Below, piece after piece: positions 1 through 64,000 of a stretch of DNA of 64,000 nucleotides. The notes beneath the pieces were generated by a model. That model was not told the origin of the DNA. It saw only the letters and a program-made list of their open reading frames with translations, and did not search any database. The position numbers and the translations under genes are program-made. Location: the IMG/VR virus record IMGVR_UViG_3300032174_000004, positions 1-64,000 of that record. One strand, given 5' to 3'. Source of the stretch: a virus. Numbering within the stretch: the stretch's first letter is position 1; the number at the start of each line of letters is the position of its first letter.

Positions 1-60
1 TATACACACCTGCAAGTATTCGGCTAGCTCTTCTCCCTGCTTGAGTTCGTCTTCGGTCAT
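1..60 (-). CDS. hypothetical protein, N-terminal part only
   Basis: The first 20 codons of a minus-strand gene that runs off the left edge. Its ATG (58-60) overlaps the stop of the upstream gene as ATGA, the arrangement used throughout this operon. The visible residues are acidic and helix-like (MTEDELKQGEELAEYL). No function can be assigned from so little sequence. Confidence 0.6.
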   Translation of the reverse strand, partial: MTEDELKQGEELAEYLQVCI

Positions 61-389
61 TTGATCAGCGACGATAGCGGCAGGCGGAAGTTCTGCGCGT
101 AACACATCACTGGCGCGTACCCTTCCTCTACCCAGAGCTGCGTGACTCCGCAGTGAATGCAGCGGGCCGAATATGGGTGGAATTCGTGCACGGGCAGATT
201 GACTTCAATGGTTTCTACGGTATCAGCGCGAAGCTCCTCACAGAGTCTTTCGAGGGATTCCTCAGTGAGGTCTTGAGGGGGCGCGGTGCTGTAGAGCGAT
301 ACTCCGTCGCTCTCGGCGATCGCCGCTGGCACAAGAACCACCGCAACTGAGCCGGCTCCGAGCTTCAATAGGAAGTCTCGGCGCTTCAT
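57..389 (-). CDS. small protein with twin-arginine (Tat) signal peptide
   Basis: A 110-residue protein. The start at 389 forms ATGA with the upstream stop. The N-terminus reads MKRRDFLLKLGAGSV followed by a hydrophobic stretch and AIA, a good Tat signal: twin arginine, Phe-Leu, moderate hydrophobicity and a cleavage-like Ala-x-Ala near residue 25. The mature part is about 85 residues, acidic, and has a CIHCG pair plus one further Cys near the C-terminus, so it could bind metal. Tat export of a phage protein would place it in the periplasm of the host. The role is unknown; it may be a moron or an envelope-modifying factor. I do not recognise a family. Confidence 0.7.
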   Translation of the reverse strand: MKRRDFLLKLGAGSVAVVLVPAAIAESDGVSLYSTAPPQDLTEESLERLCEELRADTVETIEVNLPVHEFHPYSARCIHCGVTQLWVEEGYAPVMCYAQNFRLPLSSLIK

Positions 390-631
390 GGTGACGCACT
401 CAAGCCGCGCTCCAATGCCGGCAGCCAGCAACTGAGTCCGCGCTCCTCGACCTCCTTGCGAAGTGCCCTTAGCTCCGCCCAACTCAGCATCCGCGATTCC
501 GAGATGCCGCTGAGCCGGATGTACGGCTGCGCCATGCCATCATCGTCAGCGCGAAGCAAAGCGCAGTCATCCTCCCGCCACTCTTCCATAAAGGCAGGGA
601 TCGCGACCGCGACAAGTGGCATCCACGGCAT
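386..631 (-). CDS. hypothetical protein
   Basis: An 81-residue protein. The chosen ATG at 631 overlaps the upstream stop as TGATG and the gene ends in an ATGA overlap with the Tat-signal protein gene. The N-terminus (MPWMPLVAVAIPAFMEEW) is mildly hydrophobic and the rest is mixed and charged. No motif is recognised. Confidence 0.6.
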   Translation of the reverse strand: MPWMPLVAVAIPAFMEEWREDDCALLRADDDGMAQPYIRLSGISESRMLSWAELRALRKEVEERGLSCWLPALERGLSASP

Positions 632-834
632 CAGGCCACCTGCCCTGTGCTGTACATGCCCAGCGTCGCACGCTTGAGGCGCCGAATATTCACCGGCCGC
701 GAGCCACGTCCCGTCTGATCCGTACACAGCGCCATCTGCCGGTCCTTGCCGAAAAAGCCCTCTATCACGCCCCGGAACATGTACGTGCTGCTCATGCTCT
801 GGTATTCCACGCGATCACCGATGGACCAAGTCAT
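631..834 (-). CDS. small SH3-like hypothetical protein
   Basis: A 67-residue protein starting MTWSIGDRVEYQS. The pattern of a GDRVEY turn followed by short beta-like segments and a basic tail is typical of small phage proteins with an SH3-like barrel, but this is only a fold guess. ATGA overlap upstream and TGATG downstream show it is translated with its neighbours. Confidence 0.6.
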   Translation of the reverse strand: MTWSIGDRVEYQSMSSTYMFRGVIEGFFGKDRQMALCTDQTGRGSRPVNIRRLKRATLGMYSTGQVA

Positions 835-1091
835 GGCCCTTTCGCTCCTACCGCTTTCTGGTTTTCTACCCCACGTAGAAACCACTCGTAGGGAGCTAAG
901 GAAGGATCAACGATCACTTCTACGCTCTCGAAGACCGTAGGTCCCAGCACTCTTGCGCGGTTTTCTTCCAAGGGACCGACGTGGAGCTCGTACCTCGACT
1001 GCGGACCTACGCGTTTACCGGCCACTCTGAGGCCGCTCAGCGATAGATCAACGGCAATAGGAAGATGCTCGTAGCGCTTTTCAATAGCCAT
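831..1091 (-). CDS. hypothetical protein
   Basis: An 86-residue protein starting MAIEKRYEHLPIAVD. The start at 1091 overlaps the end of the cysteine-rich gene by 11 bases and the stop overlaps the next ATG as ATGA. Alternating beta-like and charged segments, no recognised motif. A longer start is open but would run far into the upstream gene. Confidence 0.6.
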   Translation of the reverse strand: MAIEKRYEHLPIAVDLSLSGLRVAGKRVGPQSRYELHVGPLEENRARVLGPTVFESVEVIVDPSLAPYEWFLRGVENQKAVGAKGP

Positions 1092-1644
1092 ATGCCTTCG
1101 CCGGATATTTGATCTTGCGAGTCGGCGCGGCGTTGTCAGCGCAACAGGCGTTGGGGAATACCCGCGCGTACCACCATCCACACCACAGTGTGCGTCCCAT
1201 GCTATCGGGAACGTGTGCTTTGACCTTCAGCGGACAGACCTCGCACCCGAAGCGATGGCCGTTCGTGGCTATCCCATAGCGCAGTGTCACCGGGCTTTCG
1301 CGGTGCAGCTTCATCTCCGCATCCCCAGCGCAGGTGATCTCGTACTTGCCGCAGCTTCCTGCCTCACGATCGACCTTTCCGGTCGGCAGCATGCTCATAT
1401 CCATGATTAGGCAGTTCGTCCCTTCTGCCTGGTTGCACCGGCCACAGTTGTATCGCCCCGCGGGATCTACCGTATGTGGATTGCCACTCACCCTATCCGC
1501 GTAGTCTGCCTTCGCGGCCGCTCGGTCCCGATTGTGCTGCTCCAGAGTCTGCAGCTTCGGGTCTTGGTACTCCCGTAGAGAGGGCTGCATGTAGAGCCCT
1601 CGAGCATCGCGGGGGAAATCCAGAATGGGGCGCTTCACTGGCAT
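1081..1644 (-). CDS. cysteine-rich hypothetical protein
   Basis: A 187-residue protein. The ATG at 1644 overlaps the upstream stop as TAATG. From about residue 65 onward it carries many cysteines (CGRCNQ, NCL, SCGKYEITC, CEVCPL, LWCGWW, NACCAD), enough to hold one or more metal ions or an iron-sulfur cluster. The N-terminal third is basic and Pro-rich. Similar Cys-rich proteins occur in phages without known function. The Cys pattern is seen directly; metal binding is inferred. Confidence 0.7.
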   Translation of the reverse strand: MPVKRPILDFPRDARGLYMQPSLREYQDPKLQTLEQHNRDRAAAKADYADRVSGNPHTVDPAGRYNCGRCNQAEGTNCLIMDMSMLPTGKVDREAGSCGKYEITCAGDAEMKLHRESPVTLRYGIATNGHRFGCEVCPLKVKAHVPDSMGRTLWCGWWYARVFPNACCADNAAPTRKIKYPAKAYGY

Positions 1645-2045
1645 TACCAGCCCTCTCCTACCGCGACATTCGGCTGGTCCCCAGGCACTCCCTGCACCGT
1701 ACCGTCTGACCACTTCATCGGCCTGCCGTACCTGGCGCGATACGCCTCGGCCTTTGCGGCCATGACGCTGATCGACTGCGCGAGCGATTCAGCGTCCTTG
1801 ACTGGGTTCTCCTTGCGCATGTCTTCGTAGAGCGGCGCTTTGCGGGCGCTGTAGGCTAGCTGTAGCCGCGTGATCTTCGCTTGCTTCTCCCGAAACAGCT
1901 CCTCCAGCATGCTGCACCGGAGCTTCTCAAGCATCGCGATGCGCCGCGCATCTGAGTAGTGCTCAAGGGCCTCCAGTCCTTTAGAGAGCTCCGGCTCCCA
2001 TGCCCACTGGGTGAGCGAGCGAATGAACAGCTTGAGCCACCTCAT
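1644..2045 (-). CDS. helical hypothetical protein
   Basis: A 133-residue protein, strongly helical and charged (residues about 25-100), with a heptad-like segment around EKQAKITRLQLAYSARK. It sits between the 84-residue gene (ATGA overlap) and the cysteine-rich gene (TAATG overlap), so it is made from the same message. No family is recognised. Confidence 0.7.
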   Translation of the reverse strand: MRWLKLFIRSLTQWAWEPELSKGLEALEHYSDARRIAMLEKLRCSMLEELFREKQAKITRLQLAYSARKAPLYEDMRKENPVKDAESLAQSISVMAAKAEAYRARYGRPMKWSDGTVQGVPGDQPNVAVGEGW

Positions 2046-2296
2046 GTGTAGGCCGCCGTGTAGCCTTCCTCAAAGGCACGGCGAGGCGAGAAACTCCGGT
2101 AGCCATCTTTGTAGATGACCAGATACCCCCCGCGCACGGGCCCATGCTTGTCGATCCACGCTGCCTCCACTTCGATCGGCTCGTATCCCTCTTCCACTGG
2201 CACGATGAAGTACTTACCGTCCCTGCGGTCAACTGCCTTGATCTGAAGCGCATGCACCTCCTTGTGGCAAACGTATTTGGGTAGTTCTTTGGACAT
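2042..2296 (-). CDS. conserved small phage protein
   Basis: An 84-residue protein starting MSKELPKYVCHKEVHALQI. Proteins of this kind, with KYVCHKEVHALKI near the start and an Asp-Gly-Tyr-Arg-Ser-Phe-Ser-Pro stretch near the end, are frequent in phages; function unknown. It is the first gene of the leftmost operon: a good GGAGGTCTC leader stands before the ATG, and a promoter with a tandem-heptamer operator lies at 2320-2348. Probably expressed early and controlled by that operator (inference). Confidence 0.8.
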   Translation of the reverse strand: MSKELPKYVCHKEVHALQIKAVDRRDGKYFIVPVEEGYEPIEVEAAWIDKHGPVRGGYLVIYKDGYRSFSPRRAFEEGYTAAYT

Positions 2297-2319
2297 GAGA
2301 CCTCCGCTATAGGGCGTTT

Positions 2320-2348
2320 AGTGTAACAGGATGCAACAGAATGTCACA
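2320..2348 (-). promoter_or_regulatory. promoter with tandem-heptamer operator (copy a)
   Basis: On the plus strand three heptamers, TGTAACA, TGCAACA and TGTCACA, start at 2322, 2332 and 2342, exactly 10 bp apart. Read toward the gene at 2296, the site gives -35 GTGACA (2347-2342), a 16-bp spacer and -10 TACACT (2325-2320). The predicted transcript start leaves a leader of about 17 nt containing GGAGGTCTC. The promoter is predicted from sequence only. Confidence 0.6.
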
Positions 2349-2904
2349 CTCGTCGGTAAAGGGCTCCCTCATCCTTCCCCCAATCCGTGAGATCCACCCC
2401 AGGAATGACGACTCGGCACTGAATCTTCAGCTGCTTGTCGCCGTCCTCGTAGATGGCAATCCTGCGACGCCAGAAGAGCAATGGTTTGAATACTTCGTCG
2501 TTGCCGGCATCGCCGACCAGCTTGCGGCGCGCAGCAATGAACGGCTCCAGCATCGCTTTGACCAGCTGCGCTTCATTTGGCGGTGTACGTTCACCACTCG
2601 TGATCCACCCCAGTGTCACATACGTGAAACGCTCAACCGCCCCCTCAACTACTCCGTTCTCGATCGGTATCTCGAAATAGGCGACCGGCGGTCCATCCAT
2701 GCAGTGGAAGAGTTCGACGATCTTCGCGTTCAACTGGTCCAGCGTCTGCGGGGGCCCAGCATCGCTGTGGCGCGCCTTCTGTGCGGCTAGCAACACTTTC
2801 ATGCGCTCAGGGTCATGCTTGCCGCACTTCGCACTCCCCTCAATGGCCTCCTGGAAGCATCCGTCCTCATCGCACGTCGTGATATCGCTCTGTCCGCTAG
2901 CCAT
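2344..2904 (-). CDS. hypothetical protein downstream of terminase
   Basis: A 186-residue protein. The start at 2904 overlaps the end of the terminase gene by 8 bases. The N-terminus has a small cysteine/histidine cluster (CDEDGCFQEAIEGSAKCGKH, about residues 10-29) that may bind zinc. The remainder is alpha/beta with no known motif. Its 3' end overlaps the operator/promoter of the next operon (2320-2348), so the terminase transcript reads into that promoter. Confidence 0.7.
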   Translation of the reverse strand: MASGQSDITTCDEDGCFQEAIEGSAKCGKHDPERMKVLLAAQKARHSDAGPPQTLDQLNAKIVELFHCMDGPPVAYFEIPIENGVVEGAVERFTYVTLGWITSGERTPPNEAQLVKAMLEPFIAARRKLVGDAGNDEVFKPLLFWRRRIAIYEDGDKQLKIQCRVVIPGVDLTDWGKDEGALYRRV

Positions 2905-4513
2905 AGAAGCCGATCCTCTGTTGCATGATCTTGGGATTGAATAGCTCCACTTCCTCATTCTCCTCGTCGTCCTCGAGCTGAAGGTCCATGTAGCGGCGCA
3001 TATACATCCACGCGATGACGCAAGAGGCCACCTGGTCATTGAAGTCGACGTTCGGGAACTTCGCGCACTCCTCGATCAGGTCCTTCGACCAATTGCGAGA
3101 GAGGTACCAGATGGAGCCCTTCTCGAGGGGGAGGGCCGCCATGTGGGCCCGATAGATCAAGTCCCCTTGGATCTTCACAGCCCGTACTGGCAGGTCCTTG
3201 CGCCGTAGCTCCTGAACCAGCGAGTGGCCTGAGGCCTTCTTCTCAACCAGGATCCGGTCTGGGTTGAACTGCTTGGCTGAGTCCACCGCATCGTCCCGGA
3301 GCTCCCCGAAGCTGGGACGCCACTTGCGGCGCTCCAAGAGCATCCCATTGACCTTGGGCGGCATCTCCCTCGTGGTCCCGTTGGTCATCCTGACGGTATC
3401 AGCATGCTCGAACAATCCCCACGTGGTGCGCACCGTGAAGCTGTCCTGCTCTGAGTCCTCAAAGGCCGTGTCATACGCCTGAATGACCTGAAGAATCTCC
3501 GGTAAGGGCCTCTCAGTCTTACGATATTCGGGGTGCCAATCTGGCCACTCCCACCTGCGCCACCACTTCCTTTTGAGGATAACGCCGCCCTTTCCTTCGG
3601 GCTGCTGTTGGTATTGAGCGTTCCAAGTTCGCTCGCTGATAGCCTCCTTTTCGGCTTGGGCAGTCTTCTCATCGAAGCGATCGGGGCATAGCAGGCTATT
3701 GGGCTTCTCACGCGGGTCTTTGAAGATCGGATCCCCGTAGGGACCTTCCCCTTTGTTGCGATACGTGATGCAGCGTCTGGAGCCGTCGAACTCCATAGCG
3801 AGGTTCAGATGTACCCAGCGCTTCTCTTCCTTGGCTAGCACGTGCCCGAATACGTCTCCGTCGTGGGTGCGCTGACCTACGTAGATTCGGCGGGCGGTAT
3901 TGGGGTCATTGACGCGGGAGCGCCAAGCGTTGTCGTGCCACTGGATGGTGGACTTCCTGACGGCGTCAGACTCCACGCTGAAGGCGTTGTGCGGGTCGTC
4001 TAGGAGCTGGATGTCTCCACCCTTACCAGTGGTCACGCCCCCTACTGAGATGGTCTGGCGATAGCCGCCGTGAACGTTGCGGAAGTCGTCGACGCGGTTC
4101 TGATCGCCTAGGAGGATTACGCCTGGGAAGCGGATCTGGTACCACTCGCTCTCGACGATACGGCGCATCTTCACTGCATCGCCCTCCGCAAGAGCGGCTT
4201 GGTATGACGCAGCGAGGAATTGGACGGTCGGCTCGTCTGTCCAGACCCACGCTGGGAAGCCGACTGAGACCACCGAACTCTTCGTGAGCCGCGGCGGAAT
4301 GTTGATCATCAGGTTCTTGATGTCTCCAATAGCCAAGTACGCAAGGTGGTCGCACATGGCATCTGTGTGCCATGACTCCACGTACGGCTTGGGATCAATG
4401 AGAGACCAGACGCGCTTGATGAATTTGCGTAAGGAGCGCCGGCAGGTCTCAGCCGTTACCGCCGTGTAGTAGCGCTCGGCCCGCTGAACGGGCGTCAGGT
4501 CTTGGGCAAGCAT
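2897..4513 (-). CDS. terL: terminase large subunit
   Basis: A 538-residue ATPase-nuclease that drives DNA into the prohead. A deviant Walker A is at about 73-80 (PPRLTKSS), of the type in one branch of large terminases, and Walker B DIQLLDDP is at about 167-174. The C-terminal RNase-H-like nuclease shows its acidic residues at AYDTAF (346-351), LVEKKASG (422-429) and NVDFNDQVAS near 490. Length is normal for the family. The small subunit is at 8631-9305, unusually far upstream, with about 4 kb of small genes between. No strong ribosome site precedes the ATG at 4513, and 127 bases without a convincing gene separate it from the preceding gene. Confidence 0.95.
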   Translation of the reverse strand: MLAQDLTPVQRAERYYTAVTAETCRRSLRKFIKRVWSLIDPKPYVESWHTDAMCDHLAYLAIGDIKNLMINIPPRLTKSSVVSVGFPAWVWTDEPTVQFLAASYQAALAEGDAVKMRRIVESEWYQIRFPGVILLGDQNRVDDFRNVHGGYRQTISVGGVTTGKGGDIQLLDDPHNAFSVESDAVRKSTIQWHDNAWRSRVNDPNTARRIYVGQRTHDGDVFGHVLAKEEKRWVHLNLAMEFDGSRRCITYRNKGEGPYGDPIFKDPREKPNSLLCPDRFDEKTAQAEKEAISERTWNAQYQQQPEGKGGVILKRKWWRRWEWPDWHPEYRKTERPLPEILQVIQAYDTAFEDSEQDSFTVRTTWGLFEHADTVRMTNGTTREMPPKVNGMLLERRKWRPSFGELRDDAVDSAKQFNPDRILVEKKASGHSLVQELRRKDLPVRAVKIQGDLIYRAHMAALPLEKGSIWYLSRNWSKDLIEECAKFPNVDFNDQVASCVIAWMYMRRYMDLQLEDDEENEEVELFNPKIMQQRIGFYG

Positions 4514-4640
4514 CTCGTACCGCGCGCCAAGTGTGCTGACGCTGTTTAAAGGCCATCCCTAGCGATCTTGTCCCTGTCCGCCGTCCTTGGCGTCCGCACT
4601 ATCCATAAGTCGCTCGTGGCCTCACTTGCGTTTGTGCAGT

Positions 4641-4949
4641 TTAGCTCGCGCTGACCTTCGGCGTGTAACTACCTGCTTCGCCCGTGAGCGGCGCGAAGTA
4701 GCCAACTGGGACGGCTTGTCCCGTGCGGGCGAGGGCCGCCTGCAGCGTCTTGATGTAGTGCTCGTACTGGCCAGCGAGATTTTCAAAGTATCTCAACCGC
4801 TGCATGACGCCTTCGGCCGTGGGAGCCGTGGCCACGAGAGCAGGCTTGCCAGCCGGGGGCGGAATAGGACGGCTAAGCGCAGCGGTATTCGGGGTAGCAG
4901 GCGGTTGCGGCGGCCTGCCGCTTACCAGAGGGGGGATCTTGGGATTCAT
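4641..4949 (-). CDS. Pro-rich hypothetical protein
   Basis: A 102-residue protein. The N-terminal half is Pro/Ala-rich and disordered (PPLVSGRPPQPPATPN). The second half has a short helix (VMQRLRYFENLAGQYEHYIK). It overlaps the next upstream gene by four bases. No family is recognised; possibly a minor structural protein. Confidence 0.65.
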   Translation of the reverse strand: MNPKIPPLVSGRPPQPPATPNTAALSRPIPPPAGKPALVATAPTAEGVMQRLRYFENLAGQYEHYIKTLQAALARTGQAVPVGYFAPLTGEAGSYTPKVSAS

Positions 4950-5128
4950 CGCAGGGATCCTTTTGGCATGGCGTTACGAATCTGTTGCGTTCGGTCTTTC
5001 ACCTTCTGCGCAAGGGGCTGGGGCGCATCTGCGGGAACTGCGGAACGAAGCAGGGCCGTGTCATTCATGGGAGATAACCCAGTGATCGGAACCAGACTTC
5101 GACGAAGTTCCTTTGCAGAGCGCCCCAT
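4946..5128 (-). CDS. hypothetical small basic protein
   Basis: A 60-residue basic protein (MGRSAKELRRSLVPITG). Its stop overlaps the start of the 102-residue gene as ATGA, which is the main support for it. No motif is recognised. Confidence 0.55.
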   Translation of the reverse strand: MGRSAKELRRSLVPITGLSPMNDTALLRSAVPADAPQPLAQKVKDRTQQIRNAMPKGSLR

Positions 5129-5130
5129 AT

Positions 5131-5322
5131 CTATTTGACGCTGATCGAGCCACCAGTGGATTGCGGGTATGCAGTCGGTTCCACCAGCAATCTAATGAGC
5201 TGCTGCAGCAGCTGGACCATCACGTCCTCCAGGAGAAGTTGTCGCTCCTGGAGCTTCAGCGACTGCCGTAGCAATCCTTCTGCCTCAATCAGCCGTCGCT
5301 CGATGCGCTCGAGCTCTGACAT
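5131..5322 (-). CDS. coiled-coil small protein
   Basis: A 63-residue protein. Residues 1-45 form a continuous amphipathic helix with leucine heptads (LERIERRLIEAEGLLRQSL and on), a likely coiled coil, followed by a short Pro/Ser/Gly tail. It is packed two bases from both neighbours. Function is unknown. Confidence 0.65.
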   Translation of the reverse strand: MSELERIERRLIEAEGLLRQSLKLQERQLLLEDVMVQLLQQLIRLLVEPTAYPQSTGGSISVK

Positions 5323-5324
5323 GC

Positions 5325-5642
5325 TCAGGTCACCGAGATGGTCGCACTCGCGCTCTGCTGGAAGGTCGCAGGCTGCCCGCCAGTGCCCGTTTCCGTGACA
5401 ACAATCGGGTTCCCGATCGGGTTACCGTTCGTGTCGAGATCCTGGATGGTGGCCGAGGCTTCCGCAGTACCCACGGCACCCGTGAACACGGCGGTCCACG
5501 GCGGCGTTTCCGTGCCATTGACCGACACGGCAGGCAGTTTCGCCCCGCTGTTATCGACCACGGCAATGGAGGTGGCCGCGAACGTGACGCCAGCCGGCAA
5601 GGGGGCGGTGGTCTTGGCGACCGTAACCGTAATTGTCGTCAT
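5325..5642 (-). CDS. Ig-like/beta-sandwich hypothetical protein
   Basis: A 105-residue protein rich in Thr, Val and Ala, with alternating beta segments and turns (MTTITVTVAKTTAPLPAG, then IQDLDTNGNPIGNPIVV). The composition fits a small immunoglobulin-like or decoration-type domain. Phages often carry such domains on virion proteins; that this one is a virion protein is inference. Confidence 0.65.
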   Translation of the reverse strand: MTTITVTVAKTTAPLPAGVTFAATSIAVVDNSGAKLPAVSVNGTETPPWTAVFTGAVGTAEASATIQDLDTNGNPIGNPIVVTETGTGGQPATFQQSASATISVT

Positions 5643-5665
5643 CTATATCTCTCCAAAAAAGGGGG

Positions 5666-6271
5666 TTAATTGATGCTACACGCGGCCAGCGCCGCAAGCC
5701 GGTGAATATTACCGCTCCATGTGACAGCGCTTGCAGGAATCACATAAAAATCATTCACCCGTTGAGTCGGGTCACAGGCAGTCCCAAGGGGCACCGTACC
5801 CACCGCGAGAAAACTGAATCCGTTCGGCACCTGTAACTCCATGTACACAGTGGTCGCGACAGTCACCATGTTGACCGTAGGGTTTGTGGGCGGCTGGGGC
5901 GTAAAGAGCGGCAGGGGAACGTACTTGCATACGGGTGCGGTGTGGACACTCTCGGCGCTTTGCCCATTCCGAGTGCCCAAAGCGCCCCATGCGTAGCACT
6001 TGGTTGTCCCAGGGTCCACATTAGTCCGAACGCTCAGACACGTCGTCAACGGAGTGGGCGTTAGCAAGACTAAGGGCGATCCCTGATCTGCGCCATACAG
6101 ATTGAAGGTGACCGTCTCATCAGACGGAATTGGCACAACCTGTCCAGTAGTCGGGTCCGTGCCCATCGTGGGCGCATCACATTTGACTGTGAGATCAGTC
6201 GCGTGAGCCAAAGGACACAGCGCAAGAAGTAGAAAGAACGCGCCGAGCCTGCGCAGGGTCCGTAATCTCAT
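5666..6271 (-). CDS. secreted Ig/fibronectin-like protein
   Basis: A 201-residue protein. The N-terminus (MRLRTLRRLGAFFLLLALCPLAHATD) is a clear Sec signal peptide with an Ala-His-Ala cleavage site near residue 24. The mature part resembles two fibronectin/Ig-like beta domains: a SDETVTFNLYG strand pattern and a TVYMELQVPNGFSFLAVG segment, with paired cysteines suited to disulfides outside the cytoplasm. Its ATG overlaps the stop of the membrane peptide gene (6268-6441). It probably acts in the periplasm or envelope; role unknown. Confidence 0.7.
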   Translation of the reverse strand: MRLRTLRRLGAFFLLLALCPLAHATDLTVKCDAPTMGTDPTTGQVVPIPSDETVTFNLYGADQGSPLVLLTPTPLTTCLSVRTNVDPGTTKCYAWGALGTRNGQSAESVHTAPVCKYVPLPLFTPQPPTNPTVNMVTVATTVYMELQVPNGFSFLAVGTVPLGTACDPTQRVNDFYVIPASAVTWSGNIHRLAALAACSIN

Positions 6272-6441
6272 GGAACTACCGTCGTGTCGGGAGAAGGGGA
6301 GGAAGAGGCGGATCCAAAGAAAGCCGCGACCCCATCAAAAACGTAAGGGTTGCCGAACCCAATTGCGAGTGAGGCATAGGCGACCACTAGGATGAGGAGC
6401 CATGCCCCCAAGGGAACCAAGTAGCCCCGCCTAAACCGCAT
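6268..6441 (-). CDS. 57-residue single-span membrane protein
   Basis: Found by translating the space between two genes. ATG at 6441 overlaps the upstream stop as TAATG, and the stop overlaps the next ATG as ATGA. The product starts MRFRRGYL and has one hydrophobic segment of about 21 residues (VPLGAWLLILVVAYASLAI) followed by a short Ser/Pro tail. The basic N-terminus suggests N-in topology. Adjacent to a secreted protein gene, so possibly envelope-related. Confidence 0.7.
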   Translation of the reverse strand: MRFRRGYLVPLGAWLLILVVAYASLAIGFGNPYVFDGVAAFFGSASSSPSPDTTVVP

Positions 6442-6761
6442 TACTGGCTCTGCTCGTTGATCGCTCGCTCAATGTTGCTGGGGTTCGCTTGGATGCGCTG
6501 CGCGGCAGTTCCGATGCTGAGGTCGCGAGTCGGGCTATCGTTTGGCGGCGGGGCTGCGGACTTCGGCGGGGCTGGAGTAGCAGCTGAGCCTACTGGCTTT
6601 CGGTAGAGCCCTTGCTGCGCTAAGGCAGCGCGTTGCACGTTTTCGGGAGCGGGCCCGACCTTGGGGCGGTCTGTGGCGTTTACCGGCTCTTGTGCGCCCA
6701 AGGGAGCCCCATAAGAACGGGGGGCCCCTTGCATCTCATCGCGACCTGATCGACCTGGCAT
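6441..6761 (-). CDS. disordered Pro/Ala-rich protein
   Basis: A 106-residue low-complexity protein with runs of Ala, Pro and Gln and a short C-terminal helix (IQANPSNIERAINEQSQ). TAATG overlap with the membrane peptide gene downstream. No family recognised. Confidence 0.6.
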   Translation of the reverse strand: MPGRSGRDEMQGAPRSYGAPLGAQEPVNATDRPKVGPAPENVQRAALAQQGLYRKPVGSAATPAPPKSAAPPPNDSPTRDLSIGTAAQRIQANPSNIERAINEQSQ

Positions 6762-6770
6762 CGATATCTC

Positions 6771-7145
6771 CTAAAAGCCCGCTGAGAGGGCGCTCGCGAT
6801 CTCCGGAGACGCATTGCTTATCGTGCCCTGAGGCATGCCCTGTGTCGGTGTGGCGCGCATCGGTGGTTGCATAGGCGCACTCCCAGCTGCGGGAGAAGCA
6901 AATCCTACGCCAGACCCGAAACCCCCGCCTGCCGCTGGACGGCCACCAGGCATCGGCTGGGCAAGAGGGGTTGGAGCAGCTCCGCCGGGCCGGGCCGCGG
7001 AAATGCGCGAAGCCACGCTTCCCACTGGAATTTGTGTCTTCCCAAGCGGAAGAGCGCGGGTTGAAATTCGCTGAGCGGGGGTAGCAGAAGGCCCAAACGT
7101 CTGACCACTCAACCGCGAGCGCGCTGTCGGCGTGATGGGGGGCAT
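6771..7145 (-). CDS. disordered Gly/Pro-rich protein with TPTARSRL motif
   Basis: A 124-residue protein. The first 18 residues (MPPITPTARSRLSGQTFG) resemble the start of the protein at 21999-22199 (LTPTARSKLSRSTFAVP). The rest is Gly/Ala/Pro low complexity with GGFGSGVGFASPAAG. The shared motif hints at a common interaction partner, perhaps a virion protein. Function unknown. Confidence 0.65.
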   Translation of the reverse strand: MPPITPTARSRLSGQTFGPSATPAQRISTRALPLGKTQIPVGSVASRISAARPGGAAPTPLAQPMPGGRPAAGGGFGSGVGFASPAAGSAPMQPPMRATPTQGMPQGTISNASPEIASALSAGF

Positions 7146-7176
7146 AGGACCTCCGAGTGAAGCCCGTACTGTAGCG

Positions 7177-7389
7177 CTAGGGCTTCTTCGATGCTACCTG
7201 AAGTCCCTCAAGGGTCGCGACGATCGCCGCCATCGCAGCAATCTCATCTTCTGCCTTGAATTTATTGAGACGTCCAGCCCTGACCCACGTCGGATATGCA
7301 TCGCGTCGAATCTTTAGCTCGCGTTTCGCGCACGCCACTTGACGATCTAGCGGTACCGATTCCGCCGGCTGTTGCTGCACGTTCGGCAC
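7177..7389 (-). CDS. conserved small phage protein
   Basis: A 70-residue protein. I chose the GTG at 7389 because AGAAGGG lies 9 bases before it; an upstream start is open to 7452 but lies inside the HNH gene. The core (CAKRELKIRRDAYPTWVRAG) is a pattern seen in many phage proteins of unknown function, in which a helix pair carries Arg/Lys and a conserved Pro-x-Trp. Overlaps the end of the HNH gene by 43 bases, as if the HNH gene had been inserted just upstream. Confidence 0.65.
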   Translation of the reverse strand: MPNVQQQPAESVPLDRQVACAKRELKIRRDAYPTWVRAGRLNKFKAEDEIAAMAAIVATLEGLQVASKKP

Positions 7390-7793
7390 TGTCGCCACCC
7401 TTCTTTTGTAGTATAGAGGTTGGAACCGGCATAGGGATGTCCGCTCGGACAATGCGTCTTAGCCAGTTGTCGAGCGCGAAGCAGCCCAGGAGCAAGCCCC
7501 CGCTGCACATTTACACTATGAGTGACTGGTTCCATATGCCAAGGATTTACGCATGCACGGAACCGACATAGATGATCGGGCTCAAGGCCCTTAGGTATCG
7601 TCCCTCGATATAGTTCATATCCGACCCGATGGGCATTATGCGGCCGACGAGTCCCGTCCGTTTTACTGCCCATACCAATCTCGCCATAGCCATTTGAATT
7701 GAAGGCTGCAATCCATACCCAACACGGATCGTCCTCCCATACGACTACGGCAGGCAACCATTTCTCATCAAAGCGTTCCTGCAGGCTCCGCAT
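7347..7793 (-). CDS. HNH homing endonuclease
   Basis: A 148-residue nuclease. The HNH core shows EPDHLCRFRACVNPWHMEPV around residues 80-100 (the HNH_3 type: D-H-L-C, then N-P-W-H-M-E), and a C-terminal Cys cluster CPSGHPY...CRTC adds a zinc site. The ATG at 7793 lies just before the stop of the upstream gene. It is one of five such genes in the window and is likely a mobile single-gene insertion between two small packaging-region genes. Confidence 0.85.
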   Translation of the reverse strand: MRSLQERFDEKWLPAVVVWEDDPCWVWIAAFNSNGYGEIGMGSKTDGTRRPHNAHRVGYELYRGTIPKGLEPDHLCRFRACVNPWHMEPVTHSVNVQRGLAPGLLRARQLAKTHCPSGHPYAGSNLYTTKEGWRQCRTCSNSRRNRYR

Positions 7794-7794
7794 A

Positions 7795-8223
7795 TCAGCT
7801 CGGCTGCCGACGAATGATCGGCTCTCGCTCAAAGGAAGGTTGTTTCGCTGCCGCGCGCTTCTGCAATTTGCGTTGCGCCTTCTCGACCTGGCGCCGCACA
7901 TTGCGGGGCAGCTGAACGGCGGGGGACTGCCGCGGATTCTCTGGTACGGCGCCAGCTCCCGTAGTCGCTCGAGCCCCGCTGGCCTGAGCCAGCGCTCGGT
8001 CATACTCCCTTGAGACCCGTCGATCGATGAGCCGGCAGAGATGGTTCATCATGATTGCGTTCATTGGCGTCGACTGTACCGCCGCTCCACCATCAGTCTT
8101 CACAAAGCCGATGACCAGCGCCTGAAGCTCTCCCTTCTTCGCCAACTCCTGGAAGCGATCGAGGAGAATCGAGACCGCCGCTTGGCCGACCGCTGGGACG
8201 GGGTCTTTTTCTTTGTCATTCAT
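7795..8223 (-). CDS. hypothetical protein
   Basis: A 142-residue protein. Residues 1-75 are helical with a VGQAAVSILLDRFQELAKKG start; the C-terminal half is Pro/Ala/Arg-rich and very basic, so it may bind nucleic acid. It sits in the packaging-region operon between the HNH gene and a short basic protein. Confidence 0.65.
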   Translation of the reverse strand: MNDKEKDPVPAVGQAAVSILLDRFQELAKKGELQALVIGFVKTDGGAAVQSTPMNAIMMNHLCRLIDRRVSREYDRALAQASGARATTGAGAVPENPRQSPAVQLPRNVRRQVEKAQRKLQKRAAAKQPSFEREPIIRRQPS

Positions 8224-8378
8224 GGTTTACGTCGTGCTTTCGGATGACTGGGTGGAACCGCGCCGCCGCGAGAGTTGGTGATCTTAGCGGCGCTCGTCTT
8301 GGCGGCCGCAAGTGGCTTGCCTTGGGCTACGAACTTCGCCTTGATGGCCTCGTATTGAGGGTAATCAGCCTTGGGCAC
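8220..8378 (-). CDS. small basic hypothetical protein
   Basis: A 52-residue basic protein. The GTG at 8378 is preferred because GGGAG stands before it and it yields the plausible start MPKADYPQYEAIKAKF. The stop overlaps the next gene as ATGA. The tail is Lys/Arg/Ser-rich. Confidence 0.55.
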   Translation of the reverse strand: MPKADYPQYEAIKAKFVAQGKPLAAAKTSAAKITNSRGGAVPPSHPKARRKP

Positions 8379-8634
8379 GTGCTTTCTCCCGTTTCTTGCG
8401 TAACTCAGGATGGGCGGCAAGCTCAGCGCGCAAGGCCCCATCGAAGTGCTCCTTGCCATAGAGACGGCGCCCTACGTCGATCCAGCGTTCTCGCGGCTTG
8501 CCTTTGAGCTCAGGAGCGATCGTTTCCATGCCCCGTTCTAGCACGAAGCGAGCGAAGCCGGCCATAAAGAGCTTCCTGCGCTCATCAATATACGTGTCGA
8601 GCTGTTGTTTGACTTTCTCGCGCTCACAACTCAT
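8365..8634 (-). CDS. helical hypothetical protein
   Basis: An 89-residue helical, charged protein (MSCEREKVKQQLDTYIDERR). ATGA overlap with the small terminase subunit gene upstream. Not recognised; co-expressed with the packaging genes. Confidence 0.65.
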   Translation of the reverse strand: MSCEREKVKQQLDTYIDERRKLFMAGFARFVLERGMETIAPELKGKPRERWIDVGRRLYGKEHFDGALRAELAAHPELRKKREKARAQG

Positions 8635-9305
8635 TTTTTCGCATCCGCCTCCCCAAGTAGCCCTTCAAACTGCCCCTCCAACGCCTCCAAATCTTTCATG
8701 GAGACCTTCGATAAATCGAAAGCGACATGTAAGTGACGATGGCGATGCTCCATGATGATTCTTTCATTGAAGAGCCCCAGTTTCTTCCCCAGCTTCTCCA
8801 AACTCCCATCTCGATCGCGGAACCGGTAGCGCGGAGCATCCGGCTCCCCGAAAACCTCGATCGCTATCATCTGCTCACGGGTGAGTTCGTCTAAACGCTT
8901 GCGACGCACTGTGACCTTTCCGTCTTTCCCTGTCTCAAAAGCCAAGTAGTCGTAATCATTCGCACTGGCGATCTGCGCAAGCTGCTGGACGACCCACTCC
9001 TCATCGACTGCAATAAGCTTCGCGGTCTCCTGCGCCATGTGTGCCTGGAGCCATTCGATGTAGTCCTTGTGATCCCGGACATACCCGTAGGAATACACCT
9101 TAGCCCATTTCTCACCGTAGCCAGCCTTCCGCGCTGCGGCCCGAATATCTAAGCCTTTGGCGACTCCCTGAAAGAATTGAAATAGCTTTTCTCCATCCGC
9201 GCCAGTTCTCGCTTTCGGCAATTTCCCAGGAAACCCGAACCGTAGATCCATCTCCGCGACTGGCCGCTTCGTGGCATTATTACTCGTTGTTGCATCTTGT
9301 TTCAT
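8631..9305 (-). CDS. terS: terminase small subunit
   Basis: A 224-residue protein. The N-terminal region (about residues 30-100) has helix-turn-helix character: QGVAKGLDIRAAARKAGYGE followed by KVYSYGYVRDHKDY, typical of the DNA-recognition domain of small terminase subunits (Terminase_2-like). The C-terminal part is helical and oligomer-forming in the family. It recognises packaging DNA and loads the large subunit. The start is uncertain: ATG 9305 lies inside operator copy b, and ATG 9251 has GGAG directly abutting it. The N-terminal residues of the long form are encoded by the operator. Confidence 0.75.
   Translation of the reverse strand: MKQDATTSNNATKRPVAEMDLRFGFPGKLPKARTGADGEKLFQFFQGVAKGLDIRAAARKAGYGEKWAKVYSYGYVRDHKDYIEWLQAHMAQETAKLIAVDEEWVVQQLAQIASANDYDYLAFETGKDGKVTVRRKRLDELTREQMIAIEVFGEPDAPRYRFRDRDGSLEKLGKKLGLFNERIIMEHRHRHLHVAFDLSKVSMKDLEALEGQFEGLLGEADAKK
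9278..9304 (-). promoter_or_regulatory. tandem-heptamer operator (copy b)
   Basis: On the minus strand: TGAAACA, TGCAACA and AGTAATA with exact 10-bp period. It lies 15 bp before the plus-strand gene at 9319, whose leader GGAGGTCTC-ATG matches those of other operator-controlled genes, and overlaps the possible start of the small terminase gene. No good -35/-10 pair fits here, and the operator-to-ATG distance is 11 bp shorter than in copy a. Confidence 0.55.
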
Positions 9306-9318
9306 CCGCGGAGGTCTC

Positions 9319-9657
9319 ATGGCTCGCCTAATCCTGAAGTATGCGCTCACCTGCGAAGCGCAGCCGCAAGTCGTCGATATGCCGCGGCGCGCCCGCGTAC
9401 TTTATGTCTGCATGGACGAACGCGGCCCATGTCTCTTTGCGGAGGTCCTGCAGGATGCGGATACGAAGGCCTTCGACGTGAAGCATCAGCGGCATTTTGT
9501 CGTCGTGATGGCAGGGGGCGTGATTCCAGAAGGCGCCGGCTATATCGGGAGTTGTGTCGCACGACTGGAATTAGCAGATAAAGCGCGTGGCTATATACGC
9601 AGAATAGCGGATTATCACGTCTTCGAGGTACGCCCAGGGAAAGCTACTCAGCTTTGA
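9319..9657 (+). CDS. DUF7352-like protein
   Basis: A 112-residue protein, the only plus-strand gene in the left 22 kb. The sequence begins with a KYALTCEAQPQVVDMP segment, then PRRARVLYVCMDERGPCLF and later HFVVVMAGGVIP; this order fits the small beta-rich DUF7352 phage family (K-Y-x-L, a MPxxA segment, then a hydrophobic V-x-x-G-x-x-IP strand). Biochemical role unknown. Start fixed by GGAGGTCTC before the ATG. It is divergent from the terminase gene and lies just downstream of operator copy b. Confidence 0.75.
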   Translation: MARLILKYALTCEAQPQVVDMPRRARVLYVCMDERGPCLFAEVLQDADTKAFDVKHQRHFVVVMAGGVIPEGAGYIGSCVARLELADKARGYIRRIADYHVFEVRPGKATQL

Positions 9658-9659
9658 TC

Positions 9660-9675
9660 GGAGCATCCTTGCTCC
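9660..9675. terminator. small hairpin between convergent genes
   Basis: GGAGCA-TCCT-TGCTCC, a 6-bp stem and 4-base loop just after the stop of the plus-strand gene and before the end of the RusA gene on the other strand. No T-run follows, so termination is only a guess from position. Confidence 0.3.
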
Positions 9676-9743
9676 CCATGCCTTGCCTAGCCGCGCCTTA
9701 CCCCAGCTCGCCTGGCCGTGCCACGCCTAGCCCTGAAAGTTGA

Positions 9744-10205
9744 TTATATCGGAGTCTTGACCCACCGTAGAGCCGCCCCTCGATCTGGGACGAATTCCTC
9801 AATCCAGACGAACATCGCTCCGTTTTTCATCGTCGGCCCGCGGCGTACTTCGATATGTTCAATCTGGGAATCGTCTAAAAACAGATTACCGTTCTTCAAT
9901 GCATCGATCGCAACTTTCAATCTGTTATCCAAGTCTTGCTTGCGCTCATCCCGGAAACAAATCACGAAGCGCGCAAAAAGAGGATGAGGCGAGCGGAACC
10001 ACGCTTGACGCTCCAGCAGCAGCTCGCGAATTGTTTGCTGATATTTCTTCCCTATCGAGCCCACGTAGGTAAGCGCCATGTGTCGATTCTGTGCCGCCAC
10101 CCAAACTACGCGCTGTCCCCAATAATGGTTCACTGTGGGAGCAAGCGGGAGCGCGATTCCTGCAAGTAACGTTCGACACGTGCCCGCACCAGTGGGGTGC
10201 TCCAT
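9744..10205 (-). CDS. rusA: RusA-family Holliday junction resolvase
   Basis: A 153-residue protein in the size range of RusA. Recognisable are the N-terminal LPLAPTVNHYWG (substrate-strand region) and the catalytic acidic cluster KQDLDNRLKVAIDAL plus LFLDDSQIEHIEV (about residues 105-135), which hold the conserved Asp residues. It cleaves four-way DNA junctions and would resolve recombination intermediates made with RecT and the exonuclease. ATG at 10205; the gene overlaps the upstream HNH gene by 76 bases. Confidence 0.9.
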   Translation of the reverse strand: MEHPTGAGTCRTLLAGIALPLAPTVNHYWGQRVVWVAAQNRHMALTYVGSIGKKYQQTIRELLLERQAWFRSPHPLFARFVICFRDERKQDLDNRLKVAIDALKNGNLFLDDSQIEHIEVRRGPTMKNGAMFVWIEEFVPDRGAALRWVKTPI

Positions 10206-10630
10206 TGCCACGCGAGGAACCACAGGCTGTACTTCAGTAGGCGCGAAGTCGAGCTCAAATGCTCCACTTGCGCCCCGTGCCTCGCCTCCCAGCTCTTCAC
10301 CCCGCCGTTGATTCGGCAGTCGATCCCTTCGCTTCCGACGTGGTACTCGAGGTGTAGGGGGATCTGTAGCGCTGGGTTCTGCTTCTGGCCAATCCCCGGA
10401 GTGCCGAACGGACTGGTCGCCATCGATCCTCCCCTTGTGTGGTGAAGCGTCACGGGAGTTCGTCCGCTCACGCAACACGCCAGCTTCCGCAGCTTCTTTT
10501 CGTGACCGGAAACGGAGCATGGCAGTTCAACCTCATCGGATTCGGTAGCGCAGAGAGGATTCTCGCAGAAAGTACCGGCTGCAAAGGGGCAGTTAGTCGG
10601 GCTAATACAGCGAGCAGCAAGTTCAATCAT
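10130..10630 (-). CDS. HNH nuclease resembling the Ref (RecA-dependent nuclease) family
   Basis: A 166-residue protein. The N-terminus has a Cys cluster (CISPTNCPFAAGTFCENPLC). A His pair VTLHHTRGGS near residue 62 is followed by IPLHLEYHVGSEG and SWEARHGAQVEHL, the order seen in Ref-type HNH nucleases (H-H, then a second His, then a conserved W-E and H-G). Ref of phage P1 cuts DNA in RecA filaments. That exact function is inferred; DUF968-type HNH is the alternative. Next to rusA in a recombination-like context. Confidence 0.6.
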   Translation of the reverse strand: MIELAARCISPTNCPFAAGTFCENPLCATESDEVELPCSVSGHEKKLRKLACCVSGRTPVTLHHTRGGSMATSPFGTPGIGQKQNPALQIPLHLEYHVGSEGIDCRINGGVKSWEARHGAQVEHLSSTSRLLKYSLWFLAWQWSTPLVRARVERYLQESRSRLLPQ

Positions 10631-10645
10631 GAGGCGCGGAGACTT

Positions 10646-11167
10646 TCAGCGGTCGTACGTTGGATGTTTTGGGAAGCCCTTGCATCCAAGGTGCCGCGCC
10701 GCCTGCTGAGAATCGGCGCAGTATTGGACACAGGGACACGCGGAGGCTTTCACAGCAGGTACACCATCGAATCCACAATGACGGCATATCTGTACCGTCT
10801 CCAGCGGCGAGCCACACTGACAACGTGTCGGCTCCACAGCAGGTCGAATCTGTTTGCGAAGCTCGATGACCTCCTGCGCCAGTTTGTTCCAACAGCCCAG
10901 ACAGATTGCGGCCTTCAGCGGTTCCTCCGAATCGCAGTTCTCACACAGAAGCGCATTGTCACCGGTCGTCTCGTCCTGTCGCATTTGAGCTTTGCACTCC
11001 TGGGCCGCTTCATAGCTTTCCCACGATTGCGCCACGGGGCGTAGCCGCTCAATCTCATCAGCGGCAGCTCTGACTTTGAGCGCCGCGATGTGCCAGCCGC
11101 CATTGCACTCCATGGTCCGCGCAATCTCATAGAGTTCCTGTTTTGAGGTCCGGTTATTGTCGGTCAT
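10646..11167 (-). CDS. double zinc-ribbon hypothetical protein
   Basis: A 173-residue protein. Residues 1-70 are helical; three Cys pairs follow (CENC/CLGC, CQCG/CRHC, CPCVQYC), consistent with two zinc ribbons. Zinc binding is inferred. ATGA overlap with the radical SAM gene upstream. No function is known. Confidence 0.7.
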   Translation of the reverse strand: MTDNNRTSKQELYEIARTMECNGGWHIAALKVRAAADEIERLRPVAQSWESYEAAQECKAQMRQDETTGDNALLCENCDSEEPLKAAICLGCWNKLAQEVIELRKQIRPAVEPTRCQCGSPLETVQICRHCGFDGVPAVKASACPCVQYCADSQQAARHLGCKGFPKHPTYDR

Positions 11168-12078
11168 ACGAGCACCATTTGAGCTTCTGACACGCGGCGC
11201 GAAGTCTTAGCATTGGCGTCGTACTCTTGGAAAGAGGCATACCGCCAGATCCGGCGATTGGCCCAGCGGGCCATTGCAGCGAGGCGTTCCAGCGTCCAGT
11301 CGTGCCGCACCCAGGGCGTCTTATCGAGCGCGTTGAGTTTCATGTTGCGTTGGACGTAGGGCTCGCCGCCCCATTCGATAATCTCTTGGATGCGCTGGAG
11401 ACAGTCGGCCATCGGCTCGTGACCGATCATGCAATACACCTGCATCTTGCGAGGCTTCACGCCGCCATCGCGCAGGACCTTCATCATCGCTCGCACGGGC
11501 TCGCGCTCCTTGAGCTCGTCGTAGCCGAAGCGCCAGGCGCCGCGCATGATCTTCGACCAGCGCTCGAAGGTTCCGCCGTCGAACGCGATCGGCTCGAATC
11601 CCGAATTGGCATCGATCAGCGCCACGCCCTCGGCCTGGTAGCGCGCGATGATGTGGTCCTGATACTCGACCGGGAGCGCCGAGAGGTTGTCGTCGCAGAG
11701 AATCGGCCGCACCGGGAAGTCTGGAATTAGCGTGAACGTGGTGCCCCACATCTTTGGGACAGTGCAGAACCAGCAATCAGCGGGGCAGCCTCTGCTGGCG
11801 ACCGTCGCCCAGGGGTGATGGCGCCGGACTACATCGGGCAGCATTCCGCCGATCTCGGCGTCTTGCTCGAGCAGCTTGCGCCGCGAAGGCAGGAACAGAG
11901 CCGGGCCGCCGGCCTTCACGCGGTAACCATGCGAGGCGTACATGCGGGCGCGATCGCGCGCTTCGTAAATCTTCCAGGTGAATGCCACTGACAGGTAAGC
12001 AACATCTCCTTCGACCCACTCCGCAAGGCCGTCGACCCACGCGGCGCGCTGTTCCGATGTCAGAACTTCATTCTTCAT
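11164..12078 (-). CDS. radical SAM protein
   Basis: A 304-residue protein. The N-terminal part (WVEGDVAYLSVAFTWKI, GYRVKAGGPALFLPS) resembles the cobalamin-binding-like segment found before some radical SAM cores. The signature CPADCWFC (C98, C102, C105) fits CX3CX2C, which binds a 4Fe-4S cluster used to cleave S-adenosylmethionine. A MIGHEPMADCLQR segment and a WGGEPYVQRNMKL strand fit the rest of the barrel. Substrate is unknown; phage relatives occur without characterised products. ATG at 12078 with GAGGA before it. The 5' end overlaps a broken zinc-ribbon reading frame. Confidence 0.85.
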   Translation of the reverse strand: MKNEVLTSEQRAAWVDGLAEWVEGDVAYLSVAFTWKIYEARDRARMYASHGYRVKAGGPALFLPSRRKLLEQDAEIGGMLPDVVRRHHPWATVASRGCPADCWFCTVPKMWGTTFTLIPDFPVRPILCDDNLSALPVEYQDHIIARYQAEGVALIDANSGFEPIAFDGGTFERWSKIMRGAWRFGYDELKEREPVRAMMKVLRDGGVKPRKMQVYCMIGHEPMADCLQRIQEIIEWGGEPYVQRNMKLNALDKTPWVRHDWTLERLAAMARWANRRIWRYASFQEYDANAKTSRRVSEAQMVLV

Positions 12079-12155
12079 CGTCGCAATCCTCCTCGACGTA
12101 ATCGCACCACGCGATGAGATTCCCGCAATAGGGGCAATACTTCTGAGGCGCTCAT
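12068..12155 (-). pseudogene. zinc-ribbon peptide frame lacking a start (possible frameshift)
   Basis: A reading frame of about 25 codons between 12145 and 12068 encodes QKYCPYCGNLIAWCDYVEE followed by acidic residues, a typical mini zinc ribbon. It has no ATG, GTG or TTG in frame, because an in-frame TGA stands just upstream. An ATG at 12155 lies in another frame; one extra base around 12146 would join the two. This may be a sequencing indel, a decayed gene or a programmed +1 shift. Confidence 0.4.
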
Positions 12156-12172
12156 TTGAGGTGAGCGTTGCA

Positions 12173-12376
12173 TCAGTCACGGGAATACTCCGGGAAAGAG
12201 ATCAGCGAAGGATTGCCGCCAACAACATCCGCCCAGTCAGGTGGGATGCCGTTTTGCGCATCGTCGCTCTCCAGCCATTGTGACCAATCCGCCATACGGG
12301 CCTTCGGGATCACGTAGAAGTGCCCATCATTGTCGCTCTCAAAGACATACGGTCCGATTCTCAGTTCCTTGATCAT
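12173..12376 (-). CDS. hypothetical protein
   Basis: A 67-residue protein (MIKELRIGPYVFESDNDG) with beta-like start and acidic Trp-rich middle (DWSQWLESDD). Overlaps the next gene upstream by four bases. Not recognised. Confidence 0.65.
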   Translation of the reverse strand: MIKELRIGPYVFESDNDGHFYVIPKARMADWSQWLESDDAQNGIPPDWADVVGGNPSLISFPEYSRD

Positions 12377-12531
12377 GTTTTCATACTCCTGCGAATCTCG
12401 TGGAGCACGGCCTTACATCCCGGGCAGTTCGTATCGCGCCGTGGATCCACCGCTAGTCCGCAGCAGTCAGTAAATCGAGTGCTATTGCGAAGTCCCGATG
12501 TGTGTAGGCCGGTGCGCTTTTCCTTGGTCAT
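12373..12531 (-). CDS. small Cys-containing protein
   Basis: A 52-residue protein starting MTKEKRTGLHTSGLR. The ATG at 12531 overlaps the upstream stop as ATGA. Two Cys pairs (DCCG and CPGCK) form a plausible zinc knuckle. Confidence 0.6.
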   Translation of the reverse strand: MTKEKRTGLHTSGLRNSTRFTDCCGLAVDPRRDTNCPGCKAVLHEIRRSMKT

Positions 12532-12626
12532 GACTTCCTCGTGCACGGGCAAGTGTGAATGTTGCCACCACACTGTGGGCACAGCAGCGTATAGACCGTC
12601 TCCTTGGAACGGTTAGCTTCGCTCAT
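12528..12626 (-). CDS. 32-residue zinc-ribbon peptide
   Basis: ATG at 12626 with GGAGG 7 bases upstream gives MSEANRSKETVYTLL then CPQCGGNIHTCPC, a compact zinc knuckle. A longer form from ATG 12692 (ATGA overlap with the Lar-like gene) is also open. The 66 bases between could instead carry a frame ending GLKALAILEEMR that lacks a start, so the 5' end is uncertain. Confidence 0.55.
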   Translation of the reverse strand: MSEANRSKETVYTLLCPQCGGNIHTCPCTRKS

Positions 12627-12688
12627 CGCATTTCCTCCAGAATCGCCAGCGCTTTCAACCCGATACGGAACCGTATCTGCAGTCCCAG

Positions 12689-12892
12689 TCATGTGCGCAC
12701 CACGCTTCGGTTCCAGGCTTTTTGAGCTTCGGGTGCTGTGAGCATGATCGGGCCGCCGGCATGGCATTGGTCACATTCAACTTGATGGCCGTCATCGACA
12801 AAGTCAGTGCTGACGGAAATCAGAGTGAGATCAGATGAAGCGCAAAATGGACACGAGAGGAGGCCATCATCTGCAGACTTATGCTCAGCCAT
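12689..12892 (-). CDS. Lar-like restriction-alleviation protein
   Basis: A 67-residue protein. SCPFCASSDL near residue 14, then VECDQCHAGGP and a C-terminal PEAQKAWNR give the Lar/zinc-ribbon layout: C-P-F-C, C-x-x-C, then A-x-x-x-W-N. Lar of the Rac prophage and of other phages modulates type I restriction-modification. Similarity is at the motif level only, so anti-restriction function is inferred. Confidence 0.65.
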   Translation of the reverse strand: MAEHKSADDGLLSCPFCASSDLTLISVSTDFVDDGHQVECDQCHAGGPIMLTAPEAQKAWNRSVVRT

Positions 12893-13235
12893 GATTGCCA
12901 CCATACGCGTTATCCAATCGGCCCTGAAGTCGCGCAATCTCCCGGCGCTGGTTCGCTACCCGCCATGCCAGCGCGTTGATCAGATCCTGCGTGTTGACGG
13001 GGCGCCCCTTGTCCCAGTCATGCAGCACGGCTTTAATTTGCTCTGTCGAAGCAGTTACAGTGAGGCTAGGGCAGGTCAAGGTTTCATGAAGTCTGCCGAT
13101 CTCATCCGCAGCTTGGAGAATGGTATTCACGATGCAACTCATGGTTGGCGGCATCGCGGATTGCATTTCGGCCACAAGCTTGCGGAGCCACTTCTCGTGA
13201 GGGTTTATCCGATCTTCGGGCCGATGATCAGGCAC
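12885..13235 (-). CDS. hypothetical protein with C-terminal coiled coil
   Basis: A 116-residue helical protein. The GTG at 13235 has AGGGGG before it and overlaps the upstream stop by 8 bases. The C-terminus (WRVANQRREIARLQGRLDN) is a probable coiled coil. No motif recognised. Confidence 0.65.
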   Translation of the reverse strand: MPDHRPEDRINPHEKWLRKLVAEMQSAMPPTMSCIVNTILQAADEIGRLHETLTCPSLTVTASTEQIKAVLHDWDKGRPVNTQDLINALAWRVANQRREIARLQGRLDNAYGGNHG

Positions 13236-13575
13236 GATTGACCCCCTCTGTATTAGGCACAAAGATACGCGGGCCGCTTTCCTTCTCAGGCTCCGGCAGG
13301 CGGTGACCGAACTTACCGCCCAACTCGAGCCGCTCCGCGTCCCGCAAGTCGCGGTTGATGTAGTCCTCAACGGCTGTGCGCAGGTTCAGGTTCGCCTTCT
13401 GGTCACGCGGATGATCATGCGCATAGCGGTAGTACGCCATCACCGTAGTGGCTAGCTGATCCCCGTTCTTCATCAGCTTGCCGATCTCCGGCCCCAGCGT
13501 ACGCAGCAGCTGCATGAACTCATTCCATGCCATGTCACGGATACGAACGGCGCCAGTTGGGTTTGGCTCAGTCAT
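13228..13575 (-). CDS. hypothetical protein
   Basis: A 115-residue acidic/helical protein (MTEPNPTGAVRIRDMAWNEF). Central helix with AYYRYAHDHPRDQKANLN. Not recognised; overlaps both neighbours by 8 bases. Confidence 0.65.
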   Translation of the reverse strand: MTEPNPTGAVRIRDMAWNEFMQLLRTLGPEIGKLMKNGDQLATTVMAYYRYAHDHPRDQKANLNLRTAVEDYINRDLRDAERLELGGKFGHRLPEPEKESGPRIFVPNTEGVNRA

Positions 13576-14071
13576 GGGGTCGGTTCCTGAGTGTCTTTTC
13601 TAAGGCCTGTAGCCGCCGAATCTCCTGAAGAGCGCAATCAACTCCTGTGCCAGTTTGCTGCACCCATTCCTTATTGTGATACGTAAGCTGTTTGCACACC
13701 TCTATCCACCCAAAAGCCATGTCGCACTGTTGCCGATATTTAGGCTCTGTCGTCTCAATAGAGCGCTTATCGATCTCAAAACCACACCCCGGTTCCGGGC
13801 AAAACCACACGTCAGTCAGCGCGTCGGAATCATCCTCCCGCGCCCTAAGCAGTTCGTGGTGGAAGCAATGCCTCTTTGAGGTCATCCCTCCACGCTCCAC
13901 GGCGTTTTCCAGCTGATCCTCTAGATCAAGTGGCCCGTCTTCCTCATAAGCATCCCATTCGCTCCAGTCAGAACCCGCCTCTTGAACCCCGTCCCGTTCA
14001 TCCTCGCAGTCGCACCACGTCTGCATTCCGCAGTTGGCGTGATCGCCATGAAGGCAAGCGTCGCACTTCAT
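13568..14071 (-). CDS. Cys-rich hypothetical protein
   Basis: A 167-residue protein. The N-terminus has a Cys/His cluster (MKCDACLHGDHANCGMQTWC), and a second CPEPGCGFE pair lies near residue 93, so two metal sites are likely. Several other small zinc proteins lie in the same operon. Confidence 0.65.
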   Translation of the reverse strand: MKCDACLHGDHANCGMQTWCDCEDERDGVQEAGSDWSEWDAYEEDGPLDLEDQLENAVERGGMTSKRHCFHHELLRAREDDSDALTDVWFCPEPGCGFEIDKRSIETTEPKYRQQCDMAFGWIEVCKQLTYHNKEWVQQTGTGVDCALQEIRRLQALEKTLRNRPHD

Positions 14072-14268
14072 TCGATCTTCTTCCCGCTCATCCCGGTCAT
14101 CTGCTGCTCACGGCGTAGGTCTAACAGCGTAGCGGCGATGCCGCGCATCATGTCCGCGTTGCGGGTCGCCCACTGGTTACCTGGCTTCGCCCGTAGGTCA
14201 TCCAGCCGTGAGGCCTGATCTCGCAAGAACTTGATCTGCTCATCCAGCTTGTGTATGTCAACTTTCAT
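14068..14268 (-). CDS. coiled-coil small protein
   Basis: A 66-residue protein starting MKVDIHKLDEQIKFLRDQ. The ATG at 14268 overlaps the upstream stop as ATGA, which decides it over an ATG six codons earlier. Predominantly one amphipathic helix. Confidence 0.65.
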   Translation of the reverse strand: MKVDIHKLDEQIKFLRDQASRLDDLRAKPGNQWATRNADMMRGIAATLLDLRREQQMTGMSGKKIE

Positions 14269-15092
14269 GGGTGTTGGTACGCCCATTTTTCATATCCGCG
14301 GCGGATCTGCTCATGGAAGCGTTTCACAGCTGCAGGGTCGCGGTCTAGGTCCGAGAGGCTTTCGATGTGGAGGACCTTTTTCGTGTACTGCCGGGCGAGC
14401 TCCGGAGTCCACTCTTTGACGAGCGTCCCTTTCGTTTCTTGGAGCCAGCGGACATAAAGTGGGCTTGTGATAAGCAAGTGAACTGACGAGGAAAATCGCC
14501 TCGACCTTGTCGACTTACCAACTCGAGATGCAGGATTTCTAGAAGCATCTCCGTATCCAGTGCTGCCCGCCGCCTTTGTTGCAACTGGCGAATCGCAATG
14601 CCCATCTTGCTGAGGATTTGCTCCGTCTTGAGGCGGCTCGCATGGAACTGGAGATTTAGACGCTCTCCGAGAAACAAGCTCCTGCTGCGTTTGGTTGACT
14701 GGGGATTCGTCATCATTTAACTCCACAAGCACAAGAGCAAACATATCTCCAGGCGTGCCATTCTTGCGGCGCGTACACGCACAAAAGGGATGTGTTTCGA
14801 ATTCGTCATCCAACCACAATGTGATCGACTGCCCGATGGCAGAGCTGTCTTTCCAAGACTGTAGCATTACTTCCATATCCAACACTTGTTCCCCATCACA
14901 CGCCCGCGCGAATACCGCCTTAAACCGCGTCCCCATCTTGCCGTTGCGGCGCTGCTGGAACTTCTTGAAAGGATGGATCCGGTCGAAGGCCTCCCCCGCG
15001 AGTCTCAACTCAACCGTTCGCCCTGAATCGAGCGACCACGTCGCATTTATCAGTTCCACAAGCCCGTGAAACGCGATGATCCCTTCAACCAT
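14265..15092 (-). CDS. hypothetical two-domain protein
   Basis: A 275-residue protein. The first 130 residues form a beta-rich domain (MVEGIIAFHGLVELINAT and GRTVELRLAGEAFDRIHPF). A Ser/Pro-rich linker follows, then a helical C-terminal domain (SPLYVRWLQETKG, then EWTPELARQYTKKVL). It sits beside the SF2 helicase and may take part in DNA metabolism, but this is only from context. An in-frame GTG at 15107 is another start. Confidence 0.65.
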   Translation of the reverse strand: MVEGIIAFHGLVELINATWSLDSGRTVELRLAGEAFDRIHPFKKFQQRRNGKMGTRFKAVFARACDGEQVLDMEVMLQSWKDSSAIGQSITLWLDDEFETHPFCACTRRKNGTPGDMFALVLVELNDDESPVNQTQQELVSRRASKSPVPCEPPQDGANPQQDGHCDSPVATKAAGSTGYGDASRNPASRVGKSTRSRRFSSSVHLLITSPLYVRWLQETKGTLVKEWTPELARQYTKKVLHIESLSDLDRDPAAVKRFHEQIRRGYEKWAYQHP

Positions 15093-15261
15093 GGCGCTGG
15101 CGCCCACGAGGAATATGCAGAGGGAAAGACATGTGCTCTACCAGCCGGCGGTTGCGACGCAAGGCGCGCCACTCACGAAATCGAGGCCATACCCAGTCAC
15201 ACACCAACGCGCCAGCGATAAGCCCACCTACCACGCACCAGAAGATATCCATCTTGCTCAT
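15085..15261 (-). CDS. 58-residue single-span membrane protein
   Basis: The ATG at 15261 overlaps the helicase stop as ATGA. Sequence MSKMDIFWCVVGGLIAGALV has a hydrophobic span of about 18 residues, followed by a Trp/Arg-rich basic tail. Topology likely N-out, C-in. Function unknown. Confidence 0.65.
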   Translation of the reverse strand: MSKMDIFWCVVGGLIAGALVCDWVWPRFREWRALRRNRRLVEHMSFPLHIPRGRQRHG

Positions 15262-16802
15262 GGGGCTTTCTCTTTGTGTTTGGAGCGCCGAATGGTGAGG
15301 TACTTGAGGTAGCGCAGCGTCATAAGAGACGGGGCTGCGGGTTTCGAGTTGCTCCACTCTCGAGGCGGCATCTTCTTGTGCTTGCTCTGGTAGGCATACG
15401 CAGCCCAGCCGGGCTTGTAACCTTTCTCCTGGGCGTACCCAAGCAGCTCCGCGTAGAACGCTCGCTTCACCAACTCCAGCTCTGGCTCGATCTCCTTGAT
15501 GGGCTGGAGTTCGCCATCGACCACTCGGAACTGCTTGGCCGTCTTCTCAAAGTAGTAACCACACTCCGGGCAAGTGAGCGAACCCGAAAAGACCAGCGTG
15601 CATTTCTTGCAGCGCAACCGCAGGATCTCCTCCTTGCGCTTACCCGTCCGCGATCTCCCCTTCCCTTTATGACTGACGTTCTTGATACCCTGCAGGCTCC
15701 AATACCGATCATCCTCAAAATACCCGTGCTCATACACGGCGCCTGAGTGGTCGTTAATGATGAAGTCTTTCTTGCCAGTAGCATTATCGCGCCGCGCCGC
15801 CCGCCCGATCCGCTGCAGATAGCGCACAACGCTCAAGGTCGGATTAGCAAGCACGACACAGCTGACAGCTGGGATGTCGAGCCCGTACGTTGCGAGATCG
15901 ACATTGCACAGAACCTGCGTTTCCCCACTCCCTACCCGATCGAATACCGCATCGCGATAGTGATCGGGAGCGCCTCCATCGCAGTGCTCTGCAGAGACTC
16001 CGACTGCACGAAATTGCTCAGCGAGCCAGATCGACTTCGTCACCGAATTCGCAAAGACGATCGTGCGCCGGTCCGAACAACGCTCCATCCATGTCTCCAC
16101 GATGCCCCCCACAATGGGATCCATCGCAATATCCACGTCTTTTTTGTTGTAATCGTCGGCCGTCTTGCGCGCCTTCTGTAGGTCTGGCCGCGAGGGAGCG
16201 TAGTGGCGCGAAGGCATCAAGAAGCCCTCCTCGATCAACTGCCGCGGCGTCGCTATCTCCAAGAGGCTCTCAAAGCCTATATTGAGCGCGCGCCCATCAT
16301 GCCGGCCTGGCGTCGCAGTGAGGCCGATGATGGTCGCATCCGGGAATAGCTCAATCAGCGATGTCCGTAGCGCAGTGATGTACATGTGGGCCTCGTCGAG
16401 GATCACATAGTCAATCGGCGGCAGCACCAACTTCTGGCGCTTGATAACACGCGAAATCAGGGTATCAACAGAGGCAACCTGCAACTGTGAGTACGGATTC
16501 GTGCTGCGCTCGCTAGCCAAGATCATGTTGTAATCGCCAAAGGCCCACGTATCCAGCTTCTGTGCCGTCTGCCGAAGCAGCTCCTTGCGTGGAGCCATGA
16601 ACATACACGACATGCCACGTTCACGTGCCCGATACAGGAGTTCCATCGCCAACAGCGTTTTGCCCGATCCAGTTGGGGACGCCACCAGAAGCCGCCGTAC
16701 GCGCTCTTGTTCTTTCAATATCCGCTCGATCCCCTCCCCTTGGAATGGCCACAGGGTCCACGGACGACGGCCCGTACCGAGCGAAGAAGCGTTCTGGCTC
16801 AC
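15258..16802 (-). CDS. SF2 DEAD/DEAH-type helicase
   Basis: A 514-residue protein. Walker A ASPTGSGKT at about 41-49, Walker B ILDEAHMY near 135, motif III LTATPG, and motif VI RIGRAARRD near 345 identify a superfamily 2 helicase/translocase. A zinc ribbon (CKKCTLVFSGSLTCPEC) lies near 400-420. An unusual C-terminus of about 100 residues (GYKPGWAAYAYQSKHKK) follows. Phages use such enzymes for replication or recombination. The GTG at 16802 is chosen (GGGA before it); the open frame extends to 16868. It overlaps the upstream gene by 182 bases, so the boundary may be wrong. Confidence 0.85.
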   Translation of the reverse strand: MSQNASSLGTGRRPWTLWPFQGEGIERILKEQERVRRLLVASPTGSGKTLLAMELLYRARERGMSCMFMAPRKELLRQTAQKLDTWAFGDYNMILASERSTNPYSQLQVASVDTLISRVIKRQKLVLPPIDYVILDEAHMYITALRTSLIELFPDATIIGLTATPGRHDGRALNIGFESLLEIATPRQLIEEGFLMPSRHYAPSRPDLQKARKTADDYNKKDVDIAMDPIVGGIVETWMERCSDRRTIVFANSVTKSIWLAEQFRAVGVSAEHCDGGAPDHYRDAVFDRVGSGETQVLCNVDLATYGLDIPAVSCVVLANPTLSVVRYLQRIGRAARRDNATGKKDFIINDHSGAVYEHGYFEDDRYWSLQGIKNVSHKGKGRSRTGKRKEEILRLRCKKCTLVFSGSLTCPECGYYFEKTAKQFRVVDGELQPIKEIEPELELVKRAFYAELLGYAQEKGYKPGWAAYAYQSKHKKMPPREWSNSKPAAPSLMTLRYLKYLTIRRSKHKEKAP

Positions 16803-17160
16803 CGAAATTGTCCCACTGGAATGTAGGTTGATATTGGCCAGGAGGAGAGGGAGGCCCCTCGTAACCACGGACTATTGTTATCCAATAGGCATCATCGCGT
16901 AATAGCGCCCTGAGGAGACGCTCGCGCAGCTCAGGAGTCGTTTTCTTGACGAAGCGAGCGACGACGTGCTGCCCCTCGACTGGCCAGAAGTAGAGCATGG
17001 GATCAAATAAGCGCTCCCACCGCAGGGTGTCTTCCGAGCAGCCCATCCTTTCATCGGTGCACTCTACCCAGATGAGCCGGGGCTCATAGTCCATTCTCAA
17101 CAGCTCATACAGGCGTTTGCCGCCCTCAGGGAAAAGCTGCTTGGGGCGGGGCTCACGCAT
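16621..17160 (-). CDS. hypothetical protein overlapping helicase gene
   Basis: A 179-residue protein starting MREPRPKQLFPEGGKRLY. Residues 1-120 look protein-like (LIWVECTDERMGCSEDTL), with a mixed alpha/beta pattern. The last 60 residues are low-complexity and lie opposite the helicase P-loop in another frame, so the true end may be earlier (frameshift or error). The ATG overlaps the upstream stop by 8 bases. Function unknown. Confidence 0.6.
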   Translation of the reverse strand: MREPRPKQLFPEGGKRLYELLRMDYEPRLIWVECTDERMGCSEDTLRWERLFDPMLYFWPVEGQHVVARFVKKTTPELRERLLRALLRDDAYWITIVRGYEGPPSPPGQYQPTFQWDNFGEPERFFARYGPSSVDPVAIPRGGDRADIERTRARTAASGGVPNWIGQNAVGDGTPVSGT

Positions 17161-17353
17161 GCGAACTGCCCCAGATTTCCTTCGCGTATTCGCGCAACGC
17201 CGCATATACATAGGGTTCCAGCGCAATCCGCTGCTGCCTACCGTCCTTGGTGACCAGCCAAATTTGGTATCCATCAAACGATGCGTACACCGCGTCCCCT
17301 AAGTACACCTCACGCGCTGGCGGCCGTACCCCCACATCAATCTCAGTCGTCAT
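17153..17353 (-). CDS. conserved small phage protein
   Basis: A 66-residue protein. The core YLGDAVYASFDGYQIWLV with a following QRIALEPYVYAAL is a well-conserved phage motif of unknown function, and length is typical. Encoded four bases downstream of the KTSC gene. Confidence 0.8.
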   Translation of the reverse strand: MTTEIDVGVRPPAREVYLGDAVYASFDGYQIWLVTKDGRQQRIALEPYVYAALREYAKEIWGSSHA

Positions 17354-17357
17354 GGCA

Positions 17358-17591
17358 CTAGCCGACTTTCTGAGTCTTGATCGCTGGATCGCGCCGGATG
17401 TGATCGTTGAAGTATTTCCCTTTCGAGTTAGCGAGCATCAGCTGGTCGTGGTGGTTCTTGACGATCTTGTCGTCCTCAGAGGTGTACTGGTAGATACCCC
17501 CTCCAATGAAGCCAATTTCTAACACAGCGGGCGGTCCCTTATCGAAACCCACTGAGTTGATATTGGAGGAGTCGACTGGCTTGCGGATCAT
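17358..17591 (-). CDS. KTSC-domain protein
   Basis: A 77-residue protein. MIRKPVDSSNINSVGFD, a GGGIYQYTSE strand, and ANSKGKYFNDHIRRD match the KTSC domain (Pfam family found alone or fused to nucleic-acid enzymes). Role unclear; likely RNA/DNA-binding or regulatory. ATGA overlap with the 59-residue gene upstream. Confidence 0.85.
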   Translation of the reverse strand: MIRKPVDSSNINSVGFDKGPPAVLEIGFIGGGIYQYTSEDDKIVKNHHDQLMLANSKGKYFNDHIRRDPAIKTQKVG

Positions 17592-17767
17592 GGATGGCCC
17601 TTTGGGTTACGGTCTGTGATGGCGTGATTCGGAACCAGCTTGACGTATGTCGTGCCGAGCCGCTCGAATCTCACACGTGAGCGTTTCGGGTTGCGCTTCA
17701 GGACTTGACCTGGCCACTTCATACGACCGGCCCAGCCGTCTGTATGAACCCAAACCGCATCACTCAT
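17588..17767 (-). CDS. 59-residue basic protein
   Basis: Found by hand translation. ATG at 17767 overlaps the upstream stop and the stop overlaps the KTSC start, both as ATGA. Product starts MSDAVWVHTDGWAGRMKW, is basic, and has beta-strand/turn character suggestive of a small SH3-like fold. Function unknown. Confidence 0.7.
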   Translation of the reverse strand: MSDAVWVHTDGWAGRMKWPGQVLKRNPKRSRVRFERLGTTYVKLVPNHAITDRNPKGHP

Positions 17768-17979
17768 GCTTGTTTCCTAGCCATAAGAAGCGCGGCCTGA
17801 GTGCGGTTGACAACCCCTAACACCCTGAAGATGGCGGTGACGTGAGTTTTCACTGTCTTTTCCGAGCGTCCAAGTTCGAGGGCTATCTCTCTGTTCGTCT
17901 TGCCCTGACAAATGCCAGCGAGCACTCGCTCTTCGTGAGGGGTGAAGGCTCTAGTCGGCTTGTTGCTGCTTGCGTTCAA
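17764..17979 (-). CDS. LuxR-type helix-turn-helix peptide
   Basis: A 71-residue protein consisting almost solely of a GerE/LuxR HTH: FTPHEERVLAGICQGKTNRE, then IALELGRSEKTVKTHV and a C-terminal helix. No receiver or ligand domain is present. TTG start at 17979 overlaps the previous stop (TTGA) with GAGG 9 bases ahead. It lies in the operon behind operator copy c, so autoregulation is possible. It is the best regulator candidate in the window for the repeated operator (inference). Confidence 0.8.
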   Translation of the reverse strand: MNASSNKPTRAFTPHEERVLAGICQGKTNREIALELGRSEKTVKTHVTAIFRVLGVVNRTQAALLMARKQA

Positions 17980-18131
17980 TCCGTAAGATCCTCTGCGGAA
18001 AACAGCCAGCGCAAGAAAGCGTAGAAAAGGATCAATCCGACGACGCCCAGCGCCAGCCAGAAATTCATCAAGCACGCAACCAGGAGAATCGCCGAGAGAC
18101 CGCTGCGGATTATCTCTGCCGCTTTTTTCAT
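17976..18131 (-). CDS. 51-residue membrane protein
   Basis: Found by hand translation. ATG at 18131; start MKKAAEIIRSGLSAILLV, then one long or two short hydrophobic spans (LVACLMNFWLALGVVGLIL). The stop overlaps the TTG of the HTH gene. No Shine-Dalgarno: promoter copy c would begin transcription exactly at this ATG (leaderless). A membrane protein translated together with a HTH peptide may tether or antagonise it (speculation). Confidence 0.65.
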   Translation of the reverse strand: MKKAAEIIRSGLSAILLVACLMNFWLALGVVGLILFYAFLRWLFSAEDLTD

Positions 18132-18137
18132 GGTAGT

Positions 18138-18166
18138 ACTTTAGTCCTTGTTACAGCTTGTTGCAA
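18138..18166 (-). promoter_or_regulatory. promoter with tandem-heptamer operator (copy c)
   Basis: Minus strand: TGCAACA, TGTAACA, ACTAAAG at 10-bp spacing. -35 TTGCAA (18166-18161), 17-bp spacer, -10 TAAAGT (18143-18138). Six bases separate the -10 from the ATG at 18131, so the transcript would be leaderless. The site overlaps the last codons of the 50-residue gene upstream. Confidence 0.65.
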
Positions 18167-18293
18167 GCCCGCTCTCCCTCCTGTTTTGCGCTCTTCTAGG
18201 GTTAGAAGCGACTACCGAGTTCTCTCGCTGCAGAATCGTTGTCTCCAGTCTTCGCAGATCGACTGCGCGGCGGCGCTTGCGTGACTGGTTCAT
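18141..18293 (-). CDS. 50-residue basic hypothetical protein
   Basis: ATG at 18293 overlaps the helicase stop as ATGA. Very Arg-rich (MNQSRKRRRAVDLRRLETT), so it may bind nucleic acid. Its last codons are formed by operator copy c. Support comes mainly from the coupling; it could be a fortuitous frame. Confidence 0.45.
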   Translation of the reverse strand: MNQSRKRRRAVDLRRLETTILQRENSVVASNPRRAQNRRESGLATSCNKD

Positions 18294-19747
18294 TTGCGCT
18301 CTTCTTCCTGGATCAGGATCAGCGAGTGCTTTGCCCTGGTAGTTGCTACATAACAGAGGTTGGCCTCCTGTTGTTTCTGCCAGTCCTGCCGCGCCCACTT
18401 CGCAGGGCACCTGTCGCTGTTGAGCCAGTACACCGTGTCGGCTTCGAGGCCCTTCGCGCGATGGATGGTCGAGAGTACGACTGCCTCCGCAGAACCAGCG
18501 GAGAACAAACGCTCAATGGTCTGCATCAGCTCGCCGATTGTCCTGCTTGTCTCAGGCAACTCGTGTAGCAGGCACAGGATGGTCTCAACCTTGTCATCGA
18601 TCGCTTCCACCTTCGCCTCGTCCCCCTTCGCCCTGGCCTTTTCCTTCTCGCGCGTCCGGTAGGTCTCCAAGTTCGCTTCCAACTCGTTGACCGTCTCCGC
18701 GTGCATCCGCTTGATGAGCGATGTGAGGCCCTGACCAATCTCGCGACCCATGATTCGAGCGGCTCGACCATTGCGCAGCAGCCGGAAGGCGAGCGAGACG
18801 ATCGGCGCCGTAGTCCGGCAGATGATGAGATCATTGGGATTGAAATCAGATGGGCCCCACGCAGTACCGCGCGACTCGACACTGCCCTCTGTCGCGCCAG
18901 GTGCCGCGAGAATGTGGCTCACCCATTGCCTCGCGTGATTCACCACGCTTGTTGGGCAACGGTAGCTCACCGACAGCGGCAAGCGAGTGCACTGAAATTC
19001 AGACGCGATGAGGTTCATGCTGTCGCTGTCAGCACCGCGGAAGCCGTAGATAGCCTGCGCTGGGTCTCCCACCGCCATGATTCGCGACTGAGGAGTTAGG
19101 ATCTTGCGTAGCAGCGCGCGCTGAATAGCATTCGTGTCCTGCGCCTCATCCACGAACGTGAAGTCGTACTTCTGCAGCTCGATCCCATCGCGTACCGCGA
19201 AATAGAGCAAGTCATCGAAGTCGCACAGGTTGGACTTGTTGGACCAGCCGAGAAGCTCGCTCGCGAGCTCCACGGCCGCCTCAATCGTTGCGCCCTTCTT
19301 GTCCAACTGCAATTCGTGGTAGTCGACTAGCTCAAGCCAGTGCTCCGGCAGGTCGGGCAGCAGGCAACCGATCCCGCTCTGGCGGCCGAGGCTGACGAGC
19401 CTTGTGATGAACGGCCCGTACATCTCGGCGCGCGCACCCTCAAGGTTCTCGTTGACCAGCTTGCGCAGCTTGTTCTGTTCGATGTTGCGTACGCCACGGT
19501 CGCGGGTCACGGGCATGAAAGTGAGCGAGTGGAAGGTGCGGGCATTCACGCCGCGTGCCTTCAGCTCCTCAGCGATCGACTTGTTGAAGGCGAGAAGAAG
19601 GCTTGAGCCCTTCGCACGGGCCGAGCACTCCACCAGCGTGGTGGATTTCCCCGACCCCGCCACCGCCTCCACGATGGCATTCCCAGTCCCATTCTCGACA
19701 AAGTCGAAGATCCGTTCTTGGTATGTCGACCAAGTGCGAGTGAGCAT
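18290..19747 (-). CDS. SF1 UvrD/PcrA-type DNA helicase
   Basis: A 485-residue helicase, shorter than cellular UvrD (about 720). Walker A AVAGSGKST at about 28-36, FVDEAQDT near 205, GDPAQAIYGFRGAD near 230, a SYRCPTSV motif, TIHRAKGLE and VATTRAKHS near the end are all in the canonical order. It unwinds DNA during replication or recombination. First gene after operator copy d, with a GGAGGTCTCA leader before the ATG. Confidence 0.9.
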   Translation of the reverse strand: MLTRTWSTYQERIFDFVENGTGNAIVEAVAGSGKSTTLVECSARAKGSSLLLAFNKSIAEELKARGVNARTFHSLTFMPVTRDRGVRNIEQNKLRKLVNENLEGARAEMYGPFITRLVSLGRQSGIGCLLPDLPEHWLELVDYHELQLDKKGATIEAAVELASELLGWSNKSNLCDFDDLLYFAVRDGIELQKYDFTFVDEAQDTNAIQRALLRKILTPQSRIMAVGDPAQAIYGFRGADSDSMNLIASEFQCTRLPLSVSYRCPTSVVNHARQWVSHILAAPGATEGSVESRGTAWGPSDFNPNDLIICRTTAPIVSLAFRLLRNGRAARIMGREIGQGLTSLIKRMHAETVNELEANLETYRTREKEKARAKGDEAKVEAIDDKVETILCLLHELPETSRTIGELMQTIERLFSAGSAEAVVLSTIHRAKGLEADTVYWLNSDRCPAKWARQDWQKQQEANLCYVATTRAKHSLILIQEEERK

Positions 19748-19771
19748 TGAGACCTCCTGTGTGACGTAGCT

Positions 19772-19800
19772 AGCGTAACATGATGTAACAAGGAGTCACA
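19772..19800 (-). promoter_or_regulatory. promoter with tandem-heptamer operator (copy d)
   Basis: Plus strand: CGTAACA, TGTAACA, AGTCACA at 19774, 19784 and 19794. Toward the helicase: -35 GTGACT (19799-19794), 16-bp spacer, -10 TACGCT (19777-19772). Leader of about 18 nt with GGAGGTCTCA. Same inverted layout as copy a. Confidence 0.6.
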
Positions 19801-19804
19801 AGCG

Positions 19805-20008
19805 CTACCGCTCCTCTCCCTTGCGCAGTCCCGCAAGCCATGCTTGCCACATCAACTCAAGCTCGATCCATCGATATTCGCCGCGCCGGTTGTGCGGCGC
19901 GATCACGCTAAACCGATCCTGTTCGTATCCAGGAAAGGCTTTCTCTACCCACTGCTCAAAGTGGGCGCGCGCTACCTCTTCGGAAAAGCCGTCACTGTAT
20001 TCAGCCAT
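19805..20008 (-). CDS. hypothetical protein
   Basis: A 67-residue acidic protein. The ATG at 20008 has GAGGA 6 bases ahead and overlaps the upstream stop by 8 bases; an earlier ATG at 20080 would overlap it by 80. MAEYSDGFSEEVARAHFEQW and a C-terminal MWQAWLAG match a common small phage layout (F-E-x-W ... W-x-A-W-x-A) of unknown function. Confidence 0.65.
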   Translation of the reverse strand: MAEYSDGFSEEVARAHFEQWVEKAFPGYEQDRFSVIAPHNRRGEYRWIELELMWQAWLAGLRKGEER

Positions 20009-20471
20009 CGCGTCCTCGTGCAAAGCAGCAATCGGCCAAAGTAACTTTTTCTTGTTCTGTGAAGTCTCGATATTCGCCAAGGGATTCGTCCCAAGGAGGA
20101 ACTACGCCGCACCAAACGTGCGTAATGGGGTTGGTCGATTCCGCCTGGCGAAGCGGTAACTGATGCTGATCGGAGGAAGAATGTTTGGTAGCGGCAGCAG
20201 ATAACCCAATCTGTCCAGGCCTTTGTGCCAACTTCAGCGCCTCAGTTGGGCTGACTGGCTTCTGGCCATGAGGAGCGCCGAGAATCCACGCGCGACGAGT
20301 TGCAGGCCAGTAGTCCACTCGGCGACGGCCAAATAGCCGAATGTGCATCGGGTAGATGTTCAACATCACGGGTTTTACTCCGCAGTGTTCACCAAGCCGC
20401 TTCAATTCCTGGAAGCAGTTCTCGTTGGCGACTGCTTTCCGTGCCCGTTGTTCAGGTGTGCGCTTCCCCAT
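20001..20471 (-). CDS. hypothetical protein
   Basis: A 156-residue protein (MGKRTPEQRARKAVANENCF). Basic N-terminal helix, central beta-like segment, acidic C-terminus. Leader GAGGGTCTCAATG resembles the operator-gene leaders. Its 5' side is the 430-bp gene-free segment. Not recognised. Confidence 0.65.
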   Translation of the reverse strand: MGKRTPEQRARKAVANENCFQELKRLGEHCGVKPVMLNIYPMHIRLFGRRRVDYWPATRRAWILGAPHGQKPVSPTEALKLAQRPGQIGLSAAATKHSSSDQHQLPLRQAESTNPITHVWCGVVPPWDESLGEYRDFTEQEKVTLADCCFARGRDG

Positions 20472-20478
20472 TGAGACC

Positions 20479-20538
20479 CTCTTACTTTCAATTCACTAGA
20501 AGAGCTTCTTACTCTAACTCTTCTTCTTCTCTTACTCT
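20479..20538. repeat. three pyrimidine-rich direct repeats (YTCTTACTYT)
   Basis: CTCTTACTTT, TTCTTACTCT and CTCTTACTCT start near 20479, 20506 and 20529, spaced 27 and 23 bases. They lie in the leader of the minus-strand gene at 20471 and in the gene-free segment. Could be iterons of an origin or a purine-rich leader on the transcript. Confidence 0.4.
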
Positions 20539-20553
20539 TATCAGGGGGTTTAA

Positions 20554-20650
20554 AGCCCATGGGACGGCAGGGACCACGGAAGGCCCCCCCAAACCCCCCC
20601 AGCCTTTAGCTGGGAGGAGGAAGGCCTCCAGATCCTGCGTCCCATGGGCT
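20554..20650. repeat. 12-bp perfect inverted repeat around a C7-AAA-C7 tract
   Basis: AGCCCATGGGAC (20554-20565) and GTCCCATGGGCT (20639-20650) are exact inverse complements; each also contains the palindrome CCCATGGG. Inside the 73-bp loop are two runs of seven C separated by AAA (20584-20600), G-rich on the minus strand and able to form a quadruplex-like structure. No coding frame is convincing here, so a structural or origin role is likely. Confidence 0.5.
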
Positions 20651-20782
20651 CATGGTCCGTATAGGTTCTTTCGACCGACGACGCACTTATTTAGCCTCGC
20701 ATTGCCGCTACGGTGTGAACCGCCCCCACGAGGACGCACGGCTGTGGAGCTGAGGGGCGGGGAGCGGGGAGCGAATTAGAGG

Positions 20783-20811
20783 TTGCAACAACCTGTAACA
20801 ACGTGCAGAAT
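20783..20811 (+). promoter_or_regulatory. promoter with tandem-heptamer operator (copy e)
   Basis: TGCAACA, TGTAACA, TGCAGAA at 20784, 20794 and 20804. -35 TTGCAA (20783-20788), 17-bp spacer, -10 CAGAAT (20806-20811). It points into a segment with no plus-strand gene, ending at the terminator at 20876; the product could be a small RNA of about 85 nt. Alternatively only the operator, not the promoter, matters here. Confidence 0.5.
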
Positions 20812-20875
20812 CTGGTTCTGCTGGCGTTGCGCCGCCGGCTGACCCGAGCCACTGCTACTCACAGTACTCGGCGTG

Positions 20876-20900
20876 AAACGCCTCCTCTCGGAGGCGTTTT
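20876..20900 (+). terminator. rho-independent terminator
   Basis: AAACGCCTCC-TCTC-GGAGGCGTTT, a 10-bp stem with 4-base loop, followed by T and GCGTTT. A second CGCCTCC at 20910-20916 can pair with the same GGAGGCG, so two mutually exclusive hairpins are possible. Could also end the minus-strand gene at 20905. Confidence 0.65.
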
Positions 20901-20904
20901 GCGT

Positions 20905-21102
20905 TTATACGCCTCCGCTTTCGCTCTCGGCAAGCTTTTTGCGAACGGCCATGTTGATCCAGTGCGTGAGGATTCCAGTCGGAGTCTGGATGATCCGCTC
21001 CTCATGGCCGCAGACGGCGCAGCGGTAATCGTTCTGGATTCGCCCTGATTTCAAGGGGATAGGCTCATGGCGCATGATCTGCCCGCAGTGGTACTCAGCC
21101 AT
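20905..21102 (-). CDS. small zinc-ribbon protein
   Basis: A 65-residue protein. N-terminal MAEYHCGQIMRHEPI and YRCAVCGHEER supply a Cys/His set for one zinc ribbon. Overlaps the upstream gene by 8 bases. Function unknown. Confidence 0.65.
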   Translation of the reverse strand: MAEYHCGQIMRHEPIPLKSGRIQNDYRCAVCGHEERIIQTPTGILTHWINMAVRKKLAESESGGV

Positions 21103-21319
21103 TATTCGGCAGGATCACTTCGAAGGCCGTATCGCCGCAGGGAGCAAAATCTGGATTCGGATCGCCGCGAGCGGCCAGGAATAGCCCTCGGCGGTTGCAG
21201 TCACAGGCCTCATTGCCTTCTGTCCACCGAAACTCGGCCCCCTCATCCCAATCCCCTGGCTCGGAGATAACCGCTTTCTCGCCGTCAGAGCGGCTAATGA
21301 TGGTGACTTCAAAGGTCAT
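21095..21319 (-). CDS. hypothetical protein
   Basis: A 74-residue acidic protein (MTFEVTIISRSDGEKAVISE), with paired Cys in ACDCNRRG and one near the end, and alternating beta-like segments. Not recognised. Confidence 0.6.
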   Translation of the reverse strand: MTFEVTIISRSDGEKAVISEPGDWDEGAEFRWTEGNEACDCNRRGLFLAARGDPNPDFAPCGDTAFEVILPNNG

Positions 21320-21334
21320 TTACTGAAGGAATAA

Positions 21335-21368
21335 CCCGGCCGGGGCAAAATCAGCGAGTCCGGCCGGG
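21335..21368 (-). terminator. hairpin after the His-rich genes
   Basis: CCCGGCCGG and CCGGCCGGG form a perfect 9-bp stem with a 16-base loop. On the minus strand it lies 13 bases after the stop at 21381 and is followed by TTATTCC, so it is a plausible, weak intrinsic terminator. Confidence 0.5.
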
Positions 21369-21380
21369 AGGAAGTCCCAT

Positions 21381-21671
21381 TCAGACTGGGCCGCCTTCCT
21401 GGCCGCCAGGCCCCGCAGCGCCCCCTATACCGGCCGATTGCTCGGCGGCCTCTTCCTGAGGGCTCTCAGCGGCTTCCTCGGCTGGGGAGCCTTCTGCCAT
21501 GCCCGCAGGCATTCCAGACGGGCCTGCGTGGCCGTGGTAAGGATTGGAGGCGTTCTCCTCGTGTTCCCGGGTCCCGATGGAGTGCGCACCCGAATGGTCG
21601 CTGTGGTGAGGCTTATGGCGCCCTGGGTGGCTCTGCCGCGGATGCTTGACGTGGGGGATCTCGTCACTCAT
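21381..21671 (-). CDS. His-rich protein, paralogue 1
   Basis: A 96-residue protein. The first 45 residues hold about ten His (MSDEIPHVKHPRQSHPGRHK then SDHSGAHSIGT); the rest is Gly/Ala/Glu-rich. The segment SDHSGAHSIGTREHE aligns with TDHSGAHVRGTHHHM of the neighbour, so the two are paralogues. Metal binding is likely from composition; biological role unknown. Confidence 0.65.
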   Translation of the reverse strand: MSDEIPHVKHPRQSHPGRHKPHHSDHSGAHSIGTREHEENASNPYHGHAGPSGMPAGMAEGSPAEEAAESPQEEAAEQSAGIGGAAGPGGQEGGPV

Positions 21672-21970
21672 TCCTGGTCTCCCTGGTTGTGGTGGAGCGC
21701 AGGCAGCTCGAGCTTCGTGGGATGCTCCGAGAGATGCATATCGGATTTGCCCTCATTGCCCTTGCGCGAGAAGCCTGGGCTATCGCCAGCCTCCTCGCCA
21801 GCTTCCATGGGTTCGTGCTCGCCGCCCTCGGATTCGGTCAACCCATCGGTCGGAATATGGGCTCGAGACATGTGATGGTGGGTGCCACGAACGTGCGCAC
21901 CTGAGTGGTCGGTGTGGTGGCTCAACGGATGACGGGTGTGGTGGTCGCCCTTGGGCGGTGAGTGCTTCAT
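21668..21970 (-). CDS. His-rich protein, paralogue 2
   Basis: A 100-residue protein starting MKHSPPKGDHHTRHPLSHHT with GGAGATCCC before the ATG at 21970. Over ten His in the first 40 residues, then an acidic stretch (LTESEGGEHEPMEAGEE). ATGA overlap with the first paralogue. Possible metal-binding or virion-associated protein; no family recognised. Confidence 0.65.
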   Translation of the reverse strand: MKHSPPKGDHHTRHPLSHHTDHSGAHVRGTHHHMSRAHIPTDGLTESEGGEHEPMEAGEEAGDSPGFSRKGNEGKSDMHLSEHPTKLELPALHHNQGDQE

Positions 21971-21998
21971 GGGATCTCCAAAGTATGGGAAGGGGGAA

Positions 21999-22199
21999 TC
22001 AGCCGATGCCGAACTTGCGCTTTGCAGCCGCGCGAATCTGCGGGAGCTTTGAGGAGTGATGCATCGACGCAAGGCCGATAGCTACTTTCGCGTGATTAGC
22101 GTCCGGTATCGGGTAACTACCAGGGCCCGGCGCTTTGCTAGGAACGGCAAAGGTGGATCTGCTGAGCTTCGAACGAGCGGTCGGCGTCAGTTTGGCCAT
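21999..22199 (-). CDS. small basic protein with TPTARSKL motif
   Basis: A 66-residue protein. LTPTARSKLSRSTFAVP, then SYPIPDANHAKVAIGLAS and an Arg/Lys-rich end (IRAAAKRKFGIG). This is a recurring phage layout (DUF6582-like): a K-x-S-x-F-A-V-P start, Y-P-I-P-D, then helix and basic tail. It shares its N-terminus with the protein at 6771-7145. Start with GAGA upstream. Confidence 0.7.
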   Translation of the reverse strand: MAKLTPTARSKLSRSTFAVPSKAPGPGSYPIPDANHAKVAIGLASMHHSSKLPQIRAAAKRKFGIG

Positions 22200-22262
22200 T
22201 GACAATCTCGTTTCAATCCACGCGCTTAGGTAAGCGCGAAGCTGAGATTGTACCGCGCAGAT

Positions 22263-22448
22263 TCAGCCAGCGCGACGAAACCCGTAGGCACGGGTGGCGA
22301 CGCCGCAATACTCCTGCAACTTGCGCCCCAAGTTGTGATCCTCAGGGTTCGGTCGCTGTGAGTTCTCGCGCAGGACGAGCTCGGCCATCCGCGCGAGCTG
22401 ACGCACGGTGAACTCAGTCGGAAGCGTCATTTCTTTGCGAGTATTCAT
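22263..22448 (-). CDS. small hypothetical protein
   Basis: A 61-residue protein (MNTRKEMTLPTEFTVRQLAR) divergent from recT and close to operator copy f. Helical, charged. No ribosome site is visible before the ATG at 22448. Not recognised; the divergent position could fit a local regulator (speculation). Confidence 0.55.
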   Translation of the reverse strand: MNTRKEMTLPTEFTVRQLARMAELVLRENSQRPNPEDHNLGRKLQEYCGVATRAYGFRRAG

Positions 22449-22467
22449 ATGGATAGGGTGCCACTAC

Positions 22468-22496
22468 TTGCAACAAGATGCAACAACGCGTAACTT
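22468..22496 (+). promoter_or_regulatory. promoter with tandem-heptamer operator (copy f)
   Basis: TGCAACA, TGCAACA, CGTAACT at 22469, 22479 and 22489. -35 TTGCAA (22468-22473), 17-bp spacer, -10 TAACTT (22491-22496). The predicted start leaves a 16-nt leader with GAGGTCTCA before the recT ATG at 22519. This is the best-formed copy. Confidence 0.7.
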
Positions 22497-22518
22497 GGCC
22501 GAAACATCCGAGGTCTCA

Positions 22519-23541
22519 ATGGCTAAAGCACAGCAAACCGCCGCCGCTCGTCCGTCGCTCCTGTCCGAGGAGCAAGTAATGCACCAGCTCGTTCAGGCGC
22601 AGACCGTCTTCAAGACCGTCGCTACCCAGGAACAATCACCACTTCAGTGGGATAGTGAACTCGACTTTGCCCGCGCGATCGTGATGAATGACCCCACCGA
22701 CCGGCTGCGCCAAGTGGTGCCTGAGACGCTGGCGAATGCGATGCGCGATCTCGCCCACGTCGGTCTCACACTCAACCCCGTCAAGCACTTCTGCACGCTC
22801 ATTGCGCGCTGGAATGACCGCGCCAAGGTACTTGAGGCGCATGTCATGTTCATGTACCGCGGCCTCGTGTACTTGGCGACCCAAGCCGGCGTGCACGATA
22901 TCCAGTGCGACGTGATCTACAAGGCGGATGCTTTCAAGATCGCCCGTCGCAGCGATGGCGACTACTTTGAGCACGAGATCAACATCACGGTCCCGCGCGA
23001 CAAGGACAACTTCTTCCTCGGCGCATACGTGGCGGCCCGCATGCCCAAAACCGGTGAGCGCAAGGTGGAGTGGGTACCGGCCGAGGACATCTTCAAGATG
23101 CGAGAGGAGTCCGACTCGTATCTCGATCGCGAGGGAAAGGTACGGCCCAATTCCCCCTGGGTGAAGTGGTTCGATGAGCAGGCCAAGAAAAGCGCTTTGA
23201 AGCGCGCCACCAAACGATGGGAAGAGTCCATCGATGAGGGCTCGCGATGGCAACGGCTGCACCACGCGGTCGACCTAGATCACCGTAGCGAGGGTGGAAC
23301 CACGATCGAGGGAGTGGCGACGGAAGTCGAGGTCCAGAAGCTCTCCGTCGATCAAATCACGGAGATCGAAACCAAAGCGCAGGAACTCGGCCACATAGAC
23401 GTTAATAAATACCTGCGCAAGGTCTGCGCCGCGTATGGCACTGAGGTCCTGGCCGACATTCCCGCCAAGTGCTACCCGGAAATCCTTGAGCGCATCGCCG
23501 CTTCCAAAGCCGAAGTCGAGAAGCGCAAGAACAAGAAATGA
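22519..23541 (+). CDS. recT: RecT-family single-strand annealing protein
   Basis: A 340-residue protein. Features of the RecT/Redbeta-like family: a conserved N-terminal helix pair, LANAMRDLAHVGLTLNPVKH, VMFMYRGLVYLATQAGV, then a FFLGAYVAARMPKTGER strand and the conserved KKSALKRATKRW (about 220-235). It binds single-stranded DNA and anneals strands, working with the downstream exonuclease. Start at 22519 fixed by GAGGTCTC; an in-frame ATG further upstream lies within the promoter. The acidic/Lys-rich tail is ordinary for the family. Confidence 0.9.
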   Translation: MAKAQQTAAARPSLLSEEQVMHQLVQAQTVFKTVATQEQSPLQWDSELDFARAIVMNDPTDRLRQVVPETLANAMRDLAHVGLTLNPVKHFCTLIARWNDRAKVLEAHVMFMYRGLVYLATQAGVHDIQCDVIYKADAFKIARRSDGDYFEHEINITVPRDKDNFFLGAYVAARMPKTGERKVEWVPAEDIFKMREESDSYLDREGKVRPNSPWVKWFDEQAKKSALKRATKRWEESIDEGSRWQRLHHAVDLDHRSEGGTTIEGVATEVEVQKLSVDQITEIETKAQELGHIDVNKYLRKVCAAYGTEVLADIPAKCYPEILERIAASKAEVEKRKNKK

Positions 23542-23765
23542 ACCGCGCTGGCCATTGCTTCTACTGCGAGACTGGAACGCACATCAACGGGCATAAGCGT
23601 AAGGATTGCGGGACGGCGCTGTGTGACTGCTGCCGCAAGCCAATTCCCTGGCATACGGTTTCTTTTCGCGGCTGGTGTCAGCACTGTGAGTTGGAATTCA
23701 CTGTTTTAAAAGTCTCCGTTCGCAAGATGCGCCGCACTCGTCAGCGCCTGAAGGTAGTAGCATGA
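23538..23765 (+). CDS. zinc-finger-like small protein
   Basis: A 75-residue protein with Cys pairs CFYCETG, CGTALCDCC and CQHCE, giving one or two zinc sites, then a basic tail (VRKMRRTRQRLKVVA). ATGA overlap with recT. Possibly nucleic-acid binding; not recognised. Confidence 0.65.
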   Translation: MNRAGHCFYCETGTHINGHKRKDCGTALCDCCRKPIPWHTVSFRGWCQHCELEFTVLKVSVRKMRRTRQRLKVVA

Positions 23766-24010
23766 CTTCAAATTTGTGTCTCAGTGGAGTTAGTCGTGCT
23801 GCGGACGATGGCGAGCCGTTAAGCCGCCGCGTGATTGAGCTTCACTTCAATCGCGAACCGACAGACGATGAGATGCGCGCGGTCCACGAGCACATGCGAC
23901 TTGCAGTTTGTTTTTCCTGCGATCGCGTCGCCGCTCTGGACTGCTCAAGGGGCACAGCTTCCGAGGTATGCAAGTGTAAGTGCCATCCTGAGAACAAGGC
24001 GAATCCATGA
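23762..24010 (+). CDS. small Cys-containing protein
   Basis: An 82-residue protein. Helical start, acidic middle (REPTDDEMRAVHEHMRL) and a Cys cluster near the end (CFSCDRVAALDCS, CKCKCH). Metal binding inferred. Coupled to both neighbours by 4-base overlaps. Confidence 0.6.
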   Translation: MTSNLCLSGVSRAADDGEPLSRRVIELHFNREPTDDEMRAVHEHMRLAVCFSCDRVAALDCSRGTASEVCKCKCHPENKANP

Positions 24011-24237
24011 AAACTCAGAAGTTCCTGCAATGGCTCGCGGTCGGGTACATCGCGCTACTTGCGCTGTGTTTTCTATGCGTTATTGGCGTGTTGCTCTTTT
24101 TGTTCTTTAAATCTGTCTTCAACGACTGGGGTACGTGGCTGAAGGTCTGCGGCGCAATTGCCGTCATCGCCGCAGGTCAGTGGGCTCAGTCGTACTTGTC
24201 TGATCATGGCGTGCCGTGGAATACCGATGAGCGATAA
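24007..24237 (+). CDS. two-span membrane protein
   Basis: A 76-residue protein with a strong hydrophobic segment (YIALLALCFLCVIGVLLFLF) and a weaker second one (VCGAIAVIAAGQW), hence two membrane spans. Located between the recombination genes; the exonuclease start overlaps its end. Role unknown. Confidence 0.65.
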   Translation: MKTQKFLQWLAVGYIALLALCFLCVIGVLLFLFFKSVFNDWGTWLKVCGAIAVIAAGQWAQSYLSDHGVPWNTDER

Positions 24238-24868
24238 TCCCCTCCAATACAACGATGCTTGGTGGCAAGCGCGGCGCGGCAAGCTAACGTCTTCACGCAT
24301 GAAGACAATTGTTCATGGAGGCCCGCGTGCTTGGACTACGTTGATCAAGAAGCTCCAGGCGGAACTTGCGAGCGACCAGATTCTTGAGCCGGATCTCGAC
24401 TACGTGCCGGCGATCGCACATGGCCGTAAGTACGAGCCGATTGCGCGTAATAACGTCGAGATGGACTTGGGTATCGACTTGGAACTCGTGGGATTCGTCA
24501 CGCACCCTAAGTATGACTTCATCGGATGCTCAAGCGATGCGCTGGCAGCAGATCGCTCATTCAATTTTGAGGCGAAATGTCCTCTCAACATCGACCGGCA
24601 TCGCGTGGTTTACCAGACACGCCGCATGCCCGATGAGCACCGACCGCAGGTGCAGTGCCAGATGTTTGTCCACAACGTCGATACGACCCTCTTCACGTCC
24701 TTCCACCCCGATGAGCCCCACTGGAGAATGCGCACAGTTACCGTTGAGGTAAAGCGGGATCAGGCCTACATCGAGTATATGGTTGAGCGCTGCCAACAGT
24801 TCATGAAAGCGATGCGCGGTGAGGCCCCAGTGATCCAAAAGGCGATTTCCATCCCCTCCATTTTTTGA
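24227..24868 (+). CDS. YqaJ/lambda-exo type exonuclease
   Basis: A 213-residue protein. N-terminal WWQARRGKLTSSR (the conserved R-x-G-x-[IL]-T-[AG]-S type start), AIAHGRKYEPIARNN with a catalytic Glu, FIGCSSDALA with a catalytic Asp, and FEAKCP, the E-x-K of the PD-(D/E)XK fold. It degrades one strand of double-stranded DNA to make the substrate of RecT; the pair resembles lambda exo and Bet. Length is typical. Confidence 0.9.
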   Translation: MSDNPLQYNDAWWQARRGKLTSSRMKTIVHGGPRAWTTLIKKLQAELASDQILEPDLDYVPAIAHGRKYEPIARNNVEMDLGIDLELVGFVTHPKYDFIGCSSDALAADRSFNFEAKCPLNIDRHRVVYQTRRMPDEHRPQVQCQMFVHNVDTTLFTSFHPDEPHWRMRTVTVEVKRDQAYIEYMVERCQQFMKAMRGEAPVIQKAISIPSIF

Positions 24869-24879
24869 GGAACAACAAC

Positions 24880-25641
24880 ATGAAGAAGGTCTCTCTTGAT
24901 ACGACTGGCTCTATGCTCGTCGTCCCCCCAGACATCGATTCGGCACCGATTGCCATCCTGCCAATACTATCTCTCATCCCGCAGTTGGAGCCCTTCAAAG
25001 CGGCTGCGGCCAATGTGGAAGCGCAAGCGCAACGCGCCATGATTGAGTCCGAGGAAGCCTGGCAGAAGGGCTCTGAATTCCTCACCGTGTGTGCGCAGCA
25101 ATGGGATCAGCTCGAGGACTTGCGTAAGGCGGTGAAGAAGCCGATCGACGACTACGGCAAGTTCATCCAGTCGATCTTCCTGCCGATTCAGAACCGCTTC
25201 GCGACGGCAAAGGGCGTCGTAGCAGAGCGGATGCGGGTTTTCCAAAAGGCCGAGGAGCGCAAGCGAGCGCTCGCTGCAGAGGCTGTGCGCAAGGCCAACG
25301 AGGAAGCCGCCCAGAAGCTGGCCGCAGAGGCGGAGGCCCGCGGCGATACCGCAGCGGCCGAGGCTATCCTCGATGTGGCCGTGATGGTCCCCGTCCCCGT
25401 AGAGCCCCTGAAGCTCGGCGGCACGAATGCCTACGGCAAGTCCACCAACGTCGTGAAGCGCTGGACCGCGACGGTCGAGAACCCGATGGAAGTCTTGAAG
25501 GCCATTCTCGCCGGCCAGATCCCCATCAGCATCATCGACTGGAAGCAATCGGAACTCAACAAAGTCGCCTCCAACCTGAAAGTTGAGAAGTCCCTCCTTG
25601 GCCTGAAGGTCTATCAGACCGAAACTCTGCAGCAGAGGTGA
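24880..25641 (+). CDS. coiled-coil phage protein of recombination module
   Basis: A 253-residue protein starting MKKVSLDTTGSMLVVP with GAGG before the ATG. Residues about 65-160 form a long charged helix (MRVFQKAEERKRALAAEA). The C-terminal WTATVENPMEVLKAILAG, then a LKVEKSLLGLKVYQTE end resembles a common phage protein found next to recT and exonuclease genes; molecular function unknown. Confidence 0.7.
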   Translation: MKKVSLDTTGSMLVVPPDIDSAPIAILPILSLIPQLEPFKAAAANVEAQAQRAMIESEEAWQKGSEFLTVCAQQWDQLEDLRKAVKKPIDDYGKFIQSIFLPIQNRFATAKGVVAERMRVFQKAEERKRALAAEAVRKANEEAAQKLAAEAEARGDTAAAEAILDVAVMVPVPVEPLKLGGTNAYGKSTNVVKRWTATVENPMEVLKAILAGQIPISIIDWKQSELNKVASNLKVEKSLLGLKVYQTETLQQR

Positions 25642-25644
25642 GTC

Positions 25645-26091
25645 ATGGAACCGTACCGCGTTGAAATAGATAACGAGGGGTGTCGGACTTGTGCTCATGA
25701 CAAAACATGGCACGTAATTGGCCCGGATGAAATTGCCGAGAGCACTTCGTATGGAGATGAAGAAGACGCGCACTGGCTGTGCCGTGCGCTAAATAGCGCC
25801 TATACCTTGGGGCAATCCAACCCTACCGATAACGCATGGGTCTCTTTCGCCACTCGCCTCCCACCGGAAAACTCACAGATACTGATATGGGATGCTGAAT
25901 ATGATCAAACGTCTCAGCGATTCTATTATTCAGCTTACTTTACGCCAGAAGAACTCCAGAGGTTGAAATACACCCACTGGAGACCGGCGCTTGCCGGGCC
26001 GCCGAAGCTTACCGATCCGCCAATCACTGCCGAGGAAGTCAAGGAGGAAATCAAGCCTGTGCCACATGCAGAGGACGATATCCCCTTTTAG
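25645..26091 (+). CDS. DUF551-like protein
   Basis: A 148-residue protein. The N-terminal segment has CRTCAH and an EEDAHWLCRALNSAY helix; the C-terminal half (AWVSFATRLPPENSQILIWD and THWRPAL) resembles the DUF551 layout (W-V-S/W-I-S, R-L-P, V-L-V, then W-x-P). Ends in acidic residues plus IPF, like the C-terminal tip of SSB proteins, which may be coincidental. Function unknown. Confidence 0.65.
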   Translation: MEPYRVEIDNEGCRTCAHDKTWHVIGPDEIAESTSYGDEEDAHWLCRALNSAYTLGQSNPTDNAWVSFATRLPPENSQILIWDAEYDQTSQRFYYSAYFTPEELQRLKYTHWRPALAGPPKLTDPPITAEEVKEEIKPVPHAEDDIPF

Positions 26092-26096
26092 CTCGC

Positions 26097-26125
26097 TTGC
26101 AACAAGCTGTAACAAGCGCTACGCT
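26097..26125 (+). promoter_or_regulatory. promoter with tandem-heptamer operator (copy g)
   Basis: TGCAACA, TGTAACA, GCTACGC at 26098, 26108 and 26118 (third degenerate). -35 TTGCAA (26097-26102), 17-bp spacer, -10 TACGCT (26120-26125). The predicted start leaves a 16-nt leader ending in GAGGGTCT before ATG 26148, the same length as copy f. Confidence 0.65.
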
Positions 26126-26147
26126 CGTCTCACAATAACGAGGGTCT

Positions 26148-26372
26148 ATGGCAGATAAAGTCTCTTTCGGTAATGGCGATTCAGCACGCGTAGAGCGCTG
26201 GCCATTCTCGAAGTTGAAGCCGGGCAAGTACTTTGAGATTACCGATCTCTCCCAGCATGTTGCATTGCGGACGGCGGCAAGCCGGGCCCGAAAGAAGCAC
26301 AACACGACATTCATCGTACGCAAGATGACGCGTCAGGACGGCACTCCTATCCTACGGGTCTATCGCGAGTAA
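26148..26372 (+). CDS. small basic protein
   Basis: A 74-residue basic protein (MADKVSFGNGDSARVERWPF). FSKLKPGKYFEITDLSQHVA, then SRARKKHNTTFIVRKMTRQD suggests a small nucleic-acid-binding or mutator-type fold, but no family is recognised. First gene behind operator copy g. The structured RNA starts directly after its stop. Confidence 0.7.
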   Translation: MADKVSFGNGDSARVERWPFSKLKPGKYFEITDLSQHVALRTAASRARKKHNTTFIVRKMTRQDGTPILRVYRE

Positions 26373-26373
26373 A

Positions 26374-26473
26374 CCGAGCCACAATGCTGCAGCGGCAGAC
26401 AGGTCACGCACTCCCTCGGCAATGTGCGTGATGAGCGCAAGCTCACGCTGAGGTTCGACTCCTCAGGGCCGGC
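26374..26473 (+). ncRNA. tRNA-like structured RNA
   Basis: Four hairpins in series within 100 bases: CTGC-AGCG-GCAG (26387-26398), CACGCAC with GTGCGTG around a 12-base loop (26405-26430), TGAGC-GCAA-GCTCA (26432-26445) and TGAGG-TTCGACT-CCTCA (26449-26465). The last is a perfect tRNA T-arm (GGTTCGACTCC), and flanking CCGAGCC/GGGCCGG pair at 5 of 7 positions like an acceptor stem. The second hairpin has a 7-bp stem and 12-base loop instead of 5 plus 7, so no normal anticodon loop can be read. A degenerate tRNA, a tRNA mimic or a different RNA are all possible. Confidence 0.5.
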
Positions 26474-26497
26474 CCCTAGAACTAGAAGGTCTCAGTC

Positions 26498-26803
26498 ATG
26501 GAAAAACCTGCCACAACAGACTGCGAGAAACGGCTCGACAAGATGATGTCGCGCTACGGCTCGTACGAAACTGCGCATGCTCTCCAGAAGCAGCTGCAAG
26601 AGCTAGTTATACAGATGAATCTCAGCGGCGCCGCTCCTGAACTCATTGCCTACTCAGTCGCGCAGCATGCCTCTGCATGCGTCGCCGCGCTGAAAATGGC
26701 CAAGATCATCGATCCGCACCTCGCCGATGCGTTAGCCGAGGACTTCTTTGAGACCATCCACCGCGCTTTCCCTGGAGCGCCAGGGTTGAGGAGCAAGCAA
26801 TGA
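26498..26803 (+). CDS. helical hypothetical protein
   Basis: A 101-residue helical protein (MEKPATTDCEKRLDKMMSRY). GAAGGTCTCA leader before the ATG. ATGA overlap with the next gene. Not recognised. Confidence 0.65.
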   Translation: MEKPATTDCEKRLDKMMSRYGSYETAHALQKQLQELVIQMNLSGAAPELIAYSVAQHASACVAALKMAKIIDPHLADALAEDFFETIHRAFPGAPGLRSKQ

Positions 26804-27291
26804 GCGAGCCGACAAAGGGACTGCAATTATCCTTAGAGGATGACCAGTTGCTCTTCACTACTACAGAGTCCGAAACCAAGATGATGCCACTGCTGCTCTC
26901 TGAGGAGCACATGCAGGTCAATGTCACCTATATCAACTGGTTGTTGCAAACCGACCAGAAGCGCCGGGAGCACCTAGAGAAGCTCCACGCTGGCGGCCAA
27001 GACATCCTAGTCGACATGGGCGACATGACGCGCGCCAACATCGATAGCATCGAGCTTGATGCTGATTACGAGTCGATGACCGAAGACATCATCCAGAACG
27101 TTAACCACATCATTTTGCAGGGAATTGAGCCTATAAAAGCGCTCTTCTCCATGTCGCAGGCTTTCGCCATCGTCCTTGGCTATGCCCTGCGAGCCAACAT
27201 GCCTTTTGAGGTCGCCAAGGCGCTCCTCACGCAAGTGATGAACTCAGCGACCGCCAGCGAGAAGATGATCCGGATCATTACCAAACAGTAG
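26800..27291 (+). CDS. hypothetical helical protein
   Basis: A 163-residue protein, acidic N-terminus (LQLSLEDDQLLFTTTESE), helical middle and C-terminus. No motif recognised. Expressed with the preceding gene. Confidence 0.65.
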   Translation: MSEPTKGLQLSLEDDQLLFTTTESETKMMPLLLSEEHMQVNVTYINWLLQTDQKRREHLEKLHAGGQDILVDMGDMTRANIDSIELDADYESMTEDIIQNVNHIILQGIEPIKALFSMSQAFAIVLGYALRANMPFEVAKALLTQVMNSATASEKMIRIITKQ

Positions 27292-27302
27292 TTAGGAGAA
27301 AC

Positions 27303-27881
27303 ATGCAATTTTCATTTAAGAAACGCGCCGCCAACTTCGGCGTCTATAACAATCGGCTCGAAAACAATGGCCCCGATAAGAAGGTCAAAGCGATCGATCT
27401 ACCCTTCGAGTTTCAGATGAAGCCGAAGGAAATCGATATGGTCGTGCCCACGAACGGCGTACCGCTCTCACAGTTCCTCTTCGGCGACAACCTGCGCAAG
27501 CCCGAACTCCAGACCCATCTGCTCTCACCACTCAAGGTGCAGCGCAAGCCCGAACATATCGAGCTTGTGATCTACGATGATGGCATCGACAAGCGCAAGT
27601 GCATGCGTTTCAAGGACACGACGGTGAAGGACCCGACCATCGTCATCGACCAGGACGGCACCCCGTATCTAACGGGCAAGTTCCAGATCCACCCGAACGG
27701 TCAACTCCAGCGCATCTCCGACAACATCGAAGGCCAGACGCGGGAGTTCGAGTGTCGAGCTACCCAGCCTGAACTCTTCGATGAGAAGGAAGAGGAGGAG
27801 GATGAACCAGCGGGTGAACAGCAGGACTTTATGGACTCACCGGATAAGGGGGACAAAGACGAGGATGATGACGAAGATTGA
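27303..27881 (+). CDS. acidic-tailed hypothetical protein
   Basis: A 192-residue protein. Residues 1-150 are beta-rich (AIDLPFEFQMKPKEIDMVVP); the last 40 are a run of Glu/Asp with few hydrophobics (FDEKEEEEDEPAGEQQDFMD). A folded beta domain plus acidic tail resembles single-stranded DNA-binding proteins, which fits the recombination context, but no OB-fold signature is visible. Confidence 0.65.
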   Translation: MQFSFKKRAANFGVYNNRLENNGPDKKVKAIDLPFEFQMKPKEIDMVVPTNGVPLSQFLFGDNLRKPELQTHLLSPLKVQRKPEHIELVIYDDGIDKRKCMRFKDTTVKDPTIVIDQDGTPYLTGKFQIHPNGQLQRISDNIEGQTREFECRATQPELFDEKEEEEDEPAGEQQDFMDSPDKGDKDEDDDED

Positions 27882-27924
27882 ACTTCCAGTCGCGTCAAAG
27901 ACGCAGTAAGGAGCAGCGAAAATT

Positions 27925-28113
27925 TTGATCCTAACTCGGAGAATCGGAGAAACCGTGATGATCGGGGACGAGGTGACGATCACGGTCTTGAGGGTAAAGG
28001 GAAGCCAAGTGCGCGTTGGCATTAACGCCCCGAAGAGCGTTGCCGTCCATCGTGAAGAAGTTTACGACAGGATCAAACGCGAGCAGCAGGGCGAGCCGCA
28101 GAACGCGTCTTAG
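27925..28113 (+). CDS. csrA: CsrA-family translational regulator
   Basis: A 62-residue protein, the normal CsrA length. [40 protein letters not shown] follow the family almost residue for residue, including the RNA-binding Arg of strand 1 and the R-E-E region. It binds GGA motifs in 5' leaders and blocks or stabilises mRNA. The start is TTG (27925) with AAGGAG before it. A phage copy could reprogram host mRNAs or act on phage leaders that carry GGA. Confidence 0.95.
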
Positions 28114-28121
28114 CCGATCCC

Positions 28122-28589
28122 ATGGCTAGCCTCCCCTACGAAACGGCAACGAGTGGCGACCGAGCTCTCCTGGAGATCCAGAAGATTCTAGGCAAGTTCG
28201 GTTGCCAGTCCTTCGGGCACATGATCGACGCTGAGCGCGGAATGACGATTGTTCAGTTCCGCTGGCGTGATCGGCAGATCCAACTGGAGGCATCGTGGAA
28301 GGGCTACGCGGCCGCTTGGCAGAAGGCCCACCCATGGGCCACGGTGCGCGGCAATGACCGGCAGGCGTACGACAGGAAGGCGCTGGAGATCGGGCGCACA
28401 GCGGTGTGTTCAGTCTTACGTGACTGGGTAAAAGGCCAAGTCACGGCGATCGAATGCGGCGTTCTGAGTTTCGACGCCGTATTCATGCCGCATATGCTGT
28501 TGCCCTCTGGGGAGCGAGTGATAGACCGAATCGAAGCGAGTCAGATGTTGCCGCGCTCCGAGCAAAAGGCCGTGGAATTCAAGGCATGA
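28122..28589 (+). CDS. hypothetical protein
   Basis: A 155-residue protein (MASLPYETATSGDRALLEIQ). Central GMTIVQFRWRDRQIQLEASW and a helical C-terminal half; similar proteins of unknown function occur in phages. Last gene of the plus-strand unit; its end overlaps the convergent minus-strand gene at 28579. Confidence 0.7.
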   Translation: MASLPYETATSGDRALLEIQKILGKFGCQSFGHMIDAERGMTIVQFRWRDRQIQLEASWKGYAAAWQKAHPWATVRGNDRQAYDRKALEIGRTAVCSVLRDWVKGQVTAIECGVLSFDAVFMPHMLLPSGERVIDRIEASQMLPRSEQKAVEFKA

Positions 28590-28842
28590 GACTCAGGGCA
28601 AGCTGCGCGCGCGCTCGATCGCTCTGAAGCGCTGCCGCACAGTGAGCCCGACCTAACTTGGGTTCGAGCCAGCGTAGGAAACCGCGCTGCCAGCCATACA
28701 GCCGAAGATCGGCATCTTTGCCATCGCGGACAAGGCCAGCGAGAGTACTTACCGTTAATCCATATCTCCCAAAAAACGTCGCACTTGCCCAGAAATCGAG
28801 CCCTAATGCTACTTCTAAACCCCACGGCTGCCCTTGACTCAC
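28579..28842 (-). CDS. late gene of the post-spanin type
   Basis: An 87-residue protein. GLEVALGLDFWASATFFGRY, then VSTLAGLVRDG and a C-terminal WQRGFLRWLEP plus HCAAALQSDRARAQL. The layout (hydrophobic LGLD, T-V-S-x-x-A-G, W-L, then H-C-x-x-A-x-x-x-D-x-x-R-A) matches the short gene commonly placed after Rz in phages; function unknown. Last gene of the late operon. Its N-terminus is echoed before the HNH gene upstream. Confidence 0.65.
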   Translation of the reverse strand: MSQGQPWGLEVALGLDFWASATFFGRYGLTVSTLAGLVRDGKDADLRLYGWQRGFLRWLEPKLGRAHCAAALQSDRARAQLALSLMP

Positions 28843-29390
28843 GATGTAGTCCTTCGTTTAGGCAGAAAACGTCCTGTGCGCATGTCTTTTAACATCGCAG
28901 GCCGGGGCCTGCTATTGTGCCTCTGCTCCAGCCGTGTAGCCCACCGACAGTTTCTGGGTTCGTAATTCCCATCATTGTCTTTCCTATCTATGGACAGACC
29001 TTCGGGCTTTTCTCCCATATCAGCTAGGAAGTTTTCAAACTTATCCCAGCGCCCACAAACCGAGATTCCGCGTCCACCGTAATTCTTGTATCCAATGTGT
29101 TTCGGATTAGTACAACGGGCATGAATGCCTTGCCATACCGTATAGGTCTGACTTACACGAAGACCACCATTGGACTTTATTCGAGAGTGCCCATGGATAA
29201 CTACGGCTTTGAGGAAATTCTCGCGCTTCAGACATCCGCATGATGCAGTAACGCCGTTCCGCAAGTTGCCAGTGCGAATTAGACCAAACGATCCACAATC
29301 ACAAACGCAAAAAGTATTGACTCCGAATGCAGCCAAAGTTGTCCATCGACCAACCTTGATCCCGATCGTGATAGGCTTCAGAGCAGACAT
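28839..29390 (-). CDS. HNH homing endonuclease with zinc-finger N-terminus
   Basis: A 183-residue nuclease. N-terminal FCVCDCGSFGLIRTGNL and SCGCLKRE form a Cys-rich finger. The C-terminal HNH-type core has KNYGGRGISVCGRW and SIDRKDNDGNYEPRNCRWAT. Same family as the gene at 48621. ATG at 29390 with CAGGAG before it. It is inserted between the spanin gene and the 87-residue gene. The frame remains open upstream to 29513, where a fragment resembling the neighbour's start is found. Confidence 0.85.
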   Translation of the reverse strand: MSALKPITIGIKVGRWTTLAAFGVNTFCVCDCGSFGLIRTGNLRNGVTASCGCLKRENFLKAVVIHGHSRIKSNGGLRVSQTYTVWQGIHARCTNPKHIGYKNYGGRGISVCGRWDKFENFLADMGEKPEGLSIDRKDNDGNYEPRNCRWATRLEQRHNSRPRPAMLKDMRTGRFLPKRRTTS

Positions 29391-29421
29391 GGCGTATCTC
29401 CTGAATAGATCGCTGTGTTTA

Positions 29422-29453
29422 GGGCGCGCGGTGTTATAAGCGCCGCGCTGCCC
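29422..29453 (-). terminator. strong hairpin after the spanin genes
   Basis: GGGC-GCGCGGTG / CGCCGCGC-GCCC with one bulged T, a 12-bp stem and 7-base loop, 50 bases after the Rz stop on the minus strand. No T-run, so it may be an RNA-stabilising or processing hairpin instead of a terminator. Confidence 0.45.
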
Positions 29454-29500
29454 GCATCCTAATACATCGAGACCGAGACTGGCTTCGAGTGCGCAGGGGG

Positions 29501-29968
29501 TCACTGCGGCCACCCGTCAAGCGCACGCCGGCAGTCAGCCACTATTTTTTCGGCTTTGAGTTCGAACTCGTTGAGTTGGGGTCGGATGTCGGTAGCAATG
29601 AGACTATCGATTCCAGGCTCTGGCTGAGTTCCCCCGGCTGCGGTAGATCCACTACTGGCTTGGGCGGGAACTGCGGGCAGTTGGTGGGCTGCGGGCGGTT
29701 GGTGGCACAGGAGCACAGCAGTGCGCTGGCCAGTAATAGCATTGTTGACCTTCGCCAAATCGATGTCATGTTTCTCATTTGCACGCTCCTGACCCTCCCG
29801 CCACTCCGACTCGATTTTGAGATTCTTCTCAAACTGCGCCTGAAAGTTCTTCATATCCTGAACTTTCACGATGTCCTTGCCGTAGTTGATCAACAACCAA
29901 ATAGCCAGCCCCAAAGCTATGAGGATCACGATGTCCTTGACGAGCGCGATGATGGCGCTGGGCGTCAT
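29501..29968 (-). CDS. i-spanin (Rz-like)
   Basis: A 155-residue protein with an N-terminal membrane span (IVILIALGLAIWLLINYG) followed by a charged, helical periplasmic part. A type II membrane protein of the inner membrane; with the nested o-spanin it fuses inner and outer membranes in the last step of lysis. ATGA overlap with the holin-like gene. Confidence 0.8.
   Translation of the reverse strand: MTPSAIIALVKDIVILIALGLAIWLLINYGKDIVKVQDMKNFQAQFEKNLKIESEWREGQERANEKHDIDLAKVNNAITGQRTAVLLCHQPPAAHQLPAVPAQASSGSTAAGGTQPEPGIDSLIATDIRPQLNEFELKAEKIVADCRRALDGWPQ
29542..29778 (-). CDS. o-spanin (Rz1-like), nested in the i-spanin gene
   Basis: A 78-residue lipoprotein wholly inside the Rz-like gene in another frame. 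MLLLASALLCSCATN is a lipoprotein signal with lipobox near Cys. The mature part is Pro-rich and small (PQPTNCPQFPPKPVVDLP), as in Rz1. It is anchored in the outer membrane and meets the i-spanin across the periplasm. Start at 29778, or three codons later at 29769. Confidence 0.85.
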   Translation of the reverse strand: MRNMTSIWRRSTMLLLASALLCSCATNRPQPTNCPQFPPKPVVDLPQPGELSQSLESIVSLLPTSDPNSTSSNSKPKK

Positions 29969-30300
29969 GGCGCTGGTGCAGGCGATACGGGGGCGGGAAC
30001 TTTCGCTTGTGCCTGTGGTATTGCAGCCGCAGCAGCCGCCACTTGAGCCAATGCCTGCGCCTCAGCCAATTGCCTAGCGGCGTCCCTGGCCTTCCGCCCC
30101 GTGAAGTAGCCGCGGATAATCACAAGGATGAACAAGCCCGCGCCCATCTTCTCCACTTCGTGATCGCCCAAGAAGGTGTGCGCAGCCTCACGGATATACA
30201 GGGGATCCAGATACGCCAGCACTGACATCATCGCAGCGCCCAATACCCCAAGGGCTTTGGTCAAGTGATCGACCACGACCCGATACGCTTTAGTGAGCAT
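29965..30300 (-). CDS. holin-like membrane protein
   Basis: A 111-residue protein. Two hydrophobic spans: LGVLGAAMMSVLAYL (about 17-31) and GAGLFILVIIRGYF (about 53-66), then a charged, Ala/Pro-rich tail. Position between endolysin and spanin genes supports a holin or holin-like role that lets the endolysin out at a set time. The family is not recognised with certainty. Confidence 0.65.
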   Translation of the reverse strand: MLTKAYRVVVDHLTKALGVLGAAMMSVLAYLDPLYIREAAHTFLGDHEVEKMGAGLFILVIIRGYFTGRKARDAARQLAEAQALAQVAAAAAAIPQAQAKVPAPVSPAPAP

Positions 30301-30303
30301 TGG

Positions 30304-30756
30304 TTATCCTACTAGTTGGTAATTCCACGCACCTGCATGCCCCGTCGCGGTGAGCGCTTGGCGACGTGGACTCAATCCTTCGGGTGCGACCGAAATATGA
30401 ATCCATGCGCGACACTCAAATAGCACTTGGTCTATAGGAAACTCCACCCGAGTCCTGAGCATATCGAAGACGACGCTGAGGTCCAATCCTATTGGGATGA
30501 AATCGGCGGCGAGGCCTGCCAGATGCGCGCTGCCATGGGCACCCCCGACTGCCGCATTGACCTTGGGAGAGCGGAACCCGCTGTTGATGTGCATCGGGAC
30601 ATTGAGTAGGGAGCGTACGGGCTCCAGCAGTTCCTGACAGAGGCGCTTCAGGTTCAGGACCTGCTCTGTGGTCGGCGTATTGTCGATGCCTTGCCGTAGA
30701 GCGACCTCTGAAAAGGTTAGCTCCTCCAGAGAAAAGTGAGGCGTCAATGGGTTCAT
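30304..30756 (-). CDS. peptidase M15 endolysin
   Basis: A 150-residue protein of the M15 (D,D-carboxypeptidase/VanY-like) fold. GFRSPKVNAAVGG then SAHLAGLAADF supplies zinc ligands His78 and Asp85, and WIHIS supplies His120. It cuts the peptide bridges of peptidoglycan. No signal peptide, so it depends on the holin for export. Gene order endolysin, holin, Rz/Rz1 is classical. Confidence 0.85.
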   Translation of the reverse strand: MNPLTPHFSLEELTFSEVALRQGIDNTPTTEQVLNLKRLCQELLEPVRSLLNVPMHINSGFRSPKVNAAVGGAHGSAHLAGLAADFIPIGLDLSVVFDMLRTRVEFPIDQVLFECRAWIHISVAPEGLSPRRQALTATGHAGAWNYQLVG

Positions 30757-31193
30757 GTGTCAGTTCTTCTACGGTTATAAGGTTGCGACTCAAACCGCTG
30801 CTCAATGCGGTTCAACTGCGCCTTGATCGCGTTGAATTCCCCCGGAATGTAAGGATCAATGAGTTCGTGCTTCCAGTCCCTCAACCGCTCTAACTCCGCC
30901 TCAAGATGGGTTAGCCGCTGTACGACAGCCACTTGCACGTCGATCTTTGTCTCAATGCGCTCAAGCCGCGCTGTGTTTTCAGTATGTAACGCAGCACGAT
31001 CAGCGCGATTTTGGTCTTGGATCTCCTTCAATTCAGTTCGAGTAACGGCTTTTTCCTGAAGCTTAACGGCTTCTTCCTGAAGCTTGTCGAGCCGGTTATG
31101 AAGACGCACGCCGATAAATCCCAGTAGCGTGGTTATGAGGGCCGTCAGCCATTGCATAATACTCCCAACAGAGAACACATCTGGCTCACTCAT
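30753..31193 (-). CDS. membrane-anchored coiled-coil protein
   Basis: A 146-residue protein. A hydrophobic segment near 14-30 (MQWLTALITTLLGFIGV) followed by a long charged coiled coil (LDKLQEEAVKLQEKAV and beyond) and a basic end. Good Shine-Dalgarno (GGAGG) before the ATG. First gene of the lysis cluster; could be a second holin or lysis accessory. Function not certain. Confidence 0.65.
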   Translation of the reverse strand: MSEPDVFSVGSIMQWLTALITTLLGFIGVRLHNRLDKLQEEAVKLQEKAVTRTELKEIQDQNRADRAALHTENTARLERIETKIDVQVAVVQRLTHLEAELERLRDWKHELIDPYIPGEFNAIKAQLNRIEQRFESQPYNRRRTDT

Positions 31194-31211
31194 CGACCCT
31201 CCTGTGAGCGG

Positions 31212-34200
31212 TTAAGCAACATTTTCCTTGATTGTTTGGGCAAAGTAGTCGCGAGCCTGTCGGTCCGGCTCAAGAGGCAAAGAAGCAACGAGATCTGCCG
31301 TAGCAGGATAGCCTGCTTGGCGCATGGAGATAGATGTCTTGCGTCGGGCGGCCGCCGCTTTCGCTTTGTCCTGCCCCACGGTCGCCTTGGTCTGGTTCAT
31401 GCGCTTGACCGACTCGACATACTCCTTGGTGAGCTCGGCTGCAGTCGCTTTGTCACCCGACATCAGCGCTTTCTTGATCTTGTATTTCAGCTCACCAGTA
31501 TATTTCTGGTCCTGCTCGAGACGATCGCGACGCTCAAGCTGCTCAGGCGAGGTGATATAGCCAGGCGCCGGTGTCACCCCAATCATGGGCAACGCCTTCT
31601 TTACTGACGCCCCAAACCCAGAAGGCTGCTCTGTCGCCTGCATCTGTTGGCGTCCCTGCAACGAGAAAGGCGTCATCTCATGCGCGGCAAACTGCGCCTG
31701 TTGCAGTTTCTGGTGCCAATAGCTGGCCTCAGGGTCGCTGATCGGGTTGCCGAAGAAGTCCTGGTTCGAGTACAGGTTGCCGATCAGACTGAAAATCGGG
31801 TTCAGCTTGTTGACGATGGTCTGTCCAGGCCGCTGCGAGTACTCGTAGACATCCTTCACGTAGGATGGTAGCGAGACGCGCTCCGGCGTCCCGTAGTTCG
31901 TCGTGCCACCCGTGCGGGGGAAGAAGTAATCCTTCAGCTCCTGCGGTCCTTGGCCAGTTGCCATGTACTGGTAGATGGCCGAGTACAACGCCGTCGTGCC
32001 AGCCATCGCCAGCACGTAAGGAATCCGGTGCCCCAAGTCATCAGCGCTCACCTTGCCCGTGCGAATAGCCTTGTCGACGGCTTTCACCATGTCGATGGGC
32101 GCGCCGCCGATTTCGCGAACGGTACCCACGTTCCAGCCCACCGCGCGTATCCCTAGATGCAGTGAGTCTTTCATGGTCCGGTTCCAGAAGAGGTTGTCGT
32201 ACACCATCTCGCCCAACCGGTTGTCGACCGAGTCCCAGATTCGCTGCATCGCGGCCGCGCGATCGTTGGGGTCCTGAGTCGGGTTGCGCCGCAAGTGATC
32301 GGCCGCCAAGTCCGAGAACACCCCCAGCTTCTGCATGGGGACGAGGTGCTCCATGATCCAGGAGGTGGAGGCGCGCACTACCCGCATTGCCATCTCCACT
32401 GGGACTTCCATTTTTGGGGTCGTCTTCCAGATCTCCTGCGTCTCCTTCCAGAGCTTGTTGGCGTACTCGATCGGGAAATGCCCTAGAGCTCGACCCAGGT
32501 TCTGGATCTTGTCCTGCGGCGCGGTGAGCGCTTGTCGAATGTCGTTAGCAAGCGAGCGAACACCAACGCCACGGAAAGGACTCACGCCCTCTGCCGCCTG
32601 GTAGTAGCGATCCATGTGCGCGCGACCGCCGGCCATGGTGAGCATCTGGACCATCCGCTGCATGTCTGGGGTCGCGCCAGCCGGATTCGAGTAGGCCTGC
32701 AGCAGCTTATAGCCGCGGCGGACGTTCATGACCGCCCCGACTGGCGTAGCTCCCTCTACGAAGGAAGCCGCAGCCTTCCCGACCTCCCCATGGGCTAGCC
32801 GCTCGAGCGCCTGAGCGTTCTTCGAGATCATCGCATCGAGTGTCGTGAACCCTAGGTGGAACGCTGAGAAGCCAAGCTGCATGGCATTTAGCGCGTTGGC
32901 GCCACGGCGGAATATCTGGGCAGGCGCGAAGTCTCGGAGGGCCGAGGCCGACACGTGGTTATTAATCACTCGTGCCGCATCGATCGGCATGATGTACTGA
33001 CCGCGCTCGATGAAGCCGTTCTCCTCCTCCGACCAAGAACGGACTTTCGCAATGTTGTCGTTGATCGGACCCCAGCCATCTGGCATCGAGTGGCCAGCGG
33101 GTAGGAACTTGGCGAGGCCATCTTCCTTGAAGCGCCGCATGAGCGTGACGCCCGTCACGAAGCGCTGCATCTCGCGCGTCTTGAGCAGCGTCATGATGAG
33201 TGGGTTCGTGGTGAGCGGCGTGAGACCCGCGTCCATACCTTCCTTGATACTAGGGATAGTTCGCATCTTCAGGAAGGATGCCGGCCCACGCAGAGGACGC
33301 CGGCCCATGATGGAGGCCACCATACGTTGCGCCTCATCCGGGAAGCGCCAGTAGTGCGGGAAATAGTTCTCGATGAAGTTGTCGAGGTAGCCCTCGCCGA
33401 GGCCTTGTACCTTCCCGCGCCAGTCATCTAGCAGCTTGCGCATCGCATCCGCGACGGGCTGCATCTCAGGATTCGGCTGCTCTACCCCACGCTCGATCGC
33501 ATCCATCATGGCAAGTTGCTCAGGGATAGGAGTCTTATCGATCTCCCGTGAGAAGCGCTCTAGCGCTTCCTGCGTTTGTACCGTCTCGTGAGCAAGCTTG
33601 CCGAGAGCCTCTCGAGCGATTTGCGCGACTTGGCGTGACTCAGCGCTCATGCCTACTGGGTTGATCAGCTTGCGGAGATCGCGAACGCCTTTCGCTTCCG
33701 CAACGGCAGAGACTGCTCGACGAACGATCGGATATGCTCCGGGCTCGCGCTGCTCTTCAAGAGGCAATTCCTGCTGGCGCCGAGAGAACATCGGAAAGCC
33801 CTGGCTGAGGGCTGCTTGGCGAAGAGGTTCGGTAATGTCAAAGCCGTGTACGGGGATCGCTGTATCTGAAGGAGCGTTCGGCGATAGCGCCGCTTCGGTG
33901 GGATCAGGCCCTATTACCTCAGTACGCCCTACCTTCGCGCCGTACTTCTTGATGAGCTTGTCGGTCTCGCGGGGGAGGATAGAGTCATAAAACCCTTTCA
34001 TGCCAGACCCCCCGACATGGAGGTCCAAGCCAGATAAACTGCGTTCTGGAAACTTCTCGTTAGGATAGATCGAGGTGATCTGACCCTCACCTCTCTCCAT
34101 CTTTTCCGCGAGTTCCTGCCCTACATACTCTCCAACCTGCTCCTTAGTCATTCCCTTATTTTGCAGATCTGGTGCAGCAGACTGCCCATTTCTCTCCGCA

Positions 34201-37200
34201 TATAACCAGTACTTGCCGTCTTCATCGCGCGAATAGACGATGCGATCGATATGCTGCGCGAGGTTATATCGGTCTGCCTGCTGATCTCCGGTAGTCCAGG
34301 AGATGCGATCGAATCCGTTCTCCGCCGCGTGCCTGATCATTCGCTTCATGGCCAACATCGGCCAGGAGGTTTTGAAGGGAGCGGACGGTACCCCGACTTC
34401 ACCCTCAGTAAGCGCCTTTATTTCGTTTTGTGCATCCACCCATTCTTGCTTTTGCTCAGCAGTGACTGACTTGCCATGAAAGTCCCAGAGAAGTGCCTGT
34501 ATTTCGTCACGCCGCTTTACCAGCTCCGCAAGGCGCGCTTCCTTCTCTGGCCGGTATCCCTGCTTGCGGCCTACCTGATGCCAGTCCGATTGAATCTCTT
34601 CGAGGTGTAGAACCTTCTTCCCTTCAGAGTCGGTGCGCTCGTTGAAGCGGACGTGGGCGAGGATGTTGGGCTCGCGCCAGTGCCCAGATTTATAGATAGG
34701 CTGGAGTGCACCATGATGCTGGGTGGGCAATTGCAGTAAAAGCTCGCGGTAGTTCCCCCCGCCAGGTAGCGTGTACTCACCGTACTGCGTTCCGTCATTC
34801 TCAAGGTGAGTCCAGCCTTCCGGGCCTGCTGCACGCCGAGTGCGCTCATCTCCCACGCGAGTAGAGATGTTGTTTAGCTCCTCGACATCGGAGCGAAGAG
34901 AATCTGGTAGCCGCTCCATATCGTCCGTGTTATAGCTATAGTGACGCGATTCAATGCCGTCACCGTCCTCTCCACGTACTCCGATGTGATCTAAATATCC
35001 CTCATCAGTGAATGTGATTTGATGGCCTTGCGCTCGGAGCTTTTCAGCTAGTTGTATCTGGGCGCGCTCGTCTTCTGTTTGTTCAGCAGAATCGATGCGT
35101 TCCCCATGAACCGTTTCCTGCAGCTCAAGCCGATTCGCGCGCACGTAGTCAGCGAGTTCTTCCTTGGTGACTGGACCTTTATGGTCCTTTAGCCAGTGGT
35201 CTAAATTTAGCCACTCAAGTTCCTCAGGCTTGACTCCAGACTGCTTCTTGAGAGTTGCTAGCCATTGTTCAGCGGAGGCCTTCCCCTGCTTGCTCTCACT
35301 GATGGCGCGCTCAACGGGCGAGTAGAACATCGGCGCGCGCTGGGAGCGTGGGGGTTCGCCAGGAAGCGTTCCAGCGGTCCCACCCTCAAGCGCAGTGCGC
35401 GCCTGCTGGATCAGTCCCGCGATCGCCTTGTCATCGTAGAAGGGTTTCCCCCTCATCTTAGAGAAGAATGCCTTCACGGCGCGGACAGCGCGCTTCCAGT
35501 ACGGAAGGACTGGCTTGTCGATGGGCTGGCCGGAGAGATGCTGACCGGCCGCATAGGCAATCACTTCCTCTGCAGCAGCGCGGCGTTGGTCAACGTCACT
35601 GACATCGAGCCCGTTCCTCTGGGCCGCCGCCTGCACCCGCTCCGGCATATCTCGGTTGATCCCATCCATGACTGCGTTATATGTTGGCCTATCCATCGCC
35701 AGTCGGAGACCGTGATGACCCACCGCCTCGTGCCAGAGATTCTCGCGCACCTCACGCTCACTCCCGTTGTTGCCGGCAATGAGATGGATGCGATCTGCGC
35801 CCGGATCGTAGACGGCGCCTGTCAGGCGTTCCGCGCCCTGCTGTTCAACGAGGCTCTTGATAGATTGTGGAAGAGTGGACACATCTTGGTGCACCTCGAC
35901 GTGCGGAAAACCGGCGACGAGGTTAGCTTCTCGTATCGTTTGGTGAACGATGCGCTGGACGTGAGCCAGCGGGAGGCCTGACGTCGTCCCCTCGGTCCTA
36001 CGGTACTTCGATTCCTTTCCCCATTTGTCAACGAGGAGCACCGACTTGGGCTGGCCAGGTCCCTCGCTAAGACGTACTGCCTGTTTACCGGCTGCTCGAG
36101 CTTCATCGACCGCTTTGTCTACTGCGTCTGGATTTCCGGCATATACATCTTGGGCCGGCTCGTAGATATCGTCGGAAGCTAGCTTGAGCCGCTTTATCTC
36201 ATGGTCTTGACCAGACTGAGTGAATTGGCGCGCGAACTCCTTCTCTGGTGTATAGAAGCCGCCACCAGCGTTGCGAACATTTTCCCCGCGGTAAAGCGTC
36301 TCAGTCTTACGGTGGGAAAACTTCGGCTCTACTTCCTTTTCGGAGCCGGCGGGAGGGTGACCTTGGTTATCTTGCCGCCCTGCTTCGCGAGCTCGGATAG
36401 CCGATCCGGGAGGCGCCTGGCCGCGCGCAGCGCGCTCTCCTTGGGCTTCTCTTCTCGCTTTGTGGGCACTGAGGGCGGCATCGGCTTCTTGAGCGTTCTT
36501 ACCTACGCCGTAGGATACTCCGAATCCCTTCAGTTCAACGACTCGGCCGTCAGGCATCGTCACTTCGATCTGTGCGCCCTTCAGGTGCTCCTGAATGCGG
36601 CTCATCAGCTCGTGCGCTTCCGTCTCAGTATGGGTCTGCGCGGCGAACTCATCCCCTGAGATGTGGTAGGCCTCGTCGGTATGGCGCGCGAGCGCGGTCC
36701 CAATGGCTTTCAGCAGCATGTCCCCCGACTCATGGCCCATCTCATCGTTGACCCATTTCAGCGAGTCAACGTCGATCGCCACCTGGTGGGGAAGCTTCTC
36801 GGCTTCCTGATAGGCCCGACGGTTTGGGATGCCAGTGAGCTCGTGGGTCAGCAGCGCAGCGCGCAATTGATCTGGGGTCATCTCTTTGACCCGACCTCGA
36901 AGCGCCGTATCTACGCGCCGGTCAACGCGTTCCGCTCCAGGAACTGCGCGGTTTGTGTTTCCTGAATCCAGCCACTCCTTGAACTTCTCAGTAGGCATCT
37001 CGGCGATTGAGCCCAAGCCCCGCCACCCCTTCGGGTAATTTGCGCGATAGACCGCCTCGGCTTCCTGTTGAGAGTCAGCACCCAGAACTGATTTGTGCTC
37101 GTCCAGCTTGCCCGTAGCTGGATCGATTTGATTGATGACGAAGACTTTACCGGTATCTGGCTTGCCAGTGAGAAAAGCATCCACTGCATCCCCATCCTTG

Positions 37201-39533
37201 CCCTCAGTCCCCTTCACATAGCCATACGTGTGGGACATTTCCCTGGACCATGGCTTGCCATCCGGGCCAATACCTGAGCGCGTAGAGCCTTTGGGGTTCT
37301 CGATCGCGACCTTCATTCCCGCGAAATCGACAACGCCCTTTTTGTACGTCCCGGCTTGCTTCTGCCCTTCGGTGGGCGCCGTATTGGTCTGCGCCTCAGC
37401 GCGCGCTAGGGCTTCTTGGAAGCTTTCTTCTTGGCCTTGCGGTGCGCCTTGAGCCTTTGCAGGTTCTTCAGTACCGCCGCCTGGAGTTTGCTGTTTTTCG
37501 GATCCACGGGCGATTATGGACTCAAGCTCACCGCGAACGCGAGCGATCGTCTCTGGGTGATCGTCATTCCAGCTATCGAGCGTCTGGACGGTTGCCGCGC
37601 GATCGTGATCGCTTGCCCGGCTCGCCAGCAAGGTGAGATCTAGCGCCCCTTCTGGCTGCTTATCCAGATCCGGTACCGCTTCCCGCAGCTCCGCATGCCT
37701 TTGGTTCATGGCGGTGCGCTCGTCGTGCACCTGCGTCATGAAGTCGATCATCGACTGCTCACGGGCCTTGAGCGGCTGCCCAGCGAGCGCCTTGTCGACC
37801 GCATCGTGCACCTGGCTCTCCGTAAGCCCCTTCGGGCGATCTGGCCACCAGTCGGCGCGTGGGAGCCACTTGGTGCGGCCTACCACCTCATCCGTGGTGG
37901 CGTCGCGGATGACCCGGCCCCCTTCCTCCGCCCATCCAGTCTCATCCTTCATGGCGGTTAGGCCATCTCGGAGGTCCTGGTCGGTAGCGAGACGGTGCTC
38001 TGGAGTGCCGTCTTGAGGGCCCTGTGGATGCACCACGCCGTCACTGACTTCCTGGTTCAGCTGTGTTAAGCGACGCCGGCCAGCGGGGAGGAAGATCGGC
38101 TCATTCAAGTCATTGCGCTTGATCAGCCCCAGCTTCTCCAGCATGTCGGCTTGCGGAGGGGTAATCGACTTATCCTTCAAGGCTAGTAGCGCGGCATGCT
38201 CGGCAGAACTTGGTTGCGACCCTTGGGAGCTGCTGGTAGCAGCTTCGGGCGCTTCGGAAGATTTCTCGGCGCTTTCAGTAGGTTGAGTCTCAGTCGAGGT
38301 GGGGTGGACAGTGGTAGCACCTTCACCTGCCTCAGTGTGTGTCTGTAGCACAGTTGGCTTCGGCGTCCGCGACGTTGCCGCATGGAAGGCTCCCATTGGG
38401 GCTCCTACCACGCTTCCGACCAGCCCCGACCACGCGACCTGCTTGAGCGCCTCATCGAGCGGCAAATGCTGGTTGAGCACCCCTGCATCGATCCCCTGCT
38501 GGAGAGCATTCACCACACTTTGTGTAACGCCCTGAGCCGCCGCAGTGCCGGCGACTTTGCCCACTCCAGTCTGTGCGAGCTTGTCACCCACCACACCGCC
38601 GATGATTTTGTTGGCAAGAGGCGTGTTCTCAACGATCTTGAGGACTGGAACCTCCGGTACGCTCGAGGCGAGGGTAGACAGCACTGCGTAGGTGCTCGCT
38701 GTATCGTGATCTAGTCCCTTATTACGTGCCGCCGCGTACTCATTCGGCGCGATATCTGCGGCCATGACGGCGGCACCACCGACGCCCCCTGTTGCTACTG
38801 TCGCACCGACCCCAGCCAAGATGTCTGGCGACATGGTTGCGGCATCAAATACGAGCGCCTTGAGCGAATGGTCATCCATGTGCGGCGCGTAAATCTCCTG
38901 GACCTGCTGCGCCGTGAGTCGCCGCTTCGTGCCAGCCTCCATCTGCGCGCTGCCAGTCTGTAGCCGATCGCGCTGCTTCGACTTGAATTGCTCAAGCTGC
39001 TCCTGGGACTGATTCACGTATGTTGGCCAGTCGCGAGTAAACGTGTCCGGCCGAATCCCAAGGTGCTCAGCGGCGCTTTGGACCTCCGGCATATCAGTCA
39101 GCGCCGCCCCTTGCTTCTGAGCGTCTCGGACCGCTTGTGGGAGCACGGTGGCCTGCCAGAACTTCTTGCGGGCGTCATCGTAGGCGCTGTGGCCTAGGTA
39201 CTCCTGAGCCCCCGCGATCTTCGTCTCAATGCCAGCACCGATGGCAGTCGGGATCCCGCGGGCCACATCGCTCCAGGAAGCCGGTGGATATTCCCGCTTG
39301 GCACTGACCGTGACCTCAGGCATCTGCGCCTGGTCGGTGACGTCCTGCATGCGGGAAGCCGTCGTGTCCGCCGCAGACGGGCTATCCATCTGGTCCAATG
39401 GATTCCCAGCTGGATGGTCGTCGAGGTCGTCTAGCGGATTCCGTTGAGGTGTAGGCGCGCTCGCCAGCGCCGACATAGGAAGTGCAGGGGCGCTTGCTGC
39501 GTCATCAAGGGCGTCAAGTGGATTCGCTGCCAT
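31212..39533 (-). CDS. giant polyvalent internal virion protein with GGDEF-like domain
   Basis: A 2773-residue protein, by far the largest gene. Order of parts, rough residues: 1-420 Ala/Ser-rich with hydrophobic helices; 730-860 an inorganic-pyrophosphatase-like domain of phage polyvalent proteins (AIENPKGSTRSGIGPDGKPW, GYVKGTEGKDGDAVDAF); 880-1045 a GGDEF-like domain (LTGIPNRRAY, AIDVDSLKWVND, ISGDEF); 1075-1175 ADP-ribosyltransferase-like segment (YRGENVRNAGGGFYTP); 1190-1370 a zincin-like region with HEAVGHHG near 1266; 1440-1870 a large polyvalent-associated region; 1900-2773 helical, with a possible membrane span near 2516. Such proteins are packaged and injected with phage DNA. Domain names are by motif; the last 870 residues are unassigned. 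Confidence 0.85.
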   Translation of the reverse strand: MAANPLDALDDAASAPALPMSALASAPTPQRNPLDDLDDHPAGNPLDQMDSPSAADTTASRMQDVTDQAQMPEVTVSAKREYPPASWSDVARGIPTAIGAGIETKIAGAQEYLGHSAYDDARKKFWQATVLPQAVRDAQKQGAALTDMPEVQSAAEHLGIRPDTFTRDWPTYVNQSQEQLEQFKSKQRDRLQTGSAQMEAGTKRRLTAQQVQEIYAPHMDDHSLKALVFDAATMSPDILAGVGATVATGGVGGAAVMAADIAPNEYAAARNKGLDHDTASTYAVLSTLASSVPEVPVLKIVENTPLANKIIGGVVGDKLAQTGVGKVAGTAAAQGVTQSVVNALQQGIDAGVLNQHLPLDEALKQVAWSGLVGSVVGAPMGAFHAATSRTPKPTVLQTHTEAGEGATTVHPTSTETQPTESAEKSSEAPEAATSSSQGSQPSSAEHAALLALKDKSITPPQADMLEKLGLIKRNDLNEPIFLPAGRRRLTQLNQEVSDGVVHPQGPQDGTPEHRLATDQDLRDGLTAMKDETGWAEEGGRVIRDATTDEVVGRTKWLPRADWWPDRPKGLTESQVHDAVDKALAGQPLKAREQSMIDFMTQVHDERTAMNQRHAELREAVPDLDKQPEGALDLTLLASRASDHDRAATVQTLDSWNDDHPETIARVRGELESIIARGSEKQQTPGGGTEEPAKAQGAPQGQEESFQEALARAEAQTNTAPTEGQKQAGTYKKGVVDFAGMKVAIENPKGSTRSGIGPDGKPWSREMSHTYGYVKGTEGKDGDAVDAFLTGKPDTGKVFVINQIDPATGKLDEHKSVLGADSQQEAEAVYRANYPKGWRGLGSIAEMPTEKFKEWLDSGNTNRAVPGAERVDRRVDTALRGRVKEMTPDQLRAALLTHELTGIPNRRAYQEAEKLPHQVAIDVDSLKWVNDEMGHESGDMLLKAIGTALARHTDEAYHISGDEFAAQTHTETEAHELMSRIQEHLKGAQIEVTMPDGRVVELKGFGVSYGVGKNAQEADAALSAHKARREAQGERAARGQAPPGSAIRAREAGRQDNQGHPPAGSEKEVEPKFSHRKTETLYRGENVRNAGGGFYTPEKEFARQFTQSGQDHEIKRLKLASDDIYEPAQDVYAGNPDAVDKAVDEARAAGKQAVRLSEGPGQPKSVLLVDKWGKESKYRRTEGTTSGLPLAHVQRIVHQTIREANLVAGFPHVEVHQDVSTLPQSIKSLVEQQGAERLTGAVYDPGADRIHLIAGNNGSEREVRENLWHEAVGHHGLRLAMDRPTYNAVMDGINRDMPERVQAAAQRNGLDVSDVDQRRAAAEEVIAYAAGQHLSGQPIDKPVLPYWKRAVRAVKAFFSKMRGKPFYDDKAIAGLIQQARTALEGGTAGTLPGEPPRSQRAPMFYSPVERAISESKQGKASAEQWLATLKKQSGVKPEELEWLNLDHWLKDHKGPVTKEELADYVRANRLELQETVHGERIDSAEQTEDERAQIQLAEKLRAQGHQITFTDEGYLDHIGVRGEDGDGIESRHYSYNTDDMERLPDSLRSDVEELNNISTRVGDERTRRAAGPEGWTHLENDGTQYGEYTLPGGGNYRELLLQLPTQHHGALQPIYKSGHWREPNILAHVRFNERTDSEGKKVLHLEEIQSDWHQVGRKQGYRPEKEARLAELVKRRDEIQALLWDFHGKSVTAEQKQEWVDAQNEIKALTEGEVGVPSAPFKTSWPMLAMKRMIRHAAENGFDRISWTTGDQQADRYNLAQHIDRIVYSRDEDGKYWLYAERNGQSAAPDLQNKGMTKEQVGEYVGQELAEKMERGEGQITSIYPNEKFPERSLSGLDLHVGGSGMKGFYDSILPRETDKLIKKYGAKVGRTEVIGPDPTEAALSPNAPSDTAIPVHGFDITEPLRQAALSQGFPMFSRRQQELPLEEQREPGAYPIVRRAVSAVAEAKGVRDLRKLINPVGMSAESRQVAQIAREALGKLAHETVQTQEALERFSREIDKTPIPEQLAMMDAIERGVEQPNPEMQPVADAMRKLLDDWRGKVQGLGEGYLDNFIENYFPHYWRFPDEAQRMVASIMGRRPLRGPASFLKMRTIPSIKEGMDAGLTPLTTNPLIMTLLKTREMQRFVTGVTLMRRFKEDGLAKFLPAGHSMPDGWGPINDNIAKVRSWSEEENGFIERGQYIMPIDAARVINNHVSASALRDFAPAQIFRRGANALNAMQLGFSAFHLGFTTLDAMISKNAQALERLAHGEVGKAAASFVEGATPVGAVMNVRRGYKLLQAYSNPAGATPDMQRMVQMLTMAGGRAHMDRYYQAAEGVSPFRGVGVRSLANDIRQALTAPQDKIQNLGRALGHFPIEYANKLWKETQEIWKTTPKMEVPVEMAMRVVRASTSWIMEHLVPMQKLGVFSDLAADHLRRNPTQDPNDRAAAMQRIWDSVDNRLGEMVYDNLFWNRTMKDSLHLGIRAVGWNVGTVREIGGAPIDMVKAVDKAIRTGKVSADDLGHRIPYVLAMAGTTALYSAIYQYMATGQGPQELKDYFFPRTGGTTNYGTPERVSLPSYVKDVYEYSQRPGQTIVNKLNPIFSLIGNLYSNQDFFGNPISDPEASYWHQKLQQAQFAAHEMTPFSLQGRQQMQATEQPSGFGASVKKALPMIGVTPAPGYITSPEQLERRDRLEQDQKYTGELKYKIKKALMSGDKATAAELTKEYVESVKRMNQTKATVGQDKAKAAAARRKTSISMRQAGYPATADLVASLPLEPDRQARDYFAQTIKENVA

Positions 39534-39536
39534 ACA

Positions 39537-40988
39537 TCAGCGGGCCAACGCGCTCTGCGGTTGAGCGAACTGCTGATATTCGCGAGGCAGATAGCCAAAC
39601 TTAGCTAGGAAGTAGGGCGCGATCTGCTGCGGGTTCTTCTGGAGCGCGTCCAGCTGAGCGGCATTGGGCCCCCGCGTCATTCCAGATGGCGGCTGCGTCG
39701 GGACAGCCCCTGTTCCACGTGGAACAGCTGAGGCTGTGGGACGGGCGCCAGGGTTTGGAGGGGTCTCAAGCGCCGAGCGTGGCGCAGGCGGTACGGGAGT
39801 GGCTGGGCCCCCACGCTGCATGCGGTTGTACTCGCTCTCTGCGTAGTCGTCATGGTGCTTCTGCACTTCCTCCGGTGTCATCCCCATCCACGAGGTGGGA
39901 TTCGCCCGGATGAAAGAATCCGCCGACTTCTCCGCCATTTGACGACGTTGGGCGTCAGAAAGCTGGTACGTGCGGGGATTAGCGGCGTACTTGAGCGCTT
40001 CTTGCTGGACATTCTGCAGATCTTGGCCAGTTAGCGGCTGGCCATTCGCGTCCTTGCCATTGGTGGACATGTACAGGTTGTAATTCGCCTGTGCGGCCGT
40101 CTGTTTGCCACCTCCTGAGCCGCCGCCTGGAGCGGCCTTGATGGGGGTCCCGTCCTTACCAAGTTGCACGACCGACCCGCTACCTGTCACCCCGTAGATC
40201 GATCCGTCATCCCCCGTGACTGTGCGCTTGACCTGGCCAGCGAGCATGGAGGCGCGCTTATTCGCCCCCGCCTGCTGGGTATCCACCCGCTGCTGAGCGG
40301 CCGTATTGCGGCTCTCTGTACGGGCACCAGCTCCTTGCTGCTGCAACTCCGTACGCCCCAGCATGGCGTCCTGCTGCTGGAAGGCGCGGATATCGCGACC
40401 CTCCTCGAGCGCTGAGCGTGAGGCCAGCTGCGCCTTCTCCTTCCCCTGCGCAATCGTGAGCTGGTTGCGCATCTGGGCGTAGCGCCCGGCCTGCGCCTGC
40501 TTCTGCGCCATGAGGTCCTTGGCGCTCTGCAGTGTCTCCGTGCCCGACTCTCCTATGGCGGCGCCCACTGAGGGGGTCACCTGACCATACTGGGAGCGCG
40601 AGTGCGACATCATGCGCAGCCCGAACTCCATGAGCAGCATCCCTTTCTCTTTCTGAGAAAGGTTGGTCTGCGGCTGGCCGCCCAGCTGATCCATCATCTT
40701 TTGGTAGCTCGAGTCGATGCTCTCGTTGGCGGACTTCAAGTGATCGCGCAGTTCCTGCAGCGTTTCCTTCTGCGTTTGATCGTGCTGCTGCTGCCATAGC
40801 TGTCGGAAACTCAGGCCATTGCCTGCCTGCTGATCCCCCTGTGCACCCATGAGCGCGCTGGGAGGTGGCGGGGGAGCTTGCCCTTGGTAGAGATCCGGCC
40901 CCAAGTCGCTCGCCTGGCTGTTATCGGTTGGATCCGGCTGCGGGGCTCCAGCCAGTTGCGACTGCATCTGATCGGCAGGCGTACTCAT
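39537..40988 (-). CDS. internal virion-type helical protein
   Basis: A 483-residue protein, Gln/Ala-rich and mostly helical (FRQLWQQQHDQTQKETLQEL), with a Gly-rich turn near 290 and Pro-rich stretch near 400. Composition and place between the giant protein and other Gln-rich genes suggest an internal or ejection protein. No enzyme motif is seen. Confidence 0.7.
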   Translation of the reverse strand: MSTPADQMQSQLAGAPQPDPTDNSQASDLGPDLYQGQAPPPPPSALMGAQGDQQAGNGLSFRQLWQQQHDQTQKETLQELRDHLKSANESIDSSYQKMMDQLGGQPQTNLSQKEKGMLLMEFGLRMMSHSRSQYGQVTPSVGAAIGESGTETLQSAKDLMAQKQAQAGRYAQMRNQLTIAQGKEKAQLASRSALEEGRDIRAFQQQDAMLGRTELQQQGAGARTESRNTAAQQRVDTQQAGANKRASMLAGQVKRTVTGDDGSIYGVTGSGSVVQLGKDGTPIKAAPGGGSGGGKQTAAQANYNLYMSTNGKDANGQPLTGQDLQNVQQEALKYAANPRTYQLSDAQRRQMAEKSADSFIRANPTSWMGMTPEEVQKHHDDYAESEYNRMQRGGPATPVPPAPRSALETPPNPGARPTASAVPRGTGAVPTQPPSGMTRGPNAAQLDALQKNPQQIAPYFLAKFGYLPREYQQFAQPQSALAR

Positions 40989-41299
40989 TTGGGCTCCTGG
41001 TACTTCATGCCACCCTTCGCCTTACCGCCGGTGAAGTAGACCCCCGCCACCTGTGCAGCTGCCGAGAGCAGATGCTTCACTGCGAAATGGGGAATCTTCT
41101 GGTGAGCGGCCGGAGCAGGCCCCTGCAAGGCGCTACGCGGCGGACCAGCGGCGCCTGCCGGCGCTGCGGGGCCTGGCGGTCGCCCCTGATTCGGGTCCCC
41201 AGCCAGCATCGAGTGCAGCCGCGCCCCGTAGTTCTGCATGTACTGATCCAGCGGGCTAGGCGCCGGCTGCTGTCCAGGAACGGTTGGAGTAGGCGCCAT
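40985..41299 (-). CDS. small Pro-rich virion-region protein
   Basis: A 104-residue protein: Pro/Ala-rich (about residues 1-65) followed by a helix (KHLLSAAAQVAGVYFTG) and basic end. ATGA overlap with the next gene. Not recognised; expressed with internal virion genes. Confidence 0.65.
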   Translation of the reverse strand: MAPTPTVPGQQPAPSPLDQYMQNYGARLHSMLAGDPNQGRPPGPAAPAGAAGPPRSALQGPAPAAHQKIPHFAVKHLLSAAAQVAGVYFTGGKAKGGMKYQEPK

Positions 41300-41300
41300 G

Positions 41301-42266
41301 TCAGCTCCCTAGATCGCCCGATGAGAAGTCGATGGGCGCCGGCTGCGTTTGGTCGATGACATCTTGCGCAGCGACCTGTGATTGAGCGTTGGCGAGCGCT
41401 GTATCAGGCCCTGAAGAACTCCCACCGCCGCCGCCCATCTGCTGCCAAAGTCCAGCACCTGCCGCTGCTCCCCCAAGAGCCGCGCTTCCCATGTTGCTCG
41501 GCGGCCCATACAGGCTCGTGTTCGTCTGAACTCCCTTCGAAGCGGCAATCGCCTGTATGAGCGGCTGAAGCTGCGTCGTCGACCAGTTCTGGTTGGTCAG
41601 GAAGGTGTTCAGGTTGAAGTTCAACTGCTGCTGATTCAGCGACTGCGCAAGGCCCCCCGTGGCCATCAACTGCTGGATCTGCTCACCGTTGAGCCGACTG
41701 ACATCCCCGCCGACCTGAGCAAGGGCCTCCCCTGCTGCGATCTTGGTCTTGTTGTCGTTGAAAAAGGCGTTCTGCGCGTTCGTGTAAGCCGCCGAGTAGG
41801 CATTGCCTATATCCGATGCGAGCGCCTGGGAATGCGAGGTCTCAAGCGATTGCTCCTCGAGCGCCGAGCGATCGCCACCGAAAGCCCCTGCCTTCGAGTT
41901 CTCCAGCGCCGACTTCTGCGTCGCGTAGTTGATGTTCTCCTGGTTGAGAACCGGAGTGAGGGTCGCCTGTACATACGGATCCATGTACGACTGCAGGTTC
42001 TGCGAGTTGTACTGCTTGATGCCCGCGATATCGTTGGCCCCCTGAGTCAGCAGGCTTGAGGCTTGCGTATTCAGCGCGCTCTCAGGAGAAGCCTGCGCAG
42101 TGGCCTGCTGCTGGCCCTGCGACTCCGGCGCCACCACCGCCCCGCCATAAGGCGTGTACGGCGTGTTGGCGATCGTCTCGGCTTTCGCTAGCGCGTCATT
42201 GCTCGCAGCCTGCGTTTCAGGTGACTCGGAAGTCGTCGAGTGGCCCGCAGCATTCTTGCTGCTCAT
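41301..42266 (-). CDS. Ala/Gln-rich internal virion-type protein
   Basis: A 321-residue protein; helical, with many Asn/Gln/Ser (NAYSAAYTNAQNAFFNDN). Gly-rich end. The frame is open upstream for about 20 more codons (PWGAVAGAVISAGG) without a start codon, so the true N-terminus may be longer or a start was lost. Role inferred from the neighbouring genes: internal core or ejection protein. Confidence 0.7.
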   Translation of the reverse strand: MSSKNAAGHSTTSESPETQAASNDALAKAETIANTPYTPYGGAVVAPESQGQQQATAQASPESALNTQASSLLTQGANDIAGIKQYNSQNLQSYMDPYVQATLTPVLNQENINYATQKSALENSKAGAFGGDRSALEEQSLETSHSQALASDIGNAYSAAYTNAQNAFFNDNKTKIAAGEALAQVGGDVSRLNGEQIQQLMATGGLAQSLNQQQLNFNLNTFLTNQNWSTTQLQPLIQAIAASKGVQTNTSLYGPPSNMGSAALGGAAAGAGLWQQMGGGGGSSSGPDTALANAQSQVAAQDVIDQTQPAPIDFSSGDLGS

Positions 42267-42323
42267 GTACTGGCCACCGGCGGAGATTACGGCCCCCGCA
42301 ACCGCGCCCCATGGCGTTAAGTC

Positions 42324-42358
42324 CCTGATTCTATGGTGGAATATACCATCGAATCAGG
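42324..42358. terminator. perfect 8+5-bp hairpin in a late-gene gap
   Basis: CCTGATTC, a T, ATGGT, loop GGAATAT, ACCAT, a C, GAATCAGG. Overlaps the stop of the 2OG-oxygenase gene and precedes the internal virion gene. No T-run on either strand, so it may be an RNase III or stability hairpin, or mark an insertion boundary. Confidence 0.5.
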
Positions 42359-43004
42359 CCCCCATTTGTCTTGGAGTCGCATCGCGTTCCCCATCGCCAC
42401 ACCACAGTGGCTTCAGTCTCTGGTCGCGTTTCACACAGACAATGCAGGTGATTCTCTCGACCGTTGACCCGTTGGAGACCCAATGTGTTTCATTATTATT
42501 GAAAGAGTACACAGTGCCAGGAGCACACTCGAAAGCGCCGTCATCGTAGCAAAACGTCTGCCCTGGTGCGCTCTTGAGCTGTACGGCAATTTTCTCATAC
42601 GTGGTTGCGTGCCAACCGTGATCGATATGCGGTTTTACTTCACCGCCCGGCGGGATGCGCGTGATCAATACACCGCCTAGCCGCTCCGCCTCAAAGTGCC
42701 GCATGAGATCGAAGATAAGCGTGCGCAGGTTGGGAAGGAGGTCAATCGCCGAGTACCACACGCTCTCATGAGGCTCGCCAACGAAATGAACGACAACCTC
42801 ATTGGGATGAGGATATTCCTTGCGAAGCGCGTGGAGTTCGTCAATCGCGCGGTAACGAATCCAGATATCCGATACACCGTTGTGCGCTGGCGCGTAGCCT
42901 TCAGTCCGTAGGGTATAGCGATTCCACAGCTCTGGGTGCGCATCGAGCTCCGCGACGACCGATGATACGTCCAGCCCATACACAAGAGGGCGCAGGTACT
43001 TCAC
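42354..43004 (-). CDS. 2-oxoglutarate/Fe(II) dioxygenase of the Asp/Asn-hydroxylase type
   Basis: A 216-residue protein. Iron ligands His126 and Asp128 (KPHIDHGW), His174 (ETHWVSNGS) and the 2-oxoglutarate-binding Arg184 (VERITCIV) are in place, with the preceding RIPPGGEV strand typical of aspartyl/asparaginyl hydroxylase-like enzymes. It would hydroxylate a protein or small molecule; substrate unknown. Forms a tight ATGA-linked trio with the sulfotransferase and GNAT genes. Confidence 0.85.
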   Translation of the reverse strand: MKYLRPLVYGLDVSSVVAELDAHPELWNRYTLRTEGYAPAHNGVSDIWIRYRAIDELHALRKEYPHPNEVVVHFVGEPHESVWYSAIDLLPNLRTLIFDLMRHFEAERLGGVLITRIPPGGEVKPHIDHGWHATTYEKIAVQLKSAPGQTFCYDDGAFECAPGTVYSFNNNETHWVSNGSTVERITCIVCVKRDQRLKPLWCGDGERDATPRQMGA

Positions 43005-43516
43005 CGTACGTTCCCCATCATTCGCTGGATCAGGCGTCGGCAGACAGCGGGATCTGGGTCGAGCTTCTCAAAGTCGGCTTGCACATTGAGTTGCCGCAAT
43101 AGGGCGTGCCGAGGAGCATCGAAGGGAATATGCCCTTCAAAGAGATGATCGTGAATGATTTCGGGATGGTGGAAGATTTCGCGCCAGTCCACATGGAAGC
43201 CATCAATTCTGGCGAGGTCGTCTTCCCAGTTGTGATCAAGTGGCGGGAGCCCCGCTCGACGCAAGGAAAGGTCTATCTCGCGCATGTCCCGATGCAAGAT
43301 CACTTTGCGAGCGGGATGCCGCTTGAGCCAGTCCGGGAAGAGAGCGATGCCCGTGTCTGCAAGCCCTAGGATGCGATCGCAAGGTATCGTGTCCAGATCC
43401 TCAAGGTCATGCGTGATACACAGCTCGTGCAGACACAGCGAGAGCTCAGTGGTGCACCAGTTACTACACCATGCGGTTCCTGACCGAGGCGCTCCTATGA
43501 TCATGAACGTAATCAC
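43001..43516 (-). CDS. sulfotransferase-like protein
   Basis: A 171-residue protein. GAPRSGTAWCSNW (8-20) is the PAPS-binding P-loop of sulfotransferases; KVILHRDMREIDLSLRRAG resembles the 3'-phosphate-binding region (R-D-P-R-x-x-x-x-S), here with M for P. Shorter than most sulfotransferases (250-300), so the acceptor-binding part is reduced. Could sulfate a glycan, protein or small molecule, or have lost activity. Confidence 0.75.
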   Translation of the reverse strand: MITFMIIGAPRSGTAWCSNWCTTELSLCLHELCITHDLEDLDTIPCDRILGLADTGIALFPDWLKRHPARKVILHRDMREIDLSLRRAGLPPLDHNWEDDLARIDGFHVDWREIFHHPEIIHDHLFEGHIPFDAPRHALLRQLNVQADFEKLDPDPAVCRRLIQRMMGNVR

Positions 43517-44016
43517 GCGCTGGCCGCCTTCGTGAGGGTCGGTAGCGGCATGCGCAGGAAGGTATGGCGAGAGGGCAGGTAGCTTGAGCGCTTGGCGATG
43601 ACCTCATTCAACTCTGCCGGCGTCAGCATCTGCGATCCCAGGAAGCCGACTAGCTTGTTGCTGTCGAGGAATCGCTCCAGTGCGTCGAGTAGCTGCTCAG
43701 GGACTCGCGTCGTACGATAGGCCGGCGTCACTGCCAACCAAGTCTCAGCCAGCACTACAGTCTCGCACCATGGCGTGCGAATCGGCGCCACGCCTATGCT
43801 GCCGAGAAGCCGTCCTTGGAGATCCGCGACGATCACGAAGGCGTGTCGCAGCGTGGTAGTCACGTACTCCAGGAGCTTCTGCTCATCGAGTTTGCCGATT
43901 TCCCTAGCCGGTGTTTCAGAGTAGCCGGCCTTGATCAGGCGGACCAAATTCACGCTGTCCATCGCCGTTGCTGGCCTGATGACTACCGCATCCTTCTTCT
44001 TCTCTCGCATCTTCAT
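43513..44016 (-). CDS. GNAT-fold acetyltransferase
   Basis: A 167-residue protein. VVIRPATAMDSVNLVRLI at the start, a GRLLGSIGVAPI strand, and AETWLAVTPAYRTTRVPEQL, which is the acetyl-CoA-binding region (here R-T-T-R in place of R-G-x-G). Acetylates an amine; substrate unknown. First of the three-gene modification cassette inside the virion gene block. Confidence 0.75.
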   Translation of the reverse strand: MKMREKKKDAVVIRPATAMDSVNLVRLIKAGYSETPAREIGKLDEQKLLEYVTTTLRHAFVIVADLQGRLLGSIGVAPIRTPWCETVVLAETWLAVTPAYRTTRVPEQLLDALERFLDSNKLVGFLGSQMLTPAELNEVIAKRSSYLPSRHTFLRMPLPTLTKAASA

Positions 44017-44054
44017 ACCTCAGAGTGCCCGCACTGCGGGGACTGCGATGCTGA

Positions 44055-44426
44055 TTACGCGAAGCCAATCTCCGCGTCAATGTTCAGAGTGATCTTGTTC
44101 GCGACATCAGCGAGACCTGTGAGGAAGTCGGCAGCATCGAAGCGCGTCTTGCCGTACCAGTCCGCGTGTGAGTTCGCGCCGATGGTCTCACCTGCGAAGG
44201 CAAACTCAGTCCCTACCGCGCTCGCGCCTGTCGCGCCCTTGAAGAGCTTCAGGGTGTGCGGGGAGCTGTCATTGTTCACGGCACGGATGTGCAGGATGGT
44301 GAGATAGGGCTGCGTCGCCGTAAAGCCAACCGGTCCTGCCAGCGACGTGATATTGCAGTTGAGCAAGTTCGCGGCCGATGCCGAAAGCGCGATCGCTTGG
44401 ATGTTCAGTAGTTTCTGCTGGGCCAT
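44055..44426 (-). CDS. virion-region beta-rich protein
   Basis: A 123-residue protein (MAQQKLLNIQAIALSASAAN), with strand-rich LTILHIRAVNNDSSPHTL and a GATGASAVGTEFAF segment. Resembles small tail or decoration proteins; adjacent to fibre genes. No enzyme motif. Confidence 0.65.
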   Translation of the reverse strand: MAQQKLLNIQAIALSASAANLLNCNITSLAGPVGFTATQPYLTILHIRAVNNDSSPHTLKLFKGATGASAVGTEFAFAGETIGANSHADWYGKTRFDAADFLTGLADVANKITLNIDAEIGFA

Positions 44427-44454
44427 TGCAAACTCCTAGAAAGGGTGAGGGACG

Positions 44455-45360
44455 CTAAGCAGTGCGGCGGAACCAATCCATTTGGTGCGCCGATACGATA
44501 TTAACGCCGCCGTTCCCTATAATCGCTATGTGTGTAACGCTTCCGACCCAAGCTGACAATGCCACTGTAGCCAGTACAGTGTACTGCAACCCACCGGCGC
44601 TATACGAAAATATTAAGTTAGTCCCGTCATTCTTGACCTTCATATACACTGGAACTATACCGCTCCATGTCTGTGTAGCAGTAGTCGCGTTGAAGGAGTA
44701 AGTATTATTACTAGCGTTACGGGTCTCGCTTTGGAGTTGTAAGTTAGTTCCATTCCATCCCCAGTAATATCCCTTGTACGTCGAACTGTTGTAAATCGCA
44801 AAGCCCGCTGCGGCGAAGAATTTCCATGTAAATTCCCAAGGGGTTGCGGGTACGGCTTGTGAAAAGAATATGCCAGAGTTGCTGGACCCGTTCACCGATA
44901 TGTTAGCTAAACCACCGAGTTGTACCAAAGAGGTTACGGGAGTAGCGCCGCCATTATTTATGAGCACCCATGCATTCGCTCCAGCAAACCTGGCTCCCGT
45001 TGTATCGATAGAGGATCCAAATTCAAACTCATCATCCCAAACTGTTGGACTACTTGGATGTGTGTCAGGAGTTATATTTACCCCAGTAGCCCCGCCAGTA
45101 CCCGCCGGCCCTACCGCCCCAGGTGGCCCAGGCTCTCCGTCCTGCCCATCCTCAGCGAGAAAGAAAATTGCAGGCCCTGCTGGACCGGCGCTGCCCGTGG
45201 CTCCAGCTACTCCTGGTTGTCCGGGGATTGCATGCCATCCATCCTCCCCATCCTCGGCGGCCAGATAGATAGCCGGCCCTTGCGTTCCTGGCGTCCCAAC
45301 AGCACCAGCGGGCCCTACTGGACCATCTTTCGGCAGGCCTTGAGGGTCGAAGAGCTTCAT
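44455..45360 (-). CDS. collagen-like tail-fibre protein
   Basis: A 301-residue protein. N-terminal MKLFDPQGLPKDG, then Gly-X-Y repeats (GPVGPAGAVGTPGTQGPA) with two copies of a GPAI-x-LAAEDGEDG element, then a beta-rich C-terminal domain of about 200 residues with lectin/LamG-like look (GFAIYNSSTYKGYYWGW). Collagen-like repeats trimerise fibres and the C-terminal domain likely binds receptor. Next to other fibre genes. Confidence 0.75.
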   Translation of the reverse strand: MKLFDPQGLPKDGPVGPAGAVGTPGTQGPAIYLAAEDGEDGWHAIPGQPGVAGATGSAGPAGPAIFFLAEDGQDGEPGPPGAVGPAGTGGATGVNITPDTHPSSPTVWDDEFEFGSSIDTTGARFAGANAWVLINNGGATPVTSLVQLGGLANISVNGSSNSGIFFSQAVPATPWEFTWKFFAAAGFAIYNSSTYKGYYWGWNGTNLQLQSETRNASNNTYSFNATTATQTWSGIVPVYMKVKNDGTNLIFSYSAGGLQYTVLATVALSAWVGSVTHIAIIGNGGVNIVSAHQMDWFRRTA

Positions 45361-45740
45361 AGCAGGAACCGCCAGCCGGCGACGGTGAGTAGCAGCAGAA
45401 CTCCCGCGCCAGGCAGGAGGTCGTAATCCTCTCCGCCGATGCCGATGAAGCGGTTCGCCGCTAGGGAAAAACTGGACTGGTTTGGAAAGGTCACAAGATC
45501 CGTGACGGTTGCGGTGTCATTTACGGCTACCACGACATCGCCGACCTGGTGTACCGAGGCATTCAGCCCAGTGATGACCGTCCCACCAGAAGCCGGTGTG
45601 ATTTCCAGACGGCTGACCGTCGACCCCCATCCTGCTGGGCTGTAATCATTGACCGAGGCAGCCGGCGAATCTGCGACCGCGATCGGGAAAACGGGAATCG
45701 CGAGACGCTTCTGCAAGCCGTTTTGGTCATAGAGCTTCAC
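45357..45740 (-). CDS. tail-fibre-associated small protein
   Basis: A 127-residue protein. Its start MKLYDQNGLQKRLA resembles MKLFDPQGLPK of the collagen-like protein next door, suggesting a shared anchoring segment. The rest is beta-rich (VHQVGDVVVAVNDTATVTDL). Probable fibre component; function inferred from context. Confidence 0.65.
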   Translation of the reverse strand: MKLYDQNGLQKRLAIPVFPIAVADSPAASVNDYSPAGWGSTVSRLEITPASGGTVITGLNASVHQVGDVVVAVNDTATVTDLVTFPNQSSFSLAANRFIGIGGEDYDLLPGAGVLLLLTVAGWRFLL

Positions 45741-46069
45741 GTTTCCTGCACGCCAGTGAAAGTGAAGTCGACCGCGGCCGCTGTGGTCGTCACCGCCTGA
45801 ATCGCATCTCCAGGGGTGAGCGTCACCGACTCCGCATCCTCCAGCACGTGCGCCGACTCATTCTGCGCTAGGACGATCCGATGCCACGTCGTCTGTGTGC
45901 CGCCATTCGGAACCAAGTACAGGAAAATCGTCTGGGTCGCCGCGTTGTTGTTGAAGAGATAAAGCTGCTTGACGTAATAGTTCATCCCAGCTGGGCAAGT
46001 GAGAATCGCTGCCTGCGAATTCGGTAGCTGACCGTTGGCGACTGGCAGTGGCGCGAAATTCCCACTCAT
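45737..46069 (-). CDS. beta-rich virion-region protein
   Basis: A 110-residue protein. MSGNFAPLPVANGQLPNSQA with a strand-rich YYVKQLYLFNNNAATQTIFL segment. Similar short beta-proteins sit beside tail-fibre genes in many phages. Not recognised further. Confidence 0.6.
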   Translation of the reverse strand: MSGNFAPLPVANGQLPNSQAAILTCPAGMNYYVKQLYLFNNNAATQTIFLYLVPNGGTQTTWHRIVLAQNESAHVLEDAESVTLTPGDAIQAVTTTAAAVDFTFTGVQET

Positions 46070-46698
46070 ACGATCCCCGCGTAGGCTAGCTGCTTGGGAT
46101 AGCCAGATGTACCAATGATGGCCGCGAGGTCACTGGCCGCGAGTTCCTCCACGTTCCCGATGCCATCGCCGCTCTTGCGGCCGAGCACTACCGCATCCGT
46201 ACTCGTTTGCTGCATCTTCGCGTAGGTCACCACATTGGTGTTGATCTCAAGCTCAATGCTTCCGTGTGTAGTGATCGGAGAGCCCGTGACCTTCAGATCT
46301 GCGCTGTTGATGCCGATAGAGGTGACCGTTCCGCTGCCACTACCGCCGCCAGATGCCGAGATGGTGATCGAATTTGAATCCACGGAAAAATCGATGTTGC
46401 TTCCAGCGATAAGGGTCTTGAAAGCGAGCAACGCGCCTTCGATATCCTTGAATACCCCCGCGCCATCGCCGACGTTCTCAGCCCCAGTGATGGTTCCACC
46501 GCCGCCTGTCTCCCATGAGGCATCATAGTCATTGGTGCTGTTCTTGAGCAGCATTTGGCCTGTGTTGCCGGAACGTAGCATCTGCTGGAGGGCTTGCGCT
46601 TCTGCGGCTAGCGTGCGCACGAACTGCATGAGGCGATCGAGCTTGGGGTCGCCAAACTGGATATCAGGAGCCGCAAGGGAGTGTCGCTTGATAGTCAT
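46066..46698 (-). CDS. tail-fibre-like virion protein
   Basis: A 210-residue protein. The ATG at 46698 overlaps the upstream stop as TGATG. N-terminal helix, then Gly/Ser/Thr-rich beta repeats (GAENVGDGAGVFKDIEGALL; GSGTVTSIGINSADLKVTG) characteristic of fibre shafts. Likely a fibre or baseplate component. Confidence 0.7.
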   Translation of the reverse strand: MTIKRHSLAAPDIQFGDPKLDRLMQFVRTLAAEAQALQQMLRSGNTGQMLLKNSTNDYDASWETGGGGTITGAENVGDGAGVFKDIEGALLAFKTLIAGSNIDFSVDSNSITISASGGGSGSGTVTSIGINSADLKVTGSPITTHGSIELEINTNVVTYAKMQQTSTDAVVLGRKSGDGIGNVEELAASDLAAIIGTSGYPKQLAYAGIV

Positions 46699-48602
46699 CA
46701 GCGTCGTCCGACAGGGCTCGCGATCGCGCGCCAGAAGTCCATCCGCCAATAATCGCCCATCGTCACCGACTCCATGTAAAGCGCGACGCGGCGCTGGCAG
46801 AACTGTGGATCAATCTGATCGGTCGTCGGGGTCACAATGAGACGATCACCATAGACCGTCGCATCTCCTGTGAACTCACGCCCGAAGACCTGGAGCGTCA
46901 CGGAGCCCGACATCTCTTTGAAGTCAGGGATGAGCGAGTGCAGCAGCATAAGCATGGAGCCTGAGGCCATCGACCACAGCGTCTGGTTCTGTGGCACATC
47001 GTGGCGAGAGGTCATGGCGAACTCCCCCTCCCACGTCGTCAGGAAGTTGAATAGCGCCTCCTCGCTGCTGACATCGGTTCCCGTCTCCTCAAGATACGTC
47101 CCCGTATCGTTAAAGCCGATCGGCACCCCGAAGAAGACATTCTTGTCGAGGCCGCTCTCCCGGGCGATCGAGGACTTGTACCAGATGCCCAGCTGCCAGT
47201 TGTAGATCGCCGTGCTGTCATTCTCGTCCGAACTGTTCGACGGGAAGCTCCAGTGGATCTCAAAGAACTGCAGCCGTACCCGACAGGTGACCTTGCTCTG
47301 CATCTTGCGGTTGATGCCGGAGGTGGGGTCGCTCTTCGTACCGAACACGTAGTCGGCGATATCGCAAGGCAAGTCGTTGACCGTGCCGTTGTAGAACGCG
47401 AAGCCATTCTCGGTCATGTAGTACACGGTCCCGAAGACATCGACGCCGGCGCCCGGTGAGATGATCTTCACCGACTGGGCGAGTGGAGTGATCTGGTAAA
47501 CGTCGGTGCCCCCGACTAGAGCGACCGTGTAAAGGCACTCATCGGAAAAGATGACGATGGAGGTACGCGTCTTGACTCCAGTGATGATGCGCGAGCCAGT
47601 GTCGAGCCGCTTGCTTCCCGCGTCATTGAGCGTGGTCTCGACCCAGTTGTCGAAGTTGTCACCCTCGCACCAGCGCACGAACATCTTGTCCTGCTGCCCA
47701 GTGACAGTAGTCGCATCCGTGCTCAGCAGGTTGGTACCCAGCGCTAGGACATGCCGATCGTCCGGTCCCACCAGCATGCGCTCAATGTTCGCGGGCGCCG
47801 TCGGCCGAAGGAGTGCGCGGGAATCCGGGCCTGTTTGCCGCTGCCACCAGTAGAGCGCCTCACCATTGGGCGCGGCGAGGAGATCCTCCCCCCAATTGTC
47901 CAGCGACCAGATGCGCGCAAAGCCGCCGAAGGTCGACGCCGATCGTGCTGTGCCATAGGCCTCAAGCCCATAGCCACCCGTGCCGTAGCCAGAAAGCGTG
48001 CCGTCTGAAGTGAGGCCGCTTGAGATATCGTAGTTCGCTACCACGGCGCCACCCGACCCCGCATTGGTGACGCTCACGGGTACGCCGTACACGATGGTAT
48101 ACGTGTTCAGGTCGATGATGCTGGCGATGACCCACTCGCCGTTGACGTTCACATTCCCGAAGGGGGTCATGCCGGAATAGGTGACGAAGTCGCCAGCCTG
48201 CGCGTTGTGCGAAGGGTCGGTGACCGTGATGACCAGCGACCCTGCCTGCGTCGCGAAGCCGTTGATGATCGTGTCGGTTTGCCGGATCGGCGTGATGTCG
48301 TACAGGCGCGCGTTGTTGATCAGATAGAGCTTGTACTCGGTGCCGAAAGCGATCCAGTTCTGCCCATCGAGCGAGTCCCACTGATGGCAGCTGCGCGCAT
48401 GGCCTTGGTACCAGATGCGGTTGCCATTCGTATCGATCAGCAGCTCTTCCTGGAAGCCCCCCATCTTCTGTGGTAAGCCGAGGTACCAACGCACGTTGTC
48501 GCCGTCGATGTACCGGCCGAGTGCTTGCCGCGCAGACCGCTGCATGAAGATGCCGGGCTGCACCTGCATGTCGATCGTGTTGGCTTGGCGAGGACCGGCC
48601 AT
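46698..48602 (-). CDS. tail/stabilisation protein (P22 gp10-like)
   Basis: A 634-residue beta-rich protein. MQRSARQALGRYIDGDNVRW, KMGGFQEELLIDTNGNRIWY and later repeats of Trp-containing strands resemble the phage stabilisation/tail-tube class (gp10 of P22-type podoviruses), which closes the portal and carries the needle. Assigned by similarity of layout; no needle gene is identified. Confidence 0.7.
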   Translation of the reverse strand: MAGPRQANTIDMQVQPGIFMQRSARQALGRYIDGDNVRWYLGLPQKMGGFQEELLIDTNGNRIWYQGHARSCHQWDSLDGQNWIAFGTEYKLYLINNARLYDITPIRQTDTIINGFATQAGSLVITVTDPSHNAQAGDFVTYSGMTPFGNVNVNGEWVIASIIDLNTYTIVYGVPVSVTNAGSGGAVVANYDISSGLTSDGTLSGYGTGGYGLEAYGTARSASTFGGFARIWSLDNWGEDLLAAPNGEALYWWQRQTGPDSRALLRPTAPANIERMLVGPDDRHVLALGTNLLSTDATTVTGQQDKMFVRWCEGDNFDNWVETTLNDAGSKRLDTGSRIITGVKTRTSIVIFSDECLYTVALVGGTDVYQITPLAQSVKIISPGAGVDVFGTVYYMTENGFAFYNGTVNDLPCDIADYVFGTKSDPTSGINRKMQSKVTCRVRLQFFEIHWSFPSNSSDENDSTAIYNWQLGIWYKSSIARESGLDKNVFFGVPIGFNDTGTYLEETGTDVSSEEALFNFLTTWEGEFAMTSRHDVPQNQTLWSMASGSMLMLLHSLIPDFKEMSGSVTLQVFGREFTGDATVYGDRLIVTPTTDQIDPQFCQRRVALYMESVTMGDYWRMDFWRAIASPVGRR

Positions 48603-48620
48603 CTACGCCATACTCCCCGT

Positions 48621-49307
48621 GTGAAGAAAAAGAGCGCCGATTTGAAGGCGAGACAGACCTTCGGTTTCCTTACAGTGCTTCGTTACGCGGGTAAGCGGGG
48701 ACACAATGATTACTACGATTGCCGCTGTCAGTGCGGAAACGAAGCCCCGTACCAGAAATGGAATCTGTTGAGCGGCAATAGCCAAAGCTGCGGGTGTCTC
48801 AAAGGCCGGTTGATTTCGTTGGGGCGCACTGTTCATGGGCATGCCCGTCCTCGACGCACGCGCGAATATGGCGCGTGGAAGCATGCGAAGGGTCGATGCT
48901 ATACGCCCACAGACGAGAAGTATCCTGACTATGGCGGACGTGGCATTCGCATGGCCGAAGAATGGCTCAACGATTTTCAGGCTTTCTTCGACCACATTGG
49001 CCCAGCACCTCCGAATACCACGCTTGATCGCATCCATAACGATGGGCATTACCAGCCGGGTAACGTTCGTTGGGCTACCGCTGAAGAGCAGGCCAATAAC
49101 CAACGCAGGGTCGTACTGTTCGAGTGGGCCGGGAGACGGCTTTCTCTGAGCCAGATAGCGCGGATATATGGCATCCATTCCGGAAATCTTTGGGGGATGG
49201 TTCATGATGCAAAAATGCAGGTACACGTCGCAGTAGCTCACATCCTGCAGAACCGCGAACGCACGCGACTGGGACTGAAGAAAGTGCAACTGTCGCGTCC
49301 TAAGTGA
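48621..49307 (+). CDS. HNH homing endonuclease on the antisense strand
   Basis: A 228-residue protein. CRCQCGNEAPYQKWNLLSG and SCGCLKGR form the same N-terminal finger as at 28839; HNH core PDYGGRGIRMAEEW and TLDRIHNDGHYQPGNVRWAT; C-terminal HTH-like (RLSLSQIARIYGIHSGNL). Encoded against the surrounding late genes, with only 7 bases overlap to the adhesin gene, and GTG start chosen at 48621 without a clear ribosome site. Confidence 0.8.
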   Translation: MKKKSADLKARQTFGFLTVLRYAGKRGHNDYYDCRCQCGNEAPYQKWNLLSGNSQSCGCLKGRLISLGRTVHGHARPRRTREYGAWKHAKGRCYTPTDEKYPDYGGRGIRMAEEWLNDFQAFFDHIGPAPPNTTLDRIHNDGHYQPGNVRWATAEEQANNQRRVVLFEWAGRRLSLSQIARIYGIHSGNLWGMVHDAKMQVHVAVAHILQNRERTRLGLKKVQLSRPK

Positions 49308-50892
49308 CCGAGCCACGAATATTGGGGCCGCCAGAACCGCTGGAGAACGTCACCGATCCTCCGTTCAGATCGATCGCCTTTCCGGCCGCCCCGCCAGTAC
49401 CGGGTAGCGAGGGCGACCCCACCGACGTTCCACTCGCACCAGGTGAGCCCCAGTCGCCGCCGTTACCGCCCGCGCCCGCGCTAGTCGTCCCACCGCCATG
49501 ATTGCCAGCCCCTCCTGTCCCAGGCGCACCGTGCACGCCCCGGCCACCAGGGGTCCCATTGCTGGCGTTCACAGGGCTGCCGTAGGATGAGTTGGTGCCC
49601 CCAAAGCCTGGATGGCCCCCTCCTACCCCGCCGCCGCCGCCGCCGCCATTGGAGGAACGCGGAGAGCCTGTGCCAGCCGCCCCACCCCCGCCGCCGCCGC
49701 CGCCCGCGCCCCAGATGAACCCTGGGTTGGCAATGTTGAAGTTAATCCCTGCGCCCGGCCCTTTGACTGCAGGCCCTCCATCGGTTCCATTCGCGCCACT
49801 GGTCTCATCAGTGATGGAGCTGCCGCTCTGACCGTACTCGCCTCCCTTGCCCCCGTCGCCCCCGCAACCCAGCACGTAGCCGTTGTTCGTCAGGTTGATT
49901 GTCGAGCCGGAGGGGAAGCCCGTGAAATCGAGTGCGGGCGTTGCGGGAGAGCCTCCCTGAATCGTGACGCCAGCCGGAATGACGACGTTGACTGTCGGGG
50001 TGCCCCCAGGCGAGCCCACACGCAGATAGACATTCACGTCCATCTCATTTGAGGTGAGGTTGAGGGTTGCGGTCCCTGGCGTGGCCACGCCGATCGAACT
50101 GCGGGCCCGCCAGATGTTTGCGCCCGCGTTGTAGGTGAGCTGGAAGCGGTCAATCGCCCCAGGAGTCGTTGACAGCGTCCCAGTCGACCCTGAGTCGAAA
50201 ATCACAGTGCCCGGCCACGTCATCGTCCGGGAGCCCGTGCCGTCCTGCTGAAACCAGATCTCGATGCGCTGTCCGTCGTCAGGATTCGTGATCGAGAGCG
50301 TCCTGTTGCCACCGATCAGGCAATAGAAGCAGTTCGACAGCATCGCGTTCAGCGTGATCGTCGCCCCGTCCGTGAGGTTTGCGAACGCCGTCGCATTGCC
50401 AGCACGGAAGGCATTGAAGATGTCCAACCGCGCGTAGTTCGCCGCGACCACGCCACCAAGTTGTAACGAATTCGTTACGGATCCGACCGGCGCAGCCTGC
50501 GGAGCGAATACGTTCGTGCCATCACACGCGACCCACTGATTAGAAGCGGCCGGGATAGCAACGCCCGTCCCTGAGGCCGTCTTAACCGTCATCGTCTGGC
50601 CCGTGTTATTCACCACGAGGTAGATCTTCGGGAGGGCGGGGACGATGCAGTTGAAACCACTGGTCGGGGCGCCAGTGAGGTTGATGATCGCCATGCGCGC
50701 GGTATCCGTCGCGCCGTTGTTCGTGCTGAGCGTGACATCACCCGTGGAGACGGGAACGTTCGCCAGACCGCAGATGGAGTCCTCGACGAGCTGGATGGCC
50801 GCCGCGTTCAGCAGCGCACCCCAAGTATTGACGTTGCCACCGGTAGCTTGGAGCCGGAACCGGAGACGACTGCTGTAGGAATCAGCGGGCAT
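49300..50892 (-). CDS. receptor-binding adhesin with polyglycine domain
   Basis: A 530-residue protein. N-terminal half: beta-rich domain starting MPADSYSSRLRFRLQATGGN, similar to base of fibre-tip proteins. C-terminal 160 residues are Gly-rich (for example GGGGGGGGAAG and AGGNGGDWGSPG), the pattern of polyglycine-II bundles in gp38-like phage adhesins, with variable loops that contact the receptor. Very likely a host-recognition protein at the fibre tip. Confidence 0.75.
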   Translation of the reverse strand: MPADSYSSRLRFRLQATGGNVNTWGALLNAAAIQLVEDSICGLANVPVSTGDVTLSTNNGATDTARMAIINLTGAPTSGFNCIVPALPKIYLVVNNTGQTMTVKTASGTGVAIPAASNQWVACDGTNVFAPQAAPVGSVTNSLQLGGVVAANYARLDIFNAFRAGNATAFANLTDGATITLNAMLSNCFYCLIGGNRTLSITNPDDGQRIEIWFQQDGTGSRTMTWPGTVIFDSGSTGTLSTTPGAIDRFQLTYNAGANIWRARSSIGVATPGTATLNLTSNEMDVNVYLRVGSPGGTPTVNVVIPAGVTIQGGSPATPALDFTGFPSGSTINLTNNGYVLGCGGDGGKGGEYGQSGSSITDETSGANGTDGGPAVKGPGAGINFNIANPGFIWGAGGGGGGGGAAGTGSPRSSNGGGGGGGVGGGHPGFGGTNSSYGSPVNASNGTPGGRGVHGAPGTGGAGNHGGGTTSAGAGGNGGDWGSPGASGTSVGSPSLPGTGGAAGKAIDLNGGSVTFSSGSGGPNIRGSVT

Positions 50893-50902
50893 GATCTAGT
50901 CC

Positions 50903-51574
50903 TTACTGTATGGGCATCGCCGCCGGCTGCAGGGGCTGGTAGTCCCCTGTGCGCATCGACTTGCGGAGCTCATTGCGCAACCGCGGCACAAGCTCTTGCT
51001 GGTACTTCGTGAGCATATCCGCATAGCGATCATCCGCCTTGATGAAGTGCTCGGCTTCCGCAAGGCAGGCGGCGAACAGTGCATCGGGGCCGGCGCGCGA
51101 CAACCAAGTGGTCGCAGTGGGCGTGGTCGGATTCAAGGACTCAGCCGGCGCGCCGATGTAGCGGTAGTACATCTGATAGGCCTGGTCTGGCGTCGGCACG
51201 ACCTCGATTTGGTTGAATGCGAGCTCGTGGTAGTACTGCGGGGGCGCTTGAGCCGCAGAGAGCGGCGAGAAGGACTGGCAGTACTCGGACGAGCGTTTCT
51301 CTAGGTAGGTAAAGCCGTTGACGGGGTGGATATACGCCGCCGTCCGGACCTGAATCACATCAGAGGGCTTGTTGACCGCTCGAGTCCCGATGCCCATCTG
51401 AATCGACGTGTTGTCCGTCTTGTCGTATTCCTCGATATCAAGGTCGCCCCACAGCCGACGCTCCCCCAAGCCGATCAGGTTAGGCAGGTTCCGCAGGTAG
51501 ATCGCTGAGGCGTGCACTGGCCAGTCCTGCAGGGCTTGCAAGAGAGTGTTGTAAGTCCAAGCGAGATTCGGCAT
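50903..51574 (-). CDS. head-tail adaptor-like protein
   Basis: A 223-residue protein. The combination of WTYNTLLQALQDWPVHASAI, a Gly-rich turn, a RRLWGDLDIEEYD segment and a C-terminal helix recalls P22 gp4/T7 gp11-like adaptors that form a ring under the portal. The homology is by pattern only. A similar protein is at 54588-55331. Confidence 0.65.
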   Translation of the reverse strand: MPNLAWTYNTLLQALQDWPVHASAIYLRNLPNLIGLGERRLWGDLDIEEYDKTDNTSIQMGIGTRAVNKPSDVIQVRTAAYIHPVNGFTYLEKRSSEYCQSFSPLSAAQAPPQYYHELAFNQIEVVPTPDQAYQMYYRYIGAPAESLNPTTPTATTWLSRAGPDALFAACLAEAEHFIKADDRYADMLTKYQQELVPRLRNELRKSMRTGDYQPLQPAAMPIQ

Positions 51575-51584
51575 AGCGCGCCTT

Positions 51585-52253
51585 CTATGGAACGATCACG
51601 GCAAAAGGGGTTGACTGCGGAGATGTGAGACTCGCGGCCGTGTATGTCACGTAGTAGGAATAGGTATTCCCACTGGAAACGGCCGTGTCCGCATAGGAGA
51701 GCACATTGGCAGCAAGCGAGGTGAGCAATGCGTAAGCACCGCCATTCACTGAGCGATAGAGACTCCATCCAGTGACAGCTAAGAATTCCCCTACGGGTAA
51801 TGACCACACCGTATTTGCCGCGGGCCCCCCAGGGTTGTACCACCCACTAAGCGTCGGTGGGCTAAGTGATTCTGTGAGGCAAGCGATGTTCGAAGAGATC
51901 GGAGGGCCCTGCGCAACCGACTGGTTATTCCCCATCGGAGTGGCCATGATTTGGTAGCAATACTGGTGGCCAATTTGAACCGTTTCATCCACGTAGGTGA
52001 TCGGCGCATCCTCATTTGTGACGACGGTATACACCGAGCCGCTGGAGGTATCGTCGGTAGGAATGCTTGGCACGGTCGTGCAATTTTCCACCCCGATAAT
52101 GCCGCCGAGGAAGTCCCGTAATACGGCACATTCGACCAACACCGTCTGAGCCCCGCCATCAACCGCCCGAAAAATCGTGTAGCTATCAATCTCCGTGATG
52201 CCTGTCTCAGCAGGCGTCCACGTCAGCGTCAATGGGATAGGGGCAGTAGGCAT
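51585..52253 (-). CDS. fibronectin type III repeat protein
   Basis: A 222-residue protein with two FnIII-like modules: an N-terminal LTWTPAETGITEIDSYTIFR and a second module with VWSLPVGEFLAVTGWSLYRS, each with the Trp/Tyr placement of FnIII folds. Such modules decorate phage tails or adhesins. Located directly before the Gly-rich adhesin and probably part of the same complex. Confidence 0.75.
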   Translation of the reverse strand: MPTAPIPLTLTWTPAETGITEIDSYTIFRAVDGGAQTVLVECAVLRDFLGGIIGVENCTTVPSIPTDDTSSGSVYTVVTNEDAPITYVDETVQIGHQYCYQIMATPMGNNQSVAQGPPISSNIACLTESLSPPTLSGWYNPGGPAANTVWSLPVGEFLAVTGWSLYRSVNGGAYALLTSLAANVLSYADTAVSSGNTYSYYVTYTAASLTSPQSTPFAVIVP

Positions 52254-52257
52254 CGGA

Positions 52258-53691
52258 TCACCACAAATAACTTTTTACAACCACAACGCCTCCACCACCA
52301 GTCCCACCGGCAAGCGCCGTAGCCGGCTGAGTCGGATTCCCAAAATTAGCGGTATTTATCGCTAAACCTCCACCGCCGCCACCGCCTCCATAGCCGCCGC
52401 CGTTACCGCCGCCGCCACCTATTACGGGGCCACCCCCTCCATAGCCGCCGCCGCCGCCGCCGCCGCCGCCGGAATAAGTGTTAGCTGCGGTAGAAGTCCC
52501 AGCACTCCCTGTTCCGCCAGTAGCGGGGCCTCCGTTGCCGGCAAAATTCGCTACATTTACTCCACCGATTCCGCCCGCGTTGACCCCTGAAGTGCCGCCA
52601 CTACTAGCCGACCCGACACCACCAGGGCTGCCGTTTGTGCCTCCGCCCGCACCAGCATGAGTAGTACTGCCGCCCGGAGGATAAGGACCCACACCAGTAC
52701 TTCCTCCCGGACCGCCAGCGCCGCCCGTTTCTGAAACAATGGTCCCACTCAAAGTTGTAGTTGCCGTTCCGCCCGCGCCCCCAGGAGGAGTAAATGTTTG
52801 GCCGCCGCCGCCACCTTGCCCACCATGAGCGACGACATAGGTACCAAACGAGCTATTCCCACCATCAGCGCCATCAAACCCTTGTTGTGAAAAACCCGCA
52901 GTTGTATGAGCCTGACCGCCAGCGCCCCCAGCCCCGACAGTAATCGTGACAGTAGCGGGAACCGCAGCTCCAGAAACACCCGTCACACTAATATAGCCGC
53001 CGCCGCCGCCGCCCGTCGCACTCCCTGGCGTACCGTTAAGGTAATATGTTTCGCCAGATCCGCCACCTCCTCCTCCACCAATGACTGATGGAATATCAAT
53101 GATGAGAGTTCCTGTTGGTTTCTGCCACGTGTACACGCCTGGAACATTGTAGACAGCTTGGATAGATCCGCTCTGCGACAGGATGTTAGAAGCCGCCCCC
53201 TGCGCCCCGTTTGAGGCCACAGGCACGACGAAATATCCATATGAGTTGTGAGCTGTTAATGCCGTGTCGATGTACGTCATCGTCGGAGCATTTACGCTCG
53301 CCAGGAAGACGTAGGCTCCTTGGTTTGTCGCCCGATAGATGGAGTAAGTCGAGACCCCTCCCGCAGTGAGGGCATCAAGCGTCCACGTCAATTGCACCCC
53401 TGGCCCAGCGACTACGGCCGCTGAAAGAACGGGAGCGCCGAATGTTTCAGTGCCCACCGTCAAAACTGGCGCAGTCGGTGCGGCAATCGTCTCTGGCGAT
53501 GGACGGTAGAGCGCAACGGGGTCTTCAACTTTGGGGAGGAATTCTTGTGGATGCTTATCCTCCCAGTAATCTGGGTGAACGCGCATATTCGGAAAGCGAC
53601 CATCGAATACGGCGTCCTTCAACAAAAACTTCATTCCGCTACGCCCACAGATACACCATGCTCTCGAGCCTTTGGCGTATTTGTTAGCCAT
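52258..53691 (-). CDS. second Gly-rich adhesin with FnIII segment
   Basis: A 477-residue protein. N-terminal 60 residues contain a CICG motif; residues 70-190 look FnIII-like (VQLTWTLDALTAGGVSTYSI); the rest is very Gly-rich (GGGGGGSGETYYLNGTPG; YSGGGGGGGGGYGGG), again a polyglycine-type bundle. Likely receptor-binding. Its start overlaps the HNH gene by 8 bases. Confidence 0.75.
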   Translation of the reverse strand: MANKYAKGSRAWCICGRSGMKFLLKDAVFDGRFPNMRVHPDYWEDKHPQEFLPKVEDPVALYRPSPETIAAPTAPVLTVGTETFGAPVLSAAVVAGPGVQLTWTLDALTAGGVSTYSIYRATNQGAYVFLASVNAPTMTYIDTALTAHNSYGYFVVPVASNGAQGAASNILSQSGSIQAVYNVPGVYTWQKPTGTLIIDIPSVIGGGGGGGSGETYYLNGTPGSATGGGGGGYISVTGVSGAAVPATVTITVGAGGAGGQAHTTAGFSQQGFDGADGGNSSFGTYVVAHGGQGGGGGQTFTPPGGAGGTATTTLSGTIVSETGGAGGPGGSTGVGPYPPGGSTTHAGAGGGTNGSPGGVGSASSGGTSGVNAGGIGGVNVANFAGNGGPATGGTGSAGTSTAANTYSGGGGGGGGGYGGGGPVIGGGGGNGGGYGGGGGGGGLAINTANFGNPTQPATALAGGTGGGGVVVVKSYLW

Positions 53692-54181
53692 CGAGGTGGC
53701 TCCATGAACGCCCGAATTTAATATCGGCTACTGTTTGCGGCGAGATCCCGTACTCTTTGGCGATAAGAGTCGACTGAATTCCTCGCGCGATCTGCTTACG
53801 GATGCGACGTATATCACGCTCAGTGAGGATTGCCCTGAAGTGTTGCTCGCCCCATGGCGCAAGCCCCATTACCGCTTTGTGGTCAGTATTTCCCTTCTTG
53901 GTGGTCCATTCCAAGTTGAGAACGGTGCAATTCGTTTTCACGCCATCTTTATGATTTACCTCTGGCAACCCTAAAGGATTCGGTAAGTAAGTAAGGGCCA
54001 CTAGGCGATGAGCGTACATCTGAATCGACCCTAGCACTGGGTGCTTCATCCAAATGCGTAGATACCCGCGCCGCGTTAGGTGCCGAGCAAGCCATCTCCC
54101 CTTCGTCTTGCACTTCACCAATGACCAAACGCGGCCATCTTCAGTGATGAAGTATCCGGGGAAGTAAGGAATCTCGCGCAT
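53684..54181 (-). CDS. NUMOD4/HNH homing endonuclease
   Basis: A 165-residue protein. IPYFPGYFITEDGRVWS is the NUMOD4 motif at the start; HRLVALTYLPNP, then PEVNHKDGVKTNCTVLNLEW are the HNH_3 core, and a C-terminal helix-turn-helix (YGISPQTVADIKFGRSW) binds DNA. ATG at 54181. Inserted between fibre genes; probably a mobile gene. Confidence 0.9.
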   Translation of the reverse strand: MREIPYFPGYFITEDGRVWSLVKCKTKGRWLARHLTRRGYLRIWMKHPVLGSIQMYAHRLVALTYLPNPLGLPEVNHKDGVKTNCTVLNLEWTTKKGNTDHKAVMGLAPWGEQHFRAILTERDIRRIRKQIARGIQSTLIAKEYGISPQTVADIKFGRSWSHLDG

Positions 54182-54207
54182 CACGCACCCTTGATCAGAC
54201 CACCCAC

Positions 54208-54588
54208 TTAACAGCTTACCGCACGCCCGTTCGTGATGAAGCCATGCCACACCTCCTCTCGATTGTCAGGAGTGTCCGGCTTGTTTACGTCCTTGCTGCG
54301 CCACGTGAGGATGGAGGGCGTAAGAGTCGGTTTATCCTCATTCCCGTCCCAATTCCACGTAGCCCTGTCGGCCGGTGGATCGCTGCCGGGTCCCTTGATC
54401 GGGATTCCGTGCAATTCACCGCCCTCGCACGGCAATACGACCCACAGCTGGCGCCACCGTGGACCTCCTTCAATGAAGCACCAGCCAATGTGGAATAGAC
54501 CAGGGACTGGAATTCCCTCTCTCCAGAAGTGGGCCTCCATCGTCTTTACCAAGTCGATAGAGCACTTACATGGCCGCTGTTTGCACAT
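54208..54588 (-). CDS. DUF6527-like protein
   Basis: A 126-residue protein. HFWREGIPVPGLFHIGWCF, then HGIPIKGPGSDP, WNWDGNEDKPTLTPSI, CH-type end WHGFITNGRAVSC follow the DUF6527 layout. Two starts are possible: MCKQ at 54588 (TGATG overlap with upstream) is preferred over the Met at 54540. Function unknown. Confidence 0.75.
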   Translation of the reverse strand: MCKQRPCKCSIDLVKTMEAHFWREGIPVPGLFHIGWCFIEGGPRWRQLWVVLPCEGGELHGIPIKGPGSDPPADRATWNWDGNEDKPTLTPSILTWRSKDVNKPDTPDNREEVWHGFITNGRAVSC

Positions 54589-55331
54589 CAGCGTCTTCCA
54601 ACTCTCGGTTCAAAAGCCGGATAAGTGTCGATATCTCCGCGCTCACGGTCCTCCGTAATCAGCATCGCAAGTAATCCACCAGGATTCAGCGGATTCTGCG
54701 ACCACTGCGGCCCAGCGTAGATCGTCTGGAGCAACTCGTACTTCTGTGGATTCCATTTCAACGCTAGACGCGCCGCGAGCCCCGCCGCCAGCGCCGCGTA
54801 CGCATACACCGGCAATCCCAAGTTCAACTGCAACGAACTCGTCACATCCTGGTTCTGCTGGAACATGTTGTAGACGATTTGGTCGGTGGTATTGCTGCCT
54901 GCCTGCCAGTAGTGCACGACCTTCGTGTCGGCCAGCCGCTCGACCCAGTATCGGTCCGGCCGTCCCTGGTTCTGCTTCGAGACCAGCGTCAGGTACTCGT
55001 TGCGGGTGATCGCGTACATCTCCACATCAGAGTAGGTCGCTATCCCGCTTCCGGGACGCCGCAGCACCGCCTCCACAATGTCCATACCCCCAGCCGGCAA
55101 CGTAAACGTCGTCTCCCCGACCGCCGTCGTGTGACTCTCCTGCGTCACCATCCAGTTGCGTATCCCAATTGTCGCCCACTCGGAGTTCAGCATCAGCCTT
55201 AGGGAGCGCTGCATACTCTTGATGTGCGCGCCTCCCGTAGCGGAAGGATTGATCCCTGCGTTCTCTACCGCCTCATCGAAGAGCTCGGAGATGAAGGGGT
55301 TATAGAGGTAGGTGCCAGATTCGGTGGTCAT
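54588..55331 (-). CDS. head-tail adaptor-like protein 2
   Basis: A 247-residue protein. Residues 40-75 helical (SMQRSLRLMLNSEWATIGIR), then a beta region and C-terminal QKYELLQTIYAGPQW. The layout recalls tail-tube/adaptor proteins of podoviruses (gp4-like). Positional support: in the head-to-tail region. Confidence 0.65.
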   Translation of the reverse strand: MTTESGTYLYNPFISELFDEAVENAGINPSATGGAHIKSMQRSLRLMLNSEWATIGIRNWMVTQESHTTAVGETTFTLPAGGMDIVEAVLRRPGSGIATYSDVEMYAITRNEYLTLVSKQNQGRPDRYWVERLADTKVVHYWQAGSNTTDQIVYNMFQQNQDVTSSLQLNLGLPVYAYAALAAGLAARLALKWNPQKYELLQTIYAGPQWSQNPLNPGGLLAMLITEDRERGDIDTYPAFEPRVGRR

Positions 55332-55343
55332 GCACTCATCGCT

Positions 55344-58013
55344 TCAGTTGCTGTGTATTTGCGCTGTGGCGCCGATATCGAGCGATGCGCAGGCTCCGGC
55401 GGATATCGCCCACGCGATGGAGTCTCCCGCCGCGATGGCCGCGTTACTCACGGTGCCGTCCATCCGTTGACCGGTAGCTGTGATTGTCACTGAACCTATC
55501 GTTGTCGGCGATGCGCACGAAGCATCCGTGCCGCATTCATACATTGTGATCGTCGGGTTTGTGGTGCAGGTCGTGAGGGACTGCGCCGATCCCTTGATGT
55601 TATCGACTGTGGACGCCTTGACGAAGGTCGCATAGATGCTCTTCGTGTTGACGATCGACGTCAATAGTCCGGGCTGATAGGACTCATGGCTATACGCAGG
55701 GGAGGCGCCCCCATTAGTAACCAGCCACGACGTGCCGTTACAGTAGATTTGCGCTGGGGTTGAGCCGCCGTTCGTATAAGCGGCCCCATTTATTGGGGAT
55801 GTCGCATCGCTCACCGCCATAAATGAGCCGTTGGAGTTCGAGTTGCAGGTGATACCGCCGTTAGAGGTTTGAGTCGGCAGGTTGGATGCTACGGTGTCAT
55901 TAACCAATATCCAGGTCTTCGCGTTGGCATCTTTGATGCGGGAATTCCCATTGGAGCCTGTACCACTACCTTTCGGACCCGCTTGCACGACACCATCCCC
56001 GCCAGTTGAGTTGCCCGATGTCGTGGTGGATCCCGCGCCGCCCAACACTTCGCCCACTCCACCGGTACCGTTGGCTGCTGTACTGCCCCCCTTGCCGCCT
56101 TCAACAATCAGGCCGCCACCTATAGCTACTCCAGAGGTCAACGTGGACGCATTGCCTCCTCGGACGATCGTCAAACCTCCTCCACCCGCACCGGATGAAG
56201 TGGAGCTATCGCCTGCAGTGTAGGTCGCTGAAGTTCCTGCGCCAGTAGGATTCGCGGCAGGTCCGACAGTAAGCGCCTGATTATAGGCTGAGAAAATCCC
56301 AGTAATTCCGTTCCAGGTCTGGGAGGTAGTCCCCACGGTAATGTTGCTCGCGGTGGTGTTGAGCGTGAATATCGAGCCGGTCGTCGTATCCCGGACCACG
56401 AGATTTGTATATTGTGGGATGACATAGCCGGTCTGAAAGATTCCGAGCGGTACCCAGGCGCCCCCACCGCCCGGGACGAAATAAACCCCATTGTTCTGAG
56501 TTACCGTCTGCCCCGTTAAAAGGATCGATGTACCTAATTGGACAGTGGCTGTAGCCCCTGCCACGCCGGGTACTGTAATGGTCTGTGAGCCGGATAACGT
56601 CGCAACGTTCGCGGTAGCAATGTAATTCACCACGATTTGACAAGTCGTGCCCAAATCAGCGATAGCATCCGTACTGCTCTGGAGCGCCGCGCAGTTGCCG
56701 TTTGTCCAGGACCCAGCGGCCCCTACCATGGGACGGCTATTTACTTGTGTATTACCCGGCGAACCCCCAACTATGTTGGTTACGCTGGAGGGGTTTGTAT
56801 TCTCTCCAAGTGTAACGTTGACTTGAGAGGTGCCTGCGGTTTTAGCAACATACGCAAAAGTAGTGCCCGCCAGAGGCCCCCCTAAGTCACTATCCGTCCC
56901 GCCATCGCTCATCTGCCATACGAAACTGCCCCCTGAAGTCATCCATCCTTCATAGCCTGCTGCTAATTCGTTGTACGCCGATCCTGTCAACGTTGTACAC
57001 GTCGTCACGCAAGGTTGACTTAACGTGTATTGACTACCCCCAAGACTTGCCCACACCATATAGGCGGCGGGTGTAGAGCCGGGAAACACTACCGTTTGAC
57101 CTACCGCGAGCGTTGCCGTTCCGCCCGTTGTAGTAAGCGTATTGCTCGATATTGACCCCGTCACGCTGCCATTCAGCGCGCCAGTCACATGTGGTTGACG
57201 TTGCGCGCTAGCCGCCGTGGTCGTTTGCGCAGGCACATGCTCCGTCATCGTGCCAAAGCGAGTGGACGGTCCCGGCCCTGTATATGAGTAGGTCCAGCCG
57301 TAGCCGGTAGAGCCCGTTCGGTGATTGCCGTTTAGAAACCCGCAGCTGTCATTGTCGAAGCAACGTATCCGAAATCCTTCATCATAGGGGGACGTTCCTG
57401 GCGGATCTAGCGGCCCCAAGATCACTTGCACCCCGGAAACAGGGCTGTTGGAAAACGCCCCACCATTGGTTGCCAACGTAATACGACAGGGCAGGTAGGC
57501 CGCGGTAATGGTCCCTTGGGCTCCGCATACGCCTGTCAATCCATTAACGTTGCGCCAGATATCCATGTAGTCCATTGTTCCATTCGTGGCGACCGCCAAA
57601 TTATCCGGCGCAGTCGCGAAATGCGTACTAACAAAATCAGTCCATGACGCTATTACATTACCGTCAGTGGGCGCGCCCATCGCGCCATCGACCTGAAAAA
57701 AGAACGTCTCATTGCCATTTGCCAGAGATCCTACTTGGAATGCGCCGCTGTTCCAGGTCAGTGCGGGATTGCAAGCAAGACCACTGATCGTATCGTAAAC
57801 AAGTTGATTAGCAGAACAAGTCAGCAATGACGGGAGTTGCCCTGTCACATAAGACGCAACCTGCGCAAAAGTTGCCTTCTGGGTGAGCGCGCCTGTGTCA
57901 TCCCATGTCAAATCGGTCCCAAGCACTCCGGGGCTTGCAGGGAAATTGGGTAGCTTGACTTGCCCCCACGTCAGCAGTGGCCACAGAAAAAGAAGGGGGA
58001 AGAGTTTCTTCAT
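55344..58013 (-). CDS. large beta-helical fibre protein with signal peptide
   Basis: An 889-residue protein. The N-terminus MKKLFPLLFLWPLLTWGQ is an apparent Sec signal, unexpected in a virion protein. The rest is rich in Gly, Ser, Thr and Asn with many short beta turns (GGSQYTLSQPCVTTCTTL, AGGGGLTIVRGGNAST), and multiple Cys pairs, as in parallel beta-helix fibres. Either a virion fibre with an N-terminal hydrophobic anchor or a secreted phage protein. Confidence 0.7.
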   Translation of the reverse strand: MKKLFPLLFLWPLLTWGQVKLPNFPASPGVLGTDLTWDDTGALTQKATFAQVASYVTGQLPSLLTCSANQLVYDTISGLACNPALTWNSGAFQVGSLANGNETFFFQVDGAMGAPTDGNVIASWTDFVSTHFATAPDNLAVATNGTMDYMDIWRNVNGLTGVCGAQGTITAAYLPCRITLATNGGAFSNSPVSGVQVILGPLDPPGTSPYDEGFRIRCFDNDSCGFLNGNHRTGSTGYGWTYSYTGPGPSTRFGTMTEHVPAQTTTAASAQRQPHVTGALNGSVTGSISSNTLTTTGGTATLAVGQTVVFPGSTPAAYMVWASLGGSQYTLSQPCVTTCTTLTGSAYNELAAGYEGWMTSGGSFVWQMSDGGTDSDLGGPLAGTTFAYVAKTAGTSQVNVTLGENTNPSSVTNIVGGSPGNTQVNSRPMVGAAGSWTNGNCAALQSSTDAIADLGTTCQIVVNYIATANVATLSGSQTITVPGVAGATATVQLGTSILLTGQTVTQNNGVYFVPGGGGAWVPLGIFQTGYVIPQYTNLVVRDTTTGSIFTLNTTASNITVGTTSQTWNGITGIFSAYNQALTVGPAANPTGAGTSATYTAGDSSTSSGAGGGGLTIVRGGNASTLTSGVAIGGGLIVEGGKGGSTAANGTGGVGEVLGGAGSTTTSGNSTGGDGVVQAGPKGSGTGSNGNSRIKDANAKTWILVNDTVASNLPTQTSNGGITCNSNSNGSFMAVSDATSPINGAAYTNGGSTPAQIYCNGTSWLVTNGGASPAYSHESYQPGLLTSIVNTKSIYATFVKASTVDNIKGSAQSLTTCTTNPTITMYECGTDASCASPTTIGSVTITATGQRMDGTVSNAAIAAGDSIAWAISAGACASLDIGATAQIHSN

Positions 58014-58015
58014 GG

Positions 58016-58207
58016 CTAACTACTTGTAGTGACTTGCACGCCCGAATCGGTGATTACATTGATGCCAGCATCCGTTTGGACATTCGGCGGTCCAGGATTA
58101 GATCCCCCTCCGTTAGAAACTCCAGTGCCCTTATTCACTGTCCCAGGGGGCGGATAACTCACACTTGCTGTAGGGCTGACTCCATTCGCGCGACTGACGC
58201 TGGGCAT
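58016..58207 (-). CDS. small Ser/Gly-rich protein
   Basis: A 63-residue protein of low complexity (MPSVSRANGVSPTASVSYPP then VSNGGGSNPGPPNVQTD). It fills the gap between the fibre and the 187-residue gene. Real gene plausible from packing; no family. Confidence 0.5.
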   Translation of the reverse strand: MPSVSRANGVSPTASVSYPPPGTVNKGTGVSNGGGSNPGPPNVQTDAGINVITDSGVQVTTSS

Positions 58208-58211
58208 GGCA

Positions 58212-58775
58212 TTACCGTCCTGCGCCCTGCGTGACAGTGAGCGAAGCGCTACCAGCGCTGAGAGCGCTCATCTTCAGTCGGCACGCGCGAATCGGGAAGG
58301 CGTAGTTGCCATCTAGGCGAGAAGCTCCAGGGGGAGTAGTGCCAGTACTGCTCAACTGCGCGTGGTTGATGACTCGCAGCGTGATCACTTGAGCGGTTGG
58401 CAACGCTGCAGTGAGACCCGTATTCGCGACCGTGTAGGTATACGTGTTCGCATCTACGACAGTGATATCGGCGCCGATGCCGATCGGGGTATTGAGGTTC
58501 GGGTCGCCGCTCGCGAAGACCATGACGCAATCGCCCGTCAGAAGGCCATGGCCCGGATCGACCACGGTAGCCGTCGTCCCCGATCGGGTGATCGATTGCG
58601 GCTGGTGAGGGACTTGCGGATCATCAAAGGTGTGCTGAACCGATCCAGCCGGCGGCCCCGCCGCATCAGTGGATGGCGAGTACTCCAGACTCACCGAGAA
58701 AGGATTCTGGTAGTAACTCACTGGTACCCAGGCGGAATCCCCCGGCGCGCCCGTGACCGTAACCGTCGTACGCAT
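58212..58775 (-). CDS. beta-rich virion-region protein
   Basis: A 187-residue protein (MRTTVTVTGAPGDSAWVPVS). Strand-rich with a VMVFASGDPNLNTPIGIGAD segment. Sits between capsid-region genes and fibre genes; may be a head or neck component. Not recognised. Confidence 0.65.
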   Translation of the reverse strand: MRTTVTVTGAPGDSAWVPVSYYQNPFSVSLEYSPSTDAAGPPAGSVQHTFDDPQVPHQPQSITRSGTTATVVDPGHGLLTGDCVMVFASGDPNLNTPIGIGADITVVDANTYTYTVANTGLTAALPTAQVITLRVINHAQLSSTGTTPPGASRLDGNYAFPIRACRLKMSALSAGSASLTVTQGAGR

Positions 58776-58789
58776 CGCTCACTCCCGAA

Positions 58790-58810
58790 GAGGGGGCCTT
58801 GCGCCCCCTC
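58790..58810. terminator. GC-rich hairpin between late genes
   Basis: GAGGGGGC-CTTGC-GCCCCCTC, 8-bp stem and 5-base loop between the stop of the 227-residue gene and the next start. No T-run. Could slow transcription or stabilise the mRNA end. Confidence 0.4.
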
Positions 58811-58817
58811 AGGTTAG

Positions 58818-59501
58818 TTAGGCTGGGGTGACGCCGTACGCGCCGACCTGCTTACCGACGCCGCCAGTGCGATCAGAGATGATCACGTTGATGGCGTAGG
58901 CATGCGTGCCATTCGGGGCGGTCGAGGCCGCGATAGTGCCGCGGACATCGCCCGTGCTTGAGGTCGCAGGGCTCGTGGTATCGGCCGGCACAAACGTGTA
59001 AGTCACGTCCGGCAGGTTGTCCATGAGGGCGTCCAACACGCCATTCGTGTCCACCCGATAGGGCAGCGCGATCTTCACGCCCGTCCCAACCGTTGCCGCA
59101 GTCACCGCAGCCGAGAAAGTCACCGCCGTGATCGTCGCGAATCCCTTCTTGCCTGTGAAGGACGTACCGCTGGCCGAGACTTCCGTCTGCGCCACACCAT
59201 AGTAGTCTGTGCCCGTCACGGTGCAGATCGCCGTTCCGGTCCACGCCGCAACCGCATTGCGCGGCGTCGGGATTGTCGCGACTCCCGCCGTCGCCAGCGC
59301 CCCGTTGATCGCGAGCGCATTCGTGCCGCCCGAACTCGCCTGGCTCGTGCAGATCGCATTCGCCGAAGCCGCCGCAATAACCCCGAAGTTGATGTAGTTG
59401 GTCACGCTCACTGGCAATCCAGGCAGCGGATTAGCCGGGGGGTAATACGCGGACTGCGAATACATCGTGTCTGCGCGCGTAATCGTGTGTCGAGTGGTCA
59501 T
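58818..59501 (-). CDS. virion structural-type protein
   Basis: A 227-residue protein. Thr/Ala/Ser-rich beta composition (TNYINFGVIAAASANAICTS; SGTSFTGKKGFATITAVTFS) typical of virion decoration or tail proteins. Placed just downstream of the capsid gene. Exact role unknown. Confidence 0.65.
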   Translation of the reverse strand: MTTRHTITRADTMYSQSAYYPPANPLPGLPVSVTNYINFGVIAAASANAICTSQASSGGTNALAINGALATAGVATIPTPRNAVAAWTGTAICTVTGTDYYGVAQTEVSASGTSFTGKKGFATITAVTFSAAVTAATVGTGVKIALPYRVDTNGVLDALMDNLPDVTYTFVPADTTSPATSSTGDVRGTIAASTAPNGTHAYAINVIISDRTGGVGKQVGAYGVTPA

Positions 59502-59540
59502 GACAGCTCCATAGCCAGGGATTGGTTACCCCGTCAGTGA

Positions 59541-59572
59541 CGAGAAAATACCGGGCGAGTTGCCCCGCCCGG
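59541..59572 (-). terminator. intrinsic-like terminator after the HNH gene
   Basis: CCGGGCG and CGCCCGG make a 7-bp stem with 8-base loop. On the minus strand it is followed by TATTTTC, a short T-run. It would end transcripts from the HNH gene at 59629 before the 227-residue gene. Confidence 0.55.
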
Positions 59573-59628
59573 CAAAGGACTAACCCGTGAGGTCTCAAAA
59601 CACGGATTAGATACGGCGAAAAGTGGAA

Positions 59629-60315
59629 TCAGACTTCGAAGCGGTTGAGCTTCGTGCGATTCGCTTTGATAGGTAGGTACTGCAGGTTCTCCAAGACATG
59701 AAGTCCGGAGATCCTTTTTCCTTTCAGAGGTACGATGTGATCGACCTCGTGACCAGGAGGGCAGTTGATATAGAACAGGTGAATGGCCTTCATGTCGGCC
59801 CACGGTGGCGTCGCGATCTGGACGCGCGTACGCCGAGCATTCCGCCGCGCCCGTTCTACGGTGTGATTCGCGAAGTAGTACCCGTTGTGGTAGCAGTTCG
59901 CGCACAGATCCTTGGCTTTGCCCTTGCCAGTTGGCATGCCGCATTTCGCGCAGACAGCCGCCACGCGCTTCGTTTTGTTCACAGTGGGGTCGCCGTGCTT
60001 CCATACGCGGCGCTGATGGACATTGCACATTCCGTTTGAGTGTAGCGGTCGATCGCAGCCTGCAACCGTACATGTGCCACGAGAGGCAATCGTGCGCTCT
60101 GGGGTATAGCAACCGAAGCGCCGTCCCCATTTCATTTGGCAACGAACGTTGCAAAAGACTGTCTGCGGGCGACGCCCAGCGAGATCTCTCTCGCAGAACT
60201 TGCAAGTCTTCGCTTCTAACCCATGCTTGCCTTCCCTGGCCCGCGTGTAATGAAGCTTGCACAGCCCTTTGCCGTAGTGCTTGGCGCTGCAGTTCGTGGC
60301 TGTGCAAGTTCTCAT
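59629..60315 (-). CDS. HNH endonuclease with several zinc fingers
   Basis: A 228-residue protein. Four Cys/His groups (CTATNCS, CKFCERD, CNVRCQ, CAKCG) precede the HNH core NCPPGHEVDHIVPLKGKRIS plus LHVLENLQYLPIKAN. Inserted between the capsid gene and the next late gene, with its own promoter (operator copy h) and terminator. The predicted transcript starts one base before the ATG, so the message would be leaderless. Confidence 0.85.
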   Translation of the reverse strand: MRTCTATNCSAKHYGKGLCKLHYTRAREGKHGLEAKTCKFCERDLAGRRPQTVFCNVRCQMKWGRRFGCYTPERTIASRGTCTVAGCDRPLHSNGMCNVHQRRVWKHGDPTVNKTKRVAAVCAKCGMPTGKGKAKDLCANCYHNGYYFANHTVERARRNARRTRVQIATPPWADMKAIHLFYINCPPGHEVDHIVPLKGKRISGLHVLENLQYLPIKANRTKLNRFEV

Positions 60316-60322
60316 TCATCTG

Positions 60323-60351
60323 ATATTACGCTCTGTTACAGGTTGTTGCAA
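60323..60351 (-). promoter_or_regulatory. promoter with tandem-heptamer operator (copy h)
   Basis: Minus strand: TGCAACA, TGTAACA, CGTAATA at 10-bp spacing. -35 TTGCAA (60351-60346), 17-bp spacer, -10 TAATAT (60328-60323). The transcript would start at 60316, one base before the ATG of the HNH gene. Best -10 match of all copies. Confidence 0.7.
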
Positions 60352-60363
60352 GAGGCATGGAAA

Positions 60364-60382
60364 CCTAACGTGTTATGTTAGG
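60364..60382 (-). terminator. short hairpin overlapping the capsid stop codon
   Basis: CCTAAC-GTGTTAT-GTTAGG, 6-bp stem overlapping the TAA of the capsid gene. On the minus strand it is followed by TTTCC. Possible weak terminator between the capsid gene and the HNH gene. Confidence 0.45.
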
Positions 60383-61277
60383 GGCCGCCACTCGCCGCAC
60401 CTCTCCAGTCCGTCCAGCCAAAGCTGTACCTCTCCCTTTTTTTGTAACGCATGTTGCCCGTTTCGAAGTCCCCCTCCACCCCTCCGCTGATAGCCTTGCG
60501 GACAAAGTGTTTGAGGCCATCGGGCACGTTGGTCTTGAAGAACCAGTTGCGCGGGTCGGTGAGACGGTGATTGACCGAGAAGCCGTCGCGGATGCTCCCC
60601 AGCTTGAAGATCGCGTTGATGTTGTTGTCGCCAGTGTCGGGCTGATACGGCGTCATCAAGAGGCGTGTTGCAATGAACTGCAACTGGGTGGGGATGATCA
60701 GCCGAATGACATCCGGCTTGATCGGGATCCCGCGCTCATCCGTCCACTGGCTGATCTGCACCAACAGGGCTTCCATGGCCGCTTCAGCCAAGTCAGCTGG
60801 CGTGGCGAGAGTATTCGACAGAACGGCGCCGTTCGCCAAAGGATGCGCAGTCGAAAACAGGGCGACCCCGTCCCCCCCCGGAAAGCTCGAGGATTGACCG
60901 TTGTTGAGGACATTCGCACCTTTCACCTCCTTGGTCTGCAGGAAGGAGCGAGAGAGGCCGCGGCTCATCTTCTGGCCGATCGAGCCGTAGAGGCCGTCTT
61001 CCTCGGCTTCCTCGGTGATCGCGAAGGCCAGAGCGATGGTCTCGTGGTTGTAGCGAGCGGTGTAACTCTCCGCTCCCTCGTCGTAGGCGACGGCAGAGCC
61101 TTCGTCCTTCACCTGCGCCTCGCCGAGTCCGTACATCAGTACGTCCTCTTCGTAGGCCTTCTGTGAGGTCTCCACGTCGAAAATGTCGCGCCACTCTTCC
61201 GGGTAGCGGTCGTATTCCATACCGAAAACGGCGTTCAGCCCTTCTTGGAGCTGCCGCCGAAAGTCTGCTCGGTTCAT
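60378..61277 (-). CDS. major capsid protein (Mu gpT-like)
   Basis: A 299-residue protein starting MNRADFRRQLQEGLNAVFG. Segments typical of the Mu-like major head subunit (gpT) class: DEGAESYTARYNHETIALAF, ITEEAEEDGLYGSIGQKMSR, then ALFSTAHPLANG and LIIPTQLQFIATRLL. Forms the shell of the head. Position next to the scaffold supports it. The ATG at 61277 is preferred over the TTG one codon upstream; GGGAG lies about 12 bases ahead. Confidence 0.8.
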   Translation of the reverse strand: MNRADFRRQLQEGLNAVFGMEYDRYPEEWRDIFDVETSQKAYEEDVLMYGLGEAQVKDEGSAVAYDEGAESYTARYNHETIALAFAITEEAEEDGLYGSIGQKMSRGLSRSFLQTKEVKGANVLNNGQSSSFPGGDGVALFSTAHPLANGAVLSNTLATPADLAEAAMEALLVQISQWTDERGIPIKPDVIRLIIPTQLQFIATRLLMTPYQPDTGDNNINAIFKLGSIRDGFSVNHRLTDPRNWFFKTNVPDGLKHFVRKAISGGVEGDFETGNMRYKKRERYSFGWTDWRGAASGGP

Positions 61278-61294
61278 CAAGATGGCATGCTCCC

Positions 61295-61873
61295 TTAGAT
61301 ACCGGTCTGAGCGCCGGATAGGTAGTGCAGGGCGATCGTCACGAGCACCCGTGCGTAGTTGCCGACAATGTTGTCGGGCCGGTTGACGATGTCCTCGATG
61401 CGGAAGACCACGCCCGTGTTACCAGCCGCCGTGGTGGAGTCCACCGCGTCGTTGCTGATCTTGATGGTGGTGTTCTCCGTACCGCTCACCAGATTCGCGA
61501 GCGCTCCGATGTAGCTCAGCGCGAAGGCGAGCGACATCTGGGCTTCAAAGATGGTGTGCGGGTCGTCATAGACCCATGCATCCACCGTCGAGCCCGCCAC
61601 GACTGCCTGAGCGGCAGGCCAGAGCCGGTTGTACTGCGGCGCCGACTGGTTGGGGTCGAGGTAAAAGCATCCGTCGAACACACCGCTCAGGCGGTCGGTC
61701 GCCGCACCAGGTCGGATGATGTTCTTGGATGTGGTGGTCTGTTCCACCGCATCGCCCACCGCGATGGCGCTTCCGTAAGCACCAGCGATGTGATAGCGGG
61801 TCCGGCGGTTGGCTGTGCCACCGCCTTGGTGCTTCGCGACTCGAAAGCCGCTCGGCGCATTCACGTTAGCCAT
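61295..61873 (-). CDS. head-associated protein (possible decoration protein)
   Basis: A 192-residue protein. MANVNAPSGFRVAKHQGGGT, then YHIAGAYGSAIAVGDAV and a beta-rich remainder; this N-terminal layout is common in phage proteins encoded next to the capsid gene. Role as decoration or minor head protein is inferred. Confidence 0.7.
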   Translation of the reverse strand: MANVNAPSGFRVAKHQGGGTANRRTRYHIAGAYGSAIAVGDAVEQTTTSKNIIRPGAATDRLSGVFDGCFYLDPNQSAPQYNRLWPAAQAVVAGSTVDAWVYDDPHTIFEAQMSLAFALSYIGALANLVSGTENTTIKISNDAVDSTTAAGNTGVVFRIEDIVNRPDNIVGNYARVLVTIALHYLSGAQTGI

Positions 61874-61906
61874 TGAGGTCTCCGTTTAGGGGATGGGTGT
61901 GCTGGA

Positions 61907-61923
61907 AGGAGGCCTCAGGCCTC
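61907..61923 (-). terminator. short hairpin overlapping a stop codon
   Basis: GGAGGCC-TCA-GGCCTCC, 7-bp stem across the TGA of the 247-residue gene; followed on the minus strand by TTCC. Weak terminator or mRNA end structure. Confidence 0.4.
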
Positions 61924-62658
61924 CGCCTCGTCTCCCGGAATGGCATCGTCCAGTCGACCACGCCGTGCCGTGGTGGTGACTCGCGTACTGCGCTCAGGCT
62001 GCAGTAGCGGCATCACACGGTGGTTGATCTTGAACAGGTTCCGATCGACGCCGCGGTTCATGTCCTTTTGCTGCTGTTTGAAGTAGCGATCCCGTTGGAT
62101 CTGCAGCTTCTCTGGCATTTCCATGAGAATCAGGCCGCGCTTGACGTAGTACTGATCGTACTTCCCATGAGTGCTGGCCGTCAGTTCATGCGCCCGTCGC
62201 ACGCGCGATCGTTTAACGGGGCGCCAGCCTTCCTCGAGCATCGCTTCGAAATGCTCGACATCCTCTTCGCTACCCGCCTTCAGGCGTACCCAGCGGTTGC
62301 ACATACCCGGCCGCGGGGGCGGGGCGTCCAACAGGCTGGGCAGTCGCCATGAGGTGGGTACCTCACTGTCACGGTCGACTTCAGTTCGCGAGTCGGCCTG
62401 ACGATCAGATTCATTCGCGGTGTGGACGTTGTCGTTGTCCACCGCGTGGGTTTGTTTCGCTTTGGGCGTGATCTTCTCGCGCCTCACAGTCTGCGCGCGG
62501 GCCTTCGCCTTCTCGGCGCGCTTCACGCTGGCGGCGATGATCTCATCGGCCACCTCATCGCCTGCGATGCGCTGCTGAGCAGGACGTACTGCCGCTCCAG
62601 GAAGGCTTGCGTCCTCCTCATCCGGGGGCACCGTCAATCCAACGTGTTTGGCCTTCAT
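61915..62658 (-). CDS. charged hypothetical head-region protein
   Basis: A 247-residue charged protein. Central RLPSLLDAPPPRPGMCNRWV, GSEEDVEHFEAMLEEGWRPV, then a long basic helix (PEKLQIQRDRYFKQQQKDMN). TAATG coupling with the scaffold gene upstream. Could be a small head-assembly or DNA-binding component; not recognised. Confidence 0.65.
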   Translation of the reverse strand: MKAKHVGLTVPPDEEDASLPGAAVRPAQQRIAGDEVADEIIAASVKRAEKAKARAQTVRREKITPKAKQTHAVDNDNVHTANESDRQADSRTEVDRDSEVPTSWRLPSLLDAPPPRPGMCNRWVRLKAGSEEDVEHFEAMLEEGWRPVKRSRVRRAHELTASTHGKYDQYYVKRGLILMEMPEKLQIQRDRYFKQQQKDMNRGVDRNLFKINHRVMPLLQPERSTRVTTTARRGRLDDAIPGDEAEA

Positions 62659-63965
62659 TAGCGATTACCTCCGGTCGTGTCACGCTGACCGGTGAGGATC
62701 GAGCGCATCTTTTCTTTGGCGAAGTACTTCTTGTCGTTGGGATTGTTGGGGTCCATCTTGAACAGGCGCATGGTTGCGAAGTCGTCCTGATCAAGAGTGA
62801 CCTTCCCCTGACGCGCGAGATCCATATCGCTTGCCGACTTGCGTCCGTTCTGGCCCATACCACGGGTGGGAGCGCGGTTGCCCTGTTGACGACCGTTCTG
62901 CTGACGGCCGGTCTTACCGCCGTTGCGACGGTCGTTCTGGTTCATGTTCTCCTGCTCCTCGTCATCGAAGTTGTAGGGCTGGCCGTCGAGGTCCTGGATC
63001 TCAAGGTGCGGATAGGCCTCGTGGAGTCGGTGAGCCACCTCTTCCCAGTGCTCATCCGAGTAGGGTTCAAAGTCGAGTTCGCCGTCCTGGATCTCCTGGA
63101 GGATCTCGCGGTCGATGGTGACCGCGTCTTCCTTGGCCTCTTTGTTGGCTGTGCGGTTCCACCAGTGACGGTTCGCCTTCTTGAAGGCCGCGGCCGAGGC
63201 AGCCGCATCAGGATCAATCTCAGTGGTCTTGTCTGCCTCAGTGGTCGTGGTGGTCGTACGCGATCTAGCGGCGGCCGCAGCGGCTTCAGCGGCTCGAGCA
63301 CGCTGCGCCAAGTCGTACTTGACGACTTCCAGTTTCGCCTTGAGGTCCGAGAGCTTGTCCTGGATATCCAACGCCTTCGCGGTCTCGCCGGCTTCCATGG
63401 CGGCGGCCAATTGCGGCTTCAGGGTCGCGATCTGGTTCTCGAGATCCTTGACGCCCGCGTTCTGCGCGACCTCGGTAGTGGCGCGCTCCAGCCTAGCAAT
63501 GCGCTCATCGGTCGCCTGGCGGGCTGCGCGCTCCTCATCTAGGGCTCGCTGCGTCTGCTCACGTAGAGCACGCTCGCGGTTGACGAGTGCCCGCTCTCGA
63601 GCGATGCGCTTACGGACTCTGGCGCCGTAGCCGCCCTCATCATCATCGCTGGTCGTGTGTTGACGCGATTCGCGCTCAGTGCGTGTCCGGCGTGGAGTGG
63701 GCTCCTCCTCCCCAGCCCCGTCATTCTCAGAGGCCATAGAGCGCGCATCTCCCTCAGTCGCGCTATTCACGTCGACGCCATCCCCCTCAGCACGTACGCC
63801 GGTATCGACCGTCTCCGCCTTGCCGAACACATCGACCACTTCGGTCCGGCCGGCATCCTCGCGGTTTGCCAACTGGTCCTGACGGTCCGGCGGGATGAAG
63901 TCATCCTGCGCGTCATCGCCCGTAGGCTTCGGGTGAGTCTTCAAGTTGCGTTTCGCTTTGGCCAT
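62658..63965 (-). CDS. scaffold-like coiled-coil protein
   Basis: A 435-residue protein. Acidic and disordered N-terminus, then a long coiled coil (about 115-240; RALVNRERALREQTQRALDE) and a Gly/Asn/Arg-rich C-terminal region. Composition, length and place upstream of the capsid gene are those of a scaffold. No protease motif is seen. Confidence 0.7.
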   Translation of the reverse strand: MAKAKRNLKTHPKPTGDDAQDDFIPPDRQDQLANREDAGRTEVVDVFGKAETVDTGVRAEGDGVDVNSATEGDARSMASENDGAGEEEPTPRRTRTERESRQHTTSDDDEGGYGARVRKRIARERALVNRERALREQTQRALDEERAARQATDERIARLERATTEVAQNAGVKDLENQIATLKPQLAAAMEAGETAKALDIQDKLSDLKAKLEVVKYDLAQRARAAEAAAAAARSRTTTTTTEADKTTEIDPDAAASAAAFKKANRHWWNRTANKEAKEDAVTIDREILQEIQDGELDFEPYSDEHWEEVAHRLHEAYPHLEIQDLDGQPYNFDDEEQENMNQNDRRNGGKTGRQQNGRQQGNRAPTRGMGQNGRKSASDMDLARQGKVTLDQDDFATMRLFKMDPNNPNDKKYFAKEKMRSILTGQRDTTGGNR

Positions 63966-63978
63966 CGATCAGTACCCC

Positions 63979-63992
63979 CGGCACGTGTGCCG
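63979..63992. terminator. short hairpin upstream of the scaffold gene
   Basis: CGGCAC-GT-GTGCCG, 6-bp stem with only two loop bases, just before the window edge. It could belong to the end of the preceding gene (perhaps the portal). No other feature is visible in 63966-64000. Confidence 0.3.
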
Positions 63993-64000
63993 TGTGTGGT

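Follow-up and report, generated by a model that had tools for sequence, protein, structure and literature searches.

The gap at 20472-20904, which lies between two minus-strand genes in the open reading frame (ORF) list, raises the question of whether it holds a replication origin, a small RNA, or both. We addressed this question in a window of 64,000 nucleotides, bases 1-64000 of a 68,635-base IMG/VR virus record. The first-pass annotation had called the gap the longest gene-free stretch, a ranking that is not established: other uncalled stretches are similar in size or larger, and some of those left uncalled by our crude codon-usage caller hold real genes. The gap is best read as two separate elements on opposite strands, a small RNA in its right part and a set of repeats with a hairpin in its left part (20472-20660). 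The right part (20763-20907, plus strand) consists of a promoter motif, then a predicted RNA, then an intrinsic terminator, and the promoter points right, into a convergent block of leftward-read genes:

20763..20798, plus strand: block found by local alignment to be alignable with the relative G001, GCGGGGAG...GGTTGYAACAACC
20783..20811, plus strand: predicted sigma70-like early promoter of the small RNA, TTGCAA-N17-CAGAAT, a motif shared with other gene starts and with relatives
20784..20800, plus strand: two TGYAACA elements at 10-bp spacing, the first inside an odd-spaced, operator-like inverted repeat, GGTTG-CAA-CAACC
20818..20905, plus strand: predicted noncoding RNA of about 87 nt with two hairpins and a terminator, ends given to within a few nt
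20876..20899, plus strand: intrinsic terminator hairpin AAACGCCTCC-TCTC-GGAGGCGTTT followed by TGCGTTTATA, with a perfect 10-bp stem and a 4-nt loop
20905..21102, minus strand: convergent gene for a Cys/His-containing protein of 65 aa, its stop codon abutting the terminator

The predicted RNA folds with an MFE of -45.9 kcal/mol (z -5.2), which none of 200 shuffles equals. It agrees with an earlier proposal of a transcript of about 85 nt without a notable ORF: our estimate is about 87 nt, and the codon-usage caller finds no ORF with coding signal in it. Plus-strand ORFs of 159 and 81 aa across the gap were ruled out as genes, having no coding signal. The terminator claimed downstream of the promoter is present, with its perfect stem and a TTGCGTTTATA-like tail in which the T-tract is interrupted (TTTTGCGTTTATA), and it is one of two sites in the window that pass the stricter of our two terminator criteria. 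A generic promoter/terminator scan listed neither the gap promoter, whose -10 (CAGAAT) is mediocre, nor its terminator. Searches for known RNA families yielded no Rfam match at gathering score across the whole window, with sub-threshold chance matches only at the locus and in the relatives; those to microRNA and sRNA families were rejected as lying below threshold and covering the hairpin or terminator alone. No tRNA or tmRNA was found. At the sequence level, the right part has what characterizes a phage-encoded stand-alone small noncoding RNA, namely its own promoter, an intrinsic terminator, and no ORF. We consider it with good confidence to be a genuine noncoding RNA gene, and the RNA is presumably made.

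The promoter copy that had been noticed in the gap is one of 5-7 within the window. It is composed of TTGCAA (20783-20788), a 17-bp spacer, and CAGAAT (20806-20811), and the same motif precedes RecT (22467, plus strand) and genes at 26096 (plus strand), 18147, and 60332 (both minus strand), with a looser copy at 9276 (minus strand; 9276-9310). The window's aligned motif copies share the 17-bp spacer when read as TTGCAA-17-(-10). In the gap, the TGYAACA repeats, 10 bp apart, span the -35 and the spacer; 10-bp-phased TGYAACA also occurs in the copies at 9276, 18147, 22467, 26096, and 60332, often within an inverted repeat of odd spacing (e.g., GCTTG-CAA-CAAGC). Since the motif also recurs in both relatives described below, and judging from its positions, we infer that in this phage group it serves as an early promoter or an operator. 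A further TGYAACA-N3-TGYAACA site at 2322-2338 (plus strand) has a poor -10 and occupies a gap of 47 bp from which no gene reads rightward; it may be solely an operator or else start a second antisense transcript. Allowing for composition, the fold at 60221-60340 (plus strand), near the promoter copy at 60332, ranks second in stability within the window.

Profile scans with RecT, a 134-aa protein, an SF2 helicase, and the capsid yielded just two complete syntenic genomes, both from IMG/VR and reached via RecT: G001 (67,283 bases) and G002 (64,768 bases), each collinear with the window when inverted. The promoter motif is absent from 16 capsid-sharing records, and a RecT search of bacterial genomes yielded distant matches alone. 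Relatives found through the helicase (L003-L013, Nipunavirus) have the helicase alone in common and were set aside as uninformative on the gap; with those of Nipunavirus (Queuovirinae), the helicase to the left of the gap shares 61-63% identity, but synteny stops at this gene. The best portal matches, to phages such as CRP-901 and HTVC023P, reach only 31-38%. Elsewhere in the window, a protein of 2773 aa (31212-39533, minus strand) joins an inorganic-pyrophosphatase domain (PF18823) to a GGDEF diguanylate-cyclase domain (PF00990, residues 899-1026), a pairing that is unusual for a phage giant protein. Both syntenic genomes carry a candidate unit at the site that corresponds to the gap:

L020:4016-4155, in G001: TTGATG-17-TACCAT, an RNA of about 105 nt, and a terminator
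L022:2334-2482, in G002: TTGTGT-16-TAGAAT, an RNA of about 115-120 nt, and a terminator

The G001 terminator runs up to the stop codon of a gene of 66 aa, placed like the 65-aa gene of the window and 32% identical to it in protein sequence; in G002 the neighboring convergent gene differs and ends about 60 bp away. The predicted RNAs of G001 and G002 fold with z scores of -4.1 and -4.2, each better than all 200 shuffles, with part of the excess over shuffles attributable to the terminator itself. Terminators that pass the stricter criterion number two in the window, two in G001, and one in G002, and include the RNA sites of the window and of G002. The chance of finding one within 130 nt downstream is about 0.1-0.2% (at 1-2 sites per genome), and that for the G001 RNA terminator, which fails the stricter criterion and is one of eight sites under the other, is about 1%; both criteria were set after the sites were seen, so that these odds are indicative.

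The ends of the unit are conserved. The block shared with G001 scores 33 against 14.3 +/- 2.5 in 500 shuffles, none as good, and a 3' end of the form GGCGTT...TTTATAC is common to all three phages and aligns above shuffles. The RNA bodies align no better than shuffled sequence among the three phages; the comparison comprises three genomes with unalignable bodies, and hence no covariation test. The conservation that the first-pass annotation had named as a check is found for the unit of promoter, RNA, and terminator, present in two of two syntenic relatives, and is not found for the RNA body, the repeats, or the hairpin. This recurrence of a promoter, a short structured RNA, and a terminator at a syntenic site, with conserved ends, supports the small-RNA reading.

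We hypothesize that the early promoter, which recombination genes and further early genes also have, would start rightward transcription at about 20818, and that the intrinsic terminator would stop the transcript about 87 nt on, at the tail of the convergent leftward gene block. If leftward transcription crosses the gap, as we assume, a leftward transcript running past the 65-aa gene would be complementary to the RNA, whatever the sequence, and leftward expression into the variable island to the left could be trimmed by RNase III, cutting that transcript, or by converging polymerases interfering with each other. Because complementarity to leftward read-through holds for any sequence, the body could drift freely under a kept promoter and terminator, and such drift beside a convergent gene makes a cis effect likelier than a trans-acting sRNA. 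Against a cis effect, the antisense overlap with coding sequence is not conserved, as G002 shows. We judge a stand-alone noncoding RNA gene acting in cis to be the best explanation overall, with about an even chance of being correct, and action in cis as such, by antisense or by convergent transcription, to be evenly poised or slightly short of that. Somewhat unlikely, in our estimate, is a stronger version: nothing but the promoter, the terminator, and a place at the edge of the accessory-gene island would be kept by selection, the body would be freely replaced, and the function would lie in the production of the RNA or in its complementarity in cis.

In phage lambda, OOP is an RNA of 77 nt that overlaps cII at the 3' end of its coding sequence. 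Similar to OOP and its promoter pO, the unit described here would produce a short RNA of similar size from its own early-region promoter, stopped by an intrinsic terminator and running against an early transcription unit. Precedents for a cis effect are provided by lambda oop, which is antisense to cII (PMC12197685), and by pO, a convergent promoter acting on pR that also works through convergent transcription (PMC3985674). Unlike OOP, the RNA overlaps the 65-aa gene by a few nt at most, ending at its stop codon, and in G002 the neighbor is a different gene some 60 bp off; because this falls short of a substantial overlap, we do not file it as an OOP-type antisense RNA. No cII, O, or P gene was recognized in this phage. 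Another likeness is to the RNA-based origins of extrachromosomal cluster A mycobacteriophage prophages (Alma, LadyBird, and RedRock), which are likewise intergenic phage noncoding RNAs in compact genomes; those origins adjoin parABS and are required for prophage replication (PMC7157519), whereas no partition genes were recognized in this phage.

The absence of a conserved body could also be expected of a small RNA that acts in trans, pairing with host or phage mRNAs, with a body tuned to the host or target of each phage. A stand-alone unit of early promoter and terminator with 5' hairpins is the usual layout of such sRNAs, and the G001 RNA displays UCCUCCC, which resembles an anti-Shine-Dalgarno sequence, in a hairpin loop. 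However, the three relatives have no conserved loop or seed, and the best duplexes with start regions of the phage's own genes are no better than those of shuffled RNAs; in target prediction against phage start regions, the sole strong match for G002 was the complement of the RNA itself. We consider action in trans unlikely. Less likely still is that the right part is a regulatory spacer only, in which the promoter copy is mainly an operator or titration site, the terminator insulates the convergent block, and the RNA is a by-product. The unconserved body, the resemblance of the TGYAACA repeats to an operator array, and the plus-strand copy at 2322 without an obvious downstream gene are consistent with such a spacer, but all three RNAs are more structured than their shuffles despite differing sequences, even if the terminator itself contributes in part. 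We retain the noncoding RNA gene acting in cis as the preferred reading of the right part.

The left part of the gap is read in the opposite direction, together with the genes beyond it:

18290..19747, minus strand: UvrD-type helicase (Pfam/PHROG), absent from G001 and G002, in a window-specific island
20001..20471, minus strand: 156-aa gene, the first left of the gap, with AAGAGGGTCTCAATG ahead of its start
20479..20538, minus strand: three AGAGTAAGA-type repeats (YTCTTACTYT on the plus strand), a purine-rich leader into the start of the 156-aa gene
20554..20650, minus strand: 97-nt GC-rich hairpin with G7-TTT-G7, with 44 pairs including 8 G-U on the minus strand

Three YTCTTACTYT repeats had been described; we find three exact copies (20479-20488, 20506-20515, and 20529-20538), the sole ones in the 64 kb (chance mean 0.16; none of 100 shuffles reaches three). 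The inverted repeat is perfect as claimed, with C7-AAA-C7 between its arms, although the arms are 13 bp rather than 12 and lie 71 rather than 73 nt apart (20554-20566 and 20638-20650). As RNA, the hairpin has an MFE of -79.1 on the minus strand (z -5.8, vs. -2.8 on the plus strand) and is the lowest GC-adjusted fold among 6392 stretches of 100 nt in the 64 kb. When its arms are aligned, G-T combinations occur six times and A-C never, which hints weakly at action as a leftward RNA. Both hairpin and repeats are absent from G001 and G002 (no repeat copy in either), and the 156-aa gene has no homolog in phage or IMG/VR searches or in these two genomes. Gene content at about 17.6-20.7 kb differs in all three collinear phages, and this stretch, with the repeats, the hairpin, the 156-aa gene, and the UvrD helicase, is an accessory island. 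The repeats and hairpin look like the leftward 5' mRNA leader of a window-specific UvrD-helicase module, in which an element for RNase III or for mRNA stability is the plausible, ordinary reading of the hairpin; a leftward terminator is unlikely, with only three U behind it. The island also encodes a 103-aa LuxR/GerE-type HTH protein (17764-18075, minus strand) downstream of the promoter copy at 18147, and the island of G001 contains, by eye, Gp37/Gp68-like and adenine-methylase-like reading frames. A recurrent ribosome-site sequence, GAGGTCTC(A)ATG or GAGGGTCTCAATG, precedes several gene starts (e.g., 20472 and 22516) and is also found in G001.

The locus had further been named a candidate origin. 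On such a reading, transcription from the promoter would prime or activate replication, the repeats would be iterons, and the hairpin would provide a single-strand start site. Although the repeats are iteron-like, lie where the sequence is comparatively rich in AT (at 58%, one of the highest values for 100 nt), and adjoin the strongest fold for its composition, and although RNA-dependent phage origins exist (PMC7157519), we regard an origin as very unlikely, since an iteron origin would have its repeats kept in relatives and an initiator gene, while here repeats and hairpin are missing from both syntenic relatives, the repeats lie in the leader of a window-specific gene, no initiator was recognized among the proteins scanned (part of the gene set), and no extremum of cumulative GC skew is shared by the three genomes. 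Within the window, the slope of the GC skew becomes flatter around 20-21 kb, and AT skew tracks gene strand.

The unit in the right part of the gap delimits a gene-exchange island and is of a kind missed by protein-gene annotation. If the RNA is made, this uncultivated phage group would possess an early noncoding RNA whose promoter and terminator outlive its sequence, favoring cis-acting transcription over seed pairing. Should selection indeed keep only the ends and position of the unit, the transcript of a replaceable body perhaps controls the expression of newly acquired genes.

What the first reader, a model, noticed from the sequence alone, without database searches (positions are those of the whole stretch)
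31212..39533. Giant 2773-residue polyvalent protein with GGDEF, pyrophosphatase, ART and zincin-like parts
The single chain seems to combine an inorganic-pyrophosphatase-like domain, a GGDEF-like domain with key D, N-D and S-G-D-E-F motifs, an ADP-ribosyltransferase-like segment and a HEAVGH zincin motif. If injected, it could alter c-di-GMP and modify host proteins at once. A GGDEF domain in a phage virion-type protein is rare to my knowledge. The first Gly of GGDEF is Ser and no RxxD inhibitory site is visible.
Basis: partly seen in the sequence, partly recalled or inferred. Interest (0 to 1): 0.85.

Follow-up and report, generated by a model that had tools for sequence, protein, structure and literature searches.

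The report
Phage polyvalent giant with GGDEF domain
This uncultivated tailed phage makes one 2,773-residue protein, probably ejected into the cell with its DNA, that carries a diguanylate-cyclase (GGDEF) domain with a conserved active site beside several other enzyme domains; that kind of protein is known, but this cyclase belongs to a phage-associated group found in about 60 distinct phage giants and has not been tested.

Summary
Confirmed: a 2,773-aa ORF runs 39533->31212 (minus strand) in a 68.6-kb IMG/VR phage record. InPase (E 5e-51) and GGDEF (E 2e-11) are secure. The zincin call is supported by invariant H, E, H and a downstream E in 22 relatives, but the motif is HExxxH, not HExxH. The ART call is plausible (R-[T/S]-E kept in 9 relatives). 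Residues 1396-1925 form a conserved domain of unknown function. The gene follows a DNA-ejection-protein homologue (conserved in 9 related loci) and precedes lysis genes. This is a polyvalent protein sensu Iyer et al. 2017, who already reported GGDEF+MPTase+ART in a prophage giant. New here: the GGDEF belongs to a phage-associated subgroup (YHISGDEF, C-terminal GxRAxRGxxP) in about 60 distinct viral-contig giants, with stand-alone kin in YuA-type phages; its metal- and guanine-binding residues are 92-100% conserved, so it is probably an active cyclase. Ejection and activity are inferred, not shown.

The parts
31212..39533 (-). 2,773-aa giant (polyvalent-type) protein gene
   Evidence: Open frame; homologous stretches along most of its length in L010, L018, L028
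39384..39524 (-). aa 4-50: three short NPLDxxDx repeats (NPLDALDD, NPLDDLDD, NPLDQMDS) at the N terminus
   Evidence: NPLD at aa 4, 32, 44; role unknown
38376..39278 (-). aa 86-386: conserved N-terminal shell with two hydrophobic stretches (aa 238-256 and 283-301)
   Evidence: Profile hits in L010, L018, L020, L021, L028, L016 and others; hydropathy
36969..37367 (-). aa 723-855: inorganic-pyrophosphatase-like domain (InPase)
   Evidence: PF18823 E=4.7e-51; acidic residues incl. D780 and D785 invariant in 9 sequences; PDB relative is the C-terminal part of a phage portal, 9b41, E=2e-26
36408..36890 (-). aa 882-1042: GGDEF (diguanylate-cyclase) domain of the phage-associated YHISGDEF subgroup
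   Evidence: PF00990 E=1.9e-11; 52 PDB sequences matched, mostly diguanylate cyclases or GGDEF proteins, best 5e-17; conservation
36645..36659 (-). aa 959-963: SGDEF active-site motif; RxxD (R950-D953) nine residues upstream
35994..36308 (-). aa 1076-1180: ADP-ribosyltransferase-like domain, R1082 / T1095 / E1157
   Evidence: A6: R, T/S and E kept in 9 sequences incl. Cobetia phage Carin1 gp32 and stand-alone ORFs; confident model; sub-significant structural matches to ARTs
35364..35906 (-). aa 1210-1390: zincin-like metallopeptidase domain, H1268-E1269-xxx-H1273 ... E1323
   Evidence: A2: H, E, H, E invariant in 22 sequences; helix, three strands, two helices predicted with the motif on the long helices
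33759..35348 (-). aa 1396-1925: conserved domain of unknown function with invariant YxE, H, R and ExQS residues
   Evidence: Alignments A4/A5; present in Pelagibacter phage HTVC028P gp34 beside an internal virion protein; no Pfam or PDB match
31584..33722 (-). aa 1938-2650: conserved C-terminal shell
   Evidence: Hits in L010, L018, L028, L022, L023, L012; none in the phage collection
41301..42266 (-). Upstream gene: DNA-ejection-protein homologue
   Evidence: phrog_4287 E=1.8e-7; homologues shortly upstream of the giant in 9 related loci
39537..40988 (-). Upstream gene of unknown function between ejection homologue and giant
   Evidence: Homologues in L010 and L066; no family
30304..30756 (-). 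Downstream endolysin (M15-type; lysis cassette)
   Evidence: phrog_894 E=2.7e-32; same place in L010

Best explanation
It is a polyvalent ejection-type protein: a conserved N-terminal and C-terminal shell, probably packaged in the capsid and ejected with the DNA (inferred from gene order), carrying an exchangeable set of enzyme domains. The GGDEF domain is most likely a working GTP-dependent cyclase that makes c-di-GMP early in infection (inferred from conservation). InPase would remove pyrophosphate or act on nucleotides; the zincin would cut the chain to free domains or cut a host target; the ART-like domain would modify host proteins. Shown here: the domains, the conserved catalytic residues, the synteny, the domain shuffling. 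Inferred: ejection, enzyme activity, the product c-di-GMP, autoprocessing, and every host effect.
For: Domain matches. In 71 giant-borne GGDEF rows (66 clusters below 90% identity besides the window, median pairwise identity 39%) D921, D923, N929, G937, G960, D961 and E962 are 100% conserved, K1025 97%, D938 92%; N929 and D938 align with the guanine-contacting residues of PleD (PleD roles from my own knowledge). SGDEF enzymes can be active (ECA3270 as cited in PMC3974145; MbaA in PMC8079147). Synteny: an ejection-protein homologue lies about 2.3-3 kb upstream of the giant's start in L010, L018, L020, L021, L028, L066, L073, L076, L080; a relative of the 1396-1925 domain sits beside an internal virion protein in HTVC028P and the ART relative beside a putative lysozyme in Carin1. 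Same shells with reordered insides in L010, L018, L028. Published precedent for polyvalent proteins (PMC5512222).
Against: No virion proteomics and no assay. R446 of PleD (aligned with E1029) is not kept; an Arg stands one place earlier (R1028, 89% in giants). PleD R366 is His here (H957; 65 of 71 giants), so kinetics or product could differ. A GGDEF cyclase works as a dimer, so at least two copies must reach the cell. No PilZ or EAL partner was found in the record. Structural matches for the ART/zincin region are all sub-significant.
Confidence: 0.55

Rival explanations
1. The GGDEF domain is used not to signal through c-di-GMP but to disturb host defences based on cyclic nucleotides, by making a decoy or competing nucleotide or by binding one.
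For: Cyclic-nucleotide defences exist and GGDEF, Cas10 palm and mCpol share a fold (PMC12657218); H957, W927 and the C-terminal GxRAxRGxxP are typical of the subgroup.
Against: The residues aligned with the guanine contacts of PleD (N929, D938) are kept, which favours c-di-GMP; no defence link was found in the record.
Confidence: 0.2
2. The protein is mainly a structural or DNA-channel ejection protein; the enzyme domains are passengers or are inactive in the virion context.
For: The N- and C-terminal shells are kept among the closest relatives while the inner domains are lost, gained and reordered; two hydrophobic stretches.
Against: Catalytic residues of GGDEF, InPase and zincin are invariant or nearly so among divergent relatives, which passengers would not need.
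Confidence: 0.15
3. It is a late protein acting inside the infected cell (not ejected), for example in surface or biofilm changes before lysis.
For: It sits beside lysis genes; the stand-alone GGDEF kin in YuA and Bordetella MW2 lie outside the structural genes, and LK3 lysogens are reported to overproduce biofilm (PMC8471281).
Against: Position directly after ejection-type genes in several phages; InPase is also found fused to a virion portal.
Confidence: 0.1

Closest known systems
Polyvalent proteins of phages (Iyer et al. 2017, PMC5512222), incl. Acetonema longum prophage giant WP_004096050.1
   Same: Very long chain with enzyme domains of unrelated activity; GGDEF, zincin-like MPTase and ART in one chain already reported; InPase a common member domain.
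   Different: Here InPase precedes GGDEF directly and no SWI2/SNF2 or methylase was found; zincin motif is HExxxH. Whether the Acetonema GGDEF is of the same subgroup was not tested.
Stand-alone GGDEF proteins of Yuavirus and Vojvodinavirus phages (YuA gp44; Bordetella phage MW2)
   Same: Same GGDEF subgroup: DSLKW[VI]ND, [SA]GDEF, C-terminal RAxRG.
   Different: About 150 aa, encoded outside the structural genes; Arg, not His, two residues before the motif in YuA and MW2.
Cellular diguanylate cyclases (PleD, WspR, DosC)
   Same: Pfam GGDEF above cut-off; metal, base and triphosphate residues mostly kept.
   Different: First Gly is Ser, His for Arg at -2, extra C-terminal motif, no recognised sensor domain; I-site not conserved in the subgroup.
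InPase domain of phage portal gp19 (PDB 9b41)
   Same: Homologous InPase domain, E=2e-26, at the C terminus of a virion protein.
   Different: Fused to a portal rather than to an ejection-type giant.
M49 peptidases (dipeptidyl peptidase III)
   Same: Hexapeptide HExxGH motif with a pentapeptide minority (PMC5805324), as in this zincin set (20 HExxxH, 4 HExxH).
   Different: No detected sequence relation; resemblance of the motif only.

Membership tests
Polyvalent protein (phage) | Several domains of unrelated biochemical activity in one chain | tested here: met
   InPase, GGDEF, ART-like, zincin-like
Polyvalent protein (phage) | Encoded among structural/ejection genes | tested here: met
   After phrog_4287 homologue and before lysis genes; ejection homologue conserved in 9 loci
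Polyvalent protein (phage) | Packaged and ejected into the host | not testable with these tools
   Needs virion proteomics
GGDEF diguanylate cyclase | Family profile match | tested here: met
   PF00990 44.4 bits vs 23.8; PDB matches mostly cyclases
GGDEF diguanylate cyclase | GG[DE]EF motif | tested here: inconclusive
   Variant SGDEF; active examples are published, but not every Ser variant is active
GGDEF diguanylate cyclase | Metal and guanine residues (PleD D327, N335, D344, E370) | tested here: met
   D921, N929, D938, D961
GGDEF diguanylate cyclase | Triphosphate residues (PleD K442, R446) | tested here: inconclusive
   K1025 kept; R446 position is E1029 with R1028 one place earlier
GGDEF diguanylate cyclase | Makes c-di-GMP | not testable with these tools
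   Enzyme assay needed
InPase of polyvalent proteins (PF18823) | Profile match and conserved acidic residues | tested here: met
Zincin-like MPTase of polyvalent proteins | HEXXH helix plus downstream Glu helix | tested here: inconclusive
   H, E, H and E1323 invariant but HExxxH spacing; 4 homologues have HExxH; no Pfam match above cut-off
ADP-ribosyltransferase | R-S/T-E triad on the ART fold | tested here: inconclusive
   Triad kept in 9 sequences, strand positions fit, fold matches sub-significant
GNAT acetyltransferase (aa 1396-1925) | Fold match | tested here: inconclusive
   Several GNATs among weak hits, none with E<=0.001

The most novel reading that the evidence does not exclude
Many uncultivated phages eject a ready-made, feedback-free cyclase of a phage-associated GGDEF subgroup (YHISGDEF, GxRAxRGxxP), so that a cyclic-nucleotide pulse, of c-di-GMP or an altered product, is among the first events of infection.
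Probability: 0.3. Interest if true: 0.8.

Novelty: new member of a known kind. Interest (0 to 1): 0.5.

Why it matters
If active and ejected, it would mean that phages deliver a second-messenger synthase with their DNA, linking c-di-GMP control (biofilm, surface glycans that can serve as phage receptors) or cyclic-nucleotide defence to the first minutes of infection. The subgroup signature gives a short list of domains that can be expressed and assayed directly, and stand-alone kin in culturable YuA-type phages make part of the question testable now.

Tried and rejected
(1) InPase and GGDEF as an obligate pair clearing pyrophosphate for the cyclase: rejected, InPase is in only 15 of 66 GGDEF giants and in either order, and GGDEF in 1 of 79 InPase loci. 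(2) R950xxD953 as a true I-site: present but unique among 71 giant rows, so left open. (3) Domain 1396-1925 as GNAT: weak Foldseek hits only. (5) An ART search with one sequence found no relative; with the Cobetia pair it found 13. (6) A nine-sequence InPase alignment was too diverse to scan; five sequences worked. (7) PDB profile searches with the zincin, ART and 1396-1925 alignments gave nothing convincing.

Full report
What is there. The window is bases 1-64000 of a 68,635-base IMG/VR virus record. The finding is one ORF of 2,773 codons on the minus strand, 39533 to 31212. It begins 3 nt after the stop of the preceding gene, consistent with translational coupling. The phage records searched hold no close relative (megablast of 39001-64000: no match).

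Domains. Pfam gives InPase at aa 723-855 (E 4.7e-51) and GGDEF at 899-1026 (E 1.9e-11), both well over their cut-offs. NCBIfam agrees on a diguanylate-cyclase domain. The zincin part has no Pfam family above cut-off, but 22 aligned sequences keep H1268, E1269, H1273 and E1323 without exception. Its motif is HExxxH, one residue longer than the canonical HExxH; of 24 homologous stretches counted, 20 have HExxxH and 4 HExxH. The M49 peptidases show the same pair of motifs (PMC5805324), which is a resemblance only. The ART-like part has relatives in Cobetia phage Carin1 gp32 and 13 viral contigs, some of them stand-alone ORFs of 113-128 aa. R1082, T/S1095 and E1157 are kept in all 9 aligned.

Structure predictions. 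Aa 1062-1404 folded with mean pLDDT 81.8. R1082 and T1095 lie on predicted strands and E1157 just after one; the zincin shows a helix, three strands and then long helices that carry the HExxxH and the Glu, the layout that Iyer et al. describe for polyvalent MPTases. Foldseek matches are all sub-significant (best E 0.058), but lethal factor, ZmpB, PPEP-2, tankyrase and a PE-like toxin among them fit zincin and ART. Aa 1395-1931 gave pLDDT 71.7 and no significant match; it remains a conserved domain of unknown function.

The GGDEF subgroup. An alignment of the window domain with L002, YuA gp44 and Bordetella MW2 shows invariant D-x-DSLKW-x-ND, GDEF and a C-terminal R-A-x-R-G. Scans found 79 viral loci; of the 80 genome loci kept, about nine (L088-L096) are close kin and the rest look like ordinary GGDEFs. 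Most of the kin are embedded in ORFs of 1,000-6,000 aa; 60 clusters below 90% identity come from viral contigs. In 71 giant rows the metal and catalytic positions are 92-100% conserved, the first residue of the motif is Ser in about 90%, and His stands two residues before it in 65 (Arg in 78 of 84 cellular rows). The cellular set was picked by the same patterns and so is enriched in SGDEF. On a FastTree tree built without the C-terminal motif the giants need 3 changes of label against 43 in shuffles, and a supported group of 15 giants holds the window; many forks are unresolved.

Modular insides. L010, L018 and L028 share the N- and C-terminal shells but differ inside: L010 keeps InPase before GGDEF and has no detected ART or 1396-1925 part; L018 and L028 have GGDEF before InPase. 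InPase occurs in 15 of 66 GGDEF giants. In the reverse test, 71 of 79 InPase loci are giants, 49 have the zincin and one has the GGDEF. So GGDEF is an occasional payload, and the pyrophosphate-coupling idea is not supported as a rule.

Gene context. On the same strand come portal (L182, phrog_1216), major head protein, tail genes, a phrog_4287 DNA-ejection homologue, a gene of unknown function, the giant, then lysis genes with an M15-type endolysin. The ejection homologue lies about 2.3-3 kb upstream of the giant's start in nine related loci, and the endolysin follows the giant in L010. This is why I infer ejection.

Function. Conservation of the residues that bind metal, guanine and triphosphate argues for a GTP-using cyclase; SGDEF enzymes can be active (PMC3974145, PMC8079147). 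Reservations: R446 of PleD is displaced, R366 is His, and a dimer is needed. RxxD is present at I-site spacing but not conserved. Stand-alone kin are annotated as diguanylate cyclases in YuA and Bordetella phages, and lysogens of the related phage LK3 overproduce biofilm (PMC8471281), which is correlation only.

Novelty. Iyer et al. 2017 described polyvalent proteins, their InPase and GGDEF domains, and a prophage giant with GGDEF, MPTase and ART (PMC5512222). The window protein is a new member of that kind. What I did not find in the papers searched is the phage-associated GGDEF subgroup and its recurrence in giants; a subscription-only paper could have it.

Noticed in passing
window 42354-44016 (-): Three consecutive small genes between tail and ejection genes: aspartyl/asparaginyl beta-hydroxylase-like (PF05118), one without a Pfam family, and a GNAT-like acetyltransferase; homologues of all three in L010, of the first two in L018, L020, L021, L028.
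   Followed up: partly
window 53684-54250 (-): HNH endonuclease with NUMOD4 motif inside the structural gene block, possibly a homing endonuclease.
   Followed up: no
window 30753-31193 (-): Small gene right after the giant with only weak coiled-coil-type matches; a weak homologue follows the giant in L018.
   Followed up: no
window 44455-45360 and 49300-53691 (-): Collagen-like (PF01391, just under cut-off) and glycine-rich proteins, probably tail or fibre proteins.
   Followed up: no
window 39384-39524 (-): Three NPLDxxDx repeats at the extreme N terminus of the giant, possibly a packaging or interaction signal.
   Followed up: no
L168 2576-11140: Cobetia phage Carin1 gp32 is a 2,854-aa giant annotated as hypothetical, with the same ART-like domain, next to a putative lysozyme.
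   Followed up: partly

Follow-up and report, generated by a model that had tools for sequence, protein, structure and literature searches.

The three enzyme genes analysed here encode a GNAT-like acetyltransferase, a sulfotransferase-like P-loop protein (ST) and a 2OG/Fe(II) oxygenase (2OG). As our best explanation, which is a tentative one, we propose that they form a late-expressed modular cassette that modifies a virion component, probably the ejection apparatus, in which 2OG would carry out the constant step and ST would sulfate its product. The trio would then be one allele of a cassette that in short-tailed phages has a fixed slot directly ahead of the first DNA-ejection gene. The basis of this proposal is the conserved slot, the gene order, the catalytic residues, the folds and the mutually exclusive partners of 2OG, from which we infer the substrate and the order of the reactions.

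The window, i.e. the whole stretch of DNA that was analysed, comprises positions 1-64,000 of a 68,635-base virus record. The features that are of concern here are the following.

46698-48602, minus strand: conserved tail/virion structural protein (phrog_3287, virion structural protein, E 9e-41)
44455-45360, minus strand: collagen-like fibre protein, upstream of the trio (PF01391, E 4e-6; phrog_5073, tail fibre, E 2e-10)
44055-44426, minus strand: 123-aa protein just upstream of the trio, no Pfam match
43513-44016, minus strand: GNAT-like acetyltransferase, 167 aa, ATG start, first gene of the trio
43001-43516, minus strand: ST, sulfotransferase-like P-loop protein, 171 aa, GTG start
42354-43004, minus strand: 2OG/Fe(II) oxygenase, 216 aa, GTG start
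42305-42362, minus strand: hairpin over the 2OG stop codon and the gap between 2OG and the ejection gene (RNA fold)
41301-42266, minus strand: DNA-ejection protein, directly downstream of 2OG (phrog_4287, E 1.8e-7)
40985-41299, 39537-40988 and 31212-39533, minus strand: further downstream genes in the same direction (ORFs, spacing)

An earlier note on this DNA had described three overlap-coupled enzyme genes between fibre genes and internal virion genes. The three ORFs are indeed there, on the minus strand between the tail/fibre genes and the ejection gene, and only the wording of the junctions has to be corrected: the note gave ATGA overlaps, while both the GNAT/ST and the ST/2OG junction are 4-bp overlaps that read GTGA. 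The arrangement is beyond chance, as the gene order is kept in other contigs.

The surroundings were compared with those in a related contig, L008. The product of 46698-48602, with which the fibre-cassette-ejection stretch starts, has an 86% identical counterpart there, and the ejection protein a 71% identical relative. Small tail proteins are encoded on the minus strand between the 46698-48602 gene and the collagen-like fibre gene, and a relative of that fibre is absent from the corresponding place in L008. The 123-aa protein is probably tail- or fibre-associated, and its relatives lie close to ST or 2OG also in L008, L013, L155, L171, L143 and L082. The genes at 31212-41299 have homologues in identical order in L008 and are presumed by position to be later ejection or internal virion genes. 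Family searches with 39537-40988 gave no clear match, while 31212-39533, downstream of the ejection genes, encodes a protein of 2773 aa that is probably a giant internal virion protein.

Two details of the ejection-gene start should be mentioned. The reading frame continues upstream of the ATG at 42266 (42266-42320, minus strand) for about 18 codons to an ACG codon, and this extension carries the conserved N-terminus of the ejection protein (TPWGAVAGAV...). L008 has GTG where the window has ACG; the ACG is either an unusual start codon or a wrong base in the record. The hairpin at 42305-42362 has a folding energy of -24.1 kcal/mol (z -3.74; 0/200 shuffles equally stable) and lacks a T-run; it is a possible control element, such as an attenuator or a processing site.

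Relatives were collected by alignment scans of 2.9 million viral contigs, from which the best 80 of 352 candidate 2OG relatives and the best 80 of 177 ST relatives were taken. Together with earlier single-protein scans, six phage-record loci and the window, this yielded 176 loci, which reduce to 121 non-redundant groups at 95% identity of 2OG or ST. Within this sample (best 80 of 352 2OG and best 80 of 177 ST relatives), 84 groups have 2OG and 69 have ST. Co-occurrence elsewhere, which the earlier note had suggested looking for, was found: the ST and 2OG pair is present in 32 of the 121 groups (best 80 per scan), and GNAT-ST-2OG occurs in three other non-redundant contigs of the same GNAT subfamily and, with a different protein in the GNAT place, in three more. 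Both orders of ST and 2OG occur, many with 4-bp overlaps. Considering only the ST scan, 19 of its 54 groups (best 80 of 177) have 2OG and 31 have a recognised ejection gene; over all 121 groups (best 80 per scan), ST stands without a recognised slot gene beside it in 18.

2OG is rare in isolated phages, with 3 of 50,697 records, two of which (PfAn1 and DC33) have an adjoining GNAT. In Pseudomonas phage PfAn1 the 2OG-GNAT pair is located before the internal virion genes. Limnohabitans phage DC33 (L002, PQ492659) is filed as Inoviridae, yet it has terminase- and portal-like genes as well as the 2OG-GNAT pair, and its taxonomy line looks wrong. Bacterial genomes contributed 13 loci with relatives, many of them from Burkholderiales; the genomes are those of Variovorax, Cupriavidus, Paraburkholderia, Undibacterium, Ramlibacter, one Rhodanobacteraceae bacterium and proteobacterial MAGs. 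Cultured carriers include PfAn1, DC33 and the loci in Variovorax and Cupriavidus genomes.

We now consider the three proteins. 2OG matches PF05118 with E 6e-05, above the Pfam cut-off, and its predicted model (pLDDT 93.8) has the double-stranded beta-helix of that family together with the HxD...H triad and the C-terminal Arg; it is a predicted 2-oxoglutarate-dependent hydroxylase. The closest solved sequence-profile match is L-proline cis-4-hydroxylase (E 1.3e-6), which is also found by Foldseek (4p7w, E 3.3e-9), and by VIA it is proline 3-hydroxylase 1e5r (Z 15.0, rmsd 3.0, 159 residues aligned), tied with the rows down to Z 14.0. These proline hydroxylases are the best matches in both sequence and fold and have HxD...H...R in common with 2OG; the identity is however only about 14-16%, 2OG is shorter than their 260-290 residues, and it sits in a phage late operon. 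The full HxD...H and Arg set that had been noted earlier is borne out by the relatives, with H126 and D128 each in 65/65 alignment rows, H174 in 64/65 and R184 in 63/65. Eight further positions (W27, R33, H41, D46, R50, W83, T115 and K138) are invariant in 65/65 rows, whatever the partner. This suggests one conserved substrate, and the substrate site thus looks constant across the relatives, as judged from the alignment. AspH proper has a two-His metal site without the Asp. With D128 present in all 65 rows, an assignment of 2OG as AspH proper was rejected, and the label aspartyl/asparaginyl beta-hydroxylase is here the name of a family and not of a function.

ST has no Pfam match of its own. 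It matches phrog_10855 (E 4e-38), and among its relatives 3 of the 7 rows of one alignment (A2) match Sulfotransfer_3, at best with E 7e-4. For the predicted model (pLDDT 93.8), Foldseek ranks sulfotransferases first, with tyrosylprotein sulfotransferase 8w5z (E 7.5e-4) followed by SULT1A3 (E 9e-4), while VIA gives a tie between a sulfotransferase (Z 9.8, 3.6 Å, 148 aligned) and shikimate kinase (Z 9.5, 3.5 Å, 125 aligned). PAPS sulfotransferases are defined by a 5'-PSB and a 3'-PB motif, the latter with an Arg/Ser pair eight residues apart. In ST, a PRSGT loop replaces the Walker GK[ST] loop, with P10 and R11 in 56/56 rows and S12 in 54/56, and R76 (56/56) and S84 (54/56) are eight residues apart; H30 and R136 are likewise kept in 56/56 rows. 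These residues favour a sulfotransferase over a small kinase, and with a 5'-PSB loop and a 3'-PB Arg/Ser pair on a P-loop fold in the model the putative activity is that of a PAPS sulfotransferase, for which the invariant H30 is a possible catalytic base. ST has the fold, the PRSGT loop and the 3'-PB-like pair in common with TPST and SULT; it differs in that its Z score is equal to that for small kinases and in its length, 171 aa against about 270, which agrees with the remark in the earlier note that it has the P-loop but is short.

Homologues of ST are present in 48 isolated-phage records, all at less than 60% identity. The family phrog_10855, labelled 'hydrolase/nucleotide triphosphate hydrolase' in Pseudomonas and Stenotrophomonas siphoviruses, is homologous to ST over the full length (33-43% identity), but lacks linkage to 2OG or an ejection gene in the three records examined. 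In these, the gene is near RusA/endolysin (Baskent_P4_1), adjoins denV and nrdJ (Nipunavirus PaMx25) or is near a helicase (Pamexvirus phiH1). ST as such is therefore not tied to ejection proteins. As a side observation, the homologues L005:7013-7534 and L004:6001-6540, labelled 'nucleotide triphosphate hydrolase' in many Pseudomonas siphoviruses, resemble sulfotransferases, and that annotation could be revised.

The GNAT scores 20.5 bits against PF00583, slightly below the cut-off of 20.7, and matches phrog_1249, 'acetyltransferase', with E 9e-9. Its subfamily alignment (A5) bears a weak resemblance to diamine acetyltransferase 1 (E 0.026). In the analysis as a whole, NCBIfam gave weak names only, all below cut-off. 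No close relative turned up among the viral contigs with the GNAT as a single query, while a scan with a four-row alignment found 4 contigs. The subfamily is thus known from five contigs: the window, L008/L192, L193, L019/L194 and L119/L195. ST comes after the GNAT in 5/5, counting the window, although in L193 the locus ends within ST and only the gene start is seen. 2OG then follows in all four contigs whose DNA continues, again including the window, with a 525-bp stretch without a convincing gene before 2OG in L119. A second family (phrog_610; putative GNAT only) holds the GNAT place in 14 loci, being followed by ST and 2OG in the same order in 3, by a cupin in 3, two of these near-identical, and by no ST, 2OG or cupin in 8. 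Profile comparison of the GNATs with this second family gave no link, the profiles having 2-4 rows.

Wherever an ejection gene is recognised in the 121 groups (best 80 per scan), it is downstream of 2OG or ST, and it is upstream in 0. For the 81 direct cassette-ejection junctions (best 80 per scan), the median gap is 1 bp and 66/81 lie within 90 bp, as measured from the last recognised cassette gene to the ejection gene with starts taken from the longest ORF. In the 66 groups of the 2OG scan (best 80 of 352), an ejection gene is found in at least 52, the upstream head-closure family in at least 52 and both in at least 45; these are lower bounds owing to contig ends and to ejection-like proteins missed by the profile (e.g. 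L123, L133).

The same slot can be recognised in well-known phages. The P22 map reads 10 > 26 > 14 > 7 > 20 > 16 and that of T7 12 > 13 > 14. Most ejection proteins at the sampled loci belong to phrog_598, as does P22 gp7, and their upstream family, phrog_578, bears the name 'head closure Hc3', which is also the annotation of P22 gene 10. The window has instead an ejection protein of phrog_4287 and an upstream gene of phrog_3287, and its slot equals that of P22 and T7 by position and by the PWGA-type N-terminus of the ejection protein. In L016, a T7-gp13 homologue (phrog_308, E 2.5e-22) is followed by 2OG and a cupin; this neighbour is the sole phrog_308 match among the cassette proteins scanned.

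What varies at the slot is the partner of 2OG. Among the 66 groups of the 2OG scan (best 80 of 352), 17 have ST, 27 a cupin, 18 a protein of about 67 aa and 4 none of these. There is no overlap, so that 62/66 have exactly one of three unrelated partners. Independence would give about 19 overlaps and 0 of 200,000 shuffles reach zero, a result that is inflated by near relatives as the shuffles ignore shared ancestry. Allele exchange at one locus would by itself also produce some exclusivity, which counts against our proposal. The 13 bacterial-genome loci have a cupin in 10, the 67-aa protein in 2, none in 1 and ST in 0. There is one case, L146, of ST and cupin together, and it is without 2OG. 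On a 95-row 2OG tree (a quick tree, without bootstrap) the three partner labels need at least 14 changes, and the exclusivity is therefore not one frozen ancestry. The partners are also found both upstream and downstream of 2OG, which a single physical insertion point does not explain. The exchange can be followed in close relatives: L087 reads GNATb > ST > 2OG > ejection, whereas L277, where GNATb shares 78% and the ejection protein 72% identity with L087, reads GNATb > cupin > ejection, and between L055 (cupin) and L061 (67-aa) the ejection protein is 63% and the upstream protein 70% identical.

Some observations on the partner families can be added. The 67-aa family (L042:4407-4610 and 21 relatives, with A[FW]DMYFAS..SM..HPG) has two sequence subtypes and belongs to no Pfam family. 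The small cupins beside 2OG (L092:5541-5873 and 33 relatives) match PHROGs named 'tail fibre adhesin' or 'short tail fibre protein'; this label may derive from fibre proteins that contain a fused cupin, or the slot cupins may be structural. A family of about 155 aa (..W..WDDLIDKD..; L145, L157, L161, L118:6506-6982) comes after ST in phages without 2OG and is perhaps a further alternative partner at the slot.

The mechanism that we propose is as follows. The cassette enzymes would be produced late, alongside the virion genes. 2OG would introduce a hydroxyl at one site of a virion component that is assembled in the cell; the ejection/pilot protein encoded by the adjoining gene and other tail-assembly proteins are the most likely candidates. 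ST would then move sulfate from PAPS onto the new hydroxyl or a nearby Tyr, Ser or Thr, and the GNAT would acetylate an additional site, while in other phages the cupin or the 67-aa protein would replace ST as the second component. Such a modification could aid the folding, loading or insertion of the ejection proteins, or protect them inside the next host. We favour the ejection apparatus as the target since no other neighbour is as constant and since assembly-related genes hold this slot in P22 and T7; on the other hand, the fibre genes of the window adjoin the cassette too, which counts against an ejection target. The collagen-like fibre as the hydroxylation target was rejected, as the fibres between the upstream gene and the cassette vary or are absent in relatives (L008) and the ejection gene is constant. 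The earlier suggestion of successive action of the enzymes on a single target stands in part. It is chemically sensible that a hydroxyl made by 2OG is sulfated by ST, but the partners vary: in many loci a cupin or the 67-aa protein accompanies 2OG in place of ST, there are loci with ST that lack 2OG, and the siphovirus ST lies among DNA-metabolism or lysis genes.

The wider form of this proposal would be an exchangeable post-translational modification system for the DNA-ejection machinery, with a constant hydroxylase, one alternative second component and sometimes an acetyltransferase, in which the virion pilot proteins would receive hydroxyl groups, and in this phage also sulfate and acetyl groups, prior to packaging. 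We consider it possible but rather unlikely in this full form.

An unlikely alternative, though one with some weight, is that the cassette is directed at the host or at metabolites. The substrate would then be a small molecule (e.g. an amino acid) or else a surface glycan or the lipid A of the infected cell, the function superinfection exclusion or receptor masking, and the late operon a matter of timing only. The closest solved folds to 2OG are those of hydroxylases acting on free proline, which counts against the virion reading; the siphovirus ST homologues are away from virion genes; and the 13 relatives in proteobacterial genomes, many of them Burkholderiales, are from genomes of a type in which conversion functions are common. 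Conversion genes are however usually at scattered places, whereas divergent phages retain the cassette slot immediately ahead of the ejection gene, at a distance of about 1 bp (best 80 per scan). The proteins are, by size only, those of soluble domains, and the exclusivity of the partners would be left unexplained. Lipid A hydroxylation as by LpxO, a PF05118 relative with a membrane part, was rejected since a 2OG of 216 aa has no room for that part. DNA modification was also rejected, as the slot is without nucleotide genes, although the Nipunavirus ST homologue lies near nrdJ.

It is quite unlikely that the genes are unlinked cargo at a recombination hot spot between the tail and ejection modules, each with a small separate benefit and with no common target. 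ST and 2OG each also occur alone, their order is variable, the GNAT families differ, and the second family in the GNAT position is without ST/2OG in 11/14 loci. Such cargo would nevertheless not be expected to place ST beside 2OG in 17/66 loci of the 2OG scan (best 80 of 352) when the ST scan yields only 177 relatives in 2.9 million contigs, nor to show GNAT-ST in 5/5 and a strict three-partner exclusivity with partners up- and downstream of 2OG. Very unlikely, finally, is that the proteins are assembly factors, i.e. chaperones for the ejection proteins like P22 gp14 and T7 gp13 with enzyme folds re-used for binding: these two genes do hold the same slot, different folds swap there and the slot cupins match tail fibre adhesin PHROGs, but H126 and D128 are kept in 65/65 rows and R11 and R76 of ST in 56/56, and binding alone needs no such invariance.

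Each of the protein families is already known, and it is the cassette, the slot and the exclusive partners for which we found no description in the open-licence literature. In open-licence PMC articles, neither the trio nor the 2OG-ST pair, the exclusive partners or the slot as an enzyme cassette was found described. An 'aspartyl/asparaginyl beta-hydroxylase' is a core gene of pelagimyophages (PMC7029224), and OM43 phages carry 2OG oxygenase and sulfotransferase genes (PMC10580990). These enzymes are of the same broad families as the cassette but, in the excerpts of the two accounts considered here, are reported as separate auxiliary genes, with no cassette or ejection-gene slot (PMC7029224, PMC10580990). 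What we describe is a phage accessory or assembly gene locus. A system that modifies virions, if shown, would go beyond this, and phage virion proteins that are sulfated, or hydroxylated by a 2OG enzyme, would then be new, as far as the open-licence literature shows.

The closest parallel by position is with P22 gene 14 and T7 gene 13, whose families PF11039 and PF11090 may be akin to acetyltransferases. The window proteins match neither family. An hhalign comparison of the GNATs with T7-gp13 gave no link (shallow profiles of 2-4 rows), nothing usable came from searching PDB sequences with P22 gp14, with the gp13 pair or with the second GNAT-position family, and family searches to deepen the profiles in 5 and 369 genomes found none, the controls being silent too in the case of PF11090. 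In T7, gp14-gp16 build a trans-envelope channel, according to the part of the account considered here (PMC8954989). If the slot modifies or loads ejection proteins, the enzymes would offer a direct chemical handle (+16, +80, +42 Da) on a poorly understood part of phage DNA delivery. P22 gene 14 (PF11039, DUF2824) and T7 gene 13 (PF11090) are little explained, being annotated 'head morphogenesis' and 'probable scaffold protein' and neither of them as an enzyme, and they stand in the same place as the cassette enzymes, after a head-closure/needle or nozzle gene and, like the cassette, directly before a gp7/gp14-type ejection gene.
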